DNA of 64,000 nt from contig JAHLLQ010000002.1 in the NCBI GenBank assembly GCA_020444065.1, forward strand, positions 248,001 through 312,000. Direction: 5' to 3'. A program made the translations under genes and the position numbers. Source of the DNA: a bacterium (GTDB lineage Bacteria; Sumerlaeota; Sumerlaeia; SLMS01; JAHLLQ01). Positions 1 through 64,000 of this stretch are shown here, one piece after another; positions within the stretch are counted from its first letter, which is position 1; each line of letters begins with the position of its first letter. The notes under the pieces are model-generated. The model worked only from the letters and a program-made list of their open reading frames with translations, was not told the origin of the DNA and ran no database searches.

Positions 1-260
1 GCCCGCAGATCCCCATGATCATTAACTGGATTGCGCTGCCCGTTCAGGTCGGATTGTGTTTCTATCTGGCCGACGTCTGGGGGCCGGTGAAGGGAGTCAC
101 CGTCGGGACCCTTGCCGGGTACTTCACGACGACGGCGCTGTTCATTGCGCTATTCCTCCGCCGACCGGAGGCCCCTTCGGCTTCGGAGTTGTTCCTCCTC
201 CGCGGCGAGGACTTCGCCCGCTGGCTGCGGTTGATCCCCGGAAGGCAGTCCAAGGGCTGA
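1..260 (+). CDS. C-terminal fragment of a multi-pass membrane protein (possibly MATE-type exporter)
   Basis: The reading frame is open from the window edge and ends with TGA at 258-260, so only about the last 85 residues are visible. They hold two hydrophobic segments (roughly IINWIALPVQVGLCFYLA and VTVGTLAGYFTTTALFIALF) joined by a short loop containing VWGPVKGV, then a charged cytoplasmic-looking tail. The paired helices and G-x-x-x-G-T spacing resemble the end of MATE or polysaccharide-exporter type transporters, but no diagnostic motif lies in the visible part. The identity is a guess; that it is the end of an integral membrane protein is fairly safe. Confidence 0.5.
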   Translation, partial: PQIPMIINWIALPVQVGLCFYLADVWGPVKGVTVGTLAGYFTTTALFIALFLRRPEAPSASELFLLRGEDFARWLRLIPGRQSKG

Positions 261-292
261 CGCGCGACGCCTGTCTTAGAGCCACACCCCGT

Positions 293-320
293 TTGACATT
301 CATTCCACCCGGTGAATAAT
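293..320 (+). promoter_or_regulatory. sigma70-type promoter for the CotH-like gene
   Basis: TTGACA (293-298) is a perfect -35 hexamer. After a 16-nt spacer comes AATAAT (315-320), five of six matches to the -10 consensus. The predicted start near 327 would leave a leader of about 75 nt before the ATG at 403. It lies in the only non-coding stretch upstream of that gene. Confidence 0.55.
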
Positions 321-333
321 TCTCGGTTGGACG

Positions 334-376
334 AGGAGGGAACGCCCTCCTGCCCGCGATCGGGGGATCTGCGGGC
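334..376 (+). other. two consecutive hairpins in the 5' leader
   Basis: AGGAGGG (334-340) pairs perfectly with CCCTCCT (345-351) around an AACG loop. GCCCGC (352-357) then pairs with GCGGGC (371-376). Both would be in the mRNA leader if the promoter at 293-320 is used. A weak terminator for the upstream membrane gene is an alternative, although only GTTTC follows the second stem. Confidence 0.4.
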
Positions 377-402
377 GTTTCATATCATAGGGGACTGAAA
401 TA

Positions 403-2688
403 ATGACGCTTACGAGTCACGTAGGACGTATTGCGGGGCTGCTTCTGGCTGCCTGTCTGCTGCCTCTCCTGGGCCAGGCCTACACGCCGGAGCCAACAAA
501 TGCCGATTATATCGATCAGCAACAGAACGTCTTCCTCACCGACGAAGTCACCATTGTCGAAATCACCATCGACCCGGGGGATTTCCAACTCTTCCTCCAG
601 AATCCAGAAGACAACACCTACCGCTCCGCCACCGTCCGATGGAAGAACTCTAAGATCGACGAAACCTATCCGAATGTCGCCATGCGCCCGCGTGGCAACA
701 CGTCTCGAGACAAGGCGCGCAAGTCCTGGAAACTGGACTTCAAGGAATTCGTTCCCGACCGTGATTTCCACGGCCTTGAGGAAGTGAATCTGAACGGCGA
801 TGCGAATGATCCGTCCTTTGTGCGGGCACCCCTATCGTGGTGGCTCTGCCGTCAGATGGGACTCCCTGGATCTCGCACGCACTATGTGGCGTTGTACGTG
901 AATGGCACGTTCTGGAGCATCCAGGATCACGTCGAACACTTTGACGAAGAGTTCACCGACAACTGGTTCAATAATAAAGACGGCAATTTCTACAAGTGCC
1001 TCTATCAAGCTGATAAGGCTGACCTCTCCTACCGTCCCGCCGAAGACTACGACACTCTCGGAGGCGGGAGTGTCTACTCGGAGAAGAACAACGATCCGGA
1101 CTCGGACTACAGCGATCTTGCCGACTTCATTCGCTTCTTCAATCTCCAGCCCAATAGCACGGTCTACACAGACCTGGTTTACTACGTGAACGTCGACAAT
1201 TTCATGCGCTACCTCGCATTTGATGTGGGTACGGGCATGTGGGATGACTACTGGTACGGCAGCAACAACTACTACCTGAACCACAATCTGGGCACAGATC
1301 GCTTTGAATGGATCCCCTACGATTACGACAATACATTCGGGATCGATTTCATGAGTCCGAATGTCAATTGGTCGACTCGCGACTTCAACAACTTCGGAGC
1401 CGGTGGGTACGGCACCCAGCCGGCGCCGCTCGTTGACACCGTCTTCGAACACTCGGAGTGGCGGCGCCAGTACCGGCGTTACTTGTACGAGATCGCCGAC
1501 ATTCTCGACGATCCGGCCACTCTGGCGAAGGCCGACGAGTTCGCAGCTCTGATTGCCCCCTATTACGATGGAACGATCGAAGATGGCGGAACGGTTGGCA
1601 GAATTCCCTATTCTGATGACGCGCTGACTCAGCCTGCGACTTATGTCGGCGGCAGCGGCGCGACTATGGGTGTGAAGCCCTTCATGGTTGCACGTGCAGC
1701 GAGCCTTCGCAGCCAACTCGATGGCTTCTATACGACACCGCCCGTTCCCCCCATCAAGATTAACGAAGTGCTTGCGTCGAATGGCACGATCAATCCGGAC
1801 ATTAATGGTGATTATGACGACTGGATTGAGCTCTACAACAACAGCGATTCTCCTGTCGCCGTCGGCGGGATGCACCTGAGCGACGATGTGACTTCACCGA
1901 CGAAGTGGACGCTCCCCGCTGGAGCAGTCATTCCGGCGCGCGGGTACTACCTCGTCTGGGCCGACAATCAGCCCGAGCAAGGCGTCAACCACGCCAACTA
2001 TAAATTGAACCTTCAGGGCGGCACAGTTGGTCTGTTCGATACCACGGAAAACGGTCGTGTGCTGATCGACTATCTGACGTACCCCGACCTGATAACAGAC
2101 CGCAGTTTCGGGCGCTTCCCCGACGGCAGTGACGACACCATGATCTTCGAAACCGTCACTCCCTCCGCGCAGAATGACGATTCTCCATCCAGCGGTGGGG
2201 GAGAACCGCGCACGCCGCCGCGTCTCTTCATCAACGAGTTCATGGCGACCAACGCCGCGTCCGTGCAGGACGAAGCCGGTGAGTACGCCGACTGGTTCGA
2301 GGTCTACAACGACGAGGACCACGCAGAAGATCTCTCTGGTCTGCACGTCACCGACGATCTGGCCAACCCGACGAAGTTCAAGATCCCCGATGGCACCACG
2401 ATTCCGTCGAAGGGCTTCCTCGTCTTCTGGTGCGACAACGATCTGGCGCAGGGGCCGCTCCACACGGGCTTCAAGCTGAGTGCCGGCGGCGAATCGATTG
2501 GCATCTTCGATAGCGAAGTGAACAACCTGCAGGAAATCGATAGCGTCACGTTCGGCGCCCAGACGACCGACGTCAGCATGGGCCTACTGCCCGATGGACA
2601 GGGCGATCCGGTCGTTCTCGACACGCCGACACCCGGCGCGTCCAACGTCGTGGGCCCTATTCTGCCCGAGGGCTGGATCCTGCATTGA
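403..2688 (+). CDS. secreted CotH kinase family protein with two lamin-tail domains
   Basis: 761 residues with a signal peptide (about 1-26, ending LLGQA). Residues ~45-430 are a CotH-type atypical kinase domain: a MRPRGNTS segment, KLDFKEF, an LNGDANDPSFVR segment and the acidic YDYDNTFG motif where CotH proteins bind metal-ATP. Two copies of a lamin-tail (LTD) beta-sandwich follow at ~449-590 and ~606-745; each starts with INE(V/F)xA(S/T)N and contains DDWIELYN or DWFEVYN. CotH proteins phosphorylate secreted or surface proteins, and LTD domains are common on exported bacterial proteins; a role outside the inner membrane is inferred. AGGGG about 10 nt upstream supports the ATG at 403. Confidence 0.85.
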   Translation: MTLTSHVGRIAGLLLAACLLPLLGQAYTPEPTNADYIDQQQNVFLTDEVTIVEITIDPGDFQLFLQNPEDNTYRSATVRWKNSKIDETYPNVAMRPRGNTSRDKARKSWKLDFKEFVPDRDFHGLEEVNLNGDANDPSFVRAPLSWWLCRQMGLPGSRTHYVALYVNGTFWSIQDHVEHFDEEFTDNWFNNKDGNFYKCLYQADKADLSYRPAEDYDTLGGGSVYSEKNNDPDSDYSDLADFIRFFNLQPNSTVYTDLVYYVNVDNFMRYLAFDVGTGMWDDYWYGSNNYYLNHNLGTDRFEWIPYDYDNTFGIDFMSPNVNWSTRDFNNFGAGGYGTQPAPLVDTVFEHSEWRRQYRRYLYEIADILDDPATLAKADEFAALIAPYYDGTIEDGGTVGRIPYSDDALTQPATYVGGSGATMGVKPFMVARAASLRSQLDGFYTTPPVPPIKINEVLASNGTINPDINGDYDDWIELYNNSDSPVAVGGMHLSDDVTSPTKWTLPAGAVIPARGYYLVWADNQPEQGVNHANYKLNLQGGTVGLFDTTENGRVLIDYLTYPDLITDRSFGRFPDGSDDTMIFETVTPSAQNDDSPSSGGGEPRTPPRLFINEFMATNAASVQDEAGEYADWFEVYNDEDHAEDLSGLHVTDDLANPTKFKIPDGTTIPSKGFLVFWCDNDLAQGPLHTGFKLSAGGESIGIFDSEVNNLQEIDSVTFGAQTTDVSMGLLPDGQGDPVVLDTPTPGASNVVGPILPEGWILH

Positions 2689-2709
2689 TTGATGATCCGC
2701 CTTCGCCTC

Positions 2710-2757
2710 TTGCCCTTCCTCGCCGGATTAAGTCACGGTAAGGCGAGGTTAGGGCAA
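2710..2757 (+). terminator. interrupted hairpin after the CotH-like gene
   Basis: TTGCCCT (2710-2716) pairs with AGGGCAA (2751-2757), and CCTCGCC (2718-2724) with GGCGAGG (2742-2748), with a small 1x2 internal loop and a 17-nt terminal loop. There is no U tract, so it may be a processing or Rho-assisted end rather than a classical terminator. Its right arm abuts the ATG at 2758 and includes the apparent ribosome-binding site of the next gene. Confidence 0.4.
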
Positions 2758-4092
2758 ATGGCAGAAGGCGGTTCCATTCGGCGGCATCTGAAGACGAGCC
2801 CGCGATTCGCGGCTTTGCGGTGGCTTCTGCGTGTCAGCGCGCTGCTGTCGATCGTCGCATTCTGCGGCTTGTTGTGGCTTGTCGCTGCGCGCCTTTTTCC
2901 CTCCTCCGTAACGGCTCCCGAGGGCCTTGTCCGCCACATCCTGATCGTCCTGGTCAGCGGTGCGATCGGCTTTACGACGAACTGGCTCGCGATCAAGATG
3001 CTGTTCCGTCCGCACCGGCGGCATCGCTGGCTTGTGCTGTGGCAGCAGGGCTTGCTGCCGCGCGAGCAGGAGCGCTTTGCGCGCGCGCTCGGCGCCGTCG
3101 CGGCCGAACGCCTTCTCAGTCCTGAAGCCGTCGGCGCGGGCCTCAGCGACGAATCGCTTCGCGGTCCGCTCGGGCGGGCCTTGCGACGTGAGATGGACGA
3201 GATTCTCGCCGCGCCTGCCACGCGCCGCCTGTTGACGGAGTACGTCACGGAAGGCCTGCGTCAGTACGGGCCAAACTTCGTTCAGCGCCTTCGCCCGGAA
3301 CTTCGCACCGCGATCGAGCGTGTGATCAACGAGACCGTGACGGCCGAACGCCTGATGGCTTGGATTGAAAGCGGCGTGCGCCAGTTCGCCGCCAGCCGCG
3401 AGATGCGTCGTGGGCTTGCGAGATGGATCTTCCACGAATCGTCTCGCGAGGGCGTGGTCGTGCGCATCATTGAAGTGCTGCAGGAGCAGTTCCTGCGCTA
3501 TCGCGAACGCCATCCAGTGCGCGGTTTCCTGGCCGAGCAATTCGTCATCGACTGGGACAAAATGCGCGAATCGATCGTCGAGACGCTTCGCAGCGAAGAG
3601 GCCACCGAGGACCTGGCGGATATGCTGGTCGAGATGGCCGGCGGCATTATCGAGCGGCTTCAGGACGAGCGAACCGCCGACGCTTTTGCGCGGGTGCGCA
3701 CTCGATTGGTCGATCGCGTGCTCGATTGGTTCGAGGAAGAAGGCATCACCGTGCTGGCGGACAAGATCGCCGAGATGTCCAGCAATCCGGAAACCTGGGA
3801 TATGGTCGAGGCAGCCCTGGACGAATTGGCGACGCGCATTCCCGAGGCCATCTTCGAGCCCGACAACGGCGCACTTCGTCCGGCTGTTCGCGAGCATCTC
3901 GCCGAACTTCAGGTTCGACTCGTCACCGTTTTTCCCGTCGCTGAGATCGTCGAGCGCCAGGTGCTGGCGATGGAAGCCGCCGCGATCGAGGACCTGGTCG
4001 ACGAAATCGGACGGCGCGAATTGGCTTGGATTCAGGTATTGGGACTTCTGCTCGGCGGGTTTGCGGGACTGTTTCTGACGCTGTTGGTTTAG
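2758..4092 (+). CDS. DUF445 family membrane protein
   Basis: About 444 residues from ATG 2758 (AAGGCGAGG lies about 8 nt upstream). The frame is open back to ATG 2692 and TTG 2689, just after the CotH stop, but that extension would be translated through a hairpin arm. N-terminal hydrophobic segments include the family hallmark GAIGFTTNWLAIKMLFRP. A long amphipathic, coiled-coil-like cytoplasmic region follows, and the C-terminus ends in a transmembrane helix (VLGLLLGGFAGLFLTLLV). The TNW-AIKML-FRP motif plus a C-terminal G-rich helix are typical of DUF445 (YheB/YjiN-like) proteins, whose function is unknown. It converges with the next gene with 1 nt between stop codons. Confidence 0.85.
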   Translation: MAEGGSIRRHLKTSPRFAALRWLLRVSALLSIVAFCGLLWLVAARLFPSSVTAPEGLVRHILIVLVSGAIGFTTNWLAIKMLFRPHRRHRWLVLWQQGLLPREQERFARALGAVAAERLLSPEAVGAGLSDESLRGPLGRALRREMDEILAAPATRRLLTEYVTEGLRQYGPNFVQRLRPELRTAIERVINETVTAERLMAWIESGVRQFAASREMRRGLARWIFHESSREGVVVRIIEVLQEQFLRYRERHPVRGFLAEQFVIDWDKMRESIVETLRSEEATEDLADMLVEMAGGIIERLQDERTADAFARVRTRLVDRVLDWFEEEGITVLADKIAEMSSNPETWDMVEAALDELATRIPEAIFEPDNGALRPAVREHLAELQVRLVTVFPVAEIVERQVLAMEAAAIEDLVDEIGRRELAWIQVLGLLLGGFAGLFLTLLV

Positions 4093-4093
4093 G

Positions 4094-4831
4094 CTACTTC
4101 AATTTCCACGTCCGCTGCTCTTTGCCCTTCTCTTTCTGTTCCCGAGTCGGGCGTCGTGTCTTGCGATCGACGGGCGGAACATCGTCTTCCAGAATCCCAC
4201 CAGCCTTCATTGTGTTGAAGATCAACTCGCCGCCCAGTCCGAGTCCGAGAAGCAGCATCACGGCGGATGAGCCAATCCCTGCGACCATTTCCATGATGCC
4301 ATAGTAGATCAGCGCCAGGGCCAATGCCCATCCGGCCAGCCGCGGCGTGTTGGGAATGCTGAGCCATGCCACGGTGCCCGCCGCCAGAAGCGCGGGACCC
4401 GGGATCACCCCCATTGGCGAGAACAGGATCGCACCGAGTTCGCTGTCCGAATGCACCGGGAAGTAGAACGCCCAGGCCAGCAGCAGGAATCCCAGCCAGC
4501 GCCTCCACGGCACCGGATGCAGGACGACCCACTCGCCCTCCGGCTTGAACACCGTGATGGCGAACACCAGCGCCAGCACGAACGCAGGAACTGCCATCGG
4601 CAGCATCGCGGGGCTGACGTTGAAGGCTCCCTGCTCATTACGGATAAATAGGGAGAGGAAGATTCGGAAGAAGAGCACGCCAAACACGACGGAGAGCAGT
4701 TGCTGACCTGGGCGGCGATTGCCGCCGGCGATGGCGGCCAGGATCGATGCCAGACATACCTTAGCAATCAGGCCGGTCCAGCCCTGCAGACGCGTCAGGA
4801 TCTCGTAGTACTGTACCAGGTCGTCGAACAA
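4094..4831 (-). CDS. uncharacterised integral membrane protein
   Basis: About 245 residues. The start is proposed as TTG 4831, because AGGAG lies about 10 nt upstream and earlier codons run inside the preceding PH-domain gene; the frame itself is open to 4975. It has about six or seven hydrophobic segments (for example VVFGVLFFRIFLSLFI, LPMAVPAFVLALVFAITVF and a glycine-rich pair near the end) and a basic tail ending RTWKLK. I recognise no family. It starts about 8 nt after the stop of the PH-domain gene, so the three genes on this strand probably form one transcript and a membrane-associated complex is possible. Confidence 0.6.
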   Translation of the reverse strand: MFDDLVQYYEILTRLQGWTGLIAKVCLASILAAIAGGNRRPGQQLLSVVFGVLFFRIFLSLFIRNEQGAFNVSPAMLPMAVPAFVLALVFAITVFKPEGEWVVLHPVPWRRWLGFLLLAWAFYFPVHSDSELGAILFSPMGVIPGPALLAAGTVAWLSIPNTPRLAGWALALALIYYGIMEMVAGIGSSAVMLLLGLGLGGELIFNTMKAGGILEDDVPPVDRKTRRPTREQKEKGKEQRTWKLK

Positions 4832-4838
4832 CTCGGTG

Positions 4839-5603
4839 TTACTCCTTGGCCAGGGCTTGAGCGCTCGCGCGGAACGCGCCCATTTCTTCCCGCAGTGCGC
4901 GCAGCGCCGCAAGCATGTCCGGCGATGAAGCAGGCGCAGCCGCCGGAATCGCGGCAACGGGCTCCGGCGATTCATCCGTATCGCCGAGTCCCGAGTCGCG
5001 GTACTCGCGCAGACGCTGACGCATCACGTCGCGGATTTGCTCCGCGTTGTCAACGCCGCGGAAGTAGCCCGTGTGCATGTTGAAGAATCCCGGCTGGTTC
5101 TGCCCCTCCTGGGCCTGTGCCGCGCCGCCGCCACCGGCCGTTTGAACCTGCAGATCGGCGATCCCCAGCGCGCGCTGAAGCGGTCCCTGTGTCGTCGAGA
5201 TATTCTGGATATTCGCAAAGGTCATGGTCATCTCACGGACCTGCCAGATGCCTTCCCGGATGCGCAGCGCGCGATCCGTGACCTTGTACCAGCGCATCTC
5301 GTAGTCCAGCCGCAGGACGAAGAAGCTGAAAACGCCCTGGACGATGATGAACACGAGCCACGCGATTTCCAGCAGAACCAGAATCGGAATCAACCACCCG
5401 GGAGCCTGGGTTGTGAACGCCGCGGCAAACCCCAAGCCCACCAGCATGCCGATTACGGTAAAGACCTGCCCGATCGCCCAGAGAACCAGCTTGTACTTGA
5501 AGTAATTCTCCGCCGCGCGGAACACAAGAAGCTGATCGTGGTCGCCCATCGGATCGATGGGTTCGGGCGGGACCTTCAGCAATCGAAGGATCAGTTGCTT
5601 CAT
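4839..5603 (-). CDS. bacterial PH-domain (bPH2, YdbS/YdbT-like) membrane protein
   Basis: 254 residues from ATG 5603, which overlaps the upstream stop as ATGA, indicating translational coupling. Two long hydrophobic segments at ~38-95 (VLWAIGQVFTVIGMLVGLGF and LIPILVLLEIAWLVFIIVQG) are followed by a bPH2-type domain. Its usual features are a YKVTDRALRIREGIW strand region, then FANIQNISTTQGPLQRALGIADLQVQTAG. A Gly/Ala/Gln linker and a C-terminal helix (MLAALRALREEMGAFRASAQALAKE) complete it. Bacterial PH-like domains of this type sit on the membrane face and mediate protein contacts; the exact role is unknown. Confidence 0.8.
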   Translation of the reverse strand: MKQLILRLLKVPPEPIDPMGDHDQLLVFRAAENYFKYKLVLWAIGQVFTVIGMLVGLGFAAAFTTQAPGWLIPILVLLEIAWLVFIIVQGVFSFFVLRLDYEMRWYKVTDRALRIREGIWQVREMTMTFANIQNISTTQGPLQRALGIADLQVQTAGGGGAAQAQEGQNQPGFFNMHTGYFRGVDNAEQIRDVMRQRLREYRDSGLGDTDESPEPVAAIPAAAPASSPDMLAALRALREEMGAFRASAQALAKE

Positions 5604-6154
5604 GATGCTTCTCCCTTCCCGGCGGCGCGATCCAATGCTTCGCGAGCGGCACGGACTTCCTCCGTGATCTCGCGAATCAGGGCGATCACTTCGCTGTCTG
5701 CCGGAATGCCCGGCGTGGCCGGAACTGGCTGAACGGGCTGAGGCGCCGTCGCGCCGCGATTGCCGCTCTTCATCCCGCGCATCTTCGAGTAGAGGAAGTT
5801 CCGAATATCCTCGAACTCCTTGAGCCCCTCGATCGTCATCTCGGCGCGTGCGCTGCCGGAAGCTGTCTGGATGTGGATGTCGGCCAGGCCCAGCCAGCGC
5901 TGCAGCACGCCGGAAGTCAGGTGGATGTCCTGGATGCGCGCGTAGGTCAGGTTGACCTCGCGCCGGAAGAGGATTCCCCACCGCATGCTGATTCCCTCAT
6001 CGTCGAACCGATACCGCATCGTGTGGTAGCGGAAGTAGAGCATCGGGAGCGAGAGAACCACGAACGGGCCTGATAGAATCGAGCGGATGAGATACAGCTT
6101 CATCAGGCTTGGGTGCGGACGTTCGATTGCGAAAATACTTTGTTCGTCGGCCAT
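5600..6154 (-). CDS. bacterial PH-domain membrane protein, partner of the next gene
   Basis: 184 residues. A hydrophobic segment at ~20-42 (SILSGPFVVLSLPMLYF) precedes a bPH2 domain with YRFDDEGISMRWGILFRREVNLTYARIQ then SGVLQRWLGLADIHIQTAS, the same order of signature elements as its neighbour. A Pro/Ala/Val linker leads to a C-terminal helix (EVIALIREITEEVRAAREAL). The pair overlap by four bases, and both end in a linker plus amphipathic helix, which suggests a heteromeric membrane complex. The start ATG 6154 has GGAGGCAACGC in front of it. Confidence 0.8.
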   Translation of the reverse strand: MADEQSIFAIERPHPSLMKLYLIRSILSGPFVVLSLPMLYFRYHTMRYRFDDEGISMRWGILFRREVNLTYARIQDIHLTSGVLQRWLGLADIHIQTASGSARAEMTIEGLKEFEDIRNFLYSKMRGMKSGNRGATAPQPVQPVPATPGIPADSEVIALIREITEEVRAAREALDRAAGKGEAS

Positions 6155-6255
6155 GCGTTGCCTCCTGCCAGGATTGGCGCGTCACTTCCTTCTACGGCCA
6201 TTTCGGGAACTCATTCAATGGTCCGTCGGGAAACAGGGGCAACGCTCTTCTGCTA

Positions 6256-6317
6256 AAAGAGTCGATCCCGGCGCCGCATGGCACCGGGACCGACCCTGGG
6301 ATTGGGGTTGGGGAAGA
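6256..6317 (-). repeat. 62-bp repeat, copy A, containing a terminator-like hairpin
   Basis: Matches copy B (8472-8533) at 55 of 62 positions, with most differences in the hairpin loop. Read on the minus strand it has a C-rich stretch, then a stem of TCCCGGTGCC against GGCGCCGGGA (nine of ten pairs), then CTCTTTT. Lying just after the stop codon at 6330, it can act as an intrinsic terminator for the PilX-like gene. Confidence 0.6.
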
Positions 6318-6329
6318 TTCAGACAGGCC

Positions 6330-8114
6330 TTACAGACCCGCGATATTCCAAAGCGTCCGTTCCACGACCGACTGGTTCAAGTTCATCCAACTGCCGTCGC
6401 GGAGACGATAGTCGTAGTAGACTTCCGGCGTACCGCCGGCGCCGTAGCCGTCGCCTGCGAACACGCTGCCGTAGATGGTGCGGTTGCCACCGGTGTCGAT
6501 TTGGCCCCAGGCGAAGAAGAAGCCGTTATGGGCGACCTTGAACTTCTGCTGTGGGCCATTCCCTGCCGGATCGACGACGTACTCATTTCCGTCCTCGTCC
6601 AGAATCGAATCGCTGCTGGGCGGGTTACCTTCACCACCGAAGTACACATCCGCGGCCACGAACATCGCACCGCGCGTGTGCATGCTGTTACCGGTCGCAC
6701 GCAGTGTGACCATATTGCCGATGTCTCGGTTAGGCTCGCGGCTGTGATAGACGCTGTCCCGTACTGGCACATCGTTCACCAGCGTGTAGTTTCCGTCGGC
6801 ATCCGTCGGCACCGTATCGATGAAGACCAACTGGTCCATCATGTCGAAGTAGTCGGGATCAGACGGATCAATGTCAAACCAGTCGAAGTAGTCCTTGCAG
6901 ACCACTTCGCCCGTGTCGGGATCCGTTCCGCAAACGCGACCATCGGGGTGCATGAAGTAGTAGGGCAGGCTGTTGATCAGGAAGAACCGCTTCCATTCAT
7001 CGTAATCATACGATGGGAAGTCGAGGTTCTGGTGCTGCCGCAGGTTCTCGTAGTCTTTCCAGCTATTCGCCCCACCCTTGAAGTTGTCAGCGTGCATGAC
7101 GCTTTCCAGGAAGGGAATTTCGTAGTTTGCTGCAGTCGATGCGACCGGTGTGTCGCTGTATCCGCCGGAAACCGTGCCATCCGCGTACTTCGTTCCCGAA
7201 CTGTCCAGCAGCATGCCCTCGGTCCGCAGTTTGAACCACGGGTCCTCGGTTTCCTTCGGAATTTTGATTGTTTCGTTGGACTGCAGTTCCACGTCGCTCT
7301 TGGCCCAGAGTTCGCCCCAGTGCACGTGGAAGTTGCCGTCGAACTCGGCCGCGGCCTCAGTGACAATGGCGCCTGGCGAACGAATCACAAGCGTCGGATT
7401 CTCGCGCAGCAACATCTCCACCGTGGTGCTCACGCCGTTGGATGCCTGGCCTGTGGCGATGACCTTGCAGATCACACGCTGCATGCCATTCGTATCAAAG
7501 TCGTCCGGGTTTTCCAGGCGAAGCTCTGTCACCCAACCGAGCGCATTCCCCCAGTCGTCGCGAGAAACCAGGTGGGAGTTCGTCTCATCCTCGTCCGGTT
7601 CGTCCGCTTCATACACCGTGCACGTTGGGATCTTGCTCTGCAGACCGTTGCCGTAATCCTGGAAGTACGTGAACGTCGTAACGACGGGCGTGCCAGTCAG
7701 GTTTCCATCTGTGTCAAAGATTGGAAGTCCGTCGCTATCGATCGGGCGTCCTTCATCATCCACCTCATAATCGAGCACATACGGCTCGAACAAGGTGTAG
7801 GCATCCGGATGCACGTTGTGAGGGAGTGTGTGAGGCGATGTCGCCATCGCGGTCGTGTACTCCTGGGGCACTGTCCCGGTGAAATTCGCCGGGTTGTTGA
7901 AGTAGTCGACGACCTCTTCAACGCCGGCCTCCGCTGCGTAGAACGCGTAGAGCCTCGTCCGATCGCGCCGCGCCTGGCGCTGCGCTTCGGTGATGTACCC
8001 AAGCCAGGAGACTACGGCGACTCCTGCGATTGTAATCATGATGACAGAAAAGAGGAGCACTGATCCCCGGCGATTCCGTCTCATCCGCTGTCTGATTGCT
8101 GTCATTGTGCCCAT
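6330..8114 (-). CDS. large PilX-like pseudopilin/pilus-assembly protein
   Basis: 594 residues from ATG 8114 (AAGGGA about 10 nt upstream; ATG 8105 is an alternative). A basic leader MRRNRRG is followed by a hydrophobic helix (SVLLFSVIMITIAGVAVVSWLGYI, ~18-42) and the segment RTRLYAFYAAEAGVEEVVDYFNNP. That start is typical of PilX_N-type minor pilins, which lack the usual FTLIE. The rest is a large exported domain rich in Asp, Gly, Tyr and short calcium-loop-like DxDGN segments. A paralogue lies at 9758-11740. Such proteins usually sit at the tip of type IV pili or type II pseudopili. Confidence 0.7.
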   Translation of the reverse strand: MGTMTAIRQRMRRNRRGSVLLFSVIMITIAGVAVVSWLGYITEAQRQARRDRTRLYAFYAAEAGVEEVVDYFNNPANFTGTVPQEYTTAMATSPHTLPHNVHPDAYTLFEPYVLDYEVDDEGRPIDSDGLPIFDTDGNLTGTPVVTTFTYFQDYGNGLQSKIPTCTVYEADEPDEDETNSHLVSRDDWGNALGWVTELRLENPDDFDTNGMQRVICKVIATGQASNGVSTTVEMLLRENPTLVIRSPGAIVTEAAAEFDGNFHVHWGELWAKSDVELQSNETIKIPKETEDPWFKLRTEGMLLDSSGTKYADGTVSGGYSDTPVASTAANYEIPFLESVMHADNFKGGANSWKDYENLRQHQNLDFPSYDYDEWKRFFLINSLPYYFMHPDGRVCGTDPDTGEVVCKDYFDWFDIDPSDPDYFDMMDQLVFIDTVPTDADGNYTLVNDVPVRDSVYHSREPNRDIGNMVTLRATGNSMHTRGAMFVAADVYFGGEGNPPSSDSILDEDGNEYVVDPAGNGPQQKFKVAHNGFFFAWGQIDTGGNRTIYGSVFAGDGYGAGGTPEVYYDYRLRDGSWMNLNQSVVERTLWNIAGL

Positions 8115-8471
8115 GGCACTCGATCCCTTGTGATTTTGTCGTTCCTCTTTCAGGACGCCTGCCCTTCTTCTGGCCTGCATCCCCCGGTGTGGGAGTACCG
8201 GAGGGAAACCTCAATCCCCACTGCTGCTAAGTATTGTATTTGGAGTCTTCCAACCCGTCTGGAAAGCCATTCGGTGGTATCGGTGCGAAGGGCCTTTCGA
8301 GGAGCGCTCCCATGGACTTTGTCGGTCTACCCAGTGGTGCCGTCACATCCTTTTGCGCTCTCACTAAGTCTATGTCGATTTCCCCCATTTTTGTTACACT
8401 TCGACTCCCCCTTTTTATGGTACCTTTCGGGGTGTAAAACGTTGGCATTGTTGGTTTTTGTTCGACCCTTG

Positions 8472-8533
8472 AAAGAGTCAATCCCGGTGCTCGAAGGCAC
8501 CGGGATCGACCCTGGGATTGGGGTTGGGGAAGA
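8472..8533 (-). repeat. 62-bp repeat, copy B
   Basis: Same element as 6256-6317. Here the stem is a perfect 10-bp match (ATCCCGGTGC with GCACCGGGAT) with loop CTTCGA, followed on the minus strand by TGACTCTTTC. It lies about 170 nt past the stop of the pilin gene at 8703, beyond that gene's own terminator, and about 360 nt upstream of the next start. It is therefore not simply the terminator of an adjacent gene. Confidence 0.6.
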
Positions 8534-8635
8534 CTTGAAATCTCTGTATTGCTTGCTCAATTATAGCCTATGGCACCCAGGGGCGATTTTCTTACAAAAA
8601 AACAACCTCCGATGCCAGGCACCTCAAAATACTAA

Positions 8636-8663
8636 CGGGCGGTCTTCGTGTGAAGACCGCCCG
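8636..8663 (-). terminator. intrinsic terminator of the minor-pilin operon
   Basis: A perfect 12-bp stem (CGGGCGGTCTTC with GAAGACCGCCCG) with a 4-nt loop, followed on the minus strand by TTAGTATTTT. It lies about 40 nt after the stop codon at 8703. Confidence 0.8.
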
Positions 8664-8702
8664 CCTCGCTGGGTTGACCCCCCCAAATGGTTTACACAGG
8701 AC

Positions 8703-9275
8703 CTAGTTCCGTACGGTCAGCGTATCCATGTAGGTCAACTCTACCGGGTTGTTCCGAAGGTCTCGACCAGTGTCGGTGATCTTGACCTGGATGAACTTCC
8801 CGCTGCCGATCACGCGGAATTCCGCGTCAACGACGTCGTCCCAAGTGCGGGTTTGATTGCCCACAACGCTCCCATCGACCAGCTTCCCAGGGTCGGCGTA
8901 GTACAGTCGTCCATTGTTCGCATCGAAGTAGATCGAGCTATTGGTACCCGTGGCCTTCGAGGGATCCATGAACGTGATGGTTCTTCCCCAACCATCGGCG
9001 GTGAGATCCGTCACCGTGACACTGCCGAAACTCGCTGCGAGCAGGTGATTCCGCACGCGGTCCGCTGCGCGATAGGCACGACCCTGAGCCGGAATAACGG
9101 TCAGGCTCTGCCGTGCCTGTTTCGCGATTGCGATGCTGACATAGGCGACGAAGATTCCCACGGCTGTGAAAGCCGTCGAAGCAACCAGCATCTCGATGAA
9201 AGAGAAGCCCCGCCGACGGCTTCTCGCGAAGCGCCGGAACGGCCAGGTCATCACTCTATTCATTGTTCCAATCAT
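8703..9275 (-). CDS. minor pseudopilin, GspJ/PilW-like
   Basis: 190 residues. The leader ends RSRRRG-FSFIEMLVASTAF: cleavage after Gly23 would place Glu at +5, the hallmark of prepilin peptidase substrates. The hydrophobic helix runs ~24-50, then a short beta-rich domain. A strong GGAG lies 8 nt before ATG 9275. It is the last gene of a three-gene minus-strand operon (PilX-like, GspI/PilV-like, this one) closed by a terminator. The order and sizes match minor-pilin sets that initiate type IV pilus or type II pseudopilus assembly; GspJ versus PilW cannot be decided here. Confidence 0.75.
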   Translation of the reverse strand: MIGTMNRVMTWPFRRFARSRRRGFSFIEMLVASTAFTAVGIFVAYVSIAIAKQARQSLTVIPAQGRAYRAADRVRNHLLAASFGSVTVTDLTADGWGRTITFMDPSKATGTNSSIYFDANNGRLYYADPGKLVDGSVVGNQTRTWDDVVDAEFRVIGSGKFIQVKITDTGRDLRNNPVELTYMDTLTVRN

Positions 9276-9290
9276 TTTGCTTCTCCTATC

Positions 9291-9761
9291 TCACGGTGCC
9301 AGGAGCGTCGTGATCATAACTTGCTGATAGTCCTCAGGACTGTCGGCCTTTCGGCCGGCCCCGCGCCACTGAACGCGTGCCTTTGCGACGACCAGTTTGC
9401 GTTCGTTGATCGGGGTCGTCGCGGCAGTACCATCCGTGTTGTAGAACCGAAGCGTTATCGACTCGGCGAGAACGTCGTCATCCGTCGATACCGTGCCCCG
9501 GTCATCAAGGGTTACAACCGGATCGAGCGGGACGTCATTCTTCGTGTACGTGATCGGAGCCAGCGAGAAGAACGGCGTACGCTTCGTTTCCTCGATGACC
9601 TCCGCCGCAGCACGCATCGCGGAGTTGCGCTCCTTGATGTTCTGCTGAATGACGACGCCATACGTGATTCCGGCCACAATCGCCAGGCCGACGATGGCGA
9701 CGATTCCAACCGTGACCATGACCTCGATCAGTGTGAAGCCTCTGGCCCTTAGAAAGTTCAT
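9291..9761 (-). CDS. minor pseudopilin, GspI/PilV-like
   Basis: 156 residues from ATG 9761, which overlaps the preceding stop as ATGA and has GGAGG upstream. The leader MNFLRARG-FTLIEVMVTVGIVAIVGLAIVAG is a classic class III signal (cleavage after Gly8, Glu at +5). The globular part is small, with a long N-terminal helix (KERNSAMRAAAEVIEETKR) and a C-terminal strand region (KLVVAKARVQWRG). It is translationally coupled to the PilX-like gene and followed 15 nt later by the GspJ/PilW-like gene. It presumably joins a pseudopilus tip complex. Confidence 0.8.
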   Translation of the reverse strand: MNFLRARGFTLIEVMVTVGIVAIVGLAIVAGITYGVVIQQNIKERNSAMRAAAEVIEETKRTPFFSLAPITYTKNDVPLDPVVTLDDRGTVSTDDDVLAESITLRFYNTDGTAATTPINERKLVVAKARVQWRGAGRKADSPEDYQQVMITTLLAP

Positions 9762-11740
9762 CCTGCAGCCTCCTCGTCCACGGCTTCTTCGCCCGTAGAC
9801 TGTCGGATTTCCCAAAGCGTGCGGCGCACGATGGATTGATTGATGTCCATCCAGCGGCCGTCCTTCATCCGGTAGTCGTACCAGACATCCGGACCGCCAT
9901 TGGAACCGTACCCGCGATCGGCAAACACGCTGCCGTAGACTGTGCGGTTACCCTTACAATCGATCTGCCCCCATGTATAGAGAAGACCGTTGTGGGAGAT
10001 CTTAAACTGCTTTGCCTCATCGTTGGTCGGCGAGCTTCCATCGGGCCGGGTCACGTATTCCACGCCGTCCTCGTCGAGAATCTCGTCGTAGCCAGGCGGA
10101 TTGCCTTGGCCGACAAAGGTCAGGTTCGCCGCCACCAGCATGGCGCCGCGACTGTGAACGCCGCCGCCGCCTTCCTGGATCGTCGACATGTTGCTGCCAT
10201 CGCCCATCGGGGGGCGGCTGAAGTAGGTGGAATCGATGACGGGAACGCCATGCTCATCCTTCGGCCCCGGATTCCCATTCGCATCCGTCGGGATCGTATC
10301 GATGAAGGCGAACTTCTCATCGAAGTTGTTGTAGTTGGGATCGTCGGGCTCGATTCCGAACCAGCCCGCCCAATCTTTGCCGACCATCTGGCCGTAATCC
10401 GAACTGCTTGGATCCTTCTCGATTCCGTAAATCGTTCCATCGGAATCGGTGAAGTAGTAGGGGAGGCCGGCCATTAGGAAAAACTTCTTCCATTCGCCGT
10501 AGTCGTACTCCGGCCAGTTGATGTTCTGGTTCTGCAGGAGATTCTCATAATCCGGGGGCGAGCTGCAGTTGCTTCCACCACCGGGCGCTCCGCCGCCGCC
10601 AGGCGTCGGCTTCTTCTTGTCGACAGACTTCTCCGCACAGTTGGCGCAAAGATCTGCCATATAGTAGGGCATCTCGTATTGCACTTCATCCGAAGCCGGG
10701 GCGGTCGTCGCGTAGCCGGTGCATTCGCGACCGTCTGCGTAGTTGTCATGCTCGTCGCGCAGCCAGCCCTCGGTCCGGACACGGAACCACGGGTCTTCGG
10801 TCTGGTTCGTGATTGAATTGCCATTACCGTTCGTCCAGAAATTCGGCGGCAACTCGATATCCTGATGAGCGATCAAATCGCCCCAATGGACGTTGTACTG
10901 CCCGGCGAACTCGACGCCGGTGCGGGAGACAATCGCGCCGGGCGACGCCAGATTCAGCGTCGGATTCATGGTCAGCAGCATCTCGACCGTCACGTTGATG
11001 TTGCCGCGCCTCTCGCCCGTTGTACCCGTCGCCACGACCTTTGTAATCACGCGCGTGTCGGTGGGCAGCTCGTCCTGGAAGTCGCTCGGATGGACCAACT
11101 GGAGCTTCGTGACGTATGCCAGGCGAGCCTGGCCATCAAGGATCTGAAGGACCGACGGCGGCAGATCCAGATCCTGGACGTCAACCGCATCGCTGAATTC
11201 CCACGTGGTCGTCGGGATCTTGCTCGTCAGGCTGACTTGGACATTACTTCCGGCCAGTTCGTCCTGGAAGTAGGTCCATTGTGTGATGACAGGTTCGGCC
11301 CCGGAAACCAGGTTCCCGTTCCCATCAAGAACGGGCAGGCCATCCTTGTCGACCGGATCGCCGTACGAGTTCGTGTCGTATCCGAGGATGTAGGGCTCGA
11401 ACAGCGAGTAGTCGCCCGGGTGGAGTCCCGGATGCTCGAGGCCGTACGGGCTTGTTGCCTCATCATCGTAATCGTTCGGCACGGGGAAGTCGTCCACAGC
11501 GGCGACGAAATTATCGGGGTTGTTGAACCAGTCGACGATCTGCTCGACCCCCGATTCGGCCGAGTAAAAAGCATAGAGACGCGCGCGGTCGCGCACGGAG
11601 GCGCGCTGCGCAGTGGTTACGTAGCCCAGCCAGGAGACCGTCGACGCGCCCGCCAGCGAGATGAGGATAATCGAGTAAAGAAGGACAGATCCCTTCCGCC
11701 TCATAGTGTTCGGGCGTGGTCTGCGAGTCAGAAGCTTCAT
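9758..11740 (-). CDS. large PilX-like pseudopilin/pilus-assembly protein
   Basis: 660 residues from ATG 11740 (GGAG about 10 nt upstream; the frame is open beyond this into the promoter region). MRRKG then SVLLYSIILISLAGASTVSWLGYV, followed by RARLYAFYSAESGVEQIVDWFNNPDNF, aligns closely with the 6330-8114 protein, with Gly17 in the same position. The two also share YGxxxKIPTxTxE, PWFxxRTEG and DYENLxQxQN blocks. This copy has an extra linker with CANC, a Gly/Pro-rich stretch and a further Cys, absent from the paralogue. It heads the minor-pilin operon. Confidence 0.7.
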   Translation of the reverse strand: MKLLTRRPRPNTMRRKGSVLLYSIILISLAGASTVSWLGYVTTAQRASVRDRARLYAFYSAESGVEQIVDWFNNPDNFVAAVDDFPVPNDYDDEATSPYGLEHPGLHPGDYSLFEPYILGYDTNSYGDPVDKDGLPVLDGNGNLVSGAEPVITQWTYFQDELAGSNVQVSLTSKIPTTTWEFSDAVDVQDLDLPPSVLQILDGQARLAYVTKLQLVHPSDFQDELPTDTRVITKVVATGTTGERRGNINVTVEMLLTMNPTLNLASPGAIVSRTGVEFAGQYNVHWGDLIAHQDIELPPNFWTNGNGNSITNQTEDPWFRVRTEGWLRDEHDNYADGRECTGYATTAPASDEVQYEMPYYMADLCANCAEKSVDKKKPTPGGGGAPGGGSNCSSPPDYENLLQNQNINWPEYDYGEWKKFFLMAGLPYYFTDSDGTIYGIEKDPSSSDYGQMVGKDWAGWFGIEPDDPNYNNFDEKFAFIDTIPTDANGNPGPKDEHGVPVIDSTYFSRPPMGDGSNMSTIQEGGGGVHSRGAMLVAANLTFVGQGNPPGYDEILDEDGVEYVTRPDGSSPTNDEAKQFKISHNGLLYTWGQIDCKGNRTVYGSVFADRGYGSNGGPDVWYDYRMKDGRWMDINQSIVRRTLWEIRQSTGEEAVDEEAAG

Positions 11741-11783
11741 GGCACACTCTCCATTAGAGCGGAGTATCGTTTCCCAATCCAGA

Positions 11784-11811
11784 AGGGTACAAAACCCCTT
11801 CGGAATGTCAA
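11784..11811 (-). promoter_or_regulatory. candidate sigma70 promoter of the minor-pilin operon
   Basis: On the minus strand a perfect TTGACA (11811-11806) is followed after 16 nt by TACCCT (11789-11784), a weak -10. The predicted start near 11777 would give a 37-nt leader before ATG 11740. Confidence 0.4.
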
Positions 11812-11841
11812 ATGCCATTAGGCTTGAGATCTTTTACATTT

Positions 11842-11860
11842 TCGGAAAAACTTTTTCCGA
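11842..11860. promoter_or_regulatory. 19-bp perfect palindrome upstream of the pilin operon
   Basis: TCGGAAAAACTTTTTCCGA is fully symmetric about the central C. It lies about 65-83 bp upstream of the predicted pilin-operon start, a usual activator position, and about 340 bp upstream of the divergent sigma factor gene. A dimeric regulator site is the simplest reading. Confidence 0.4.
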
Positions 11861-12199
11861 CTTGGGAGGGAGAGGAAGAGCGAGGAATCGGATGGGGCGG
11901 CGTTTCGTTTCTCAGGAACAAATTGCCGCGCGCTTCGAGTGGGGATTGACCCGCATCCTCTGCTTTCTCATTGTGGGGCCGGTGACGCTTTTCTGTGCAG
12001 GTGTGTGAAGAATTCTTCCCACTTGCGTCAGGCCTTTTCCGGCGTTGGCCGCGATGGTCCCTGAATCTGCAAGAGGCAGGCCGTTCGCGAGGTTTTTTGG
12101 AGGGCAAGGCATTGGGATTTCTTGCTTTCTGTTGCGGGAAAATCGCGTGAAAAAAAATTCTTCGCTCATGGCATTAACCGAATGAAAGGGCACGAACGG
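11861..12199. other. intergenic region upstream of the sigma factor gene
   Basis: No convincing gene. It holds a second palindrome, GAAGAATTCTTC (12007-12018), and an A-tract with TTCTTCGC just upstream of the sigma factor start (about 12150-12166). No strong -35/-10 pair was found for the plus-strand operon, which could fit autoregulation by its own ECF sigma factor. Confidence 0.4.
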
Positions 12200-12790
12200 A
12201 TGCGAGAGTCGGATAGCCCGGCCATCAGCCCCGAACTCTTTGTGCGCTTTCAGGCCGGCGATGCCGAGGCAATGAAGGCTGTTGTCCAGGCATATCGCAA
12301 GCGGCTGATCGGCTTTATCCGGCTCTTTACCTGGAGCCGGGAGATCGCCGAAGAGATCGCTCAGGAGGTGTTTCTGACCACCTTCCAGGACCGTCGGAAG
12401 ATCCACGGTCCGGCGAAGATCAGGCCCTGGTTGTTCACCATCGCACGGCGGAAGATCGCGCGTGAGATGGGCAAGGGGAAGTACAAGGCGGAGATCGCCG
12501 TCGAAGGCGACGTGCTCTGTCAACTTGCCCTCGAAGTGCCGCCCCAGCAGCTTGGCGACCTGCAAGTGCAAGAACTCGGATTGCATTTGCGGCAAGCGCT
12601 GGACAACCTTCGGCCAAAGGAACGAGAAGTCCTGATGCTTCGCTTCTTCGGTGACCTGCAGATCAAGGAAATTGCTGCAGTTATGGACATTCCGATGGGG
12701 TCGGTGGGCGTAAACATCAGCAGGGCGTTGGCAAAGGTTCGGAAGCATTTGGAGGAACAAGGACTAAGATTCGAGGACTTCGTTTCATGA
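12200..12790 (+). CDS. ECF-family RNA polymerase sigma factor
   Basis: About 196 residues from ATG 12200 (GAAAGGG about 9 nt upstream; the in-frame ATG 12182 has no ribosome-binding site). Region 2 covers MKAVVQAYRKRLIGFIRLF through REIAEEIAQEVFLTTFQ and RPWLFTIARRKI. Region 4 is LRPKEREVLMLRFFGDLQIKEIAAVMDIPMGSVGVNISRALAKVRKHL. The absence of regions 1 and 3 and the short length define the ECF class. The gene overlaps the next by four bases (ATGA). A FecR-like membrane protein directly downstream suggests a cell-surface signalling pair controlling this operon or the divergent pilin operon. Confidence 0.9.
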   Translation: MRESDSPAISPELFVRFQAGDAEAMKAVVQAYRKRLIGFIRLFTWSREIAEEIAQEVFLTTFQDRRKIHGPAKIRPWLFTIARRKIAREMGKGKYKAEIAVEGDVLCQLALEVPPQQLGDLQVQELGLHLRQALDNLRPKEREVLMLRFFGDLQIKEIAAVMDIPMGSVGVNISRALAKVRKHLEEQGLRFEDFVS

Positions 12791-13596
12791 GCGCGCACGA
12801 CGATAACAAGGACAGGCAACTGGGTCACTACCTGGAACGACTGGGTGAAGCCTGGGCCGGGCGAGCCGACGCCAGCGACGAGTTCGTTGCGCGTTTCGAG
12901 GCTCGCCTGACCATGGAGCGGACCCGCCCGAGCGCTCGGATTCTGTCTGTCCCCGGACTCGTTCGTTGGTCCGCCGCGGCGGCCACCACCATCGCTGCGT
13001 GCATTGCCTTGATCTTCGTGTTGACCCCGATCGGCGACGGCCGGATCGGAGCCGTCGCATACGGCCAGGGCGACTTCGCCGCAAGCGGCTCCAAGTCCCA
13101 GGCTCGCCTCGTCGGGAACTCCTCGTTGATCACCGGAGAAGATGGTCGCGCAATGGCCACTCTGGATGATGAACGGGTGGCTCTGTTTATTGATCAGAAT
13201 TCCAGTATACGCCTAAATTCGGAAGAAAAGGTCAACTTGACCCGTGGTAGGGTCTGGATTAGCGTCGAACCAAATTCCGGATTTTTTGCCGTCGAGACGC
13301 CGGATTGTGTCGTAGAAGTGAAAGGAACGACCTTCGGGGTTGAGATCGGCGAGAACGGTACAGAGGTTGCTCTAGCAAGCGGAGAAGTCTGGCTCGCCCA
13401 AGGGAAGCATTTCACGCGAATGTCGGCGGGATCGATTGCGAAAATCGCAAAAGATTCCGAGCCGGAGTTGATGCGGGCTAACGGAGATTTGGTACCGACG
13501 TGGGCACTCGATCTATACGCGAACGCCGAAGCGGCTCGTGCCGCCGAATTCTTCCCCTCCGCCGCTCCCGGCGTGCGGGGTCGGCCTTCACGCTGA
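12787..13596 (+). CDS. FecR-domain membrane protein, probable regulator of the sigma factor
   Basis: 269 residues: a cytoplasmic N-terminus of about 58 residues, one transmembrane helix (~59-80, SAAAATTIAACIALIFVLTP), then a periplasmic FecR-like domain. The FecR part is visible as ATLDDERVALFIDQNSSIRL, LTRGRVWISVE, FAVETPDCVVEVKGTTFGVEI and EVALASGEVWLAQG. Proteins of this layout act as anti-sigma factors or signal relays for ECF sigmas; the coupled position after one supports this. No zinc-binding HxxxCxxC is visible in the N-terminus. The last 97 nt overlap the next gene in another frame. Confidence 0.8.
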   Translation: MSAHDDNKDRQLGHYLERLGEAWAGRADASDEFVARFEARLTMERTRPSARILSVPGLVRWSAAAATTIAACIALIFVLTPIGDGRIGAVAYGQGDFAASGSKSQARLVGNSSLITGEDGRAMATLDDERVALFIDQNSSIRLNSEEKVNLTRGRVWISVEPNSGFFAVETPDCVVEVKGTTFGVEIGENGTEVALASGEVWLAQGKHFTRMSAGSIAKIAKDSEPELMRANGDLVPTWALDLYANAEAARAAEFFPSAAPGVRGRPSR

Positions 13597-14237
13597 TCGA
13601 ACTGCTCGTTGTCGTTGCCATCATTGCAATCCTGGCAGCCATCGCGGTGCCGAACTTCCTCGAAGCGCAAACCCGGGGAAAGGTCGCAGCTGCCCAGTCT
13701 AACATTCGGACGATAACAGGCGCGCTCGAGGCTTTTGCCGTGGACAACAATCGGTATCCCGCCACCCAACCGGTCGTGCCGGGGGATCCGCTGGCTCTGT
13801 TATCGGACTTCCAACTGTCGGCCCTCACCACACCCATTTCGTACATCTCGCCTGGTGCCTTCCACGATCCTTTCGGGACCGTGCGGGCGCGGGCGGCGTT
13901 CCCGAACAAGCGGGACGTGAACCGCGGCGGCGACTTTCCGACGCTGACGCAACCCAATGAGCAACGGAGCTTGCTGTACTACCATTACCCGTCTTTGTCC
14001 CAACGTCTGAACGTCGAGGAGATTAACATCTTTGGGGCCTCGGTGATCAGCATTGGGCCGGACATCCAGGATTCACTTGGTGCCTATCGCCCGTTCAGCG
14101 CCGCATTCTTCGTGAATGAGTTGCAGGACGAGGGGATTCGCCATCCGGTGGATACCATGTATGATCCGACGAATGGGACGGTCAGTATTGGAGATATCGG
14201 CGGTTACACTGGGGAAGCCCGCCGGTTTCGCGAGTGA
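13500..14237 (+). CDS. GspG-like major pseudopilin
   Basis: 245 residues, probably from GTG 13500 (GGAG upstream), overlapping the FecR-like gene by 97 nt. The prepilin signature is RRAGSAFTLIELLVVVAIIAIL followed by AAIAVPNFLEAQTRGKVAAAQSN, typical of GspG-type pseudopilins; cleavage after Ala30 would place Glu at +5. The C-terminus has DPFG, then SVISIGPD, then YDPTNGTVSIGDIGGY, the motif order that replaces the calcium-binding end of GspG in some lineages. The same order recurs in the four secreted proteins at 20488-28623. Encoding next to a sigma/FecR pair and a large secreted propeller is unusual. Confidence 0.8.
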   Translation: MGTRSIRERRSGSCRRILPLRRSRRAGSAFTLIELLVVVAIIAILAAIAVPNFLEAQTRGKVAAAQSNIRTITGALEAFAVDNNRYPATQPVVPGDPLALLSDFQLSALTTPISYISPGAFHDPFGTVRARAAFPNKRDVNRGGDFPTLTQPNEQRSLLYYHYPSLSQRLNVEEINIFGASVISIGPDIQDSLGAYRPFSAAFFVNELQDEGIRHPVDTMYDPTNGTVSIGDIGGYTGEARRFRE

Positions 14238-16798
14238 TGTCTGAAATACGCGCTTTGCTTTTCTCCGCGCTCCTCTTGTCATCGCCTGCGCTGGCGGACA
14301 CGCTTGAGTTGTACGCGGGATTGACTCCCCAGCACGCAGTGGCCGCGGACTTCAACCGCGACGGCCGCATGGATTTGGCTGTCGCCTCAACGTTCGACGA
14401 TTCGGTCACGATCATCCATCGGACGGGCTCGGGGAATTACGTAACCACCCAGACGATCATGGTCGGCGCAAATTCCTTCCCGCCCTCGAACTTCCCGCGT
14501 TTTCTGACGATCGGGGACTTCAACAACGACGGGGCCGCCGATCTGACGGTGATCTGCTCCGGCAACTACGCTTTCTCTTACGAGCCCAGCATTCAGACGT
14601 TGATGAATGATGGGAACGGACTCTTCCTTCCGGTCCAGCCGAGTGCCGTAACCCCTATCTTCGATTCACCCCTGATGCCCGTTCAGATGGTTGTTGGCCA
14701 GTTCACGAACGACAGCCTGGACGATGTTGCGTTGGCGAATCTGAACAGCGGAACGATTCGCATCCTGGCCGGCGACGGAGCCGGGCGATTCGCAATCGGG
14801 CCAGAGATCGACCTGGCCAGCACCTCCGATGGCCCATACGATCTGGCCGTGGCAGATCTCGATCACGATGGCCTGGACGACCTGGTGGCTGTGACCGAAG
14901 GCGATTGCTACGTCGTGCGCCAGTCCCCCGCTGGTGTTTTCAACTCCCCTGTGGCCTATTCAGTTCCTGCCGGAGCGGCGCAGTTCCATGCCGTGTACCT
15001 CGACGACTACGATCAAGACGGCCAATGGGATGCCGCTATCGCCGATCGGAACAGCCGCGTGGTGCGGTTGTTCGGGATTGATGCCGTCGGCGGGACGCTT
15101 GGCAACGATGTGTTGAACGATGCCTCCTTGAATGGCTGCTCCGATATCCTGAGCATCAATTGGGATGGAGACTGGAAGCCCGATATCGCCGTGGCGAATC
15201 TCGACGGCGATACCGTGACGGTCTTTGGCTCCGAAGGGCTCGTGGACGTTATTCCGACCGCCCTTGAGCCGCGCCGCATCGAATCGGCCGACATGGACGG
15301 GAACGGCCGCCTTGACCTTATTACTGCAAACGAAGGCGACGAGTCCGTCTCGTCCAACCCGGACGTGAATATCATTCTCAACGCGGGCTCGCTTCATGAG
15401 CCCGGCAGCGCGATTCGTCGTGGCCAGTTGCCCGTTGCAGGTCGCCTCGGGCTGCGCCTTTACCGGCCGCACGCTCTCGGCGTGGGATCGCCGACGCGGG
15501 TCTGGGCGGTTGAGAACTCACGCCGCGCGATCCAGGAGTTCAACCCCAGCCCGAACCTGAACGCGAATCTCGCTGCCCGTCTTGGCGATCGTCTCGAATT
15601 CGATTTCGATATTGCCGGCTTGGCGATGCTCGACCACCGTGAAGGTTTCGTGGTCGAGCGCTGGGCCGGTCGAATTCACGATTTCACTGTTGCCGCAGGA
15701 ATCCAGAGCACCGTGACCTTGGCAGAAACGCCCGGCGATCTTGGCTTCGCGGGGTTGGCTCGCGATCCGGCGACCGGCGACTTCTATGTCTCCGATCCTT
15801 CCTCAGGCAGTATCCTTCGATTCGATTCCACCGGAACTCTGCTCGGCTCGTTCTCTCTTGGCGGCGTGCCGGCAGGCGCCATGGCATGGATGCCGGCAAA
15901 CAGTCGGCTTTACGTCGTTCAGCCAGGACGAACACAGGTTCGAGCATACGATGCGGCCGGCACCTTGGATGCAGCCGCCAGCTTCGATCTCGGCGCGTCG
16001 GGAAGCATCCTGCAGAATGAAGGCCTTGCCGGTGTCGGCAAGGTCTCGAACAAAGATGAGCTCTATCTACTGACTACGAATGGGATTCTTGCGCACGCGA
16101 GTCTTGACGGAACGATCCAGGATGTTGTGTCCATCTCGCCAGCCTCGGAAGTCATCGCCATGACTTATGATACGACGAACGGGCTATTGTTCGCGCTCGG
16201 TAACGATGCCCACGTCACAGAGATGAGCGTCACGACATCGGACGATGGGCGCCTCTACTCGCTGTGGCCCGCGGTGGTTGCAGACCCGACGTTTGTCCCC
16301 GCTGGAATCGCCTACGACTCGATCTCTGAGAATTTCCTCGTCAGCGACCGGACAGCGCCTCGGTATGCGCGCTTCGCTTCCAACGGGAACTTCCTTGGAT
16401 TCGAAGATTACAGTTCGACAATCGACGTTGCCGTTTCCGGCGGTTTCGATCTGGATGTTCAGACGGGTGACATGTTCCTGCGTGACGTTCTCGGAGTCGA
16501 GGCGACAACGACGGCGGATTCGTACCCCGTTCCTCGCTCGCCCATTACCGACCTCGCTTATCGGATGGGTTCGGTAGCTGTCGGTCTTCCGAATCCAAGC
16601 GAGGCTCTCGTGATCCCGACCAACGGTGTCGACGAGCCCTACGGCGTGAATTTGCCCGAGATCTTCCTGGGCGGCGGGCTGGCTTTCATCGACGACAACA
16701 CCATTCTTCACCTTGGAACGGTCAACGCCGAACACATGACCGCCCTGATTGTCGCTCCGCCGGACCCGACAGGCGTTTCTGACTGGTCCCTTTACTAA
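14237..16798 (+). CDS. secreted beta-propeller protein with FG-GAP/VCBS-like and NHL-like repeats
   Basis: About 853 residues from ATG 14237 (GTG 14234 also possible), overlapping the pilin stop. The signal peptide ends SSPALA. Residues ~36-365 carry about seven repeats of the form ADFNRDGxxDLAVA (for example GDFNNDGAADLTV, ADLDHDGLDDLVAV, ADMDGNGRLDLITA), typical calcium-binding FG-GAP/VCBS blades. Residues ~480-760 form a second set of NHL/SMP-like repeats such as GLARDPATGDFYVSDPSSGSILRFD and GIAYDSISENFLVSD. It is the last gene of the sigma-FecR-pilin operon and is followed by a terminator. A surface-exposed binding role or a pilus-associated substrate is inferred. Confidence 0.75.
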   Translation: MSEIRALLFSALLLSSPALADTLELYAGLTPQHAVAADFNRDGRMDLAVASTFDDSVTIIHRTGSGNYVTTQTIMVGANSFPPSNFPRFLTIGDFNNDGAADLTVICSGNYAFSYEPSIQTLMNDGNGLFLPVQPSAVTPIFDSPLMPVQMVVGQFTNDSLDDVALANLNSGTIRILAGDGAGRFAIGPEIDLASTSDGPYDLAVADLDHDGLDDLVAVTEGDCYVVRQSPAGVFNSPVAYSVPAGAAQFHAVYLDDYDQDGQWDAAIADRNSRVVRLFGIDAVGGTLGNDVLNDASLNGCSDILSINWDGDWKPDIAVANLDGDTVTVFGSEGLVDVIPTALEPRRIESADMDGNGRLDLITANEGDESVSSNPDVNIILNAGSLHEPGSAIRRGQLPVAGRLGLRLYRPHALGVGSPTRVWAVENSRRAIQEFNPSPNLNANLAARLGDRLEFDFDIAGLAMLDHREGFVVERWAGRIHDFTVAAGIQSTVTLAETPGDLGFAGLARDPATGDFYVSDPSSGSILRFDSTGTLLGSFSLGGVPAGAMAWMPANSRLYVVQPGRTQVRAYDAAGTLDAAASFDLGASGSILQNEGLAGVGKVSNKDELYLLTTNGILAHASLDGTIQDVVSISPASEVIAMTYDTTNGLLFALGNDAHVTEMSVTTSDDGRLYSLWPAVVADPTFVPAGIAYDSISENFLVSDRTAPRYARFASNGNFLGFEDYSSTIDVAVSGGFDLDVQTGDMFLRDVLGVEATTTADSYPVPRSPITDLAYRMGSVAVGLPNPSEALVIPTNGVDEPYGVNLPEIFLGGGLAFIDDNTILHLGTVNAEHMTALIVAPPDPTGVSDWSLY

Positions 16799-16856
16799 GA
16801 CACCAGTCCGCCAGCCCAAACGGGTGCCGATCAAAAAGAACCACTGAAGACGACGC

Positions 16857-16880
16857 AAAAAGGGCCTCTTGGCCCTTTTT
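16857..16880 (+). terminator. intrinsic terminator of the sigma-FecR-pilin operon
   Basis: AAAAAGGGCC (16857-16866) and GGCCCTTTTT (16871-16880) form a perfect 10-bp stem around TCTT, ending in a T run. It is symmetric enough to work on either strand. Confidence 0.85.
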
Positions 16881-17001
16881 GTTCATTCTGGCCCCGTTGC
16901 GTCATGCAACTGTGTCAGTCGTGCATCGGAAGTTGCCCGTGCCTTCAATAGCAAATGCTTCAAAATCAGCAATCTATACTCCTCGTCATAGCAAAACGGA
17001 A

Positions 17002-17017
17002 TGGCACGTTCTGCGCG
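17002..17017 (+). promoter_or_regulatory. candidate sigma54 promoter for glnA
   Basis: TGGCACGTTCTGCGCG keeps the -24 TGGCACG block intact, with 10 bp between the invariant GG and GC; the -12 block reads GCGC instead of TTGC. It lies about 95 nt upstream of the glnA ATG. sigma54 control of glnA is well known in proteobacteria but unproven for this lineage. The rest of 16881-17111 shows nothing else. Confidence 0.35.
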
Positions 17018-17111
17018 TTTTGGCTCGCGGCACCCGAGCGGAACTACTGGTCCGAAGGAGACAGCCACCAGGCCGCCGGTCCCCATTCCAACACTGTAAG
17101 GTTTCTTTCCC

Positions 17112-18539
17112 ATGAATGCATCCGAAGTCATCAAACTGATCGAAGAGAAGGGAATCCGGTTCGTGGACTTTAAGTTCATGGATTTCCCAGGGACCCAGCA
17201 GCACTTCACCGTGCCTTCCACCGCGGTCGACGCGGACACCTTTGAAGAAGGCCTGGGCTTCGACGGCTCGTCGATCCGCGGCTGGTCCACCATCGATCAG
17301 TCGGACATGCTTGTTATGCCGGACCCCGCGACTGCCATGGTCGACCCCTTCTCCGAGGTCCCGACCCTGACGATCGTCGGCAACATCGTCGACCCGATCA
17401 CCAAGGAGAAGTACAGCCGCGACCCGCGTAACACGGCCCTGAAGGCCGAGGCTTACCTGAAGTCCACGGGCATCGGCGACAGCGTCTTTGTCGGTCCCGA
17501 GCTCGAGTTCTTCGTCTTCAGCGAAGCCCGCATGGAGTACACCTCCAACACCGGCCTGTTCTACGTCGACTCTCCGGAAGGCATCTGGAATTCTGCAAAG
17601 GACGAGCGCGCCGACTTCGGGCGTCCAAACCTCGGGCACAAGATCGACCACAAGGGCGGCTACTTCCCCGCTCCCCCCACGGATACGCTGCACAACCTGC
17701 GTAGCGAGATCGTCGACATCATGATCTCCGCCGGCATGAACATCGAAGCGCACCACCACGAAGTCGCCACCGGTGGCCAGTGCGAGATCGACATGCGCTT
17801 CGACAAGATGACCCACATGGCCGACATGTGCGCTCTCTACAAGTACATCGTGAAGAACGTCTGCGCCCGCCACGGCCTGTCGGCGTGCTTCATGCCCAAG
17901 CCGCTGTTTGGCGACAATGGCTCCGGCATGCACACCCACATGTCGATCTGGAAGGACAGCAAGAACCTGTTCGCAGGCAATGGCTACGCCGGACTCAGCG
18001 AGCAGGCCCTGCACTTCATCGGCGGTATCCTGAAGCACGCCCGCTCGGTGTTGGCCTTCACGAACCCGACCACGAACAGCTACAAGCGCCTGGTGCCGGG
18101 CTACGAAGCACCGGTCAACCTGGCCTACAGCCAGCGCAACCGCAGTGCCGCCATCCGCATCCCGATGTACAGCCAGAGCGACAAGGCCAAGCGCATCGAG
18201 TTCCGTTGCCCGGACCCGAGCTGCAACCCGTACTGGGCATTCGCCGCGCTGCTGATGGCCGGCCTGGACGGCATCCAGAATCGCATTTCCCCGGGCGATC
18301 CGCTCGACAAGAACATCTACGATCTGCCCGCCGACGTGGCGAAGAGCATCCCGAAGGCCTGCGGCTCGCTGGACGAGGCGCTTCAGGCTCTCGAGGAAGA
18401 TCACGAGTTCCTGCTGAAGGGCGACGTGTTCACCGAGGATGTGATCGAGACTTGGATCGACTACAAGGTCGAGGCCGAAGTGGACGCGCTGCGCCTTCGC
18501 CCGCATCCCTACGAGTTCCTGTTGTACTACGACTGCTGA
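17112..18539 (+). CDS. glnA: glutamine synthetase, type I
   Basis: 475 residues, the usual GSI length. It makes glutamine from glutamate, ammonia and ATP as a cytoplasmic dodecamer. Family signatures are GFDGSSIRGW near the N-terminus, FVGPELEFFVF (metal site), MNIEAHHHEVATGGQCEID, the KPLFGDNGSGMHTHMS ATP-binding block and NRSAAIRIP. Tyr403 sits in KNIYDLP, the position adenylylated in GSI-beta enzymes, so adenylylation control is possible. It is followed 72 nt later by a P-II gene, the standard nitrogen-control pairing. Start ATG 17112 matches the family N-terminus. Confidence 0.97.
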   Translation: MNASEVIKLIEEKGIRFVDFKFMDFPGTQQHFTVPSTAVDADTFEEGLGFDGSSIRGWSTIDQSDMLVMPDPATAMVDPFSEVPTLTIVGNIVDPITKEKYSRDPRNTALKAEAYLKSTGIGDSVFVGPELEFFVFSEARMEYTSNTGLFYVDSPEGIWNSAKDERADFGRPNLGHKIDHKGGYFPAPPTDTLHNLRSEIVDIMISAGMNIEAHHHEVATGGQCEIDMRFDKMTHMADMCALYKYIVKNVCARHGLSACFMPKPLFGDNGSGMHTHMSIWKDSKNLFAGNGYAGLSEQALHFIGGILKHARSVLAFTNPTTNSYKRLVPGYEAPVNLAYSQRNRSAAIRIPMYSQSDKAKRIEFRCPDPSCNPYWAFAALLMAGLDGIQNRISPGDPLDKNIYDLPADVAKSIPKACGSLDEALQALEEDHEFLLKGDVFTEDVIETWIDYKVEAEVDALRLRPHPYEFLLYYDC

Positions 18540-18611
18540 GGGGAGTAAGAAGAAGGTTTCCTCGCAGGACGAGACCTCAATCCACGGACCCGACGAAGAG
18601 AGGGCGACCCC

Positions 18612-18950
18612 ATGAAAAAAATCGAAGCGATCATCAAACCGCACAAGATCGAGGATGTCCGGACAGCCCTGTCCAACATTGGCATCATCGGAATTACCGC
18701 CTGGGATGTGCGCGGCTTCGGCCGCCAGAAGGGCCACCAGGAACTCTATCGCGGCAGCGAGTATCAAGTGAGCTTCGTGCCGAAGATCAAACTCGAAGTC
18801 GTCGTTCCCGACGGCAAGGTGGACGAAGCGGTCGAAGCCATCACCGGCGCCGCCAAGTCCGGTACCATCGGCGACGGCAAGGTCTTCGTTGGCAGCGTCG
18901 AGCACTCTGTTCGCATCCGGACCGGCGAGACCGGCGAGGAAGCGCTCTGA
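18612..18950 (+). CDS. glnB: nitrogen regulatory protein P-II
   Basis: 112 residues, the normal P-II length. It is a trimeric sensor of ATP/ADP and 2-oxoglutarate that regulates glutamine synthetase control, ammonium transport or transcription. MKKIEAIIKPHKIEDVRTAL, then the T-loop GHQELYRGSEYQVSFVPK with Tyr51 (the uridylylation residue), and the C-terminal TGAAKSGTIGDGKVFV are all in place. Whether it is GlnB or GlnK cannot be decided: no amtB is adjacent and the partner is glnA, which favours GlnB-like use. Confidence 0.95.
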   Translation: MKKIEAIIKPHKIEDVRTALSNIGIIGITAWDVRGFGRQKGHQELYRGSEYQVSFVPKIKLEVVVPDGKVDEAVEAITGAAKSGTIGDGKVFVGSVEHSVRIRTGETGEEAL

Positions 18951-18989
18951 TCTCCACGGCAGAAAGCCGCACTCAACCCTAAACCAATC

Positions 18990-19017
18990 AACGACCCCGG
19001 CAATCGCCGGGGTCGTT
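18990..19017 (+). terminator. intrinsic terminator after the P-II gene
   Basis: AACGACCCCGGC (18990-19001) and GCCGGGGTCGTT (19006-19017) make a perfect 12-bp stem with loop AATC, followed by TTC. It closes the glnA-glnB unit and separates it from mnmE. Confidence 0.85.
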
Positions 19018-19074
19018 TTCTGTCGCGCGCATTCTCCGCTTCCCCCCGATCGGTCGCTGGCCTAGATTCTTCGC

Positions 19075-20481
19075 ATGGCGCGCTACGTTTCATCGGAAGG
19101 CATTCGCGATATCATCTGCGCTCGGGCGACCGCACCGGGGGCGGGGGCAATCGCGATCGTTCGCCTGAGCGGAAACGGCTGTCACGACCTGGCGCGTTCA
19201 GTTTTTCGTCCATACGCAGGCGATCTCGCCGACCCAGATCCAGGGCGCATGATCCTCGGTCATGTTTGCCAGCCAGAGGGGGAGCGCATCGAGGAGGGGT
19301 TTGCCATCTTCTGGCGCGGACCCCGTTCATACACTGGCGAGGATATGGTCGAGTTCCAAACCCACGGCAGCCCGGTCGGAGTCTCGCAGGTCCTGGAGGC
19401 CTGCCAGGTCGCTGGCGCACGCCTGGCGCGGCCTGGAGAATTCACACGGCGTGCCTATTTGAATGGGAAGATGGATCTCGCGCAGGCGGAGGCTGTCTGT
19501 GACCTGATCTCAGCGCATACGGAGGCCGCTGCGCGGGCGGCACTGGCGCAACTCGGTGGCGGTCTGTCGGATCGGCTCGAAGCCATCCGCGATCGCCTGG
19601 TGCCGGTCGCAGCCGAACTCGAAGCCTCGGTCGATTACCCGGAGGAAGGACTGGAGTTCGCGACGCGCGATCGATTGCTCGCGGCAATCGAGGAATCGCG
19701 CAGAGAACTCGGCCGCCTGCTCGAGTCGGCGCAGCGTGGGACACACCTGCGTGACGGCGTTCGCCTGGTGCTCGGCGGTCGACCAAATGCCGGGAAGTCG
19801 AGCCTGTTCAATCTGCTCGTGCGGCGAGAGCGCGCGCTGGTGACGCCTCATCCCGGCACAACGCGCGACACCGTGGAGGCTGAATTCGATCTGGCTGGCA
19901 TCCCGGTGACGATCGTGGACACGGCGGGATTGCGCGCGGATGCTGGGGAGATCGAAGCAATGGGCATCGAGCGTGCCCTCGGCGAGTTTCGAGCCGCCGA
20001 TCTGGTGCTGTTCCTGATCGATGCCTCCGGACCCGATCCTCGCGCGATCGAGGAGTACTCGCACGTCAGCGATCGTCCGCACTTCGTTGTGGCCAACAAA
20101 CTCGACGCGGCCAATGCGGCCGAAGCGGCCGCGCTGCCCGATCGATTCCACGGTCCCGGGCGACGGGGATTCCTGGCTCTCTCAGCAAAAACGAGGGACG
20201 GAGTCGCAGAGCTCGAACGGCGACTTGTCGATTTCCTGGGCCGGGCTGAGGAACGCGCGGAAGGGGCGTTGGTCACCAATCGCCGTCACGTCGACGCCAT
20301 TCGCACTGCGGCGCAGGAGCTTGTGTCCGCGGCTGAGGGACTGGCTGCCGATCAGAGCCCCGAACTGCTCGTCGTCAGTCTCACCGAGGCCATCGGTTCG
20401 CTCGACACGATAACGGGCCGCCAGGGATTGGACGAAGATGTCCTGGACGCCATCTTTGCCACCTTCTGTCTCGGGAAGTAA
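19075..20481 (+). CDS. mnmE: tRNA uridine-5-carboxymethylaminomethyl modification GTPase
   Basis: 468 residues. With MnmG it modifies the wobble uridine of several tRNAs using a folate-bound one-carbon unit. The N-terminal domain starts DIICARATAPGAGAIAIVRLSG. The inserted G domain has GRPNAGKSS (G1), TTRDTVE (G2), DTAGLR (G3), NKLD (G4) and a SAK-like G5. The C-terminus is FCLGK, with the conserved Cys used in catalysis (usually FCIGK). It appears monocistronic, with a terminator upstream and a convergent gene 6 nt after its stop. Confidence 0.97.
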   Translation: MARYVSSEGIRDIICARATAPGAGAIAIVRLSGNGCHDLARSVFRPYAGDLADPDPGRMILGHVCQPEGERIEEGFAIFWRGPRSYTGEDMVEFQTHGSPVGVSQVLEACQVAGARLARPGEFTRRAYLNGKMDLAQAEAVCDLISAHTEAAARAALAQLGGGLSDRLEAIRDRLVPVAAELEASVDYPEEGLEFATRDRLLAAIEESRRELGRLLESAQRGTHLRDGVRLVLGGRPNAGKSSLFNLLVRRERALVTPHPGTTRDTVEAEFDLAGIPVTIVDTAGLRADAGEIEAMGIERALGEFRAADLVLFLIDASGPDPRAIEEYSHVSDRPHFVVANKLDAANAAEAAALPDRFHGPGRRGFLALSAKTRDGVAELERRLVDFLGRAEERAEGALVTNRRHVDAIRTAAQELVSAAEGLAADQSPELLVVSLTEAIGSLDTITGRQGLDEDVLDAIFATFCLGK

Positions 20482-20487
20482 TCCATC

Positions 20488-22581
20488 TCAATCCCACGGG
20501 TTGCGATCCGTCGGATCGGCGGTATTCATGAAGATATCGCCGGCGCTCTTGATGCCGTTCGTGGGATCGTAGACTTGACCGATGCTGAGTTGTCGACGGT
20601 AGAGGTAGTACTCTCCCGAGCGCGCCAAGCCGTCTCCAGAGTCCAAGCCTTCGATGTCGAATGCCTCACCCGTTGTCTCATCGAGTTCACCGAGCACAGC
20701 TTGTCCCTCCGGCGGGGGAGCAGAGCCTCTGCAACCGTCCTGAATCCACTGCCGATAGCGCTCCTTCGATTCCGGCGTCTCTACAGTGATCACGGGTTTC
20801 ATGACACGAGGGGGTGCTGGGCCTCGCTTCCCTTTCTTCGCCCATTCCGCAAAACGCGCGCGCGACTCGGCCGTCTCCACTTCCTTCACTCCGGTCGTCC
20901 GCTCATCAATCTTCCAATCGGGACCGACAGAGATAATCCATGCAGGATCGGTATTCGTGATCGTATAGCTACAGTATACGCCGGGTGCGCAGACATCGTA
21001 CGGGAGACCGTTCGGGAATTGCTCAACCAGTCCCGTCAGCGTTGTGGCGAGTTGCCCCTTTGGGGGGAACGGGTACTTGCGCTCGGCTGGAACATCGACA
21101 AAGATATCACCTCGATCGCTGGTGAGGTTTCTGTCGAACTTGATGGCAGCGTGATCGTCTTTGCCGTCGGGCCCCAGGCTGTAGACTGCAAAGACTTCGT
21201 CCCGCTCTGGAACAATGCCGAACCGGATCATTTCGCCATTCGGAGCGTACGGGTCATCCGGCAAGCCATCGGGAAGCATCAACTCGAAGTCCTCCGGCGT
21301 TCGAGGCCAATCGTTCGTGATCAGATAGTGATGCCTTGCCGCGATGGCTGCTACCGTGGTTGCCGCGATTGCCAGTCGCTGTAGCCGCTCCTTCTCCACA
21401 CCATTGAAATCACTATCGCCCAGGTAGAACTTCTCCCAGCCGCTGGCGCCTGCGCGCACAAGCGATGCCTCATCGAGATGCGCTTGCCTGATCCTTGGGA
21501 ATTCCGCAGCGATCTCATCCGCTGTTTCCATTCCATCGAGAAATGCCAACTCAAGACCTCCCCAAGCATTTCCGCGAATCACGGCTCCCACCGCGCACTT
21601 CCCGATTTCGTTTCCTTCTTCAGACATCTTCGCGCCGAACTGATGGACACCGAACAGGATATCGAGGGCCCGCTCGCGTTCGCCACGGATCAGCGCGAAG
21701 TCGGCCTCAACGCACGCAGCACGCGCCGCATCGCGAAGTGGAAAGGGGCTCTTTGCATCCCTCATCACCATTGGCTGATTCGGTGAACGCGTTGTGTAAT
21801 CGTGCGTAACGGCTGCGAATCGATCGAGTAGATCCTCTGTCGAAGGGCCAACGGGTGAACCATCTTCGAAGTCCGATCCGAGGAGTGCTGAGATGTTCTT
21901 GCCTTCCTGATCCAGGCGGCGAGTCCCTCTGGTTCGTTGCAGAGATTCGATTGCGAATTCATCGGCGAGGAATCCGGTGTTCCCGAAGCTGTCCTCGTAA
22001 GACTTGATCAACTCATCGCACCGTTCATTGTCCTGCGTTGTCAGTGCGAGATCGATTTCTGCCAGTCGTATCAACCGATTCTTGTTGTATGGGCGGCGCA
22101 ACTCCATCATCACAGACCGCGACTTGTCCAAGTCTCTCTCTTTCCAGAGTTTCAGGAAGTCCACGAACTGCGGATCCGGAACACGCATCATGAACAGAGG
22201 AATGCGCTCCTCAGCCTCCAGCTTTGCCAACATCCGCAAGTCGGGCTCCATTTCCTTTCGCGATGTCCAAATCAGATCGTAGCCATCACCGGTTGCGGAT
22301 TCGTCGAGCAATATCCAGCGGGCCATTCCTGCTCCATCGTCATTTCCAATCCGATGCCCGGCAGAAACAAGCCATCGCTTTCCGATTCGTATGAATTCGT
22401 AGCCCGTTCGATAGGACGGCGCGTTCAAGACTTCGACTTCCGCCTTCCCGAGCGATGGTCTCAGACTGATGCACTCGTGACTCATCCGAAAATAGTAGTA
22501 TTCCTCGCCATCACCGCATCCGGCCAGCAGCGCGATCACCGTACTCAGCAGCAGTACCTGGATATACAATGAACGGCGCAT
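20488..22581 (-). CDS. lipoprotein of a tandem paralogous family with pilin-signature modules
   Basis: 697 residues from ATG 22581; the lipobox LLAGC places the lipidated Cys at 22. After an N-terminal beta-rich part and a helical middle (FMMRVPDPQFVDF, NRLIRLAEIDLAL, RRLDQEGKNISALL) come two C-terminal modules. Module 1 (~430-495) reads LPDGLPDDPYAPNG, then VYSLGPDGKDD, then DRGDIF. Module 2 (~522-690) reads FPNGLPYD, then SVGPD, then YDPTNGIKSAGDIF. The motif order DP-SxGPD-(YDPTNG)-GDI is the one at the end of the GspG-like pilin at 13500. This is the most diverged of the four and lies 86 nt after the previous one. Function unknown. Confidence 0.75.
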   Translation of the reverse strand: MRRSLYIQVLLLSTVIALLAGCGDGEEYYYFRMSHECISLRPSLGKAEVEVLNAPSYRTGYEFIRIGKRWLVSAGHRIGNDDGAGMARWILLDESATGDGYDLIWTSRKEMEPDLRMLAKLEAEERIPLFMMRVPDPQFVDFLKLWKERDLDKSRSVMMELRRPYNKNRLIRLAEIDLALTTQDNERCDELIKSYEDSFGNTGFLADEFAIESLQRTRGTRRLDQEGKNISALLGSDFEDGSPVGPSTEDLLDRFAAVTHDYTTRSPNQPMVMRDAKSPFPLRDAARAACVEADFALIRGERERALDILFGVHQFGAKMSEEGNEIGKCAVGAVIRGNAWGGLELAFLDGMETADEIAAEFPRIRQAHLDEASLVRAGASGWEKFYLGDSDFNGVEKERLQRLAIAATTVAAIAARHHYLITNDWPRTPEDFELMLPDGLPDDPYAPNGEMIRFGIVPERDEVFAVYSLGPDGKDDHAAIKFDRNLTSDRGDIFVDVPAERKYPFPPKGQLATTLTGLVEQFPNGLPYDVCAPGVYCSYTITNTDPAWIISVGPDWKIDERTTGVKEVETAESRARFAEWAKKGKRGPAPPRVMKPVITVETPESKERYRQWIQDGCRGSAPPPEGQAVLGELDETTGEAFDIEGLDSGDGLARSGEYYLYRRQLSIGQVYDPTNGIKSAGDIFMNTADPTDRNPWD

Positions 22582-22667
22582 GCGCCTGCTCTCTCTCGGT
22601 TCCTTAGATGAACACACGTTGCAGGAATCCGCCTCACCGAGCAAGAGGGATCATTCTGCGCAACGTG

Positions 22668-24566
22668 TCACTTCAGAATCGGCGGCGTGCGATCGCTCGG
22701 ATCGGCTGTGTCGAAGAACAAGTCACCGCTGCTGACGACGCCATTCGTGGGATCGTACATCGGTTCGATCGTCATCTCCGAATACAAGGTGTAGAAGCCG
22801 TCCGATGTCGTGATCCCATTTCCGGGTGCGATCCCATCCAGACTACTGAGTTTGTTTCCCCATGTGCCTCCATGCTTGTAGGCTGAGTCTGTATCGGGGC
22901 CGGACGACACAATCCAGGCCGGATCCGTGTTGGTGACGGTGTAGCTCTCGCCGCGCGTGTCCGCGAACGGATCGGGCGGCAGACCGTTCGGAAACTGATT
23001 CATGATGCCTCGTAGAGTCCTACTGAGTCGGTGTTCCGACGGAAATGGATATTCACGTTCGCGTGGGATGCGCAGAAAGATATCGCCGGGGCTGAGCGAA
23101 CCGTTGGTCGGATCATACGCAAGACTGGCCTGCTGATCCTTCTTGTCCGGGCCAATGCTGTAGAGGGTCCACTGATCGAGATCTTCAATGAACCGCAGCG
23201 GAGAGCCTTTGACATCGAACGGATCCACGTCCGGTCCATCCGGCAGCAGCGGGGAGAAATCCCCCCTTCCCAACGGGAATTCACCCGTTTCCAGAAAATG
23301 GTACTTAGCCGCAGCAGCCGTGTGCAGCAGCGACAGATGCGTAAACGCCGCTGTACGGCGGAACCAGACTTCCCCGCCCAAGTACTGTGGCGGGCATTCA
23401 GACCACCAATCGACTTCTCGCGGTTGCTGAAGTTCTACCTCCTCCTGCCATGCCGCATCGAGCCGTGGGAACTCGTTTCTGATCTGATCCGGAGCCGTCA
23501 GTGCATCCAGATAAGCGTATCCGAGACTTGGCAGCAGCGTGGCTCGACAGGCGACACCAATCAGTTCCGCGATCAGTGTCTCGGAATCGCGAGAGAGAAT
23601 TTGCGCCATCGTATACGTGCCAAGCAGCAAATCCAATGCATCGCCGGATCGTCCCTGCATCATCGCGAAATCGGCCTCGATGCGTGCGACCTTAGTCGCG
23701 ACCTGGAATCCCAGGAAGTTGAGAATTCCCTCTCTCGGCATGATTAGCGGGCGATCGAGGGAGCGCGCAGTGTTCCGCAGAGTGACGCTAGCCAGGTAGG
23801 CGAGCATCTGATCCAACGGCAACCGCAGCTCCGTGCTTCTCCCAATCAACCCGGGAAGCAATGCGCGGATACTCGTGCCCTCTCTTGCCATGCGACGGGC
23901 TTCACATCGGTCGTGCATCGCAGCGATTGCCTGTCGATCGAAAGCACGACCGCTCTCGCTAAAATCCCGTGTGTAGGCGCCGGCCAGAAGGACGAGACGC
24001 TCATCATCGCCGAGCGCCAATGCGGTGTCGAACTGAGCGATCCGAGACAGCCGATCGCCCGGGTGATCGGCCACCAGTTGCCGCGCCAGCACGGAGGCTT
24101 CCTCAAGATCCCTGCTATTCCACAACTCGATCAGATCGGCGAATCGCTCGTCAGAGACACGCATCAGCGTGGATTCGATGCGATCCACAGCAATCAGAGA
24201 CGCGAGGACATCATCCGTGGGTACCTCGGGCATTCCCGTCGCGATGAGATCGTACCCCAGCCCTAACGGCGAGGGATCGAGTAGATACCAAGTATCATAG
24301 CTGCAATCCCAATGCTCCTGCTCGACCTCCGTGTGAACCTGAAGAAGAAACCGGCCGCGTATGCTCCGCAGCGAGTGCTCCATCGTCATGTTCGTATCGC
24401 CATAGGGTTCACTCGCCTCGGCCACAACCCATCCGTCGACTGTCTTCTCGACACGAAGGAGCACACCGCCGCGCACGTAGTACAACGTCGACCCCTCCGC
24501 CCAGGCCGCTGCGTTTGGAAGCATCACCGCGAATAGGACAAGCCAACCGATGGCGAACTTCTTCAT
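22668..24566 (-). CDS. secreted protein of the tandem paralogous family
   Basis: 632 residues. It differs from its three siblings in having an ordinary signal peptide (MKKFAIGW...NAAAWA) with no lipobox Cys. The middle region keeps the family helices (DRLSRIAQFDTALALGDDE, ARRMAREGTSIRALLPG, TAPDQIRNEFPRLDAAW). Module 1 (~437-497): LLPDGPDVDPFD, LYSIGPDKKDQ, YDPTNGSLSPGDIF. Module 2 (~524-616): FPNGLPPDPF, SSGPD, YDPTNGVVSSGDLFF, ending in DPSDRTPP. Its start overlaps the stop of the upstream paralogue (ATGA). It may be released to the periplasm while the others are membrane-anchored. Function unknown. Confidence 0.75.
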   Translation of the reverse strand: MKKFAIGWLVLFAVMLPNAAAWAEGSTLYYVRGGVLLRVEKTVDGWVVAEASEPYGDTNMTMEHSLRSIRGRFLLQVHTEVEQEHWDCSYDTWYLLDPSPLGLGYDLIATGMPEVPTDDVLASLIAVDRIESTLMRVSDERFADLIELWNSRDLEEASVLARQLVADHPGDRLSRIAQFDTALALGDDERLVLLAGAYTRDFSESGRAFDRQAIAAMHDRCEARRMAREGTSIRALLPGLIGRSTELRLPLDQMLAYLASVTLRNTARSLDRPLIMPREGILNFLGFQVATKVARIEADFAMMQGRSGDALDLLLGTYTMAQILSRDSETLIAELIGVACRATLLPSLGYAYLDALTAPDQIRNEFPRLDAAWQEEVELQQPREVDWWSECPPQYLGGEVWFRRTAAFTHLSLLHTAAAAKYHFLETGEFPLGRGDFSPLLPDGPDVDPFDVKGSPLRFIEDLDQWTLYSIGPDKKDQQASLAYDPTNGSLSPGDIFLRIPREREYPFPSEHRLSRTLRGIMNQFPNGLPPDPFADTRGESYTVTNTDPAWIVSSGPDTDSAYKHGGTWGNKLSSLDGIAPGNGITTSDGFYTLYSEMTIEPMYDPTNGVVSSGDLFFDTADPSDRTPPILK

Positions 24567-26512
24567 TGTTCAAACTCCTGATTGCGGAATGGCGGCGTGC
24601 GATCACTCGGATCGGCCATGTTGAAGAACAAGTCGCCATCGCTTCTGATACCGTTCGTAGGGTCATACGGTGCGTCGAGGAGCATCGTGTCTCGCAGGAT
24701 GTATTGTCTTCCGAGCGTGGCTATTCCGTCCCCCTTTTTGATCCGGTGGGCCTGGTCAACGAGCGAGTCAATCACCTGGCTGCTCTCCTCTTCCGCGTCC
24801 ATATTCGGACCAACAGAAAGAATCAAAGCAGGATCGGTGTGCGTGATGGTGTAGCTTGCGATGCGATTTCTTGCGAATGGATCCGGCGGAAGGCCATTCG
24901 GGAATTGCTTCAATAACTCCGGTGCGGTCGTTGCCAACTCCCCAGGGGGTGGAAACGGATACTCGCGTTCGCGCGGAATGTCCGTGAAGATGTCGCCGGC
25001 GCTGATTGTTCCATTCGTTGGATCGTACGAGAACGTGGCCTGTTGATCTGCCTCATCCGGACCGAGGCTGTAGATTGTGAAGACATTTTCCCGTTCCGGA
25101 ACGAGGCGAGTACGCAGGCGGCGCCCTTCAGGATCGAAAGGATCCGGGTCGGGCCCAGCCGGCAGCAGGGGAGCGAAGTCTCGCGGACTCGAAGGGAACT
25201 CGCCGGACCTGAAGAGGCGGTGTTTCACCGGGGCCGCAGAGTGTACGAGAGCGGTATGCGTCAGGGAGACCTTCTTGCGCGTGTCGTACTCGAGTCTGTT
25301 CCATCGCTCGATCTGCCAGAAATCCCATGTTTGACCAGGCTTCCTTCCCTGGATCTTCAGTTCCTGCTTGTATGCATCGTTGATGACCGGAAAGAAGTAA
25401 GCGATCTGATCCGAGGTCGTCATTGCATTCAGGTATACGGTTTCAATTCCCCGAATTGAGATCGAGCGTACGGCGATACCGATCAGATCATCGATGATAT
25501 CATCTCGATCTCGAGAAAAGAGAAGTCCGGCCTGCCAACTTCCCTTCAGGGTATGGATTGGCCCATCGACTTTTCCTTGCAACATTCTGGAATCGGCAAT
25601 GACCCGTGCAAGTTTCGCGCGCATCGCGAGATTCAGGTATTTGGGCAGATCGTCATTGTCCGTGAGAATCAGGTGGTTCTTCGAGTTGCAGGTCGTGTAT
25701 TCGGGTGTCAGCGATCGAAAATGTTCCATCATTTCTTCAATCGATTCCGATGATCCCGAATCGCTGTCATCCTCCGACTCAAGAATGCTGCAGAGATTCT
25801 TGCCTTCTCGATCCAACCGTCGGGCGTCTTGCGTTTTGCGCATGGCTTCTATAGCCAACTGATCGACCTGGAGTCCCGTGGCCTCGAACTCGCGGGCATA
25901 GGAATCGATCAGGCGATCGTAACGCACTTCGTTTTCGACGCCCATGGCGGCATCGATCTCCGCCAGTCGGAACAGACGATCCTCGGGATGACGTTGGGCA
26001 AGGTCTGTGGCGAGAGCTTCCGCCTCTTCGAACCGACCTTCCCGCCACGCTGCAAACAGATCGAGAAACTTCGGATCGTGGATCTCCATCATGAAGAGTT
26101 CGACGCGACCTTCGGAATGTTCAAAACTCTCCAGTATTTCTTCTTTGGAGGGGAGATATCCCCCCCAGTAGTAGACCGCGCGCCCGATAGCATCGTAACC
26201 AAGGCCGGTTGGTGATTCCTCCAGCAGGTACCAGCTTCGGGTTTTCGGTTCTTCCTTCTCCGGGACAAAGGCCCGCGCAGCCAGAATGATCCGATCGCCT
26301 TCCCGTTCCGCTTCGAATTCCCAGCGATACTCCAGATCGGAATCTGGTGGACCGAGTTTCTCTACATCGTATCCATCCGCCGTCTCCGTCAGACGAATCG
26401 GTTCGCCCAGCCGCAAGTAGTACATCGGCGCCTCCTGCTCTTCACCACACCCCCCAAGGCAAGCCAGCCCAGCCAGCAGCAGGACGCCGATCCAAAGCTT
26501 GGAAGACTTCAT
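24563..26512 (-). CDS. lipoprotein of the tandem paralogous family
   Basis: 649 residues with a lipobox LGGC (Cys22) in a signal peptide nearly identical at DNA level to that of the next upstream paralogue. Family blocks: an N-terminal domain with YYLRLGEPIRLTE and WYLLEESPTGLGYDA, then FMMEIHDPKFLDLFAAWREGRF, DRLFRLAEIDAAM and RRLDREGKNLCSILES. Module 1 (~447-508): LLPAGPDPDPFDPEG, IYSLGPDEADQQA, YDPTNGTISAGDIF. Module 2 (~536-630): FPNGLPPDPF, SVGPN, YDPTNGIRSDGDLFF. Four-base overlaps with both neighbours show strict translational coupling. Function unknown. Confidence 0.75.
   Translation of the reverse strand: MKSSKLWIGVLLLAGLACLGGCGEEQEAPMYYLRLGEPIRLTETADGYDVEKLGPPDSDLEYRWEFEAEREGDRIILAARAFVPEKEEPKTRSWYLLEESPTGLGYDAIGRAVYYWGGYLPSKEEILESFEHSEGRVELFMMEIHDPKFLDLFAAWREGRFEEAEALATDLAQRHPEDRLFRLAEIDAAMGVENEVRYDRLIDSYAREFEATGLQVDQLAIEAMRKTQDARRLDREGKNLCSILESEDDSDSGSSESIEEMMEHFRSLTPEYTTCNSKNHLILTDNDDLPKYLNLAMRAKLARVIADSRMLQGKVDGPIHTLKGSWQAGLLFSRDRDDIIDDLIGIAVRSISIRGIETVYLNAMTTSDQIAYFFPVINDAYKQELKIQGRKPGQTWDFWQIERWNRLEYDTRKKVSLTHTALVHSAAPVKHRLFRSGEFPSSPRDFAPLLPAGPDPDPFDPEGRRLRTRLVPERENVFTIYSLGPDEADQQATFSYDPTNGTISAGDIFTDIPREREYPFPPPGELATTAPELLKQFPNGLPPDPFARNRIASYTITHTDPALILSVGPNMDAEEESSQVIDSLVDQAHRIKKGDGIATLGRQYILRDTMLLDAPYDPTNGIRSDGDLFFNMADPSDRTPPFRNQEFEQ
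24876..24970. repeat. 95-bp segment near-identical to 26966-27060
   Basis: Inside the paralogue at 24563. It matches 26966-27060 at 94 of 95 positions, while flanking coding sequence drops quickly to ordinary paralogue divergence. It encodes the strand between modules 1 and 2 (REREYPFPPPGEL ... FPNGLPPDP). Confidence 0.75.
26448..26512. repeat. 65-bp signal-peptide segment near-identical to 28559-28623
   Basis: The first 65 coding bases of the 24563 lipoprotein match those of the 26509 lipoprotein (28559-28623) at 63 of 65 positions, far above the match in the following mature part. It covers the signal peptide and lipobox. Confidence 0.75.
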
Positions 26513-28623
26513 GGCATATTCCCCCCGAATGAGTGAACGCCCGGGTCGGCCGTGTTGAAGAACAGGTTGCCGTCGCTGAGCAGGCCGTTTGTGGGATCGT
26601 AGTAAGGCTGGGACATCAGATCGCTGAGGACCACATACTGGCCGTCATAGACCGATACTCCGCGGCCCGGCTGAATGTCGCTAAACTGGAACTCTCCGAT
26701 TCGGCCCAGAGTGAAGACTCCATCGACCTTCTGGTCATCATCGGGATTATGCATGTCGCCAGACGGATACCACTCGTATCGATAGAATGGTTCCGGACCG
26801 GGACGGCCCGAACTGACCCATTCGTCATACTTCGCCTTCCATTCTTGTGATTCGCGCGGATACAGGAACTCGCCGCCGACCGTCATCTTCATGTCGGGTC
26901 CGCCAGAGAGGATCCAAGCTGGATCGCTCATCAGGATCGTGTAGCTGTTCCCTGACTTGTCTCTCAATGGATCCGGCGGAAGGCCATTCGGGAATTGCTT
27001 CAATAACTCCGGTGCGGTCGTTTCCAACTCCCCAGGGGGTGGAAACGGATACTCGCGTTCCCGTGGAATGTCCGTGAAGATGTCGCCGGTGCTGACTGTC
27101 CCATTCGAGGGATCGTACGAGATCGTGGCCTGCTGGTCTGCCTCGTCTGGACCGAGACTGTAGATCGCGAAGACATTTCCTCGCTCCGGCACGTGTCGAG
27201 TACGCAGTCGACGCCCGTCGGGATCGAAAGGATCCGGATCGGGCCCATCGGGCAGCAGGGGGGCGAAGTCTTCCGGCCGCTCCGGCATCTGGCCGCTCGC
27301 GAGGAAATGCTGCCTCGCCGCTGTAGCCGAGTGCGTGAGCGCCGTGAGTGTGAAGGCCACGTTCCCGCGCGTGTCGCACTCATTGAGAGTCTCGATATTC
27401 ATCTCCGTCGACTGCCAGTTCGGAGCGCGAGACTGCGCCTGTAGCGCGCGCTCTTGCCTGTACGCATCATCAATGACTGGAAAGAAGTAGGCGATCTGAT
27501 CGGATGTCGTCGTTGCATTCAGAAAGGCCCTTTGAAGGTCGCGCATCGCAAGTCTGCGGATGTTAATCCCAATCAGATCATGGATCAGATATCCACCGTC
27601 TCTCGAGAACAGAAGCCCCATCTGCCAGGCGCCTTTCAGAATGGAGATGGGTTGCTCGACCTGGCCCTGCATCATCGCAAAGTCCGACAGGACGCAGGCG
27701 AGCTTGGTTTGAATCAGCAGTGCAAAAAAACTGGGAATATCAGTCCCATCGGTGAGGACCAGGCATTCGTCGGGGTTGTGCACCGAATAATTCCGCGATG
27801 TTGTGCGGTATCGCAAGAGCACCGCATCAATCGGCTCGCTCGGTGTGTTTGGATCATTCGGGGCATTGGATTCGAAGGCTGAATGCAAATTCTTGCCTTC
27901 TCGGTTCAGGCGTCGCGCTTCCTGCGTTCGCCTCATCGATTCGATGGCGAGTTTGTCGGCTGGATGATCCGTCGTGCCGAAATCATTCACGTACGCCGTG
28001 ATCAATCGATCGTAACGGACCTCGTTGCCCACGAGCATGGCCGTGTCGATTTCCGCCATGCGAAACAACCGATCCTTCGGATGGCGCTGCACGAGTTCCA
28101 TTGCCAGTTGATTCGCATCGTCAAAACGTTTCTCACGCCAGGCCGTGAACAAGTCGAGAAACTTCGGATCGTGAACTTCCATCATGAAGAGCTCGCCGCG
28201 GCCGTCGGAGTTCTTCTTGATCGCCTCGAGCATGTCGTCAGGGGGCCATGGATCGTACGCTGGCACATACGAAATGCTCCCGGTGGCATCGTATCCCAGG
28301 CCAGAAGGCGACTCCTGGAGCAGGTAGCGCGTCGTCATCCGGAGTTCGCCATCCGGTGCGTAGCCCGTCTTCGAGATCGTTTTCGAGACGAGAACCCACT
28401 CCCCGTCGTACACCTCAAGATCGAACTGCCGCCGATACTGGACATCCGGTTTCAGGGGACTCAAGAGTTCGACTTTCGGACTATCCGGCACCTCAGAAAT
28501 CCGAATGATCTCGCCCAGACGGACGAAGTAGGTCTTCGGATCGCCGTTGCCTCCAGAACACCCCCCAAGGCACGCCAGCCCAGCCAGCAGCAGGACGCCG
28601 ATCCAAAGCTTGGAAGACCTCAT
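26509..28623 (-). CDS. lipoprotein, first gene of the tandem paralogous family
   Basis: 704 residues from ATG 28623 (GGGGGAG upstream), lipobox LGGC with Cys22. It shares with the 24563 protein the blocks FMMEVHDPKFLDLFTAWREKRF, DRLFRMAEIDTAM, RRLNREGKNLHS and TTSDQIAYFFPVIDDAY. Module 1 (~454-515): LLPDGPDPDPFDPDG, IYSLGPDEADQQA, YDPSNGTVSTGDIF. Module 2 (~544-690): FPNGLPPDP, SGGPD, a longer linker, then YDPTNGLLSDGNLFFNTAD. It heads the operon behind a likely promoter at 28663-28691. Function unknown; the modules recall pseudopilin C-terminal domains. Confidence 0.75.
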   Translation of the reverse strand: MRSSKLWIGVLLLAGLACLGGCSGGNGDPKTYFVRLGEIIRISEVPDSPKVELLSPLKPDVQYRRQFDLEVYDGEWVLVSKTISKTGYAPDGELRMTTRYLLQESPSGLGYDATGSISYVPAYDPWPPDDMLEAIKKNSDGRGELFMMEVHDPKFLDLFTAWREKRFDDANQLAMELVQRHPKDRLFRMAEIDTAMLVGNEVRYDRLITAYVNDFGTTDHPADKLAIESMRRTQEARRLNREGKNLHSAFESNAPNDPNTPSEPIDAVLLRYRTTSRNYSVHNPDECLVLTDGTDIPSFFALLIQTKLACVLSDFAMMQGQVEQPISILKGAWQMGLLFSRDGGYLIHDLIGINIRRLAMRDLQRAFLNATTTSDQIAYFFPVIDDAYRQERALQAQSRAPNWQSTEMNIETLNECDTRGNVAFTLTALTHSATAARQHFLASGQMPERPEDFAPLLPDGPDPDPFDPDGRRLRTRHVPERGNVFAIYSLGPDEADQQATISYDPSNGTVSTGDIFTDIPREREYPFPPPGELETTAPELLKQFPNGLPPDPLRDKSGNSYTILMSDPAWILSGGPDMKMTVGGEFLYPRESQEWKAKYDEWVSSGRPGPEPFYRYEWYPSGDMHNPDDDQKVDGVFTLGRIGEFQFSDIQPGRGVSVYDGQYVVLSDLMSQPYYDPTNGLLSDGNLFFNTADPGVHSFGGNMP
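26966..27060. repeat. 95-bp segment near-identical to 24876-24970
   Basis: Second copy of the segment, inside the 26509 gene, at the same place in the protein (between modules 1 and 2). Confidence 0.75.
28559..28623. repeat. 65-bp signal-peptide segment near-identical to 26448-26512
   Basis: Second copy of the signal-peptide segment, at the start of the 26509 gene. Confidence 0.75.
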
Positions 28624-28662
28624 CGCGTACTCCCCCTGAACGCGCGGTGATGGGAACATCAT

Positions 28663-28691
28663 AGCATAGGCCTCTCGCGGCGGATTGTCAC
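28663..28691 (-). promoter_or_regulatory. candidate sigma70 promoter of the four-paralogue operon
   Basis: On the minus strand GTGACA (28691-28686) is followed after 17 nt by TATGCT (28668-28663), five and four matches to the consensus hexamers. The expected start is near 28656, about 33 nt before ATG 28623. Confidence 0.5.
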
Positions 28692-28745
28692 CTCTTCACT
28701 CCTGTCCCTACCGTGGGCGGCACGGGATATTCAGGGAATGTCGAG

Positions 28746-29816
28746 ATGACCTGGGCGGACTTCCTCGTTGCATCTCTTCCGACGCTTGCGACAGACGTGA
28801 TGATTGATCCTGCTGAAGAGAGGCGAGCCATGGCGACTTTGGTGGAGATTCCCGGCATTGGGCCGATCAGCGATGCGTCCGGCATGCGGGCGCTGGAGGC
28901 ATGCAGCGACGGGCAATTCCGCGTCGGCCGCGAGGGCGTTGTTTCCGTGACGGCGACCGGCGACGGGAAGGTGGAGTTCATCGCCTTCGAGGATCGCACC
29001 ATCGCCTACGTTTCATCCGCCATGGGCTATCCGGCATATTACCCAGTACATGCAACGTCGGTGGAGAAGCCGCTGAAGGCCGTCCTGATGGACCTGGATG
29101 GCACGACGGTCCGCAGCGAGAGCTTCTGGATCTGGATCATTCAGCAGACGACGGCCAGCCTCCTTGGAAACCCGAAGTTTGAGCTGGAGGAAGCCGACCT
29201 GCCGCACGTATCCGGCCACAGCGTCTCCGAGCACCTGCAGCACTGCATCCGGAAGTACTGCCCCGAGAAGTCGGTGGAAGAGGCGCGGGCCTTCTACTTC
29301 GAGCATACTCATCGCGAAATGGACGAGATCATGAAGGGGCGGGGCCGGCCAGGGGCGTTCACGCCGTCGCCGGGGATCGGCGAGTTCTTGCACGCGCTGA
29401 AGGACCGCGGCGTGAAGTTGGGCCTTGTAACGTCGGGGCTCTACGAGAAGGCTTGGCCGGAGATCCTGTCCGCGTTTCGGACCTTGGACATGGGAGCCCC
29501 GGAGGACTTCTACGACGCGATCATCACGGCGGGTTTCCCGCTGCGAGCAGGCTCACCGGGCACCTTGGGCGAACTGTCGCCTAAGCCGCATCCTTGGCTG
29601 TACGCCGAGGTCTGTCGCGTCGGGCTCGGGATTCCGTTTGAGGACCGCGCGCGCGTGATCGGCATCGAGGACAGCGGTGCGGGCGTCTGCTCCATCCTGC
29701 TGGCCGGTTTTGCGCCGATTGGAATCGCGGACGGCAACATCAACGAAAGCGGCACGCGCGAGCTGTGTCGCGATTTCTGTGAGGACTTCGAGGAGATTCT
29801 GGCGCTTATCGATTGA
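28746..29816 (+). CDS. HAD-superfamily phosphatase/phosphoglucomutase-like hydrolase
   Basis: About 356 residues from ATG 28746 (GTG 28713 and ATG 28830 are alternatives; the latter has GAGAGG upstream). HAD motifs follow an extra N-terminal domain of about 115 residues: motif I LMDLDGTTVRSESF, motif II LGLVTSG, the motif III lysine in SPKPHPWLY and motif IV IGIEDSGAGVCSILLAG. The alpha-helical cap between motifs I and II is the C1 type of beta-phosphoglucomutase or phosphatase-like HADs. The substrate cannot be told. The N-terminal extension (IPGIGPISDASGMRALEAC ... VEFIAFEDRTIAYVS) is not one I recognise. Confidence 0.8.
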   Translation: MTWADFLVASLPTLATDVMIDPAEERRAMATLVEIPGIGPISDASGMRALEACSDGQFRVGREGVVSVTATGDGKVEFIAFEDRTIAYVSSAMGYPAYYPVHATSVEKPLKAVLMDLDGTTVRSESFWIWIIQQTTASLLGNPKFELEEADLPHVSGHSVSEHLQHCIRKYCPEKSVEEARAFYFEHTHREMDEIMKGRGRPGAFTPSPGIGEFLHALKDRGVKLGLVTSGLYEKAWPEILSAFRTLDMGAPEDFYDAIITAGFPLRAGSPGTLGELSPKPHPWLYAEVCRVGLGIPFEDRARVIGIEDSGAGVCSILLAGFAPIGIADGNINESGTRELCRDFCEDFEEILALID

Positions 29817-29842
29817 TCGCCGATTGCAGGAGGGAGATTCGG

Positions 29843-30496
29843 ATGAATCGCACCAAGACGAACTTCTTTGTGGATGCGGTGGCGCTTGCCGCGTTCCTGT
29901 TTCTGACCACAACCGGGTTGCTGATGCGCTACACGTTGCCACCGGGCAGCGGCGGACGCCATGGCGGCGAAGGCACCAGTGTGTGGGGACTGACGCGGCA
30001 CGACTGGGGCGGCGTCCATTTCTGGATCGCGGTTGGAATGCTCGTCGTGCTTGCCGTGCACCTGTTGCTGCATTGGCGATGGATTCTGGCTGTCGTCCGG
30101 GGCAAGCCGCGCGAGGCACAGGGCGGTCGCGCACTGATCGGCGTGTTCGCCACTCTTGCACTGATCGTTCTGGCAGCCGCACCGCTTCTTGCGCCAAAGA
30201 GCGGAACCACCGAGAGCGAGAGCCGTCGCGGCGGGCGTGGAAGCGGTCGCGAAGCGGCCTCCACAGTTACCAACGTCGCCGAAGCGGTCACTCATGGTGA
30301 ATCAGAGACAATCCGGGGATCGATGTCGCTTGCAGAAGTTGAGCAGACAACTGGCGTTCCGGCGACGGCAGTGATTGCAGCCCTCGGCCTGCCGACAGAC
30401 ACAGACCCGGGACAGCGCCTTGGACAATTGCGCCGACAGCACGGCTTCGAAATGGAAGCCGTCAGAACAATCGTTGCCGAGTACAAAGCCGAGTAG
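29843..30496 (+). CDS. DUF4405-type membrane protein with C-terminal small helical domain
   Basis: 217 residues from ATG 29843 (AGGAGG upstream). It has three hydrophobic helices. His residues at HDWGGVHFW and AVHLLLHWRW match the layout of DUF4405/cytochrome-b-like proteins that may bind heme. A Gly/Arg/Ser-rich linker follows. The C-terminal SLAEVEQTTGVPATAVIAALGLPTD then QRLGQLRRQHGFEMEAVR is a short helical domain found on some membrane redox proteins. It starts 26 nt after the HAD gene. Its redox partner is not visible here. Confidence 0.65.
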   Translation: MNRTKTNFFVDAVALAAFLFLTTTGLLMRYTLPPGSGGRHGGEGTSVWGLTRHDWGGVHFWIAVGMLVVLAVHLLLHWRWILAVVRGKPREAQGGRALIGVFATLALIVLAAAPLLAPKSGTTESESRRGGRGSGREAASTVTNVAEAVTHGESETIRGSMSLAEVEQTTGVPATAVIAALGLPTDTDPGQRLGQLRRQHGFEMEAVRTIVAEYKAE

Positions 30497-30502
30497 CCGG
30501 CG

Positions 30503-33500
30503 CTATTCGATCGGTTCGATTACCAACTGATTCTGTTGTTGTGCACTCACGGTCACCCAGCCGGATTGCGCGATCGTGGCGCCGTCGCGTGTCAGGATCG
30601 CCTGGTAGTCGCCTTCCGGTACCTGGAACAGGCGCACGGAGACATCGCTGATTGCCCAGCTCTTCACCGCGGCCACCTCACCATTCGGGCCCCGTTTTGC
30701 GACGGTCAGGTGGCCGCCCTGGAACGGGCTCTCGCCCAAGACGACCAGAATGTCCAACGGCGCAACCCACAGCAGGAAGTCGTGCTCCTGCCGCGCGGGC
30801 GAATCGGATAGCGTCATCTGCTCGTCGAAGGGGGCACTCACCATGTCGTCTGTCATGGAGAGCGTCAGCTTCCCAGAGAGGATCTTGGCCCTGTACTCTC
30901 CCGGAGCGCCGGGTGCTTCCAGGTAGGCCACATCGCCCTGATCGCTCCTCAGCATCAGCGACGGCCGGCCGGTCCATTCCTCGCCGTTCAAAAAGACGTT
31001 ACCGGTCAATGTCACCTTTCCCGTGAAGTCGATGTTGACCTCAACGGATTGGCCCTCGCCGACGCTGAACTGACGACTGACGCTTTCGGGCGAGTCCTCC
31101 AGGCTGGCGTGGACTTCCCAACTCCCAGCGCCGGTCAGCGTCTTCTCATACGTGCCGTCGGTCACCTGCACGGGATCGCCGGTGGGGGGCTGGCCCTCGT
31201 GCGCGAAGAACAGCAACCCATTGCGTGCCGGGTTACCATCCAGATCCGTCACGGTGCCGTAGACGGTCGGCGCGGGCGCCAAGCCAAGCGTCACGTAATT
31301 CTCGCCGCCAGAGGACACGGTGGCCTGAACCTCGGGAGCAACCATGTCGTCCGTGTACGCCCACAACGTGTACGTGCCGGCGGGCAGCGGCCCGATCTCG
31401 AATGTGCCGCCGGAGGCAGCGACTTCATAGCCCTGCGAACTTGGCCCGCTGGCGCTACCTTGCAGACTCAGCGGCGGGTTCTTCAGCACCACCGTCGCGC
31501 CGGACATCGGCGACTCCGTCCCCGCACGCACAACGCGGCCGGACAGCGTCATTCCGGCATCCAGCTTCACCGTGACCGTCTTGTCTCCATCGGCCGGGTC
31601 AAACGTGAAGTCCTCGGTTCCCGTGCGTCCCGCGCCGGGCCGATCGCCGAGTTCCGTGACCTCTGCGCGGAAGTTGCCGCTCGGCATGTCCTCGATGTCG
31701 TACTGGCCGCTCGAATCCGTGACCACCGTTTGCACTACGGTCGCCATCGTTGTTCCGACGGGCGAATCCGCTTCCGTCTGCAGCAGAAGGCGATAGTTGC
31801 CGATCGGCTGGCGATTCGGATCGACGGCCATGATCGTCAACTTGCCGAGCGCCTTCAGATGGAAGATCAACTTCCCATCGTAGATGCTGACGTTGACCTT
31901 GGTTTCTTCCTCATAGTCCCGGTGCGTTGCGGTGACACGCGTGAGCGGCTGATCGATCGGAATGCCCTCGAGCGTGAACTCGCCGTCCTCATTCGTCGTC
32001 GCACCGTAGGAGCCACGCGGACCGCCGAAGGCCGTGATGGAAGCCTCGGCAATCGGGCTGTCGTTCATGTCCAGGACGAGGCCGTCCAGGAAGTCGCCCT
32101 TCTTCAGAATGAAGTTCACGTCCGTGCGTTCCTCGCCGACGGCGACATCAAGCACTTGCGGTTCGGGTTCGACGAGTTGGCGCTCATCCATCAGGTTCAC
32201 GGTCAGGCGGACGCGTCCGGCGGCGACCTTCTCGATCTTGTAGGTCCCATCGGCAGTAACGTGCCCTTTCTCTTCGAACGTGATCGCAGAGTCCGGAGGC
32301 GCGACCTCATCGATGTGCTCGACCTCGACGACGACGGATTCGACCGGCTCACCACCTGAGGTCGTGACCGTTCCGGAAATCGACGCGTAGCCTTGCAGAA
32401 TCAGCTTCACCGGATCCGTCTGGCCGGGCGGGACGATCGCTGTGGCGATGCCGAGATCTGAAGACGCCTCGACTTCGACCTGTGCGCCGAGGGGGGCAAG
32501 GAACTCGAACTCGCCGTTTCCGTCGGTCGTCACTGCGCCGTGGAGACCTCTGCCTTCGTAGAAGACGCTTAGATCGGCTCCCGGCGTTTCTCCGTCGGGC
32601 TGATAGACGACACCTGTGATCTTCCGGCCCTGGCCAAGCGGTACCTCAATACGTTTCGTTTCGCCGGACTTGAGTCCGAAGATCGAGAGGTACTGGTCGG
32701 TCAGATTGTAGTCGCCAAAGATCGTGTTCGAACGGTTCGGAAGTGTCCACGGTTCCGGCAATTCGACGCGGAGCCGCACGTTGCCTTCCTTGCCCTTCTC
32801 GACATTCGTACAGAGCTCAAAGCGGAATTCGCCACTCGAGGCGCTGACGATTGAGGGCAAGCTCTCGGGACCTTCCGCACGCTCGATGTCGGCGCGCAGG
32901 CGAACACCGCCCACGCCATTGCCCGTTGCTTCATCAACGAACCGGCCGACGATTTTGGCGGTCGGCGGCAGACGCAGTTCAACATCCTTAGACTCGTCGG
33001 GAAGAAGAACGACTTCCTGCCAGGCTTCGCATTCAAGTGCGAGCGTACGCTCCGATGCGGCCGCGGCAGTCACCAAGTACGACCCGGCCATGAGATCCGG
33101 GAAAGCGAACTCGCCGCTTTCATTGCTCTTGGTTGCCTGCATGGCGACGGCCTGCTGTCCGGCGCTGACTCGGCCGACATTCTGCGCGGTCACCCGGGCG
33201 TTTGGGACCGTCATGCCCTCATCGGTCAGGACGACGCCGGTCAGGGCGACCTCAGATTTCCGAAGAACGATTTTTAGTCCTGTTGTCCCAGCCTCAATTG
33301 GTCGCGTGCGCGTTTCCAGATATCCAGGTGCACTGACGGGAATCTGAAACGACTTCTCAAGCGGAATACCCTGGAGTGCAAAGCGCCCATCCTCAGCCGT
33401 GGTCTTCCATTCGGATGCGAACGGGCCCGGGCCGGGTTGCGGAGAGGAATAGCCGCTCAGGATCAGTTCGCCAACGCGGGCATTTGCGATTGGCTCATCG

Positions 33501-34075
33501 TTCTCGTTCACGACGAAGCCATCAATCGTCCCCGCGCCATCGAGAAGCACCGTGGTCGCCAGAGGATCGTTGAGCGCGTCGTTCGTCTGGTAGAGCACCA
33601 GGCGCGAGTCGTAGCCATCCGCCTCCACCCGCCAACCGACTACTTGCTCGGGACCGAGCTCAGGCGCCGGAAGATTGAACTCACCGGCCGCATCGGTCGT
33701 TTCTTCACCCAGGGCGGGGGGGTAATCGCCGTGCTGCAGGGTGTATAGATTCTTCTGGAGGAGATAGGCCGTAACCCGTGCACCTTCAATGGGTGACGTG
33801 TTTGCTCGATCAAGGATCTTGCCCTTGTGCTCCTCTTTAGGTTGCTCTGGTCGGGGAGTCGCCATTGGCGGCCGAGGAGTCCGGCGAGGAGTCGCCTGGG
33901 GGGCCGGAGTCGGCGTGGCCAAGGCATGCGTGGCTACGGGGGCGGGCGTGGGCTCGGGGGCCTGCGCCACGGGAGTTTCTTTCTTGCCCTCGGGCCAGAG
34001 CAGGACCGCCGCCAGGATGATCAGGATGATTGCCGGGAGCCCCAGCTTCAAGATCGCGGAAACCTTCGAATTCAC
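30503..34075 (-). CDS. giant membrane-anchored protein of tandem carboxypeptidase-regulatory-like domains
   Basis: 1190 residues. An N-terminal transmembrane anchor (~8-27) and a Pro/Thr/Ala-rich linker (~34-85, PTPAP/TPRP repeats) are followed by about eleven beta-sandwich modules of the CarboxypepD_reg/SdrD-B type. Each starts like GxVxxxxxxPIxxARV and ends like TTxxDGxFxLxGIP (for example GFVVNENDEPIANARV ... TTAEDGRFALQGIP). Such arrays form stalks or adhesive or transport-associated extracellular rods. The anchor plus proline-rich spacer suggests it reaches through the periplasm. It converges with the DUF4405 gene (6 nt between stops). Function unknown. Confidence 0.75.
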   Translation of the reverse strand: MNSKVSAILKLGLPAIILIILAAVLLWPEGKKETPVAQAPEPTPAPVATHALATPTPAPQATPRRTPRPPMATPRPEQPKEEHKGKILDRANTSPIEGARVTAYLLQKNLYTLQHGDYPPALGEETTDAAGEFNLPAPELGPEQVVGWRVEADGYDSRLVLYQTNDALNDPLATTVLLDGAGTIDGFVVNENDEPIANARVGELILSGYSSPQPGPGPFASEWKTTAEDGRFALQGIPLEKSFQIPVSAPGYLETRTRPIEAGTTGLKIVLRKSEVALTGVVLTDEGMTVPNARVTAQNVGRVSAGQQAVAMQATKSNESGEFAFPDLMAGSYLVTAAAASERTLALECEAWQEVVLLPDESKDVELRLPPTAKIVGRFVDEATGNGVGGVRLRADIERAEGPESLPSIVSASSGEFRFELCTNVEKGKEGNVRLRVELPEPWTLPNRSNTIFGDYNLTDQYLSIFGLKSGETKRIEVPLGQGRKITGVVYQPDGETPGADLSVFYEGRGLHGAVTTDGNGEFEFLAPLGAQVEVEASSDLGIATAIVPPGQTDPVKLILQGYASISGTVTTSGGEPVESVVVEVEHIDEVAPPDSAITFEEKGHVTADGTYKIEKVAAGRVRLTVNLMDERQLVEPEPQVLDVAVGEERTDVNFILKKGDFLDGLVLDMNDSPIAEASITAFGGPRGSYGATTNEDGEFTLEGIPIDQPLTRVTATHRDYEEETKVNVSIYDGKLIFHLKALGKLTIMAVDPNRQPIGNYRLLLQTEADSPVGTTMATVVQTVVTDSSGQYDIEDMPSGNFRAEVTELGDRPGAGRTGTEDFTFDPADGDKTVTVKLDAGMTLSGRVVRAGTESPMSGATVVLKNPPLSLQGSASGPSSQGYEVAASGGTFEIGPLPAGTYTLWAYTDDMVAPEVQATVSSGGENYVTLGLAPAPTVYGTVTDLDGNPARNGLLFFAHEGQPPTGDPVQVTDGTYEKTLTGAGSWEVHASLEDSPESVSRQFSVGEGQSVEVNIDFTGKVTLTGNVFLNGEEWTGRPSLMLRSDQGDVAYLEAPGAPGEYRAKILSGKLTLSMTDDMVSAPFDEQMTLSDSPARQEHDFLLWVAPLDILVVLGESPFQGGHLTVAKRGPNGEVAAVKSWAISDVSVRLFQVPEGDYQAILTRDGATIAQSGWVTVSAQQQNQLVIEPIE

Positions 34076-34185
34076 GACTGGTCCTCTCTTTCGGGCCGCC
34101 GGCCCGCTTGGATTACGAATGAAGCTGCCCGCAAGCCATCATGGCCGCAAGCAAAGGCAGCAGGTGAGGAAGAGTCGGGGGAAGG

Positions 34186-34719
34186 TTACTTCTTCTCTCG
34201 TATGCCCTTCATCTCGTAAACCAGGTGCTTGATCTCGGGGAGAATCAGCCTGGTCATGGCGAGATTCACGGCGTTGGAACTCCCAGGCATACTGAAGATT
34301 AACGTGCGCCCGCGCAAGCCCGCAGTTGCGCGCGAGAGCATGGACGCCGCACCGACTTCGTCCCACGACAGCATTCGAAAGAGCTCGCCAAAGCCGGGCA
34401 GCGGCCGCTCGATCAGGCTGTCGATGGCCTCGAACGTTCCATCGCGCGGGGCGATTCCCGTTCCACCGTTGGTCAGGATCACGTCCGCACCGCGGGAAGA
34501 CACAAGCATGTGGATCCGGTCCTTGATGGCGGCAGGATCGTCCTTCAGCACATCGTAGTGCACGACCTGATGGCCGTCGGCCTCGAGCGACTCGCGGATG
34601 AGTTGGCCACTCTTGTCCGTCTCGGGGGTGCGGGTATCGCTGATTGTGAAAACGGCGACGCGTACAGGAGGGAGTTCCTGCGCCTCGGCGCGATGTTGTT
34701 GCGTAGATTGGGAAGACAT
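34186..34719 (-). CDS. moaB: molybdenum cofactor biosynthesis protein MoaB/MogA family
   Basis: 177 residues. It probably adenylylates molybdopterin during cofactor synthesis. The fold is recognisable from VAVFTISDTRTPETDKSG near the N-terminus, the pterin-binding LTNGGTGIAPRDGTFEAI and the C-terminal FSMPGSSNAVNLAM. AAAGG lies 8-12 nt before ATG 34719. It stands 83 nt after the acs gene with no other cofactor genes beside it. MoaB and MogA cannot be told apart from the window alone. Confidence 0.85.
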   Translation of the reverse strand: MSSQSTQQHRAEAQELPPVRVAVFTISDTRTPETDKSGQLIRESLEADGHQVVHYDVLKDDPAAIKDRIHMLVSSRGADVILTNGGTGIAPRDGTFEAIDSLIERPLPGFGELFRMLSWDEVGAASMLSRATAGLRGRTLIFSMPGSSNAVNLAMTRLILPEIKHLVYEMKGIREKK

Positions 34720-34802
34720 GCGGAGCCTTTCAGAGAGACAAAACGGATTCCGGCGGCGAAGGAACTTTCGCTCTCTTCGCCGCCGGTCCGCAAGTGAAGG
34801 AC

Positions 34803-36764
34803 TTATCCGCCGTATTTCTCTTCGTAGGATTCGCGCAGGTGCTCGACGACATCCGGATCGGCGAGAGTCGTCGTGTCGCCGAGGGCCTGGCCGTCAGCGA
34901 TATCGCGCAGGAGCCGGCGCATGATCTTGCCGGAGCGTGTCTTCGGCAGGTCCGCGGAGAAGAGGATCTCCTCCGGACGGGCGATGGCGCCGATCTTCTC
35001 GACGACGTGCTTCGACAACTCGTCGCGCATCGTCGGCGTCATCTGGGCACGGCCCTTAAGCGTTACAAAGGCGACGATTGCCTGCCCCTTCAGGTCGTGT
35101 TTGCGACCCACCACGGCAGCCTCTGCGATCATCGGATGATCGACCAGAGCGGATTCGACTTCCATCGTGCCGATGCGATGACCGCTGACATTCAGAACGT
35201 CGTCTACGCGACCCAGGATCGTCAGGTAACCCTTTTCGTCGCGCTTCGCGCCGTCGCCGGGGAAGTAAATCGACTTGTCCCACTTGGAGAAGTACGTATT
35301 CACGTACCGATCGTCATCTCCCCAGATGGTGCGCAGCATTGCCGGCCAGGGCTTCGTGATTGCCAGCAACCCGCTGCCCTTTTCGACCTCGTTGCCTTGC
35401 TCGTCCAGGACCTTGGCTTCGATGCCGGGCATCGCGAACCCAGCGCTGCCGGGTTTCGCGGCCTGGGCCCCGGGCAGGGTCGTGATCATGATGTTGCCCG
35501 TCTCTGTCTGCCACCACGTATCGACGATCGGGCAAGAGAGCGGACCGATGTGTTCATGATACCACATCCAGGCTTCCGGATTGATGGGTTCGCCGACCGA
35601 GCCCAGCAACCGCAGGCTTGAAAGGTCATGCTGCGCGGGCAACTGACGGCCCCACTTCATGAAGGCGCGAATGGCCGTGGGTGCCGTGTAGAAGACTGTG
35701 ACCTTGTGGCGCGCGACCATTTCCCAGAAGCGATCCTGCTCCGGATGATTCGGCGCGCCTTCATACATCATCACCGTCGCGCCGGCCTGCAACGGACCGT
35801 ACACGATGTAGCTATGTCCCGTGACCCAGCCCACATCGGCTGTGCACCAGAACAAGTCGTCTTCCTTCAGATCGAACACCGTCTTCGTTGTGAAGTGCGT
35901 TCCGACGGAATACCCACCTGTCGTATGAACGATGCCCTTCGGTTTGCCTGTCGTGCCAGACGTGTAGAGAATGTAAAGCACATCTTCCGCGTCCATCTTT
36001 TCGGCCGGACAGACTGGGCTGGCCTGTTGCATCAGGCGATGATACCAGTGATCGCGCCCTTCCTGCACCTGGCAAGGGAACGGATCGCCGTGGGGGCGCT
36101 TCACGATGACGACGTTTTCAATCGACGGACAGTTCTTCAGGGCTTTGTCCGCCTCGTTCTTCAGCGCGAGAACATTGCCGCGACGCCAGCCGCCGTCCGC
36201 CGTGATCAGCAGCTTGGCTTCCGCATCGTTGATTCGATCGGAGAGTGATTCTGGCGAGAATCCGCCGAACACGACACTGTGAATGGCGCCGATTCGCGCG
36301 CAGGCCAACATCGCCACGGCCGCCTCAACGATCATCGGCATGTAGATCGCCACGCGGTCGCCCTTCTGGACGCCGAGGCCCTTCATCGCGTTGGCGAACT
36401 TGCAGACTTCCGTGTGGAGCTGCTGGTACGTCAGTGTGCGAATTTCGCCCGGCTCGCCTTCCCAGATCAGCGCTGCCTTGTGACGGCGGCCGCTCTTCAG
36501 GTGGCGATCGAGACAATTGTGGGTGATGTTGATCTTTCCGCCGACAAACCACTTAGCGTGGGGCGGATTCCACTGCAGGACTTCCTTCCACGGCTCGAAC
36601 CATTCGAGCTCGCGGGCCTGCTCCTCCCAGAACTTAACGTAGTCCTCCTCTCCCTGACGGTGCAGCGATTCGTCTCGAACCACCGCATTCGCCGCGAATT
36701 CGGCACTCGGGGGGAATTCTCGCTCCTCGTGCAGAAGATCGTCGAAGACCGTCGTTTCGCTCAT
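34803..36764 (-). CDS. acs: acetyl-coenzyme A synthetase
   Basis: 653 residues, the normal length. It activates acetate with ATP and CoA to acetyl-CoA. The N-terminus has the ACAS-type WxKWF-like start ([17 protein letters not shown]). The AMP-binding P-loop is [19 protein letters not shown], and the C-terminus has [18 protein letters not shown] with the catalytic lysine that is acetylated for control in known Acs enzymes. GEPINPEAW and TWWQTETG are also present. AAGGAAAGG precedes ATG 36764. A terminator upstream (36885-36910) separates it from the protease gene. Confidence 0.96.
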
Positions 36765-36884
36765 GGAATGGGCCTTTCCTTGGAATTACCGGGCGCCGAC
36801 GCCGGTGGCCGCGCCTTGCCGATCTCATGATCGGTTCTTGGAAATGACCATATGAGCAAGAATTGGACGAACCGGTCCAAAGAA

Positions 36885-36910
36885 GTGCCCCCGGCCGAAG
36901 CCGGGGGCAC
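36885..36910 (-). terminator. intrinsic terminator of the metalloprotease gene
   Basis: GTGCCCCCGGC (36885-36895) and GCCGGGGGCAC (36900-36910) form a perfect 11-bp stem with a 4-nt loop. The minus strand continues TTCTTTGG. It lies 25 nt past the protease stop. Confidence 0.8.
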
Positions 36911-36935
36911 TGGATACTGCCTCTGCAGGGGAAAA

Positions 36936-39839
36936 TCACCGCATGTAGGGGCTTCCGCCCATCGGCGGCATCCCGCTTCTCAGGCTCTGCGCCGCGCCTT
37001 CGGAGGGCGTCGGCTGGCCGAAGATGATGCGGAATCCGGACGATCCGCCGTTCTCGCCAACCACGTAGTCGGCAGCCAGGACCTTCTGGATCCGCATGCT
37101 GGACTCTTCCAAGTGTGCCGTCGTGTAGGGATCCAGCTTGGAGGCGCGCTTGTCGGCGAGCATCTCGTCGATATTCGCGCCGAGGTCCTTCAACTGCTTC
37201 CAGGCCAGCGTCCGGGCAATTGCCGGATAGGCGCTGCGCTCGCCGCCGTTGGCGATTGTGATCAGGCGACCCAGGTACTCGCGCTGCAGGTTGCGGCGCA
37301 GGTTCGTGATCATCGGTTTGCGGGCCGTGAAAGAATCGCCGAAGTCGGCGCCCTTCGGCTCCTTGACTTCCGTCCAGATGGAGGCGGTCAGCGTGTCGAG
37401 CAGTTCCGGCAGTGTGAACACGTCCTTGTCGGCCGGGACGTACATCTCGGCGTCGTACACCCACTCGATGCGCTGCGGATTCGTCAGGCTGAACATGATC
37501 GAACGCTGCATCGAGAGCACCTCATCCTGGATCGGATAGACGAGCGGCTCGCGCCAACTCGAGCTTCCGCGGTGCGACCAACGCCCGGCAGCCAGGTGCG
37601 TCTGGATTTCCGGATCGATCTTGAACGCATCCCTCGCGAAGATGTGTTCGGAGATCAGGCGTATGGCTTCGCGCTGCTTCTCTGCGTCGACCGGCACGAT
37701 CGGGGGACGGGCATTCGGGTCGCCCTTGTGATCGCGATACAGGTACGTGCCGCCGATGTGCTTGGCGGCCAGGTTGCCGACGGAGTAGCGCTGCCAGAAG
37801 AGCGTTTCGTACGCGCGGCGGGCCTTGTCGTAGCTCTCGTCGTCCTTCACTGCCACATCCAGCAGGCGCTCCATGATGTTGTTGGCGAGCTTCATGCGCT
37901 CCTGCGCGAACACGAGCGGATCCTTGCCAAGATCGAATCGGTTGATCGTTGGATCGGGCGAAGCCACGTCTTCATCGGTACCGTACTCGTGGCCGTGCTC
38001 GGTGGCTTTGTCGAGAATCTGCGACAGCATCTTGTCTTCACCCGACGGATAATCGCCGGTCCCAGCAATCGCATAGCCGTACTCGATCGCCCACTCGTCG
38101 TAGGGACCGATCGACTGCGTGATCCAAACGTCCGGCGGCGTGCCGTCGGCCTTTAGCGAATATGGATTGTAGTCCATGATCGAGGCGACCGTCGGGACTT
38201 CACGATCCGAGGTCTCGATGATTTCATTGTAGGTCTTCCAGGAACTGGCCTTGAAGTTGTGGCGCAAGCCGAGCGTGTGCCCGACTTCGTGAGCGACGAT
38301 TTCGCGGACCAGGCCGCCGATGAATTCCTCGGGCCATTCCGCGAACGGATCCTTCTCGTCTTTCTTCTCCTCGTCGTCCTTATCGTCATCGCCCTTATCG
38401 TCGCCATCCTTGGCCTTCTTGTTCTCTGCCTGAGACATCAGGCCGAGATCGAGGCCGAGACCAGCGAAGGCCAGCTCGCTGCCGAGCACCTGCCCGATGG
38501 AGCAGAAGTGCCCGCCGTGGGCGGCCGAGAAGGTATCTGCCATGATGTCCTGTGCGAACAGCGACCGCGGCGTCTGGCCGGCCAGGCGCGGGTCCTCCTG
38601 GATTCGCATGGCGTAGGCGGACTGCAGTTCATTCCAGAGCGGATGCTCTTCGGGATTCTGAGCCAGCCACTGGCGGAGCTTCGGAGTGTACTCAGCGTTC
38701 TGAGCCGCGGCCCGGACGAACACGTCGTAGGCATACAGGTAATAACGCACCATGGAGTCATCCATGATGATGTCTGCGTCGAAAATCTGGCCCGTGCGCG
38801 GATCGACGCGGGAGGGACCCTGCGCGTAGCCGCCCTGATTGGTCACCCAGCGGAAGAAGTTGTAGCGGGCATCTTCCGGATCCAGATCGGCGAACTCGTT
38901 GCTCTCGGTCTGCTGGCGAACGACGATGGCATCGGCGATGCCGATCTTCTCGAACGCCTTGTTCCATTCCTCGATGCCTTCGCGCACGTAGCGGCGATAA
39001 CGGATGGGAACCGACTTCTCGATGTAGAAAACAAGCGGCTCTTTCGGCGGAGAGAGCTTCAGCGACTTATCGGCCTTCTCCAGGTCCCAGCGGTTGATGT
39101 AGCGATCGAACATCGTGTCCGCTTCGGGGTCTTTGGAGAAATTTGTGCGAGCCGTCAGGAAATAGCCGACGCGCTGATCTGCGACACGCGGCTTGTAGTC
39201 TGTCTTCGGCAGGCGACCGAAGCTGTACGCGATTCCGAGCGCGCCATCGGGGCCGCGGAAGCGAATCTCGACGATCGTGTTGTCCGGGAAGGACTTCGCC
39301 TTCGCGACCTGGGAGACCTTGAAGCCGGTAATCCGTCCGACGAAGGCATCAGCCTGACCCGCCAGCAGGGCCTTCATGTCGATCAGGATGTTCCCATTGG
39401 TCTTTGCCAGGATCGGCGCCTTTGCGATGACCTGGTCCGGGTACGTCCGCTCAACGACGTCCTTCAGTTCGCCCTTGGCCGTGTAGAAGGTGTTTGGGAC
39501 GACAAAGAGGACTTCCTTGTCCATGACCTCGAGCTTCAGCAGGTCCTCGCCCCACTGGCTGCCGGCGTAAAGACCGGCGGAGGCGCTGGTCGAAAGCTGG
39601 AACTCGTCCTTGAGGGCCGGGCCGGCGAATTCGCCATACAACCGGTCCTCGTCCTTGTCGTAGTAGAGGGTCAGGAAGCCCGGGAGCTTCTCCATTCCCT
39701 CGGTCTTCTCGGCGATTTTCGGGAAATCGTCCTTCTTCTCCTTCTCACCCTCTTCGGCGCGGATTCCGGTGCCAAAGCTGGCCAGAAGTGCGATCGCGAG
39801 TAGCCCGATCCAGGCTCCACGAAGTCGTGCAAATCCCAT
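36936..39839 (-). CDS. exported zinc-dependent metalloprotease (DUF5117/DUF4953 family)
   Basis: 967 residues with a signal peptide (~1-28, ending GIRA) and a strong GGAGG before ATG 39839. The extended zincin motif HEVGHTLGLRH lies at residues 517-527. The N-terminal part (FLTLYYDKDEDRLYGEF ... YPDQVIAKAPIL) matches the DUF5117 portion, and the region after the zinc site matches the DUF4953 portion of this family. A lysine- and aspartate-rich loop just before the catalytic region (about KDGDDKGDDDKDDEEKK) looks like a calcium-binding or flexible insert. Substrates are unknown. Confidence 0.85.
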   Translation of the reverse strand: MGFARLRGAWIGLLAIALLASFGTGIRAEEGEKEKKDDFPKIAEKTEGMEKLPGFLTLYYDKDEDRLYGEFAGPALKDEFQLSTSASAGLYAGSQWGEDLLKLEVMDKEVLFVVPNTFYTAKGELKDVVERTYPDQVIAKAPILAKTNGNILIDMKALLAGQADAFVGRITGFKVSQVAKAKSFPDNTIVEIRFRGPDGALGIAYSFGRLPKTDYKPRVADQRVGYFLTARTNFSKDPEADTMFDRYINRWDLEKADKSLKLSPPKEPLVFYIEKSVPIRYRRYVREGIEEWNKAFEKIGIADAIVVRQQTESNEFADLDPEDARYNFFRWVTNQGGYAQGPSRVDPRTGQIFDADIIMDDSMVRYYLYAYDVFVRAAAQNAEYTPKLRQWLAQNPEEHPLWNELQSAYAMRIQEDPRLAGQTPRSLFAQDIMADTFSAAHGGHFCSIGQVLGSELAFAGLGLDLGLMSQAENKKAKDGDDKGDDDKDDEEKKDEKDPFAEWPEEFIGGLVREIVAHEVGHTLGLRHNFKASSWKTYNEIIETSDREVPTVASIMDYNPYSLKADGTPPDVWITQSIGPYDEWAIEYGYAIAGTGDYPSGEDKMLSQILDKATEHGHEYGTDEDVASPDPTINRFDLGKDPLVFAQERMKLANNIMERLLDVAVKDDESYDKARRAYETLFWQRYSVGNLAAKHIGGTYLYRDHKGDPNARPPIVPVDAEKQREAIRLISEHIFARDAFKIDPEIQTHLAAGRWSHRGSSSWREPLVYPIQDEVLSMQRSIMFSLTNPQRIEWVYDAEMYVPADKDVFTLPELLDTLTASIWTEVKEPKGADFGDSFTARKPMITNLRRNLQREYLGRLITIANGGERSAYPAIARTLAWKQLKDLGANIDEMLADKRASKLDPYTTAHLEESSMRIQKVLAADYVVGENGGSSGFRIIFGQPTPSEGAAQSLRSGMPPMGGSPYMR

Positions 39840-40082
39840 GGAAGGCCTCCCATGTTGTGATGAATGCCAAGCGCGAGTCCTCAGCCGGGCCCACGCAAAG
39901 ACGCAGCTAGCCAGCGAATTCTACGCCGCTAGCGCCATTTCCTTGAGATCGCGGCGCCGTTTTTTGTTCTGTTCCGAGACTCGCATATATCGATCGGCAG
40001 CCTTTGAAAGGCCTGTGCGCACAAGAAATCCGCCGCGGACGGGGCCGCGGCGGATTTGATTACCAGGTGTCGTTATTTGCGG
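39840..40082. other. 243-nt intergenic region
   Basis: Apart from the terminator at 40026-40057 I see no gene or strong promoter pair. It would hold the promoter of the metalloprotease gene, transcribed from the minus strand. Confidence 0.5.
40026..40057 (-). terminator. long hairpin after the Ala-rich protein gene
   Basis: AAATCCGCCGCGG (40026-40038) and CCGCGGCGGATTT (40045-40057) form a perfect 13-bp stem with a 6-nt loop, 25 nt past the stop codon at 40083. The TTT run is part of the stem and CTTG follows. Confidence 0.75.
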
Positions 40083-41534
40083 TCAGCGGACCGACATGCC
40101 GCCTCCACGGTGGATCGTCGAGGGCGGCGGGCCTGGAGGCGCCGGGCCGAGCGTCACGGACACCGTTGCGCCGTCAGCCGTCTCAAAGACGTTCTTCACG
40201 TTGAAGTCAAAGCCATCCGTTGCGGACACGCCGAACAGGAGTGTGACCGCGTACTCTGCGTCCACAGGGCGGTGGAAGATGCCGGAACGGGCAATCGCGG
40301 CGGTCGCCTGAGCTTGAGCAAATGCGGCAACCGCGGCTGTGGCTTCCGCACTGGCAATGGCGACGGCGGCCGCAACGACGGCAGCCTGAGCATTTGCGAT
40401 AGCAGTCGCGATCGCGCCTGCCGAGGCGGCAGCACTGGCGGCAGCCAGCGCAGCCGCCTGGCTAGCTGCTGCGGCGGCCGCTTCCGCCTGAGCATCGGCA
40501 ACTGCTTGTGCTTCGGCAGTGGCCCCGGCACCGGACAGCGCTGCAGCCAGGGCGAGAAGGGCAACATCTGCCTGGGCGTATGCCGCTGCGACGGCACCCG
40601 CGGCGGTTCCTGTTTCGGTCATAGCAGCAGATGAGGCCTGTGCACCCGCGACTGCGGATGCCGAGACTGTCATGCTGCTCTTCGATTGGCTGACTGAGGC
40701 GCTGACTCCGCCATAGCCGGAGGCCTCACCGGTCGCGACTGCGGCCGAACTGGCCCCTGCGTAAGCTCCTGCGGCTGAAGCCGCGACGGCGGCAGCGGCA
40801 GCCTGAACTTGCGCCACGGCGATTGCCACGGCCTGTGCTTCGGCTTGAGCGGCAGCAGCGGAGTGAGCGGCAGCCTGAGCTGCTGCTGCCGCTTCCGCAT
40901 AGGCAGCAGCAATGGCCTGCGCCGCAGCGGCCGACTCGGCGGAGGCTTGCGCCGCAGCCTTCGCCTGGGCGTGAGCATCAGCCGCAGCGACTGCGGCAGC
41001 CTGAGCCTGCGCATCGGCGTCGGCAGCGGCGAAGACCTGGGAATAGGCGTACGAGGAAGCTTGTGCCGCCCAGTAGGCGGATTCCTCGGCCAGCGCGGCG
41101 AACATCTCTGTGCCGGCGGTACTATCGCGCGGGGGATTCATCAGTTCGATGGTTCCGATGATTTCGGAGTGAACGTCAGGCCCAGTCGGATCGCCGCGAA
41201 CAACCGTTGTCGTGCCGAAATTCGTCTTGGGAAGCAGCGGGACCGGCGACGGGCCGTAGATTTCGTACACCTGATCCATAATCACGGCCTTCAATGTCAC
41301 CGATTCACCCGCATCCATGTTTCTGCCGATCATCAGAACGGACCATAGAAGAAGCGGTTCGGAGCTTGTCAGGGTGACCATGACTTCCGTATCGACCGGC
41401 GTCACGGGGACATCCAGATTGTTGCTCTTCAGTGTTGTATGGTCGCCAATGGCCGCATAGGCGCCTGGCGAGAGGCTGAGCAGAAGCGCCAGCAAGAGGG
41501 CTCCTGCCAAAGGGATTTTCGAAGGTGTTCGCAT
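40083..41534 (-). CDS. secreted silk-like alanine-rich protein
   Basis: 483 residues from ATG 41534 (AAGGAG upstream; the frame runs further back but through the leader). The signal peptide ends GAYA. Residues ~28-145 are a normal beta-rich region. Residues ~146-416 are almost only Ala, with Gln, Ser, Glu, Asp, Val and a few Tyr and Gly (for example AAAQASAESAAAAQAIAAAY). One Gly/Ser-rich break (GEASGYGGVSASVSQSKSS) lies near the middle. A C-terminal domain (SGIFHRPVDAEYAVTLLFG ... ATVSVTLGP) resembles a second beta domain. The core looks like a long helical or coiled-coil silk such as insect coiled-coil fibroins, or like Ala-rich antifreeze rods. No family is recognised. Confidence 0.7.
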   Translation of the reverse strand: MRTPSKIPLAGALLLALLLSLSPGAYAAIGDHTTLKSNNLDVPVTPVDTEVMVTLTSSEPLLLWSVLMIGRNMDAGESVTLKAVIMDQVYEIYGPSPVPLLPKTNFGTTTVVRGDPTGPDVHSEIIGTIELMNPPRDSTAGTEMFAALAEESAYWAAQASSYAYSQVFAAADADAQAQAAAVAAADAHAQAKAAAQASAESAAAAQAIAAAYAEAAAAAQAAAHSAAAAQAEAQAVAIAVAQVQAAAAAVAASAAGAYAGASSAAVATGEASGYGGVSASVSQSKSSMTVSASAVAGAQASSAAMTETGTAAGAVAAAYAQADVALLALAAALSGAGATAEAQAVADAQAEAAAAAASQAAALAAASAAASAGAIATAIANAQAAVVAAAVAIASAEATAAVAAFAQAQATAAIARSGIFHRPVDAEYAVTLLFGVSATDGFDFNVKNVFETADGATVSVTLGPAPPGPPPSTIHRGGGMSVR

Positions 41535-41873
41535 ACTCGGTTCTCCTTGCTGTGATTGTTTGGCGAGGAACCTTGCTTGCGAGCAGACGCTCAAAAAAAG
41601 AAGCCGGTAGCCGACAGCCTGTATGGCTGCCTCCTCCGTCTCCAGCCTCAATAGCATGCATCTGCCCAGCCGAAAAGTCCTCGGCGGGTCTTCAGATTCA
41701 AATGTCCGCTTCAACAACTACAGCAAACGCCACGATCGCATGGGAAGTCAAGTCGAATGCCCTGATGCCGAAGTGTTCCGACAGCGACTTATGCAGTCGC
41801 ATATCCGATTGATCCCTGTCTTTGCGATCCACAAGTCTTGCCTCGAAGCAGTTGATGACCTCATGAGGCGGAC
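41535..41873. other. 339-nt divergent intergenic region with a structured leader
   Basis: On the minus strand, towards the Ala-rich gene, CCCGCCGA pairs with TCGGC-GGG across 41665-41688. Further down, CAGCC-AUACA-GGCUG (about 41615-41630) sits just before a run of seven U (41593-41599). The arrangement looks like an RNA leader or attenuator about 60-130 nt upstream of the start codon. I could not match it to a known riboswitch. No clear promoter pair was found for mprF on the plus strand. Confidence 0.3.
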
Positions 41874-44498
41874 ATGCCGGATTCTTTCGAAAAAACAAAA
41901 CCGCACCGATCCCTGCATCTTCCCGCCGGCATGAAGAAGTTGAAGATCTTCTTGAGGTACGCCCCGTATCTTGGAGTTATCCTGCTGCCGATCGCGCTGG
42001 GCGTGATTTACCACGAGCTTCGCCACACGGATTGGCCGAGCGTTCGAGCCTATGCCCATTCGCTCTCCATCGAGCGAATTCTTCTGTTCCTGTTGGCCGT
42101 GGCAGGCGGGTATGCCGCATGCACCGGCTACGATGTTCTGGGGCTTCATTACGCCGGGCGGCTGAAGGGCCAGGCGATGAAGGCCGTGAAGTACTCCTTC
42201 ATCGGATTCGCGTTCAGCCACAACCTTGGGAATTCTGCCGTGACGGGGACGTCCGTTCGCTTGAGGCGCTACTCTGTGCTCGGGCTCTCGCCCTCGGAAG
42301 TATTCCGCGTACTCGGTATCACTCTGTTCGGGCCTTGGACGGGTTTCTGCACGTTGATCGGAGTGACGTTGGCACTCGTCCCGATGGGGGAGCAAGTCAG
42401 TGGCATTCTCAGCGCCGACTGGTTGGGATGGGCTCTGCTGACGGTACCCGTGACTGTCTTACTTGTTTCGGGGCTGCGTCGGCGACCGCTCCGTATGGGT
42501 TCCATGGAGTTCACGCTCCCTCGGCTCTCGATCATCGCGCCAATGACGCTGGTTTCCATTCTGGACTGGGGACTGGCAGGCACAGCCATCTATCTGCTGA
42601 TGCCGGCGGACGCAGGATTCACATGGGGGCTGATCATCCGGATCTACCTGCTGTCGCAGGTATTGGGGCTGCTCAGCCAGGTGCCCGGCGGGTTGGGGGT
42701 TTTCGAAGGGGCGTTCCTGTTTCTTCTGCCCGCGGACTTACCACGCGCCGAGGCAGCCGGCGCGCTTGTCGTCTTCCGAGTGATGTACTACTTCCTTCCG
42801 TTTGCGATCGCTGCGGCGCTCATGGCCTGGGAGGAGTATCGCGCCTATCATGCGCAGGTGCAGACCTGGCTCGACACGATGAATAGTCTGAATCGTGCCG
42901 TGGCCCCGACGTTGATCTCGGTTCTCATCTTCTTCAGCGGCGCTCTTCTTCTCTTCTCCACGGCGACGCCAATCCTGGAGCATCGCGTCACCTGGTTGTC
43001 GCAGTTCATTCCATTGGGAGCGATTGAACTCAGTCATTTACTGGCCAGCATCCTCGGCGTGCTGCTGATCGTCCTCGCATCGGCGCTGTACCGTCGAGTC
43101 TTTACGTCCTATCGACTCACGCTGTTTGTACTGCCGCTGGCGGCGATTCTGGAACTGTTGAAGGGCGCGGAGTGGGAGGTTGCGCTCTTGATGCTGATCA
43201 TGGCCGGTGTCCTGCGCGCCGCGCGTCCGGCGTTTACGCGCCGAGCGGCCATCCTGGCGCGATCGTTCTCGTTTGGATGGTGGGCCTCGATCTCGTGCGT
43301 GGTGATCAGCGTGCTTTGGATCGGCTTGTTCTGCTACAAGCACATCGACTACACGCACGATCTCTGGTGGCAGTTTGCGTTCGATGGCGACGCTCCGCGT
43401 TTTCTGCGCATGCAACTGGTCGTCATCGTAACGCTCATCTGCATCGGCGCGATGTCGTTGCTGCGGCCGGCCGTTGCAAGAGCCAAACTCGTCGCACCAC
43501 AAGCGCTCACAATGGAAGAGGTCCGCGAGATTGTTCACGACGACACAAAGAGCCAGGCCTGGTTAGCACTTCTCGGCGACAAGGAGTTCTTCGTCAGTCC
43601 GAAGCGCACAGCTTTCCTGATGTTCGGCCGCCAGGGAAACAGTTGCATCGTGATGGGCGATCCCGTGGGCGACGAAAGCGAATGGCAGGAGCTGCTCTGG
43701 CAATTCAAGGAACGGTGCGACAAGGAAGGAACGTACCCCGTCTTCTACGAGGTGGCCGAGCAGCACTTGCACTACTACGTCGAGCTTGGTCTGACACTGT
43801 TGAAGTTCGGCGAGTCCGGTCGCGTGCCGCTGCCGGAGTTTACACTCGAAGGCAAGAAGCGCGCGCGACTGCGGCAGGCTCGCAACCGCTCGGAGAAAGC
43901 AAACTGCCGATTCGAAGTCCTCCAGGACCGCGATCGCATTGCAGAGGTCTTGCCCGCGCTGCGACAGGTTTCCGACGAGTGGCTGCGCGAAAAGTCGGTG
44001 GGGGAGAAGGGGTTCACCCTCGGGTGCTTCCGCGAAGAGTACCTTTTGGAGTCGCCGATTGCCGTTGTCTTCCGCGAAGAGGAGCCCGTGGCGTTTGCGA
44101 ACTTATGGGTCTCCGCGGACAACACGGAAGTCTCCGGCGATCTGATGCGCTATGACGTTCAGCGCGCGCCCGACGTCATCATGGATTACCTGTTCACGGA
44201 ACTGATGTTGTGGGCGAAAGAGAACGGTTACCAGTGGTTTGTTCTCGGCATGACGCCCCTGGCGGGATTGGCGCAACGGCCGACCGCACCGCTTTGGAAC
44301 CGCATCGGATCGATGATTTTCAATCACGGCGAACGATTCTACAACTTCGAAGGCTTGCGCGAATACAAAGAGAAGTTCCGCCCCGAGTGGGAAGGCCGCT
44401 ACATCGCCGCGCCGGGCGGCTGGAGCCTGCCGCGCAGCCTGCTCGACACAGCCACTTTGATAGCCGGCGGAAGCATCACGAACATCTTCAAGGGGTGA
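41874..44498 (+). CDS. mprF: bifunctional phosphatidylglycerol lysyltransferase/flippase
   Basis: 874 residues from ATG 41874 (GAGG upstream; ATG 41931 is an alternative with no ribosome site). It transfers an amino acid from aminoacyl-tRNA to phosphatidylglycerol and flips the product outward, lowering negative surface charge. The N-terminal half is a flippase domain of many transmembrane helices (SHNLGNSAVTGTSVRLRRYS and SQVPGGLGVFEGAFLFLLP are typical). The C-terminal ~300 residues are the DUF2156/GNAT-like synthetase (FLMFGRQGNSCIVMGDPVG, RQARNRSEKANCRFEVL, WFVLGMTPLAGLAQRP). The amino acid specificity cannot be read from sequence here. Confidence 0.93.
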   Translation: MPDSFEKTKPHRSLHLPAGMKKLKIFLRYAPYLGVILLPIALGVIYHELRHTDWPSVRAYAHSLSIERILLFLLAVAGGYAACTGYDVLGLHYAGRLKGQAMKAVKYSFIGFAFSHNLGNSAVTGTSVRLRRYSVLGLSPSEVFRVLGITLFGPWTGFCTLIGVTLALVPMGEQVSGILSADWLGWALLTVPVTVLLVSGLRRRPLRMGSMEFTLPRLSIIAPMTLVSILDWGLAGTAIYLLMPADAGFTWGLIIRIYLLSQVLGLLSQVPGGLGVFEGAFLFLLPADLPRAEAAGALVVFRVMYYFLPFAIAAALMAWEEYRAYHAQVQTWLDTMNSLNRAVAPTLISVLIFFSGALLLFSTATPILEHRVTWLSQFIPLGAIELSHLLASILGVLLIVLASALYRRVFTSYRLTLFVLPLAAILELLKGAEWEVALLMLIMAGVLRAARPAFTRRAAILARSFSFGWWASISCVVISVLWIGLFCYKHIDYTHDLWWQFAFDGDAPRFLRMQLVVIVTLICIGAMSLLRPAVARAKLVAPQALTMEEVREIVHDDTKSQAWLALLGDKEFFVSPKRTAFLMFGRQGNSCIVMGDPVGDESEWQELLWQFKERCDKEGTYPVFYEVAEQHLHYYVELGLTLLKFGESGRVPLPEFTLEGKKRARLRQARNRSEKANCRFEVLQDRDRIAEVLPALRQVSDEWLREKSVGEKGFTLGCFREEYLLESPIAVVFREEEPVAFANLWVSADNTEVSGDLMRYDVQRAPDVIMDYLFTELMLWAKENGYQWFVLGMTPLAGLAQRPTAPLWNRIGSMIFNHGERFYNFEGLREYKEKFRPEWEGRYIAAPGGWSLPRSLLDTATLIAGGSITNIFKG

Positions 44499-44607
44499 GT
44501 TTGGCAGTCCGATTCGCAATCGGGCAGGAGCCAGAGAAGAGCGTGTGCCCGAATCGTGCAGGGCTACGCTGTAATGCCTACGTAACCCCTATCAGATGAC
44601 ACCCAAC

Positions 44608-45738
44608 TCAATGCCGGATTTCGCGCACAGCAGAGAAGTTGACGGACACGGCCCCCTCCTGCGTGAAGTCGCAGAGAGAGTCGTTCAGATCTTGGCAGAA
44701 AACTCTGACGGAGTCGATGTATGCATCGAGCTTCATATTGCGATAGGGAATCGGAACGCTTTCATTCTTGCGGAATGCGAGTGGAGGATCAAAAGCGTGA
44801 GCGACGATTTCCGCATTCTTGTCTCTTTCCCCCACAACTCCCGAGTTGTGTTTAAAGAAATTCGCCAAAGTGCGCATTTCCAGTAGATCTGGAGGGATCC
44901 TCCATTTCCTTATACTCTCCTCCTTTGCATTCAGAAATGGCGGAAAGACAAATTCGCGCCCTCCGTCGATCCATCGATGCGTTTGAGGAATCAGAAGCCT
45001 CGCAAGATCGTTTCCCACTTTTTTGTGAAGTCTGGGATCCCAATTCGATTTTCTATCATCCTGAAGGAGGCAGAGCCTATGGGCGACTTGCACTTGTAGA
45101 TCCACCACAGAGCGCTTGGGGTTATTGCGAAGGGAATCACGAATCTGAGCCAACGCAGAGCAGCAGATGTCAAAGTGCAGTTTGGTGATTCCAACCACGA
45201 ACCTCCTCAGATACTTGTCACGCTTATCCACCATGTCCTCAGGTGCAGTGACGTGGTTTCTAAGCTCCCCCACAAGGTCCTCGAAGAATGGGGTGTTCGT
45301 CTTCTTCCTCTGCGCGGTGAGTTCGGATAGTATGGGTGTCAGGTTTGTGGTATGTTGATTGACGACTCCCTCTAGGATTCGGCCAAAGTCTTGACGATGT
45401 ATTCGTTCAACCGTCTCGCAGAAATCGTACTCGAAGCAGTACCAAAGATACTGAAGGGCGTTATCGCGAGTATACTCTAAGACTTGGCACAGTTTGATTA
45501 GTACCGAGGCAAGTGCGATGTCAGAAATTCCCAGCAGCCTATTGTCCAGGCGCCTTGACTCTACATGTCCCATGAAATCATTCGTCTCAACTGGCATCTT
45601 GGATTGCAACTCTCTCAACTTGGGCTCGTACGATTGAGAAAACAGCTTCAGGAACTCTCTCGTAGCCTCAATTTCCCCTGAGAGCACGCTCTTCGCTCGC
45701 AATTTGAATCGGCGAGGCGTCCACGGCTCATAGATCAT
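44608..45738 (-). CDS. uncharacterised protein, A+T-richer than neighbours
   Basis: 376 residues from ATG 45738 with a strong AAGGAG 8 nt upstream. It appears soluble and mostly helical, with a mid-region rich in charged residues. A segment MRTLANFFKHNSGVVGERD near residue 305 recalls the K-H-x-x-G type motif seen in some HEPN-like or hypothetical proteins; this is only a resemblance. It has no signal peptide. Base composition is visibly lower in G+C, with A/T-ending codons, unlike the flanking mprF and ftsQ. This suggests recent acquisition. I do not recognise the family. Confidence 0.65.
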   Translation of the reverse strand: MIYEPWTPRRFKLRAKSVLSGEIEATREFLKLFSQSYEPKLRELQSKMPVETNDFMGHVESRRLDNRLLGISDIALASVLIKLCQVLEYTRDNALQYLWYCFEYDFCETVERIHRQDFGRILEGVVNQHTTNLTPILSELTAQRKKTNTPFFEDLVGELRNHVTAPEDMVDKRDKYLRRFVVGITKLHFDICCSALAQIRDSLRNNPKRSVVDLQVQVAHRLCLLQDDRKSNWDPRLHKKVGNDLARLLIPQTHRWIDGGREFVFPPFLNAKEESIRKWRIPPDLLEMRTLANFFKHNSGVVGERDKNAEIVAHAFDPPLAFRKNESVPIPYRNMKLDAYIDSVRVFCQDLNDSLCDFTQEGAVSVNFSAVREIRH

Positions 45739-45834
45739 GTCAATTCTCCTTCCGAAGTGGCCAGAGGCTGCTTTCAGTCAGTGAGACAAAGTGGTGACTG
45801 CAATCCGTCATTCAGGAGACTGGCATTCATCCAC

Positions 45835-46587
45835 TCAACAACCGGAGAACAACGAGAAATAGACGATCAGATACCACGGGCCCATCAGGGCATTCCAGAG
45901 AATCAGGCACGCGCCGCCGATGTCTTTTCTCTTCACGAACAGCGCGCCGTTTGCGCTGGCGGCGAGAGCCCCCAGCATTACGAGCGTGATGATGGATTCC
46001 TCCAATCCGGCTGGCGTCTTCAATTGAGTCTTGAGGAGGAAGAGCGGCGTGCAAACTGTCTCGTAGAGTGCATGCGGGAACTTCAAAACGCTTTCGGCCC
46101 GAAAGAGCGAGGATGGAAGAGAGGTCAGAAGAATCGCGGGAATGATCCAGATCGCCAGCAGACTCAGCGGGCGCAGCCAACGATGATCTTCGCGGCACCA
46201 GCGGGCAAGCGCCCCCGCGATGACCGATGCCGAAAATAGCCCAATGATCACGGTTCGCTTTGTGCGCGCGAAATAGGCGATCTCGAACGGACCTGGTCGT
46301 GCTGCAAGGAAGCAACAAGCGGCCAGGACAGGCAAGATCCCGAGCAATCGAAGGAAGTAGGGGCGAGTCCTGATCTCGAAGAGAGCGCAGACAAGACAGG
46401 CGGTTCCAAGGCATGCAAGGAAGGCCGTGTTGAGCATCCCCACGAACTCGAGATCGTACGACTCTTTGAGTAGGATGCGCGCAATCCCTTCAGCAATTAC
46501 GGCAAATGCCATCCTCGTGACGGCGGCGAGAGTTACGGGAGATAGTCTTGGCGGACGCCCAGAGGCTTCATGACTATCGTTGCACAC
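45835..46587 (-). CDS. uncharacterised multi-pass membrane protein
   Basis: About 250 residues if GTG 46587 is the start (AGGGGGGAG about 7 nt upstream; the frame is open to TTG 46617, and ATG 46512 would cut into the first helix). It has about seven hydrophobic segments, for example LLGILPVLAACCFLAA, VIIGLFSASVIAGALA, LSLLAIWIIPAILLTSLP and LILWNALMGPWYLIVYFSLF. There are no known motifs. It lies 87 nt after the ftsQ stop on the same strand, so it could be the last gene read through from the dcw cluster, although it is not a usual dcw member. Confidence 0.5.
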   Translation of the reverse strand: MCNDSHEASGRPPRLSPVTLAAVTRMAFAVIAEGIARILLKESYDLEFVGMLNTAFLACLGTACLVCALFEIRTRPYFLRLLGILPVLAACCFLAARPGPFEIAYFARTKRTVIIGLFSASVIAGALARWCREDHRWLRPLSLLAIWIIPAILLTSLPSSLFRAESVLKFPHALYETVCTPLFLLKTQLKTPAGLEESIITLVMLGALAASANGALFVKRKDIGGACLILWNALMGPWYLIVYFSLFSGC

Positions 46588-46674
46588 GCCCGCTCCCCCC
46601 TCGCGGCAGCAAGACAATGAATGCTACAATGGAGATCGGATTTCGCAATGAGAATGCGCGAGGACGGCGGGATG

Positions 46675-47634
46675 CTAGCGCCGAGACATCGCCACGTCTT
46701 CGGCAATGACCGGGACAATGGGAAAGGCCTTCCACGGAACGTGTGTGTCGAGGCGAAGGTCGGCGTAATCGACGGTGGCGAGGCCATCGAGTTTCTCCGC
46801 CAGCGCTTCTGCCTTGGGGAGTGTTTCGGAAGGCGCGCGCGCGCCGCACACGAGCCGCGTGCCGCCGCGGAGATAAAGCGTGATGCCGGTGCCGGGTTCC
46901 CAGTGGATCTCAGAGAGGCGATCCTCAAGCGGGCCACCCGCGGCGGCCATTGCACCCGCATACAGCAACGTATTGTCGCGGAACGCCGGATCGAGCGCTT
47001 CGCCGAGTTCGTAAGTACGCTCCGACGGCCCCGTCAGGATGGGAAGGCGAGAATCGAGCAATTCGTTCGGCAGCGCGCGTGCGAAGACGACGCCTTCGCA
47101 ATCGACCAGGTACGTGGCGCGTTTTCCAATCAGAACCGCCTCGGGCTTTCGCTCATGCACCAGAATGTCGATCTGATTCGGCCACGTGCGACGCAGCTTT
47201 GCGTGATGCAGCGCAGGATGTGCGGTCAGCTTCGCCTGTGCCTCGTCCAGGTCGTAGCCGAGCAGATGAATGGGATCCTCGTATTGGCCCTTGGCGATCG
47301 CGACGACTTCTTCATCGCTCAGGCGATCGGCGCCATAGACCTGCCACTTGGTGACGAGGAAGAACTGCGACGAGTAGAGGAACTGCCAGAACACGACAAG
47401 TAGCAACCCAAGCGCCAGAACGATTGCCGCCGGTACGATCATGTTGGGGATCGCCCGAACATAGTGTGCCAGGCGGGGGAGGAACTTCCGAGGTACGGGT
47501 TGGCGCGGCGACAGACGACGAACCGCGCCGCTGGCCGTAGGCGTGCGACTCCGTCCCGCATTTCCGTATCGCGTGCGGAAGATCTCGATCGCACGGTGCG
47601 CATCCCACACCTTTTTGGCCGGCTTCTTCGCCAT
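46675..47634 (-). CDS. ftsQ: cell division protein FtsQ
   Basis: 319 residues: a basic N-terminal cytoplasmic region (~1-66, longer than average), one transmembrane helix (~67-90, MIVPAAIVLALGLLLVVFWQFL), a POTRA domain (VTKWQVYGADRLSDEEVVAIAKG) and the FtsQ/DivIB beta domain (RRTWPNQIDILVHERKPEAVL ... YLVDCEGVVFAR). It links early and late divisome proteins by binding FtsB/FtsL. It starts 11 nt after murB and is the last recognisable dcw gene; ftsA and ftsZ, which usually follow, are absent. Confidence 0.9.
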   Translation of the reverse strand: MAKKPAKKVWDAHRAIEIFRTRYGNAGRSRTPTASGAVRRLSPRQPVPRKFLPRLAHYVRAIPNMIVPAAIVLALGLLLVVFWQFLYSSQFFLVTKWQVYGADRLSDEEVVAIAKGQYEDPIHLLGYDLDEAQAKLTAHPALHHAKLRRTWPNQIDILVHERKPEAVLIGKRATYLVDCEGVVFARALPNELLDSRLPILTGPSERTYELGEALDPAFRDNTLLYAGAMAAAGGPLEDRLSEIHWEPGTGITLYLRGGTRLVCGARAPSETLPKAEALAEKLDGLATVDYADLRLDTHVPWKAFPIVPVIAEDVAMSRR

Positions 47635-47645
47635 CTACTCCTCGA

Positions 47646-48599
47646 TCAGCGCAGTACGCAGCTTTCCAGCGGCCCGCCAACGATGCGGGCTTCCAATTCG
47701 AGCATGATTCCCGTGCGTTCGTGCACCATATCCTGGATCAGTGAGATCATCGCGAGAAAATCTTCGCCGACGCCGTTGCCGCGATTCACGATGAAGTTTG
47801 CGTGGCCTTCGCTGACCATGATGTCGTTCAGCACGTAGCCCTTCAGCCCGGCCTCGTCGATCAACTTGCCGGCACTGACCATCTGCCCCGTGCGGGGATC
47901 GCGAGGATTCTTGAAGATGCAGCCGCTGCTGTGGCACTTGTAGGGCTGATTCTTTTTCTTCGAGACGAACTCGCGGCGGCGCGCGGCGGCCACTTCATCC
48001 TTCAAGGGCTCCAGGCGGAGATCCGCTTCGAGCACGATCACATCGGACAGTTCGCTATAGCGGTACTTGAATTCAAACGCACCGCGCGGCACCTCGAAGA
48101 CCTGGCCCTTGCGCGTCATGACGAGTGCGCTTTCCACAAAGTCGCACAGGCCCCAGTTTCCGGCGCCGGCGTTTCCCGCGAGCGCCCCACCGACCGACCC
48201 GGGGATCATGGTGCAGAACTCAAGACCCATCAGGCCCGCGCGCCGCACGTACTGCAGCAGGGAGCTCAGCTCCATTCCCGCGCCGACGCGAACAATCCGC
48301 CCCGGCATTGCCGTCGCCTGGCCGAACGCCTTGCGTGGCAATTGCACGACGATTCCATCGAAGTGATTCTGGGCAAAGATCGTGTTTGTTCCACCGCCCA
48401 AAATCAACATCGGCCACTCGCGCTGGTACGCCACACGGACAAGGCTGCGCAGGGCGAATGGATCGTATGGAATCGCCAGCAGCGACGCCGTTGTGCGCGT
48501 GCTCATGGACGTCAAGGTTGTCACGTCGGCGTCCGGCGCGAGCTCCAGATTGACGATGTTTCGCAGTGCGCTGTCGCGCAGAAACGGATTGGGGCGCAT
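47646..48599 (-). CDS. murB: UDP-N-acetylenolpyruvoylglucosamine reductase
   Basis: 317 residues. It reduces the enolpyruvyl group to make UDP-MurNAc, using FAD and NADPH. Visible motifs are the FAD-binding ILGGGTNT and IPGSVGGALAGNAGA, the catalytic-serine segment CHSSGCIFKNP and the C-terminal VSEGHANFIVNRGNG. The start is 1 nt after the murC stop, with GAGGG before ATG 48599. A MurB between MurC and FtsQ is a common dcw order. Confidence 0.95.
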   Translation of the reverse strand: MRPNPFLRDSALRNIVNLELAPDADVTTLTSMSTRTTASLLAIPYDPFALRSLVRVAYQREWPMLILGGGTNTIFAQNHFDGIVVQLPRKAFGQATAMPGRIVRVGAGMELSSLLQYVRRAGLMGLEFCTMIPGSVGGALAGNAGAGNWGLCDFVESALVMTRKGQVFEVPRGAFEFKYRYSELSDVIVLEADLRLEPLKDEVAAARRREFVSKKKNQPYKCHSSGCIFKNPRDPRTGQMVSAGKLIDEAGLKGYVLNDIMVSEGHANFIVNRGNGVGEDFLAMISLIQDMVHERTGIMLELEARIVGGPLESCVLR

Positions 48600-48600
48600 C

Positions 48601-50112
48601 TCACATTCCCTCGTTCACAGATTCCAGAAGTTGCAGCAGATCGCCGGCCGTGCGGTAATTGTCGCCGGCTCCCATTGTCATGACCAGATCGCCGGCGCGC
48701 AGCCTGCCCGCGAGTTGCGGCGCAATCTCACGCCGCTGCGGGATCACGCTCAAGTTCTTCTGTCCCGCGTTTTCGAGTCGCTTTGCCAACGTCTCGATTG
48801 TAACGCCCGCGATGGGCTCCTCGCCGGCGGAGTAGATGTCCGTCAGAATAACCTGATCGCATCCGGCGAATGCCACGGCGAATCCGCCAAGCAAATCGCG
48901 CGTTCGCGTGAAGCGATGCGGCTGGAAGATCACTATCAGTCGACCACCACTGTCCGTGGCCGCACGACGAGCCGCCGCGATGGTGGCACTGATTTCAGTC
49001 GGATGGTGCGCGTAGTCATCGACCACGGTAATGCCATTGACGCGCCCCTTGATCTCGAAGCGCCGCCCCACGCCGTGGAAGTTCTCCAGCGCGCCGTCGA
49101 GGCTCTCCGGATCGGCTCCCAGCAGCAGTGCCAGCGCAATCGTGCCCACGGCATTCTCGACATTCTGCAGCCCTGGCACACCGAGCGTATAGCGCCGGAC
49201 GAACTTCTTGCCGGCGTAGATGTCGAAGCTCGACTCGAGCGGCCCCAAATCGATCCGTGCGGCGCTGAAATCGCCTGTCTGTGCACGCACGCTGTAGGTT
49301 TTCACCGGACGATTGACCATGTGGCGCAGGCGGCACGCACCTACATCGTCGATGCACATCAGAACGTGTCCCAGCTCGGGAACGGCCTGCACGACGCGGC
49401 GATAGCCTTCCACCATGCGTACTTCCGTGCCCCAGTAATCCATGTGATCCGACTCGACGTTCGTCACGATCAAGTGCTGTGCGGGCAGGCGTTCGAACGT
49501 ACCATCGCTTTCGTCCGCTTCGGCGACTGCCCATTCCAGTCCGCCAATGCGGACATTGCCGTCGAAGGCCGGCACGCGGCCGCCGACAAACACCCACGGA
49601 TCGAAACCGGCAGCTTCCATCAGCAGGCCCATCATCGCACTGGTCGTGGTCTTGCCGTGCGTGCCGGAGATCAGCACCGACTGGCGCGTTTGCAGGAACA
49701 TCGCGAGCGCCTCGCTGCGATGAACGATCGGCAGATTGCGTTCGACCGCGGCGATGTATTCCGGATTGTTCTTCGGAATTGCGGAGGAAAGGATCACACG
49801 ATCCACGGTAATCGGCAGATTGTCCGCCGCATGGCCGGAGAAGACCTTCGCACCACTTGTGATCAGCTTGTGGCAGGACGCGCCGCAATTCATGTCACTA
49901 CCGGTCACGCGAATGCCGCTCGCCATCAGCGCGTGCGCGATAGCGCTCATCCCGCAACCGCCGATGCCGATCAGGTGCGCGCTCGCGAAACCGAGGGGAT
50001 CCTTCGGCTGTGCGATGGCGGGCGCCTGCGACGCAGGGCGAATGTCGTTTTGCGGAACGGTCCGGTTGTTCAGTTCTTGCGGCGTCATAGGTGCGTTCTC
50101 CGGGAGCTTCAT
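48601..50112 (-). CDS. murC: UDP-N-acetylmuramate--L-alanine ligase
   Basis: 503 residues from ATG 50112, which overlaps the murG stop (ATGA). It adds the first L-Ala to UDP-MurNAc. Visible: the N-terminal Rossmann motif LIGIGGCGMSAIAHAL, the Mur ligase P-loop SGTHGKTTTSAMM, VVDDYAHHPTEI and the C-terminal DLVMTMGAGD. About 40 extra, proline- and glutamine-containing residues precede the usual start; an internal start later in this tail (ATG, MTPQEL) is possible. Confidence 0.95.
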   Translation of the reverse strand: MKLPENAPMTPQELNNRTVPQNDIRPASQAPAIAQPKDPLGFASAHLIGIGGCGMSAIAHALMASGIRVTGSDMNCGASCHKLITSGAKVFSGHAADNLPITVDRVILSSAIPKNNPEYIAAVERNLPIVHRSEALAMFLQTRQSVLISGTHGKTTTSAMMGLLMEAAGFDPWVFVGGRVPAFDGNVRIGGLEWAVAEADESDGTFERLPAQHLIVTNVESDHMDYWGTEVRMVEGYRRVVQAVPELGHVLMCIDDVGACRLRHMVNRPVKTYSVRAQTGDFSAARIDLGPLESSFDIYAGKKFVRRYTLGVPGLQNVENAVGTIALALLLGADPESLDGALENFHGVGRRFEIKGRVNGITVVDDYAHHPTEISATIAAARRAATDSGGRLIVIFQPHRFTRTRDLLGGFAVAFAGCDQVILTDIYSAGEEPIAGVTIETLAKRLENAGQKNLSVIPQRREIAPQLAGRLRAGDLVMTMGAGDNYRTAGDLLQLLESVNEGM

Positions 50113-51302
50113 GCGGTCAATCTTTCGGGACGGTTCTCGGTGTGCGGTTCCATTTCCGGCGGCATATCCATCAACTCGCGGGCGATGATCTCCGCGGCGC
50201 GCGGCCGAGAGTGCCCCTTCGCGGCCGCAGCCATTGCCTCGCGACGATCGGCGCAATGCAGGATCGATAGAATCGTCTCCGCCATGCGCGCACCGGTCAG
50301 CGTCGACTCTTCGAGCAACTCCGCCGCGCCGAGGCCGGACAGCGCCCGCGCATTCGAGAGCTGGTGGTTGTCCTTCGCATACGGATACGGAACGAGAATC
50401 GAGGGAAGGCCCAGAGCGGCGATCTCGGCGAGCGTGCTCGCGCCCGCGCGACTGATTACCAGGTCCGACGCGGCGTAAGCGTTCTCCATATCGCGAATGT
50501 AATCGAACAATCGAACCTGGATTCTGTCCGGGGCGATGCCTTCGATCTGATCACGAACCGTCTTCAGGTTCACCGGCCCCGCGGACCACAGCAGCCCCAG
50601 CGGCCGATCCGGCGTGCAGGACTCGGCGAGGTGGCCGATCGCTTCCACCATGGATTCATTCAGCGCACGCGCGCCCTGGCTGCCGCCCAGAACGAGCGCG
50701 ACCGGCATTCCCGAATCGAAACCGTACTGCGCTCGCGCCGCCGGGCGATTGCACTCCAGCAGACTCGGCCGCACCGGCGTTCCGATGACCTGCGTCACCG
50801 AGCCTCGTTTCAGGCGACGGGCTGCCGCGTCGTGTGCAAGGAAGACGCAGCGGGCACGTTTCGCGAACAGGCGAGTGACTTGACCCGGAACCGAGTTTGA
50901 CTCGTGCATGAAGAACGGAATGCGCTGCATGCGTGCTGCCAGGAGAACCGGCGCACAAACGTATCCACCCATCGCCAGGATGGCGTGCGGACGGAAGTCG
51001 CGCAGGATCGCGCGCGACTGGAGGATCGACCGCGCATACGAAGCCAACTGCGGTACGGCAAATACCGAAAGGCGCGGCGGTCGGTCGCATGCGAGTTTCA
51101 CGGGAAACTCGTCGGCGCTGTCGAATGCGGTGCGTTCGATCCCGCGACTGCCGGACAGGTAGCGCACGACGGTGTCATCGCCAAAATGTGTACGAAGGAA
51201 CGAGCCCACGCTGAGTGCCGGTGCCACATGACCGCCCGTGCCGCCGGCAACGATCAGTATCCGGCGCGGGAATTGGGGCTCTTCCTCAAACGTCCAAAAC
51301 AT
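50109..51302 (-). CDS. murG: lipid II synthase (undecaprenyl-PP-MurNAc-pentapeptide GlcNAc transferase)
   Basis: 397 residues from ATG 51302. It transfers GlcNAc to lipid I at the inner face of the membrane. The glycine-rich N-terminal motif is IVAGGTGGHVAPALSV. The middle GGSQGARALN and the C-terminal RAGASTLAEIAALGLPSILVPYPYAKDNHQ motifs define the family. A frame-open region further upstream overlaps ftsW and is not used. There is a 26-nt gap to ftsW. Confidence 0.96.
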   Translation of the reverse strand: MFWTFEEEPQFPRRILIVAGGTGGHVAPALSVGSFLRTHFGDDTVVRYLSGSRGIERTAFDSADEFPVKLACDRPPRLSVFAVPQLASYARSILQSRAILRDFRPHAILAMGGYVCAPVLLAARMQRIPFFMHESNSVPGQVTRLFAKRARCVFLAHDAAARRLKRGSVTQVIGTPVRPSLLECNRPAARAQYGFDSGMPVALVLGGSQGARALNESMVEAIGHLAESCTPDRPLGLLWSAGPVNLKTVRDQIEGIAPDRIQVRLFDYIRDMENAYAASDLVISRAGASTLAEIAALGLPSILVPYPYAKDNHQLSNARALSGLGAAELLEESTLTGARMAETILSILHCADRREAMAAAAKGHSRPRAAEIIARELMDMPPEMEPHTENRPERLTA

Positions 51303-51328
51303 CCTACTGCTCCCGATATCGGGTCTCG

Positions 51329-52501
51329 TTATTCTTGACCGCCTCGGCTGAGGGCCGTGTAGTTCGCGATGTTCAGCAAAATCCCCACGGCCAGCAGTGT
51401 CGCCACGAGCGACGAACCGCCATACGTGAAGAAGGGCAAGGCGAGTCCTTTGGTAGGGGCCATGCCGAGTACGACAAAGAAATTGATGAAGGCTGCACAG
51501 GCGATCGTCAGCGTCAGGCCCGCCGCAACAAGGCCGCCGAAGTAATCCGGTGCGCGATACGACGTGCGGAAGCCAAGGAACGTGAATGCAAGGAACAGCA
51601 GCACGATGCAGCAGGCGCCGATCAGGCCGAGTTCCTCGCAAACGATCGCGAAGATGAAGTCAGTGTGCGCTTCGCTGAGGAAGTGGTACTTCTGCAGCCC
51701 CATCCCCAGCCCACGGCCCCACAAGCCGCCGGAACCCACGGCGATCAGCGACTGGTTCAACTGGTAACCGTGGGTCAGCGCATAGCGCTCTGGATTCAGC
51801 ACCGCCAGGATGCGATTGATGCGATAGGAGTGCTGGAACAACAGAAACGCCAGCACCGGCATTGAGGCCACCAACAATGTTGCGAGGTGAGATAGCCGCA
51901 TCCGCGCCAGGCACCACATGCCGAGCATCACGGTGCCCATTACGATGATGGTTCCGAGGTCGCGTTCCAGAACCACAAGCACGGCGAACACGCCCCAAAT
52001 GGCAATCGTCGGCAGAAAGCCGCGCTTCCATTCGCGGATTTCGTCGCGCTTCTCGCTCAGGAACTTCGCCATGAAAAGAACAAGAGCGATTTTGGCGAAC
52101 TCAGATGGTTGAATCGTAATGGGCCCAAGGCGAAGCCAACGCCGCGCCCCCTTTGCGGAAACTCCCAGGGGCGTTGCCAATACCAGCAACAGGATCACCA
52201 GTGCGGCGAGCAGCACGATGGGCGCGTAGCGTTCGATTTTGTCGATCGGCATCGACATCAGGATGATCATTCCCACCAGGCCTGCAGCCGCCCAGACAAT
52301 CTGGCGCTGCAGGTAAGCGGCATTGTGATGGAACTCGAAGCTCTCCTCCGGCAAGTCCTGCTGCGCGGCGATCGACCGCCTGGTCTCCAGCCCCGCACGC
52401 GCACCACTGGCGCTGTACACCATCACGATGCCCAACGACAGAAGGGCCGTGATGATAATCGCCATGAGCGCGGCGGGGCTGTTGATCAGGATCGGCTTCA
52501 T
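51329..52501 (-). CDS. ftsW: septal peptidoglycan polymerase FtsW (SEDS family)
   Basis: 390 residues with about ten membrane helices. It polymerises lipid II together with the class B PBP FtsI at the septum. SEDS motifs: ATPLGVSAKGARRWLRLGPITIQPSEFAK, GYQLNQSLIAVGSGGLWGRGLGMG and EAHTDFIFAIVCEELG (each spans the catalytic or structural core), plus the C-terminal TKGLALPFFTYGGSSL. Its place between murD and murG marks it as FtsW rather than RodA. Confidence 0.95.
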   Translation of the reverse strand: MKPILINSPAALMAIIITALLSLGIVMVYSASGARAGLETRRSIAAQQDLPEESFEFHHNAAYLQRQIVWAAAGLVGMIILMSMPIDKIERYAPIVLLAALVILLLVLATPLGVSAKGARRWLRLGPITIQPSEFAKIALVLFMAKFLSEKRDEIREWKRGFLPTIAIWGVFAVLVVLERDLGTIIVMGTVMLGMWCLARMRLSHLATLLVASMPVLAFLLFQHSYRINRILAVLNPERYALTHGYQLNQSLIAVGSGGLWGRGLGMGLQKYHFLSEAHTDFIFAIVCEELGLIGACCIVLLFLAFTFLGFRTSYRAPDYFGGLVAAGLTLTIACAAFINFFVVLGMAPTKGLALPFFTYGGSSLVATLLAVGILLNIANYTALSRGGQE

Positions 52502-52530
52502 GTTCGTGTTCCCGTCGAGGTGTTATCGGT

Positions 52531-53916
52531 TCAGGGTTCGATGACCTGGCGAACGTGGCGCTTGTAGATCCGGCCGCGCTCTTCGTAGTCCTTGTACATG
52601 TCCCAACTTGCACAGGCGGGGCTGAGAAGAACGACGTCGCCTTCGTTGGCGAAGGAATCGGCCTGCTTCACGGCCTCTTCCATGTCCTTGACGACCTTGG
52701 TCTCAACCAGTCCGCTCCACTGCTTCTGCATCAGCGGGGCCGCTTCGCCCAATAGTACCAGAGCCTTCACACGATCGCGGACAAGTTGCGTCAAGCGGTC
52801 GTAGTTCGCGTTGCGATGCTGTCCGCCCGCGACCAGGACAACTGGCTTGTCAAAGCTCAGTAGAGCCTTCTCAAGTGAATCGACGTTTGTGGCCTTGGAG
52901 TCGTTGTAGAACAGCACTCCGCGAGGCGATGCGCCTACAAACTCGATACGATGCTCGACGCCTTTGAACTTACGGAGAGTCGCCAGCAGGCTGTCGAGCG
53001 ACGCGCCCATGCGGCGGCCGAGGATCAGGGCGGCCAACGTGTTCTCCACGTTATGCATGCCGGGGATGGGAACATCCTCGAGCACGCAGACAGGGACCTT
53101 CAGGCCGTCTTCGACCAGGAAGATCGTGTCGCCATCGAGATACGCGCCTTGCTCGACGCGCTCCTTCATCGAGAACCACCACACGTTGGCGTAGGTCTCT
53201 TCGGCGGCCTTGCGGCAAAGGGGATCGTCGTAATTCAGGATCAGGTGATCGCCCTCTTCCTGGTTTTCGGTGATGCGATACTTGGCTTCGATGTAATCCC
53301 GCATATCGGGATAACGATCTTCGTGGTCGCGCGAGATATTCAGGATCGCGGCGACGTGCGGGTGAAAGCGCTCGATCGACTCGAGCTGGAAGCTCGAAAC
53401 CTCGGTGACGAGAACCGTATCGCGAGTCGTGTCCTGGCTGGCCAGAACGCCGTCCGAAAAAGCGCGCCCGATATTACCGGAAACGACCGCGTTCTTGCCC
53501 GCGTCGGTCATCATCTGGCCGACGAGAGTCGTCGTGGTCGTCTTTCCGTTGGTGCCGGTGATCGCGCAGATGGGTGAGCCGGCGAAGTAGGACGCCAACT
53601 CGACCTCGGAAATCGTCTCCAGACCGCGATCCATAGCGGCCTGATTCAACCAGTGCTCGAGCGGAACGCCTGGGCTGATGACCAGGGCGTCGCAGCCGTT
53701 GAGCACATCCTCGGTGACATTGCCAAAGTGGTAAGTCACCAGGGCGCGGTGCAACCGGCGGATCAGGGAGCGGAACTCCATTGCGGGACGTTCGTCGACG
53801 AGGACGACTTCGATCCCGTGATGGCGGAGCAGCGACATGGCGCCGACACCGGAACGGGCGGCACCGAGTACGCAGACTCTTTGATGCGGAAAATCGTGGT
53901 TCTTGGTACTAGTCAT
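52531..53916 (-). CDS. murD: UDP-N-acetylmuramoylalanine--D-glutamate ligase
   Basis: 461 residues. It adds D-Glu to UDP-MurNAc-L-Ala. VCVLGAARSGVGAMSLL forms the N-terminal domain and AITGTNGKTTTTTLVGQM the P-loop. YNDSKATNVDSLEKAL and LLSPACASWDMYKDYEERG are diagnostic for MurD. A strong GGAGG precedes ATG 53916. It is separated from mraY by an unusual 139-nt gap. Confidence 0.96.
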   Translation of the reverse strand: MTSTKNHDFPHQRVCVLGAARSGVGAMSLLRHHGIEVVLVDERPAMEFRSLIRRLHRALVTYHFGNVTEDVLNGCDALVISPGVPLEHWLNQAAMDRGLETISEVELASYFAGSPICAITGTNGKTTTTTLVGQMMTDAGKNAVVSGNIGRAFSDGVLASQDTTRDTVLVTEVSSFQLESIERFHPHVAAILNISRDHEDRYPDMRDYIEAKYRITENQEEGDHLILNYDDPLCRKAAEETYANVWWFSMKERVEQGAYLDGDTIFLVEDGLKVPVCVLEDVPIPGMHNVENTLAALILGRRMGASLDSLLATLRKFKGVEHRIEFVGASPRGVLFYNDSKATNVDSLEKALLSFDKPVVLVAGGQHRNANYDRLTQLVRDRVKALVLLGEAAPLMQKQWSGLVETKVVKDMEEAVKQADSFANEGDVVLLSPACASWDMYKDYEERGRIYKRHVRQVIEP

Positions 53917-54055
53917 TTCGTCTTACCTCCGGGAACAGATGAACGGGAGCAGTGGCACTGGAACGACGGGAGCGGCACTGCGGGAACAAATCACTGGGTT
54001 TGGTGCCTCGATCTCTGATTCGTGTTCGAGCCGAAGCGGTTTCTGCCTCCTTTCG
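53917..54055. other. 139-nt gap with internal duplication between mraY and murD
   Basis: Contains GGAAC/GGGAAC micro-repeats and an imperfect tandem duplication: ACGGGAGC-AGT-GGCACTG (from 53943) recurs as ACGGGAGC-GGCACTG about 22 nt later. No gene is visible. The same kind of GGAAC-rich sequence occurs in the ftsL-ftsI gap. Confidence 0.45.
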
Positions 54056-55192
54056 CTATCGCAGCTTCAACGTGCTCAGACCAGCCAGCGCCAACAGCGC
54101 GGACACGATCCAGAAGCGCACGATGATTTGGGATTCGGGAATTCCGGCACGTTCGAAGTGATGATGAATCGGCGTCATCAGGAACACGCGCCGCTTCTTC
54201 CAACGGAAAAACGAAACCTGGATGATGACGCTCAGGGCTTCCATCACGAACACGCCGCCGACGATGAGAAGCAGAAACTCCTGCTTCAGCAGCAGCGCTA
54301 CGGCGCCCAATACGCCGCCCAGCATCATCGAGCCCGTGTCGCCCATGAATACGCGTGCCGGCGGGCTGTTGAACCACAAAAATCCAAAGCAGGCGCCGAT
54401 GACGGCGGCCATCAGGACGGCGAGTTCGCCCGCGCCACGCACGTGGGGGATGATCAGGTAGCTGGATGCGTCCACGCGACCTGCGAGGTAAGCCACAAGA
54501 CCGAAGCACAACGTCGCCGAAATCGTGACCCCCGTTGCCAGGCCGTCGAGGCCGTCCGTCAGGTTGACGGCGTTGCTCGTGCCGGCCAGGACGACGATTG
54601 CAAACGGGATGTACCACAAGCCGAGCGAGAACGCCCAGTCCTTCACGAATGGGAAGACGATCACATCGCCGCCCGTCATCCCCGCGTGCTGATAGGACAC
54701 GAGGCCCTTGTAGATCGAAATATACATGATCGCGAAGATTGCGGCGAGGGACGACTGTGCGAGGAGTTTCTTTCGAGCGGACAGACCGTCGGAGTTCTTG
54801 TGAACCATCTTGCGATAATCGTCGACAAAGCCGATCGCGGCGAATCCCAGCGCCATCGCGATTGCAAGGCCGAGAACCGGCTGCGTCCAGTCGCCCAGCA
54901 GAATCACTGCGCCAAGAACAGACGCGATCATCAGAACGCCGCCCATCGTCGGAACGCCGACCTTGTTGGCGTGCATGTCGAGAAGGCTGATGGCATTGTC
55001 GCCCTTCGAATCGCGCACCTGCTGGCCGACCTTCAGGCGACGCAGCCAGGAGATGGTGCGATCGCCGAACGCGATCGAGATCAGGAATGCAACGACCAGC
55101 GCGCACGCGGCGCGCACGGTGATGTACTCACCCACTCGCAGGAACGAAAAGGCTTCCTTCTCAGACAACAACTGGGCGAGCCACGGCACCAT
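54056..55192 (-). CDS. mraY: phospho-N-acetylmuramoyl-pentapeptide transferase
   Basis: 378 residues with ten membrane helices. It transfers phospho-MurNAc-pentapeptide to undecaprenyl phosphate, making lipid I. Motifs: IGFVDDYRKMVHKNSDGLS, the second Asp block VNLTDGLDGLATG, FMGDTGSMMLGG and the C-terminal IHHHFERAGIPESQIIVRFW. The start overlaps the murF stop (TAATG), showing coupling. Confidence 0.97.
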   Translation of the reverse strand: MVPWLAQLLSEKEAFSFLRVGEYITVRAACALVVAFLISIAFGDRTISWLRRLKVGQQVRDSKGDNAISLLDMHANKVGVPTMGGVLMIASVLGAVILLGDWTQPVLGLAIAMALGFAAIGFVDDYRKMVHKNSDGLSARKKLLAQSSLAAIFAIMYISIYKGLVSYQHAGMTGGDVIVFPFVKDWAFSLGLWYIPFAIVVLAGTSNAVNLTDGLDGLATGVTISATLCFGLVAYLAGRVDASSYLIIPHVRGAGELAVLMAAVIGACFGFLWFNSPPARVFMGDTGSMMLGGVLGAVALLLKQEFLLLIVGGVFVMEALSVIIQVSFFRWKKRRVFLMTPIHHHFERAGIPESQIIVRFWIVSALLALAGLSTLKLR

Positions 55193-56604
55193 TAGATCGT
55201 CGTCTCCTCGTTGATTTCTTCCGTCATGCGGGTCTGCAGCAGATCGACAAGTCGCTCGAGGCGCGTTGCGCGCGATCCCTTTACCAGGATTGCATCGCCG
55301 CTTTCCATGTAGACGCTCAGAATCTCAACGGCCTCGTCCACGCTGGCGGCGATGCAGACGTTCGCCTCTGCGTGATGCGCCTCGTCCGCGATCCAGCGGG
55401 CTTGTTCGCCCACACAGATCGTCAGCGCCGGCTTCGTATCCGCCACGGCATCGCCGACGCGTCGGTGCATGCGCTCGCTGAACTGACCAAGCTCCAGCAT
55501 GTCGCCCAGCACCAGAATGCGACGGCAGTCATCCATCATTTCCGCAAAGGAACGCACCGCTTCGATCGTTGCGCTTGGTGATGCGTTGTAGCAATCCACC
55601 ACGACGCGCAGCCCGCCGAAGCGGCGGATCTGCGAGCGCATCTCGGGCGCCTGGAACGTCGTCAGACGTTCCGCAATCGTCTGAGGCGAAACGCCCAGCG
55701 CGGCGGCCGCAGCCGCTGCTGCCAGTGCATTCTGAACCTGGTAACGTCCAAAAACTGGCAGGAAGACGGGCACCGACTCGTCCGATACACGTAGCGTGAA
55801 CTGGTAGCCGAACGGGTGACCCTGCTGGATATTGCGGGCCTGCACGTCGGCCTTCATGTGGACGCCGTAGGTCAACACTGTGCTGGGCACGGAGAATTCG
55901 CTCCGCACACGCGCGCACTGCGGGCAGTCCGCATTGAGAATCGCGGTCGCACCTTCCGGCAGCGATTCGATCAACTCCGCCTTTGCTGCCAGCAGATGAT
56001 CCATGCTCTCGAAATTGCCGAGGTGCGCGTCGCCGACATTGGTCAGCAGCGCGATGTCCGGCTGGGCGATCTGCGCCAGTTGAGTCAACTCGCCGCTGTG
56101 GTTCATTCCCATCTCGACGATGGCGACTTCGTGGTCTTCGCGCAGGCGAGCCAGAGTGAGCGGCAGGCCAATGTGGTTGTTCTTGTTGCCTTCGGTCGCC
56201 AGGACATTCATCTCGCCCCGGCAGACGTGCGCCAGCATTTCCTTCGTCGTTGTCTTGCCGCTGGAGCCGGAAATCGCGAGTACCGTCGGATCGACCTTCT
56301 GGCGCCAGTGCCGCGCGATGTCGCCGAGGGCCGTCGTTGTATCCAACACCGTCACGACAAACGCATCGTTCGGCGCGTTGCAAAGGCTGAACTCGCGAGA
56401 GCAAACAACACCCGCGGCGCCTTTCTCGAGTGCCTCGAGAACGAATTCCTCGCCATCGTAGTGCTTCCCACGCAGCGCGACGTACACGTCGTCGGCGCGG
56501 AGGATGCGCGTATCCGTGCAGAGGCGGTCGACGGGCGTGTCGCCGTTCCCTCGGGCGAGAAAGCCCCCCGTGCACTCCAGAATGTCCGCAACCGTCAAGT
56601 TCAT
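55192..56604 (-). CDS. murF: UDP-N-acetylmuramoyl-tripeptide--D-alanyl-D-alanine ligase
   Basis: 470 residues. It adds the D-Ala-D-Ala dipeptide to the muropeptide. The N-terminal domain (TVADILECTGGFL) is followed by the P-loop SGSSGKTTTKEMLAHV, the MGMNHSGEL motif and the C-terminal VVDCYNASPSATIEAVRSF and ILVLGDMLELG. The gap to murE is 31 nt. There is no neighbouring ddl in the window to make its D-Ala-D-Ala substrate. Confidence 0.95.
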   Translation of the reverse strand: MNLTVADILECTGGFLARGNGDTPVDRLCTDTRILRADDVYVALRGKHYDGEEFVLEALEKGAAGVVCSREFSLCNAPNDAFVVTVLDTTTALGDIARHWRQKVDPTVLAISGSSGKTTTKEMLAHVCRGEMNVLATEGNKNNHIGLPLTLARLREDHEVAIVEMGMNHSGELTQLAQIAQPDIALLTNVGDAHLGNFESMDHLLAAKAELIESLPEGATAILNADCPQCARVRSEFSVPSTVLTYGVHMKADVQARNIQQGHPFGYQFTLRVSDESVPVFLPVFGRYQVQNALAAAAAAAALGVSPQTIAERLTTFQAPEMRSQIRRFGGLRVVVDCYNASPSATIEAVRSFAEMMDDCRRILVLGDMLELGQFSERMHRRVGDAVADTKPALTICVGEQARWIADEAHHAEANVCIAASVDEAVEILSVYMESGDAILVKGSRATRLERLVDLLQTRMTEEINEETTI

Positions 56605-56635
56605 CGAGCGTTCTCCACGTGACGTTTTCGATTCA

Positions 56636-58201
56636 TCATGCCCACGTGGGGCGATTGGACTTCACTTCCGTTTCGGCCGGCTTCTGTTCCCATGCCTCGG
56701 CCATCGAGCGCAGCACTTCGCGTGCGATCACCCGATCGTCGAACTGGAGTTTCCGTCCGCAGACTTCCTGGTACGTTTCGTGGCCCTTGCCCGCGATGAC
56801 GACGCAGTCGCCCGACTTGGCCAGCAGCAGCGCGCGCTCGATCGCCAGTGCGCGATCCAACACCACCTGATAGTTGGCGGGCTTAAGACCACTCTGCAGC
56901 AGGCCTTCCAGCGCGCCGCGTGCAATGCGCTCCGGGTCCTCAAAGCGCGGGTTGTCCGATGTCACGATGGCATAGTCCGTACGGCGGCCGACGGCTTTGC
57001 CCATCGGTGGGCGCTTTGTACGGTCGCGATCGCCGCCACATCCGAATACTGTGATCAGGTCGCCGCTTGTCAGGCTGCGTGCTGTCTGTAGTACCTTCTC
57101 CAGCGCATCCGGCGTGTGTGCAAAATCGACAATGACCTGGAATGGCTGGCCTTCATCGATGCGCTCGAAGCGACCGCTGATCGGGCCGACTTCCTCGAGG
57201 CCGTTCGCGATCGTCTGCAGATCGATGCCAAGGCTGCGGCAGGCCGAAGCGGCCGCGAGCATGTTCGACAGGTTGAACGCGCCGAGCATCCGTGCATTCA
57301 CCGTGACGGATTCCTTGCCGGCAACGAGCTTGAAGCTGGTTCCGTCCGGGCGGAAGCAAACGTCTTCCGCGTGGAAGTCCGCCCCCAGGCCTTCGCGGCG
57401 TGCGTAGGTGAAGTGATCACCCAGGTAACTGTGGGAGAGCTCCTCGCCGATCGGATCGTCGAGATTGAAGCACGCGGTAGCGCCGGGTGTCGGATCGACA
57501 AAATCAAAGAAGAACTGGCGCTTCGTCGCGATGTACGTCGGATAGTCGCCGTGGTAGTCCAGGTGATCCTGTGTCACATTGGTCAGAACGCCCGCGTGGA
57601 AGGGCAGACCGGACATGCGCGCCTGGTGAATGCCGTGGCTGGAGGCTTCCATCACAACCGCCTGCACGTTGTCCTTCTCCATCGAGGAGAAGAAGCGCGC
57701 CAAGGTCATCGAGTCCGGCGTCGTGATGTGCGCGTCGACGTACTTGCCATCCCAGAACGCTCCGAGGGTTCCGATCAGACCGGTCTTGCGGCCGGCTGCT
57801 TCCAGGATGCCCGCGATCATCGATGTCGTTGTCGTCTTGCCGTTCGTTCCCGTGACTCCGACCACAGTCATCGCACGCGAGGGATTGCCATAGAACGCGT
57901 GCGCCAGCGGCCCCAGCGCCATCCGTGTATCCGGCACACGAACCATCGTCACGCCGGGGTAGGGAGGAATGTCCTTTTCGACCAGAATGGCCGCCGCGCC
58001 GCGCGAAACGGCTTCGGAAATCAGCATGTGGCTGTCGGTCTTTGTGCCGACGATTGCGGCGAACATCTGGTTGCGCTCGACCTTCTGGGCGCATGTCGCG
58101 ATTCCAGTGATCATCACATCCGGATTGCCGTAGATGTCGGCGGCAAGAAGACCGGACAGAGAGACGAGGTGAAGCAGGGAGACAGGTTCAGCGGGGACCA
58201 T
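56636..58201 (-). CDS. murE: UDP-N-acetylmuramoyl-tripeptide synthetase (meso-DAP adding)
   Basis: 521 residues. VGVTGTNGKTTTTSMIAG is the Mur ligase P-loop. MEASSHGIHQARM and YHGDYPTYIATKRQFF follow. The C-terminal SDNPRFEDPERIARG contains DNPR, the motif of meso-diaminopimelate-adding MurE, so the peptidoglycan is probably DAP-type. The start ATG 58201 overlaps the ftsI stop (ATGA). Confidence 0.96.
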   Translation of the reverse strand: MVPAEPVSLLHLVSLSGLLAADIYGNPDVMITGIATCAQKVERNQMFAAIVGTKTDSHMLISEAVSRGAAAILVEKDIPPYPGVTMVRVPDTRMALGPLAHAFYGNPSRAMTVVGVTGTNGKTTTTSMIAGILEAAGRKTGLIGTLGAFWDGKYVDAHITTPDSMTLARFFSSMEKDNVQAVVMEASSHGIHQARMSGLPFHAGVLTNVTQDHLDYHGDYPTYIATKRQFFFDFVDPTPGATACFNLDDPIGEELSHSYLGDHFTYARREGLGADFHAEDVCFRPDGTSFKLVAGKESVTVNARMLGAFNLSNMLAAASACRSLGIDLQTIANGLEEVGPISGRFERIDEGQPFQVIVDFAHTPDALEKVLQTARSLTSGDLITVFGCGGDRDRTKRPPMGKAVGRRTDYAIVTSDNPRFEDPERIARGALEGLLQSGLKPANYQVVLDRALAIERALLLAKSGDCVVIAGKGHETYQEVCGRKLQFDDRVIAREVLRSMAEAWEQKPAETEVKSNRPTWA

Positions 58202-60240
58202 CAGAAATTCCTCCGAGGGGACTGAGCGACGAGAGCGTCTGCGGGAGTGAGGGCGCGTGGGGCGTCCGGAGAAAAGACAACGATTACATCCGAGTTGGAG
58301 TCGATCGACTGGCCTGCGGGTGGCGTTTGGTCGGCTGCGCGACCGCTGCCGATGAAGCGCACGCGCTCGAGTTGCGCGGGCAACTGGCTGCGGACTTCCG
58401 CCATCGAAAGACCGGCGAGGTTCGGCATCGTGCCGGCCTCCAACGCCGTGGCCTGCGGGAAGAGCAACGGCTGGAATGGCGCGAGATCCGGCGACGAAGC
58501 AATATCGTCCTCAGCGCGGAACTCGGTCGGCACCAGGCCTAACTGTAGTGTCGCGCTGCGGGCGATTTTCTGGAAGACTGGCGCGGCCACTTCCGATGCG
58601 TAGTGCTTGCCGTGCGGGTTATCGACGAAGACATAGACTGCAATCTTTGGATCCTGAATCGGCAACGCGCCGCCGAAGGACGCGATATACTCTTTGTGTG
58701 TATGAATATGTGATTTGACAGTTGTTCCGGTCTTGCCGCCCACGCGGAACCCAGGAACTTGAGCCTTCTTGCCGGTTCCGTTCAGCACGACGTCTTCCAT
58801 CAGACGGCGCATCAGCTCGCTGGTTGAGGGACGAATAACATGGCGACGGACCGTCGGCTCGAAACGCTCGACAACATTGCCGCGCGAGTCGCGGATTTCC
58901 TTCACGATGTAGGGCTGCATCAGGTCGCCGCCATTCACGAGCGACCCGATGGCAGAGCAGATCTGCACGGGCGTCAGGGCCATCTCGTAGCCCATCGGCA
59001 ACGACGTGCGGCTGAACTTCGTCCAGCGCGACACCGGGTACAGCAGCCCGACACCTTCGCCACCGAGGTCGATGCCGGTCGACTCACCAAAGCCGAACGC
59101 ACGCAGGTACGCGTACCATTCGTTATTCTCCAGTACTTGTGCCGCCTTCACCGTGCCGACGTTGCTGGAGTGGCGGATCACCTCATAGAAGGGGACGACG
59201 TCCAGGTAGTGGCCCGGCGAATCGGTCAAGCGGCGGCCATCGACAACGGCGCGTCCGCCTTCGCAATCGACCAGTGTGTCGATACTGATCTTGCCCGTAT
59301 CCAGCAGGATCGCCGCGGTGAAGAGCTTCGCCACGGATCCGGTCTCGAGCGGATCGGTCAGGATGCGATTCCGTCGATAGTCGGCGGGGTAATTACCTTG
59401 CTCGCTGTTGTCGAATGTTGGCCAGGAAGCGAGTGCGAGGACTTCGCCCGTCATGACATCGATTACGACTGCGCCCGCGGCGTCTGCTTCGAATTCCGCG
59501 GCCGCATCGGCCACAGCATTCTCGGCTGTCTCTTGAATTGCCGCATCCAGCGTCAGAATCAGCGAATGCCCGCGAGCGGCCAGGATGTCTTCCTGGTGCA
59601 CGGGCTGCAGCACCTGGCTGATGGCCGAGCGCGATGCCGTTGTCTCGACTCGGCGGCCCATCATCGTGTCGTTGTACTTCAGTTCCAAACCACCGAGGCC
59701 GACGTTGTCGCCATCGCCATCGGTGCCAGTGAAGCCGATCACGTGCGGCGCCAGGTGGCGCGGGTACAGGCGCTTGCTTTCGCGATGGAACCAGAAGCCG
59801 CGCCGTGTGATTTCGTACTCGTCGAGCAACTGGCCGACGCGCTGTGCGGCCTGCGGATCCAACTGGCGGCCGAGAGGTACGACGCCGTTGCGCTCGAATC
59901 GCGCTGAAATCGTCTCCGGATCCAGGTTGCAGTAATACGCAACCTGCTCCGCGACGGCATCGAGATCGACATCCGCGTGCGGCGCCTTGAAGTACTTCGT
60001 ATCAACGTAGATGGAGAGTGTTCCGGTGCTGGTAGCCAGGGGGCGGCCGTTGCGATCCAGAATATCGCCACGCTCCGCCTGGACAACGACGCGCTTCGTT
60101 TGCTGATTGGAAGCGCGTTCCAGGAATCGCTCGTGAGAAGCCACCTGCAACATGTAGAGTCGAGCGCCGACAAGCCCGGCAAGGAGACAGAACATTGCCC
60201 CGAGAAGCAGAACGCGGAATTTGTGCGGAAGTACCAGCAT
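58201..60240 (-). CDS. ftsI: class B penicillin-binding protein FtsI with C-terminal PASTA domain
   Basis: 679 residues. It cross-links septal peptidoglycan with FtsW. A short cytoplasmic start and one membrane helix (VLLLGAMFCLLAGLVGARLY) precede the PBP dimerisation region (VVVQAERGDILDRNGRPLAT). Active-site motifs are SVAK in TGSVAKLFTAAILL, SSN in IRHSSNVGTVKA and KTGTT in FRVGGKTGTT. Residues ~600-660 form one PASTA domain (MPNLAGLSMAEVRSQLPAQL). PASTA-bearing FtsI/Spv-like proteins occur in several lineages. ATG 60240 is the chosen start. Confidence 0.95.
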   Translation of the reverse strand: MLVLPHKFRVLLLGAMFCLLAGLVGARLYMLQVASHERFLERASNQQTKRVVVQAERGDILDRNGRPLATSTGTLSIYVDTKYFKAPHADVDLDAVAEQVAYYCNLDPETISARFERNGVVPLGRQLDPQAAQRVGQLLDEYEITRRGFWFHRESKRLYPRHLAPHVIGFTGTDGDGDNVGLGGLELKYNDTMMGRRVETTASRSAISQVLQPVHQEDILAARGHSLILTLDAAIQETAENAVADAAAEFEADAAGAVVIDVMTGEVLALASWPTFDNSEQGNYPADYRRNRILTDPLETGSVAKLFTAAILLDTGKISIDTLVDCEGGRAVVDGRRLTDSPGHYLDVVPFYEVIRHSSNVGTVKAAQVLENNEWYAYLRAFGFGESTGIDLGGEGVGLLYPVSRWTKFSRTSLPMGYEMALTPVQICSAIGSLVNGGDLMQPYIVKEIRDSRGNVVERFEPTVRRHVIRPSTSELMRRLMEDVVLNGTGKKAQVPGFRVGGKTGTTVKSHIHTHKEYIASFGGALPIQDPKIAVYVFVDNPHGKHYASEVAAPVFQKIARSATLQLGLVPTEFRAEDDIASSPDLAPFQPLLFPQATALEAGTMPNLAGLSMAEVRSQLPAQLERVRFIGSGRAADQTPPAGQSIDSNSDVIVVFSPDAPRALTPADALVAQSPRRNF

Positions 60241-60904
60241 GGTTCAGCAACCATCAACGGGATCGGGGACGTTCGTCGGGAGCGAGGGCAACGCCGGCTC
60301 ATCGCCCGGCTTGTCGTGCGCTCTCATCTACTGCGATGGGAAACTTGCCTGGGTTCCCCCGGAGCAGCCGAAAAAGCTCCTCCATGACTTCGGCGGACGA
60401 GCGATCCGCCAGGCGGGGGTGAAAGAGAACTCGAAATTCGTTGTTGACGGTCTGCGCGCTCTCGTCGATTGACTCGATCCGAACGTGGGGGCCAACAGCG
60501 GCTCGAGGGTCGCAACCGGCATCCTTCGACAAGGCAAGATCAGGCTCGGATGATGGGGGGATAGAAATTGAAGGCCGGGAAGCTTTCCAATTTATTTCCC
60601 CGTCGTACCAACGGGACCTGGAGCAAGAGGTATTAGGCTGTAGGTGCGTCTTCAAGAACCGGAACTCGGAGCGGTGCGCCTGGAACATCTCGCCGGAACG
60701 TGTACTGGAACAGAGAACGGGAACGGGAACTGATCTGCGGGGACTCTGTCTGGAACGGGAACCGACAACGGGAACCAGCGCTGGGAGCGGAACCGGAAAT
60801 GCCGAGCGTCGAAACCTATCAACGACTCGGACTTTGCGGGCGTCACCCTGCCTGACCTTGCCTTGTGGAAGGATGGCGGCTTCTTCACCACCCTGTCCAA
60901 CTAC
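60241..60904. other. 664-nt gap between ftsL and ftsI
   Basis: Far longer than the short spacers seen elsewhere in this cluster. Its upstream part (about 60655-60800) holds around ten GGAAC units in 130 nt, several as GGGAAC pairs. A possible small gene lies at 60299-60688 on the minus strand. No clear promoter or terminator hairpin was found. Confidence 0.5.
60299..60688 (-). CDS. possible small hypothetical gene in the ftsL-ftsI gap
   Basis: 129 codons from ATG 60688, without a good ribosome-binding site. The C-terminal half (VRIESIDESAQTVNNEFRVL ... ADRSSAEVMEELFRLLRGN) has protein-like composition and G/C-ending codons. The first half crosses the GGAAC repeat and looks unlike protein (RSEFRFLKTHLQPNTSCSRS). 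A shorter true start, a decayed gene or chance are all possible. I recognise no family. Confidence 0.3.
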   Translation of the reverse strand: MFQAHRSEFRFLKTHLQPNTSCSRSRWYDGEINWKASRPSISIPPSSEPDLALSKDAGCDPRAAVGPHVRIESIDESAQTVNNEFRVLFHPRLADRSSAEVMEELFRLLRGNPGKFPIAVDESARQAGR

Positions 60905-61378
60905 TCAGAACACCTCCTTCTGCCACGCGGCCAACTGACGCCGCTTCGCTTCAAGTTCTTCGCGGGCTTCCTGCTGCGCTTCGCGGTAGGCAGCCACGCG
61001 CTCTTCGTTCATCGTCAATTCTTCCACGGCGCTCGGATCCGGATCGATCATGCCGAGTTCCTCGATCGCCGTTTCGCGCAACACTTCATCCCGCTGCATC
61101 AGGCCAAGGCGCGCTTCGAGTCGCTTCGCCTCATCGCGACGCGCTGTGGTCAGTTCCTGCAGACGAGCGGCTTCGATCTCATAATCACGCGCCTGAAAGC
61201 GCATCTTCACGATCGTCAGCCCCATTCCCGTTGCCATTGCACCCGCCAGAAGAATCGCCAGGAGATCTCGAATGCGAAGCGTTACAGGTGCCGGCTCTTT
61301 GCGCTTGCGGATCTTCGCCGACTTGGCCGTCGAGCGACGCACGCGCGTCTTCGTCTTGCTGGAGGGACGCCGGGTCAT
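60905..61378 (-). CDS. ftsL: FtsL-like divisome protein
   Basis: 157 residues. A very basic N-terminus (MTRRPSSKTKTRVRRSTAKS) is followed by one membrane helix (~38-60, DLLAILLAGAMATGMGLTIV) and a long coiled coil (ARDYEIEAARLQELTTARRDEAKRLEA). Small single-pass coiled-coil proteins between rsmH and ftsI are FtsL; sequence conservation is low, so position and architecture carry the call. The second half is longer than usual and ends in a second coiled coil (EERVAAYREAQQEAREELEAKRRQ). It overlaps rsmH by four bases. Confidence 0.75.
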   Translation of the reverse strand: MTRRPSSKTKTRVRRSTAKSAKIRKRKEPAPVTLRIRDLLAILLAGAMATGMGLTIVKMRFQARDYEIEAARLQELTTARRDEAKRLEARLGLMQRDEVLRETAIEELGMIDPDPSAVEELTMNEERVAAYREAQQEAREELEAKRRQLAAWQKEVF

Positions 61379-62334
61379 GCCTTCCCTCCCACTCGGCGGA
61401 TCGTGCGCAAGCGAGCGCTGCGCGAACGCGGGTTGCGCGCAATTTCTTCCTTCGACGGCTTCACTGCGCCACGGCTCTCGACACGGAACTCCAGTCCTTC
61501 AGTCGTTGTGGCCGAGTAGGGATTCTCCGGATCGGGACGCGGCGAACCGGCTTCATCGAACAAGCGCTTCGCGATCTTATCCTCACCGCTGTGGAAGCTG
61601 ATCACACACAGCGTTCCCCCAACGTTCAGTGAATCCATGCAGGCGCGAATGCCTTGCTCTGCGTATGTGAGCTCGCGATTCGTTGCGATGCGAAGTGCCT
61701 GGAAGGTACGCGTTGCAGGGTGAATGCCCTTGTGACGTTGCGCGGCGGGGTAGCAGGCCTCTGCGGCGGCAGCCAGTTCGAACGTCGTCTCGAACGGCTT
61801 ACGCTCGCGCTGCTCGACGATACGGCGCGCGATGCGGCGAGCGTAGCGTTCATCCGCATAGGACCAGAGCCAGTCCCGCAACTGCTGCTCGCTCGCTGTG
61901 TTGACCAACTCCGCCATCGACTGCGTCCCTACTTCCTTCGGATTGTAACGCCCATCCAGGGGCACATCTTTCGAGAACCCAAAGCCTCTGCCTTCCTGAA
62001 CCTGGAGTGAATTAAATCCCAGGTCTAAGATGATGGCATCGGCTCCCTTCAGATCGTTTTCCGCCAGCACGCTCGGCAACTCGTCGTAACGTCGGGGCTC
62101 CAGGATTAGGCGAACCCCATCTGTCCCTTCCTCGCCGGCCAACCGCTCTCGAGCCTTCGCCAACATCGACGGGTCGCGGTCCAAGCCGACAAAAACCCCG
62201 TTTCCGGCGAGAGCCCGAACCAGGTGGATACCATGGCCGGCACTCCCCAGCGTGCCATCGCAGACGATCTTTCCGGGAACGGCCCCGAGGCGTTCAAGCA
62301 CCTCGGTTAAGAGTACAGGTTCGTGATACTCCAC
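61375..62334 (-). CDS. rsmH: 16S rRNA (cytosine1402-N4)-methyltransferase
   Basis: 319 residues from GTG 62334 (YHEPVLLTEVLERL follows, matching the family start HxPVLL). It methylates C1402 in the decoding centre. The SAM-binding motif is DGTLGSAGHGIHLVRAL. IILDLGFNSLQVQEGRGFGFS and the C-terminal CVISFHSGEDKIAKRLF are family hallmarks. In the usual dcw position, between mraZ and ftsL. The 134-nt spacer to mraZ is longer than most in the cluster. Confidence 0.94.
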   Translation of the reverse strand: MEYHEPVLLTEVLERLGAVPGKIVCDGTLGSAGHGIHLVRALAGNGVFVGLDRDPSMLAKARERLAGEEGTDGVRLILEPRRYDELPSVLAENDLKGADAIILDLGFNSLQVQEGRGFGFSKDVPLDGRYNPKEVGTQSMAELVNTASEQQLRDWLWSYADERYARRIARRIVEQRERKPFETTFELAAAAEACYPAAQRHKGIHPATRTFQALRIATNRELTYAEQGIRACMDSLNVGGTLCVISFHSGEDKIAKRLFDEAGSPRPDPENPYSATTTEGLEFRVESRGAVKPSKEEIARNPRSRSARLRTIRRVGGKA

Positions 62335-62468
62335 GCCGTTTTCGGGTCGTCTCCTTACTCAGTTTGTTTCGTTTTCCGGGTCCCCCGATAATCGGTGCCC
62401 CCGGGACTTAGTGAAATCTCTGACCTGCTACCCCGCGAGAGAGCCGCCTGTTCGGCGCTCGATCCCGC

Positions 62469-62984
62469 TTATTGCCGCCTCGCCTTCATTTCGGCTTCCA
62501 GTTCCTGGAAGCGATCCTTCACGCTCGCGCGAGTGCCCTTTATCTTGCCACGCTGCGAATCGAACTGGCTTTCCCACTCGTTCATATCGATCACTTCGAG
62601 ATGCTCGCCAGCGGCGCGGATGAACACCTGACCGGACAGGTGGAGTTTCTTTGCCAGCAAGGACGGGATCTTCACACGATTCTGCTTGTCCAGCGGCACC
62701 GTCTCGCACTGCCCCGTCACCCAGGCTGTCATGTCTTCCCAGTCCTGATCGCCAGACGGTCCGTTCTCCAGAACTTCGCAAAGATTGTCATGGACAGTCT
62801 TCGGAAAGATGCCTAAGTGTTCACCCATCGTCATTCCGATGACGACGTCCAGGTTTTCGTCGTCTTTGGACTCCCGACCGTACGAGGCATCGATGGAGCG
62901 GATCGTCTTAACAAACTTGGCGGGGATCGCGATTCTTCCGCGATCATCCATGCTGACATCGGCAAATCCCTGGAACTTCGCCAT
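62469..62984 (-). CDS. mraZ: transcriptional regulator MraZ
   Basis: 171 residues, slightly long for MraZ. Two SpoVT/AbrB-type halves are visible: MDDRGRIAIPAKFVKTI near the start and VPLDKQNRVKIPSLLAKKLHLSG in the second half. MraZ oligomers repress the dcw cluster by binding repeats upstream of their own gene. It is the first gene of the cluster here. An insert in the first half (YGRESKDDENLDVVIG) lengthens the loop. Only a weak GGAAG lies before ATG 62984. Confidence 0.93.
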   Translation of the reverse strand: MAKFQGFADVSMDDRGRIAIPAKFVKTIRSIDASYGRESKDDENLDVVIGMTMGEHLGIFPKTVHDNLCEVLENGPSGDQDWEDMTAWVTGQCETVPLDKQNRVKIPSLLAKKLHLSGQVFIRAAGEHLEVIDMNEWESQFDSQRGKIKGTRASVKDRFQELEAEMKARRQ

Positions 62985-63320
62985 GCTGCTTCCGCCATCG
63001 TTTCAGGGGGGATTTGGGCAGATACTTCCGGGTTCCCCACATTTCCCCCGAGTCTGGGCTGAACGTGCCGATCAACGTCCAGACCGTCAAGACGAGAATC
63101 GTTCTTTGAGCCGCTTCTTAGAATTTCTTTAGGAAACGGTCATATCTTGTATCCGATGAAGCGCTTTCCTGCTACAAATTGTTTTGATCAGATCATTAAA
63201 AGGGATGTTCGGAAAGCTGTGGATAACTCCGAACCCTTCGGATTCGCCATCTTCTAAACCACTGTTGGTATTTGACTTAGCTGGCGGATTGACTTCCTTT
63301 TCTGCCCGAGAAAAGCCCCC
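62985..63320. other. divergent intergenic region, mraZ / glycosyltransferase
   Basis: 336 nt. Near mraZ it is G+C-rich with GGGGA direct repeats. The middle (63110-63210) is A+T-rich, suiting promoters, but no strong hexamer pair is evident in either direction. One TGTGGATAA (63218-63226) fits the DnaA-box consensus. TTGACTT occurs twice just upstream of the glycosyltransferase start (about 63274-63295). Confidence 0.4.
63034..63048 (-). promoter_or_regulatory. candidate MraZ-binding repeats
   Basis: On the minus strand two GGGGA units (63048-63044 and 63038-63034) are spaced with a 10-bp period, 5 nt between them. This resembles the tandem TGGGN repeats that MraZ binds upstream of its gene in other bacteria. 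They lie 50-65 bp upstream of the mraZ ATG. A third unit is not clear. Confidence 0.4.
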
Positions 63321-64000
63321 ATGCGCGTGCTCTTCCTCACTCCCAGTGTCCGAATGCTCGGTGCAAGGCAGTCTCTCCATGCGCTGACGACGCATCTTCC
63401 CCCCGATGTCGAGCCCCTCGTCGTATGCTCGGGAAGTGGAGGCTTAACTCAAGAGCTGCAAGCATCTAACATCCCGGTTGAGGTGGTTTCGCATGGTGCC
63501 TGGAGGAAACTGGGGGGACGTGCCCATGCAATTCTGCGTCAATTGCCCGCTTTGCGTCGAATTTCGCGCCGCTTTTTGCCCCACGTGATCCACTGCAACG
63601 AGTTCCACTCGACCCCCCAGGGCGTCGCCACGGCGCGGGGCACAGGGGGGGAAGTGGGCATTTCCACCCATATCCGCCTCGGGATCCGTCCGGATCAGAT
63701 TTCCAAGTACAGCCTTCCGCGATGCCACCGAATCGTCGCTGTCAGCGAAGCCTGCCGAGGACTCCTGGCCGGCTCTGTGGTCGAGGATCGGACCCGGGTC
63801 GTATACAACGGCGTCGATCTGTCGGCGTTCGAGCCTGCCGAGCGCGATCTGACTGTCCGGAACGAATGCGGGTGGGGGGCGGACGAGCTTGTTGTGGGAC
63901 TTCTCGGCCTGATTTCACCCCGCAAAAACCAGCTCGTCGCTGCGGAGGCCGTTGCCTTGGCCAATAAACGGGGCATTCCCGCCAGGCTGCTTCTGGCCGG
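63321..64000 (+). CDS. glycosyltransferase family 4-like protein (N-terminal part)
   Basis: The frame opens at ATG 63321 and is still open at the window edge, giving about 226 residues. It begins MRVLFLTPSVRMLGARQSLH and has a GT4-like N-terminal domain: VVCSGSGGLTQEL, HVIHCNEFHSTPQGV, VGISTHIRLG and RIVAVSEACRGLLAG. The start of the donor-binding half follows: VYNGVDLSAFEP, then VVGLLGLISPRKNQLVAAEAV. The V-x-N-G-V-D and G-R/L-x-x-x-K-N spacing are typical of GT-B glycosyltransferases. It is divergent from mraZ. The product, perhaps a cell-envelope glycan, cannot be told. Confidence 0.85.
   Translation, partial: MRVLFLTPSVRMLGARQSLHALTTHLPPDVEPLVVCSGSGGLTQELQASNIPVEVVSHGAWRKLGGRAHAILRQLPALRRISRRFLPHVIHCNEFHSTPQGVATARGTGGEVGISTHIRLGIRPDQISKYSLPRCHRIVAVSEACRGLLAGSVVEDRTRVVYNGVDLSAFEPAERDLTVRNECGWGADELVVGLLGLISPRKNQLVAAEAVALANKRGIPARLLLA

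Follow-up and report, generated by a model that had tools for sequence, protein, structure and literature searches.

The window, the whole stretch of 64,000 nucleotides that was analysed, comes from a 5.2-Mb Sumerlaeota genome and carries on its minus strand, at 20488-28662, four coupled paralogous genes of 632-718 codons each. Overlaps of 4 nt link the genes at 26509-28662, 24563-26512 and 22668-24566. The operon consists of these four genes only, with a convergent gene at 19075-20481, read as mnmE, on one side and a divergent HAD hydrolase on the other. The other three paralogues are 55, 38 and 37% identical to the protein encoded at 24563-26512. A lipobox is found in three of the four and a Sec signal peptide in the remaining one, and all are predicted to end in two modules of the kind that forms the periplasmic head of pilins:

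26509..28662, minus strand: paralogue 1, listed with 717 aa; lipoprotein signal LGGC followed by a beta domain, a TPR-like region and two predicted pilin-head modules
24563..26512, minus strand: paralogue 2, 649 aa; LGGC as lipoprotein signal; architecture as in paralogue 1; full-length model
22668..24566, minus strand: paralogue 3, 632 aa; Sec signal peptide, no lipobox; architecture as in paralogue 1
20488..22644, minus strand: paralogue 4, 718 aa as listed from TTG; lipobox LLAGC; same architecture, motifs degenerate
13500..14237, plus strand: prepilin used for comparison; class III signal, head of the same type; outside the paralogue operon

Paralogue 1 probably starts at Met14 of the listed ORF, at 28623, in agreement with the end given in an earlier, sequence-only reading of this DNA. 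The start of paralogue 4 is more probably the ATG at 22581 than the TTG at 22644.

Domain architecture of the four proteins

The domain boundaries follow an AlphaFold2 model of the 649-aa paralogue 2 built on 28 relatives (pLDDT 85.4, pTM 0.84):

26081..26425, minus strand: N-terminal beta domain, paralogue 2, residues 30-144; weak avidin-like fold resemblance
25313..26071, minus strand: TPR-like helical region, paralogue 2, residues 148-400
24968..25306, minus strand: module 1, paralogue 2, residues 403-515; predicted GspG-type head with alpha1-C helix, beta strands and loop
24617..24967, minus strand: conserved linker (REREYPFP..QFPNGLPPDPF) and module 2, paralogue 2, residues 516-632
27058..27396, minus strand: module 1, paralogue 1
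26557..27057, minus strand: linker and module 2, paralogue 1; long insert ahead of YDPTNG
23058..23387, minus strand: module 1, paralogue 3
22713..23057, minus strand: linker and module 2, paralogue 3
21082..21417, minus strand: module 1, paralogue 4; YDPTNG degenerate (FD-RNLTSDR)
20524..21081, minus strand: linker and module 2, paralogue 4; long insert ahead of YDPTNG

The model contains the N-terminal beta domain and the helical region that the sequence-only reading had placed before the modules. The TPR-like helices (148-363) are followed by a further helix (367-388) and by a 34-residue helix (403-436) that runs into module 1; module 2 is without a long helix of its own. A Pfam scan of the four paralogues returned no domain beyond weak TPR signals (TPR_14, E 0.055), and TPR_19 was matched at 1.3e-5 in one of 28 family members. 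The model weakly resembles TPR/BamD folds, and TPR folds dominate a Foldseek search with the whole protein, in which no match falls below 1e-3. Within the TPR-like region, at residues ~288-316 of paralogue 2 (window ~25565-25651), lies the stretch PNFLxxQvxaKvxRvxAdf, which resembles pilin PNFLEAQTRSKVSR and matches pilin PNFLEAQTRSKVSRAKAD at 94.6% (E 6.9e-8; 60 shuffles at most 1.2). This stretch is either a second pilin-derived segment or a case of convergence.

Both terminal modules present the motifs D-P-F/Y, S-x-G-P-D/N, YDPTNG and G-D/N-I/L-F in this order. Variants occur in module 2 of paralogue 1 (DPL and GNLF) and in paralogue 4, where module 1 reads FD-RNLTSDRGDIF and YDVCA replaces DPF in module 2. 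The two modules are mutually homologous in profile-profile comparison (99.3%, E 2.2e-20), which together with the ORFs and the export signals confirms the initial description of four coupled exported paralogues with duplicated modules. They are also the most conserved part of the family: mean pairwise identity is lowest in the beta domain (0.17) and the helical region (0.22), higher in module 1 (0.30-0.45) and highest in the module 2 core (0.52-0.53), and the residues invariant in 28 of 28 members, the start Met aside, all lie within the modules and their linker.

Relation of the modules to pilin heads

Profile and structure comparisons make it nearly certain that the modules descend from the head of a type IV or GspG-type prepilin. 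Against a profile of 29 prepilins from the same genome, module 1 matches across the whole region that follows the pilin tail (98.9-99.2%, with E 1.2e-19 at 99.2%) and module 2 matches at 98.1% probability; column shuffles reach at most 2.8% (1.2 for the 99.2% comparison) and the reversed alignment 0.1%. When the YDPTNG tail is cut from both sides, module 1 still scores 95.8% (E 7.5e-9) and module 2 79.5% (E 1.5e-5), with shuffle controls of at most 0.5, and the match also persists once the helix is removed. Modelled alone by AlphaFold2 (pLDDT 94.8), module 1 is predicted to fold as an alpha1-C helix packed on an antiparallel beta-sheet. In a Foldseek search of 350,542 PDB chains, the best 15 of its 46 matches are all GspG/EpsG/PulG or type IV pilins, with the GspG-type pseudopilins of Vibrio and E. 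coli and PulG among them. The best match is 3fu1_B (probability 0.90, TM 0.52/0.53), and the best E-value, 0.07, is modest; with the module profile against PDB sequences, GspG accounts for three of four matches, at E 0.7-1.2. The structure prediction and structure search called for by the sequence-only reading thus came out in favour of its view that the modules are GspG/pilin heads without the pilin tail.

The established models do not reach these proteins: PF08334 and TIGR01710 match none of the four paralogues, PF08334 none of 28 family members, and the N_methyl and IV_pilin_GFxxxE models likewise find no match in the four. The class III signal and hydrophobic alpha1-N are absent, and a lipobox or Sec signal peptide is present instead. 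Homology to pilins begins at "PNFLEAQTRxKVS"; the head alignment starts at pilin PNFLEAQTRSKVS, and one family member (L094) still reads NTLEAQTRHKVS. The helix start was placed by profile alignment and by a count of register, in which a few anchors (G315, G244, G294) landed on a later proline. A 34-residue ungapped pilin PSSM scan was discarded, as it placed the start unreliably, with the PNFL-like stretch of the helical region competing. In prepilins, 36 residues separate the PNF proline from the YP proline in 24 of 24 cases. Of 15 single-module proteins, nearly all of them from other phyla, nine have a proline at -36, and 19 of 28 Sumerlaeota family members have the pilin Glu (offset -32). 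From this register the head was taken together with its alpha1-C helix, and of the pilin nothing but alpha1-N, the polymerising half, and the prepilin signal has been lost.

The beta2-beta3 loop, equivalent to the calcium region described for GspG (PMC6692295), holds the invariant or nearly invariant residues D486, D489, D497, N500 and D507 (paralogue 2), and calcium stabilisation of the heads is plausible from these residues. With GspG/PulG/EpsG (PF08334 T2SSG; TIGR01710) the four proteins share the head order DP[WF]..S-x-G-x-D..D-I and the predicted fold, but they have neither class III signal peptide nor alpha1-N and carry two heads behind beta and TPR-like regions. The prepilins of Sumerlaeota have the same head, the YDPTNGTVSxGDI ending and the EAQTRxKVS helix start, and unlike the four paralogues they keep the FTLIELL..PNFLEAQ polymerising helix.

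Tail-less heads in the genome and in other bacteria

With 45 occurrences in the genome and none of the reversed pattern, the YDPTNG codon pattern is not due to chance. It is present in 40 of 40 Sumerlaeota genomes, where the reversed control matches none, and YDPTNG is a general pilin-head ending of the phylum. Sites of this type are found in 49 proteins of the genome, 33 of them prepilins and 16, including the four paralogues, without a canonical prepilin motif. The prepilin at 13500-14237 indeed ends in the same way as the paralogues, as had been pointed out, but it is one of 33 with an ending shared throughout the phylum, and no link to one nearby pseudopilin follows. On the GspG equivalog model it stays under the cut-off (52.3 vs 88.85 bits); the canonical GspG of the genome is at C4:221576, and there are also several T2SSF loci and secretins.

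The 16 proteins include TM-anchored ones, and their N-terminal parts are diverse and exported or membrane-anchored in appearance. In 13 of them the motif is no more than 62 residues from the C-terminus, in the other three (L015, L037, L056) the module is 217-1495 residues ahead of the end, and L076 has further module copies near its N-terminus. A secreted FecR-like protein with a 543-aa frame (L116, G000:C4:124029-124310) has a tail-less GspG head near its C-terminal end; it passes the PF08334 cut-off (45.7 bits), as does L076 (26.3 bits), another tail-less-head protein. A 1058-aa DUF4880/DUF3352-like protein has a tail-less head without YDPTNG, as on the FecR-like protein. The head thus appears to have been reused several times in this genome, on FecR-type, DUF4880/DUF3352-type and membrane-anchored proteins. 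The lipoprotein encoded at C5:91693 resembles the tail-less-head proteins in appearance, and in the middle of the 2623-aa frame of L056 (1677-9545, G000:C1) lies a pilin (IEWLIIGAIVAILAAISVPNFMEAQVRSKVSR ... YDPTNGTVSAGDI) that is apparently in frame. Five small membrane proteins with a pilin head, some of them paired, have a degraded or missing prepilin motif (L058, G000:C1:143414-144135; L160 and L034, G000:C3:567783-568735; L159; L046) and are apparent intermediates between prepilins and tail-less heads.

At 1e-10, a profile of the four paralogues matches 21 of 40 Sumerlaeota genomes, at full or near full length in 20 of the 21 and over one module only in the last (G012); copies are frequently in tandem. 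The 19 genomes without the family at this threshold all have YDPTNG sites, and presence of the family, set against YDPTNG counts, does not tell the competing readings of its role apart. The architecture thus occurs in about half of the 40 genomes, which answers the profile search proposed in the sequence-only reading; the nearby pilin genes that the search was also to find are not conserved (ten loci, see below). A related-loci scan with a 6-row alignment gave 10 loci, and a tblastn search against plasmids returned nothing matching the family.

The full-length double-module form was found in none of 346 genomes of other phyla. Partial matches to the profile occur in 17 of the 346 and largely consist of a TPR-like region and one C-terminal head without a prepilin signal. 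These single heads match module 1 at 99.7% (E 1.3e-25) and pilins at 97.3% (E 1.6e-11). A profile of 11 single-head sequences has matches in 41 of the 346 genomes; this count includes the ten genomes whose sequences went into the profile, and some of the matches are to short frames, possibly of prepilins. No family exceeded its cut-off in a Pfam scan of four of the single-head proteins. Members of this unnamed family (e.g. L184, L187, L188, L190, L195) share with the Sumerlaeota proteins the homologous head, the helical region and the absence of a prepilin signal, but have one head, usually no YDPTNG and no matching N-terminal beta domain; some are fused to membrane regions that start like ABC-2 permeases. 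The Sumerlaeota double-head proteins are an elaboration of this older helical-plus-single-head family.

Pfam holds no family that covers the double-head or the single-tail-less-head architecture, and a tail-less pilin head on exported non-pilin proteins was not found in the literature (a library without most subscription journals). The opinion that the architecture is undescribed therefore holds for Pfam and papers, whereas its helical-plus-single-head form proved widespread in other phyla. Modular pilins such as PilB of Streptococcus sanguinis, an intact N-terminal prepilin carrying an added domain (PMC8179133), also join a pilin module to other domains in one protein. In the proteins described here the order is reversed, with a tail-less head at the C-terminus of a non-pilin that lacks the class III signal. 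The pilin fold and pilins with added domains are known, and the tail-less head on exported non-pilins appears, within the literature covered, to be new.

Possible roles of the heads

Pilins are known chiefly as filament subunits. Without the polymerising helix and the prepilin-peptidase signal, the four proteins should be unable to enter a pilus or pseudopilus as subunits. We think it probable that they are exported, mostly lipid-anchored proteins which reuse pilin heads as an envelope scaffold or sensor. The periplasmic head of a prepilin, from the end of the hydrophobic alpha1-N half onward, would have been placed after a helical region of TPR-like type and doubled by a single duplication. 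The proteins are expected to sit in the envelope, where the heads may serve as a compact domain for protein interaction, probably stabilised by calcium, and the TPR-like region as a second interaction surface; domains and gene context point to the scaffold or sensor role.

It is unlikely, in our estimate, that the heads instead dock on a type IV pilus or T2SS pseudopilus, or in a secretin, as caps, plugs, competitors or accessory proteins. Such docking would be in keeping with their close match to the heads of the genome's own prepilins, with the 33 prepilins, canonical GspG, T2SSF loci and secretins encoded there, and with the strong conservation of the modules, which would also fit a pilus partner. 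However, pilin, ATPase, secretin and assembly genes are not conserved neighbours of the family in ten Sumerlaeota loci (a prepilin lies ~4 kb from the family gene in one of them), nor are filament genes conserved alongside the relatives in other phyla. The earlier suggestion that the proteins might cap, plug or compete with a pseudopilus finds no positive support here. Nearly half of the 40 Sumerlaeota genomes, all with YDPTNG sites, do without the family at 1e-10, and it is mainly through the alpha1-N helix, absent from these proteins, that pilins make their contacts within a filament. A domesticated, probably calcium-stabilised envelope interaction domain is the likelier reading. In one locus, an ABC ATPase gene is immediately upstream of the family gene on the same strand.

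Still less probable is a role of the head as a C-terminal sorting or secretion tag for a T2SS/T4P-like machine, with the proteins as cargo. The terminal position of the motif in most of the non-prepilin YDPTNG proteins and the diversity of their exported- or membrane-anchored-looking N-terminal parts would suit a tag, but the C-terminal place is the ancestral state, since prepilins themselves end there, modules also occur far from the end (L015, L037, L056) or near the N-terminus (L076), and three of the four proteins already have lipoprotein signals. Convergence, in which the folds would be unrelated and only a short motif resembling a calcium loop alike, is very improbable: YDPTNG is short and repeated and the Foldseek E-values are modest, but the match outlasts removal of YDPTNG and of the helix, and the whole head aligns with helix register kept and with pilins as all top structure matches.

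The contexts of the single-head genes bear on the proposed envelope role. Such genes stand behind ECF sigma-factor genes in G152, G289 and, by sequence, G384, and others lie in GntR/ABC-ATPase operons, fused to membrane regions (G289, G339); both contexts point, indirectly, to a domain for interaction or sensing in the envelope more than to a device specific to filaments. In the latter (L214 and L217), the single head is joined to a membrane region with an ABC-2 permease-like start (WKEWRE), beside GntR-regulator and ABC-ATPase genes. Pfam gives no match for the G289 N-terminus, which begins like an ABC-2 permease to judge from its first residues and the neighbouring genes.

The window itself holds, at 12122-16798 on the plus strand, translationally coupled genes for an ECF sigma factor, a protein of FecR type, a YDPTNG prepilin and an FG-GAP protein. 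Judged by motif, L043 also has FecR-like, prepilin and FG-GAP frames, and L032 has FecR-like and prepilin frames; in these cassettes pilins appear to be co-encoded with cell-surface signalling genes. Three large adjacent ORFs (6087-8063, 8130-9752 and 9758-11818; two on the plus strand, one on the minus) have no Pfam match at 0.001.

More tentatively, tail-less heads may constitute a large unrecognised class of extracytoplasmic domains over many bacterial phyla, serving recognition in envelope signalling and transport (ECF sigma and GntR/ABC operons) rather than filaments, with the Sumerlaeota double-head lipoproteins as the most elaborate branch. With a curated model of the tail-less head, many proteins now called hypothetical would receive an annotation. 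The arrangement is the reverse of that in modular pilins: exported lipoproteins have reused the head, two copies to a protein, after its separation from the polymerising tail, and the four proteins are a means of testing what a pilin head that is unable to polymerise can do.
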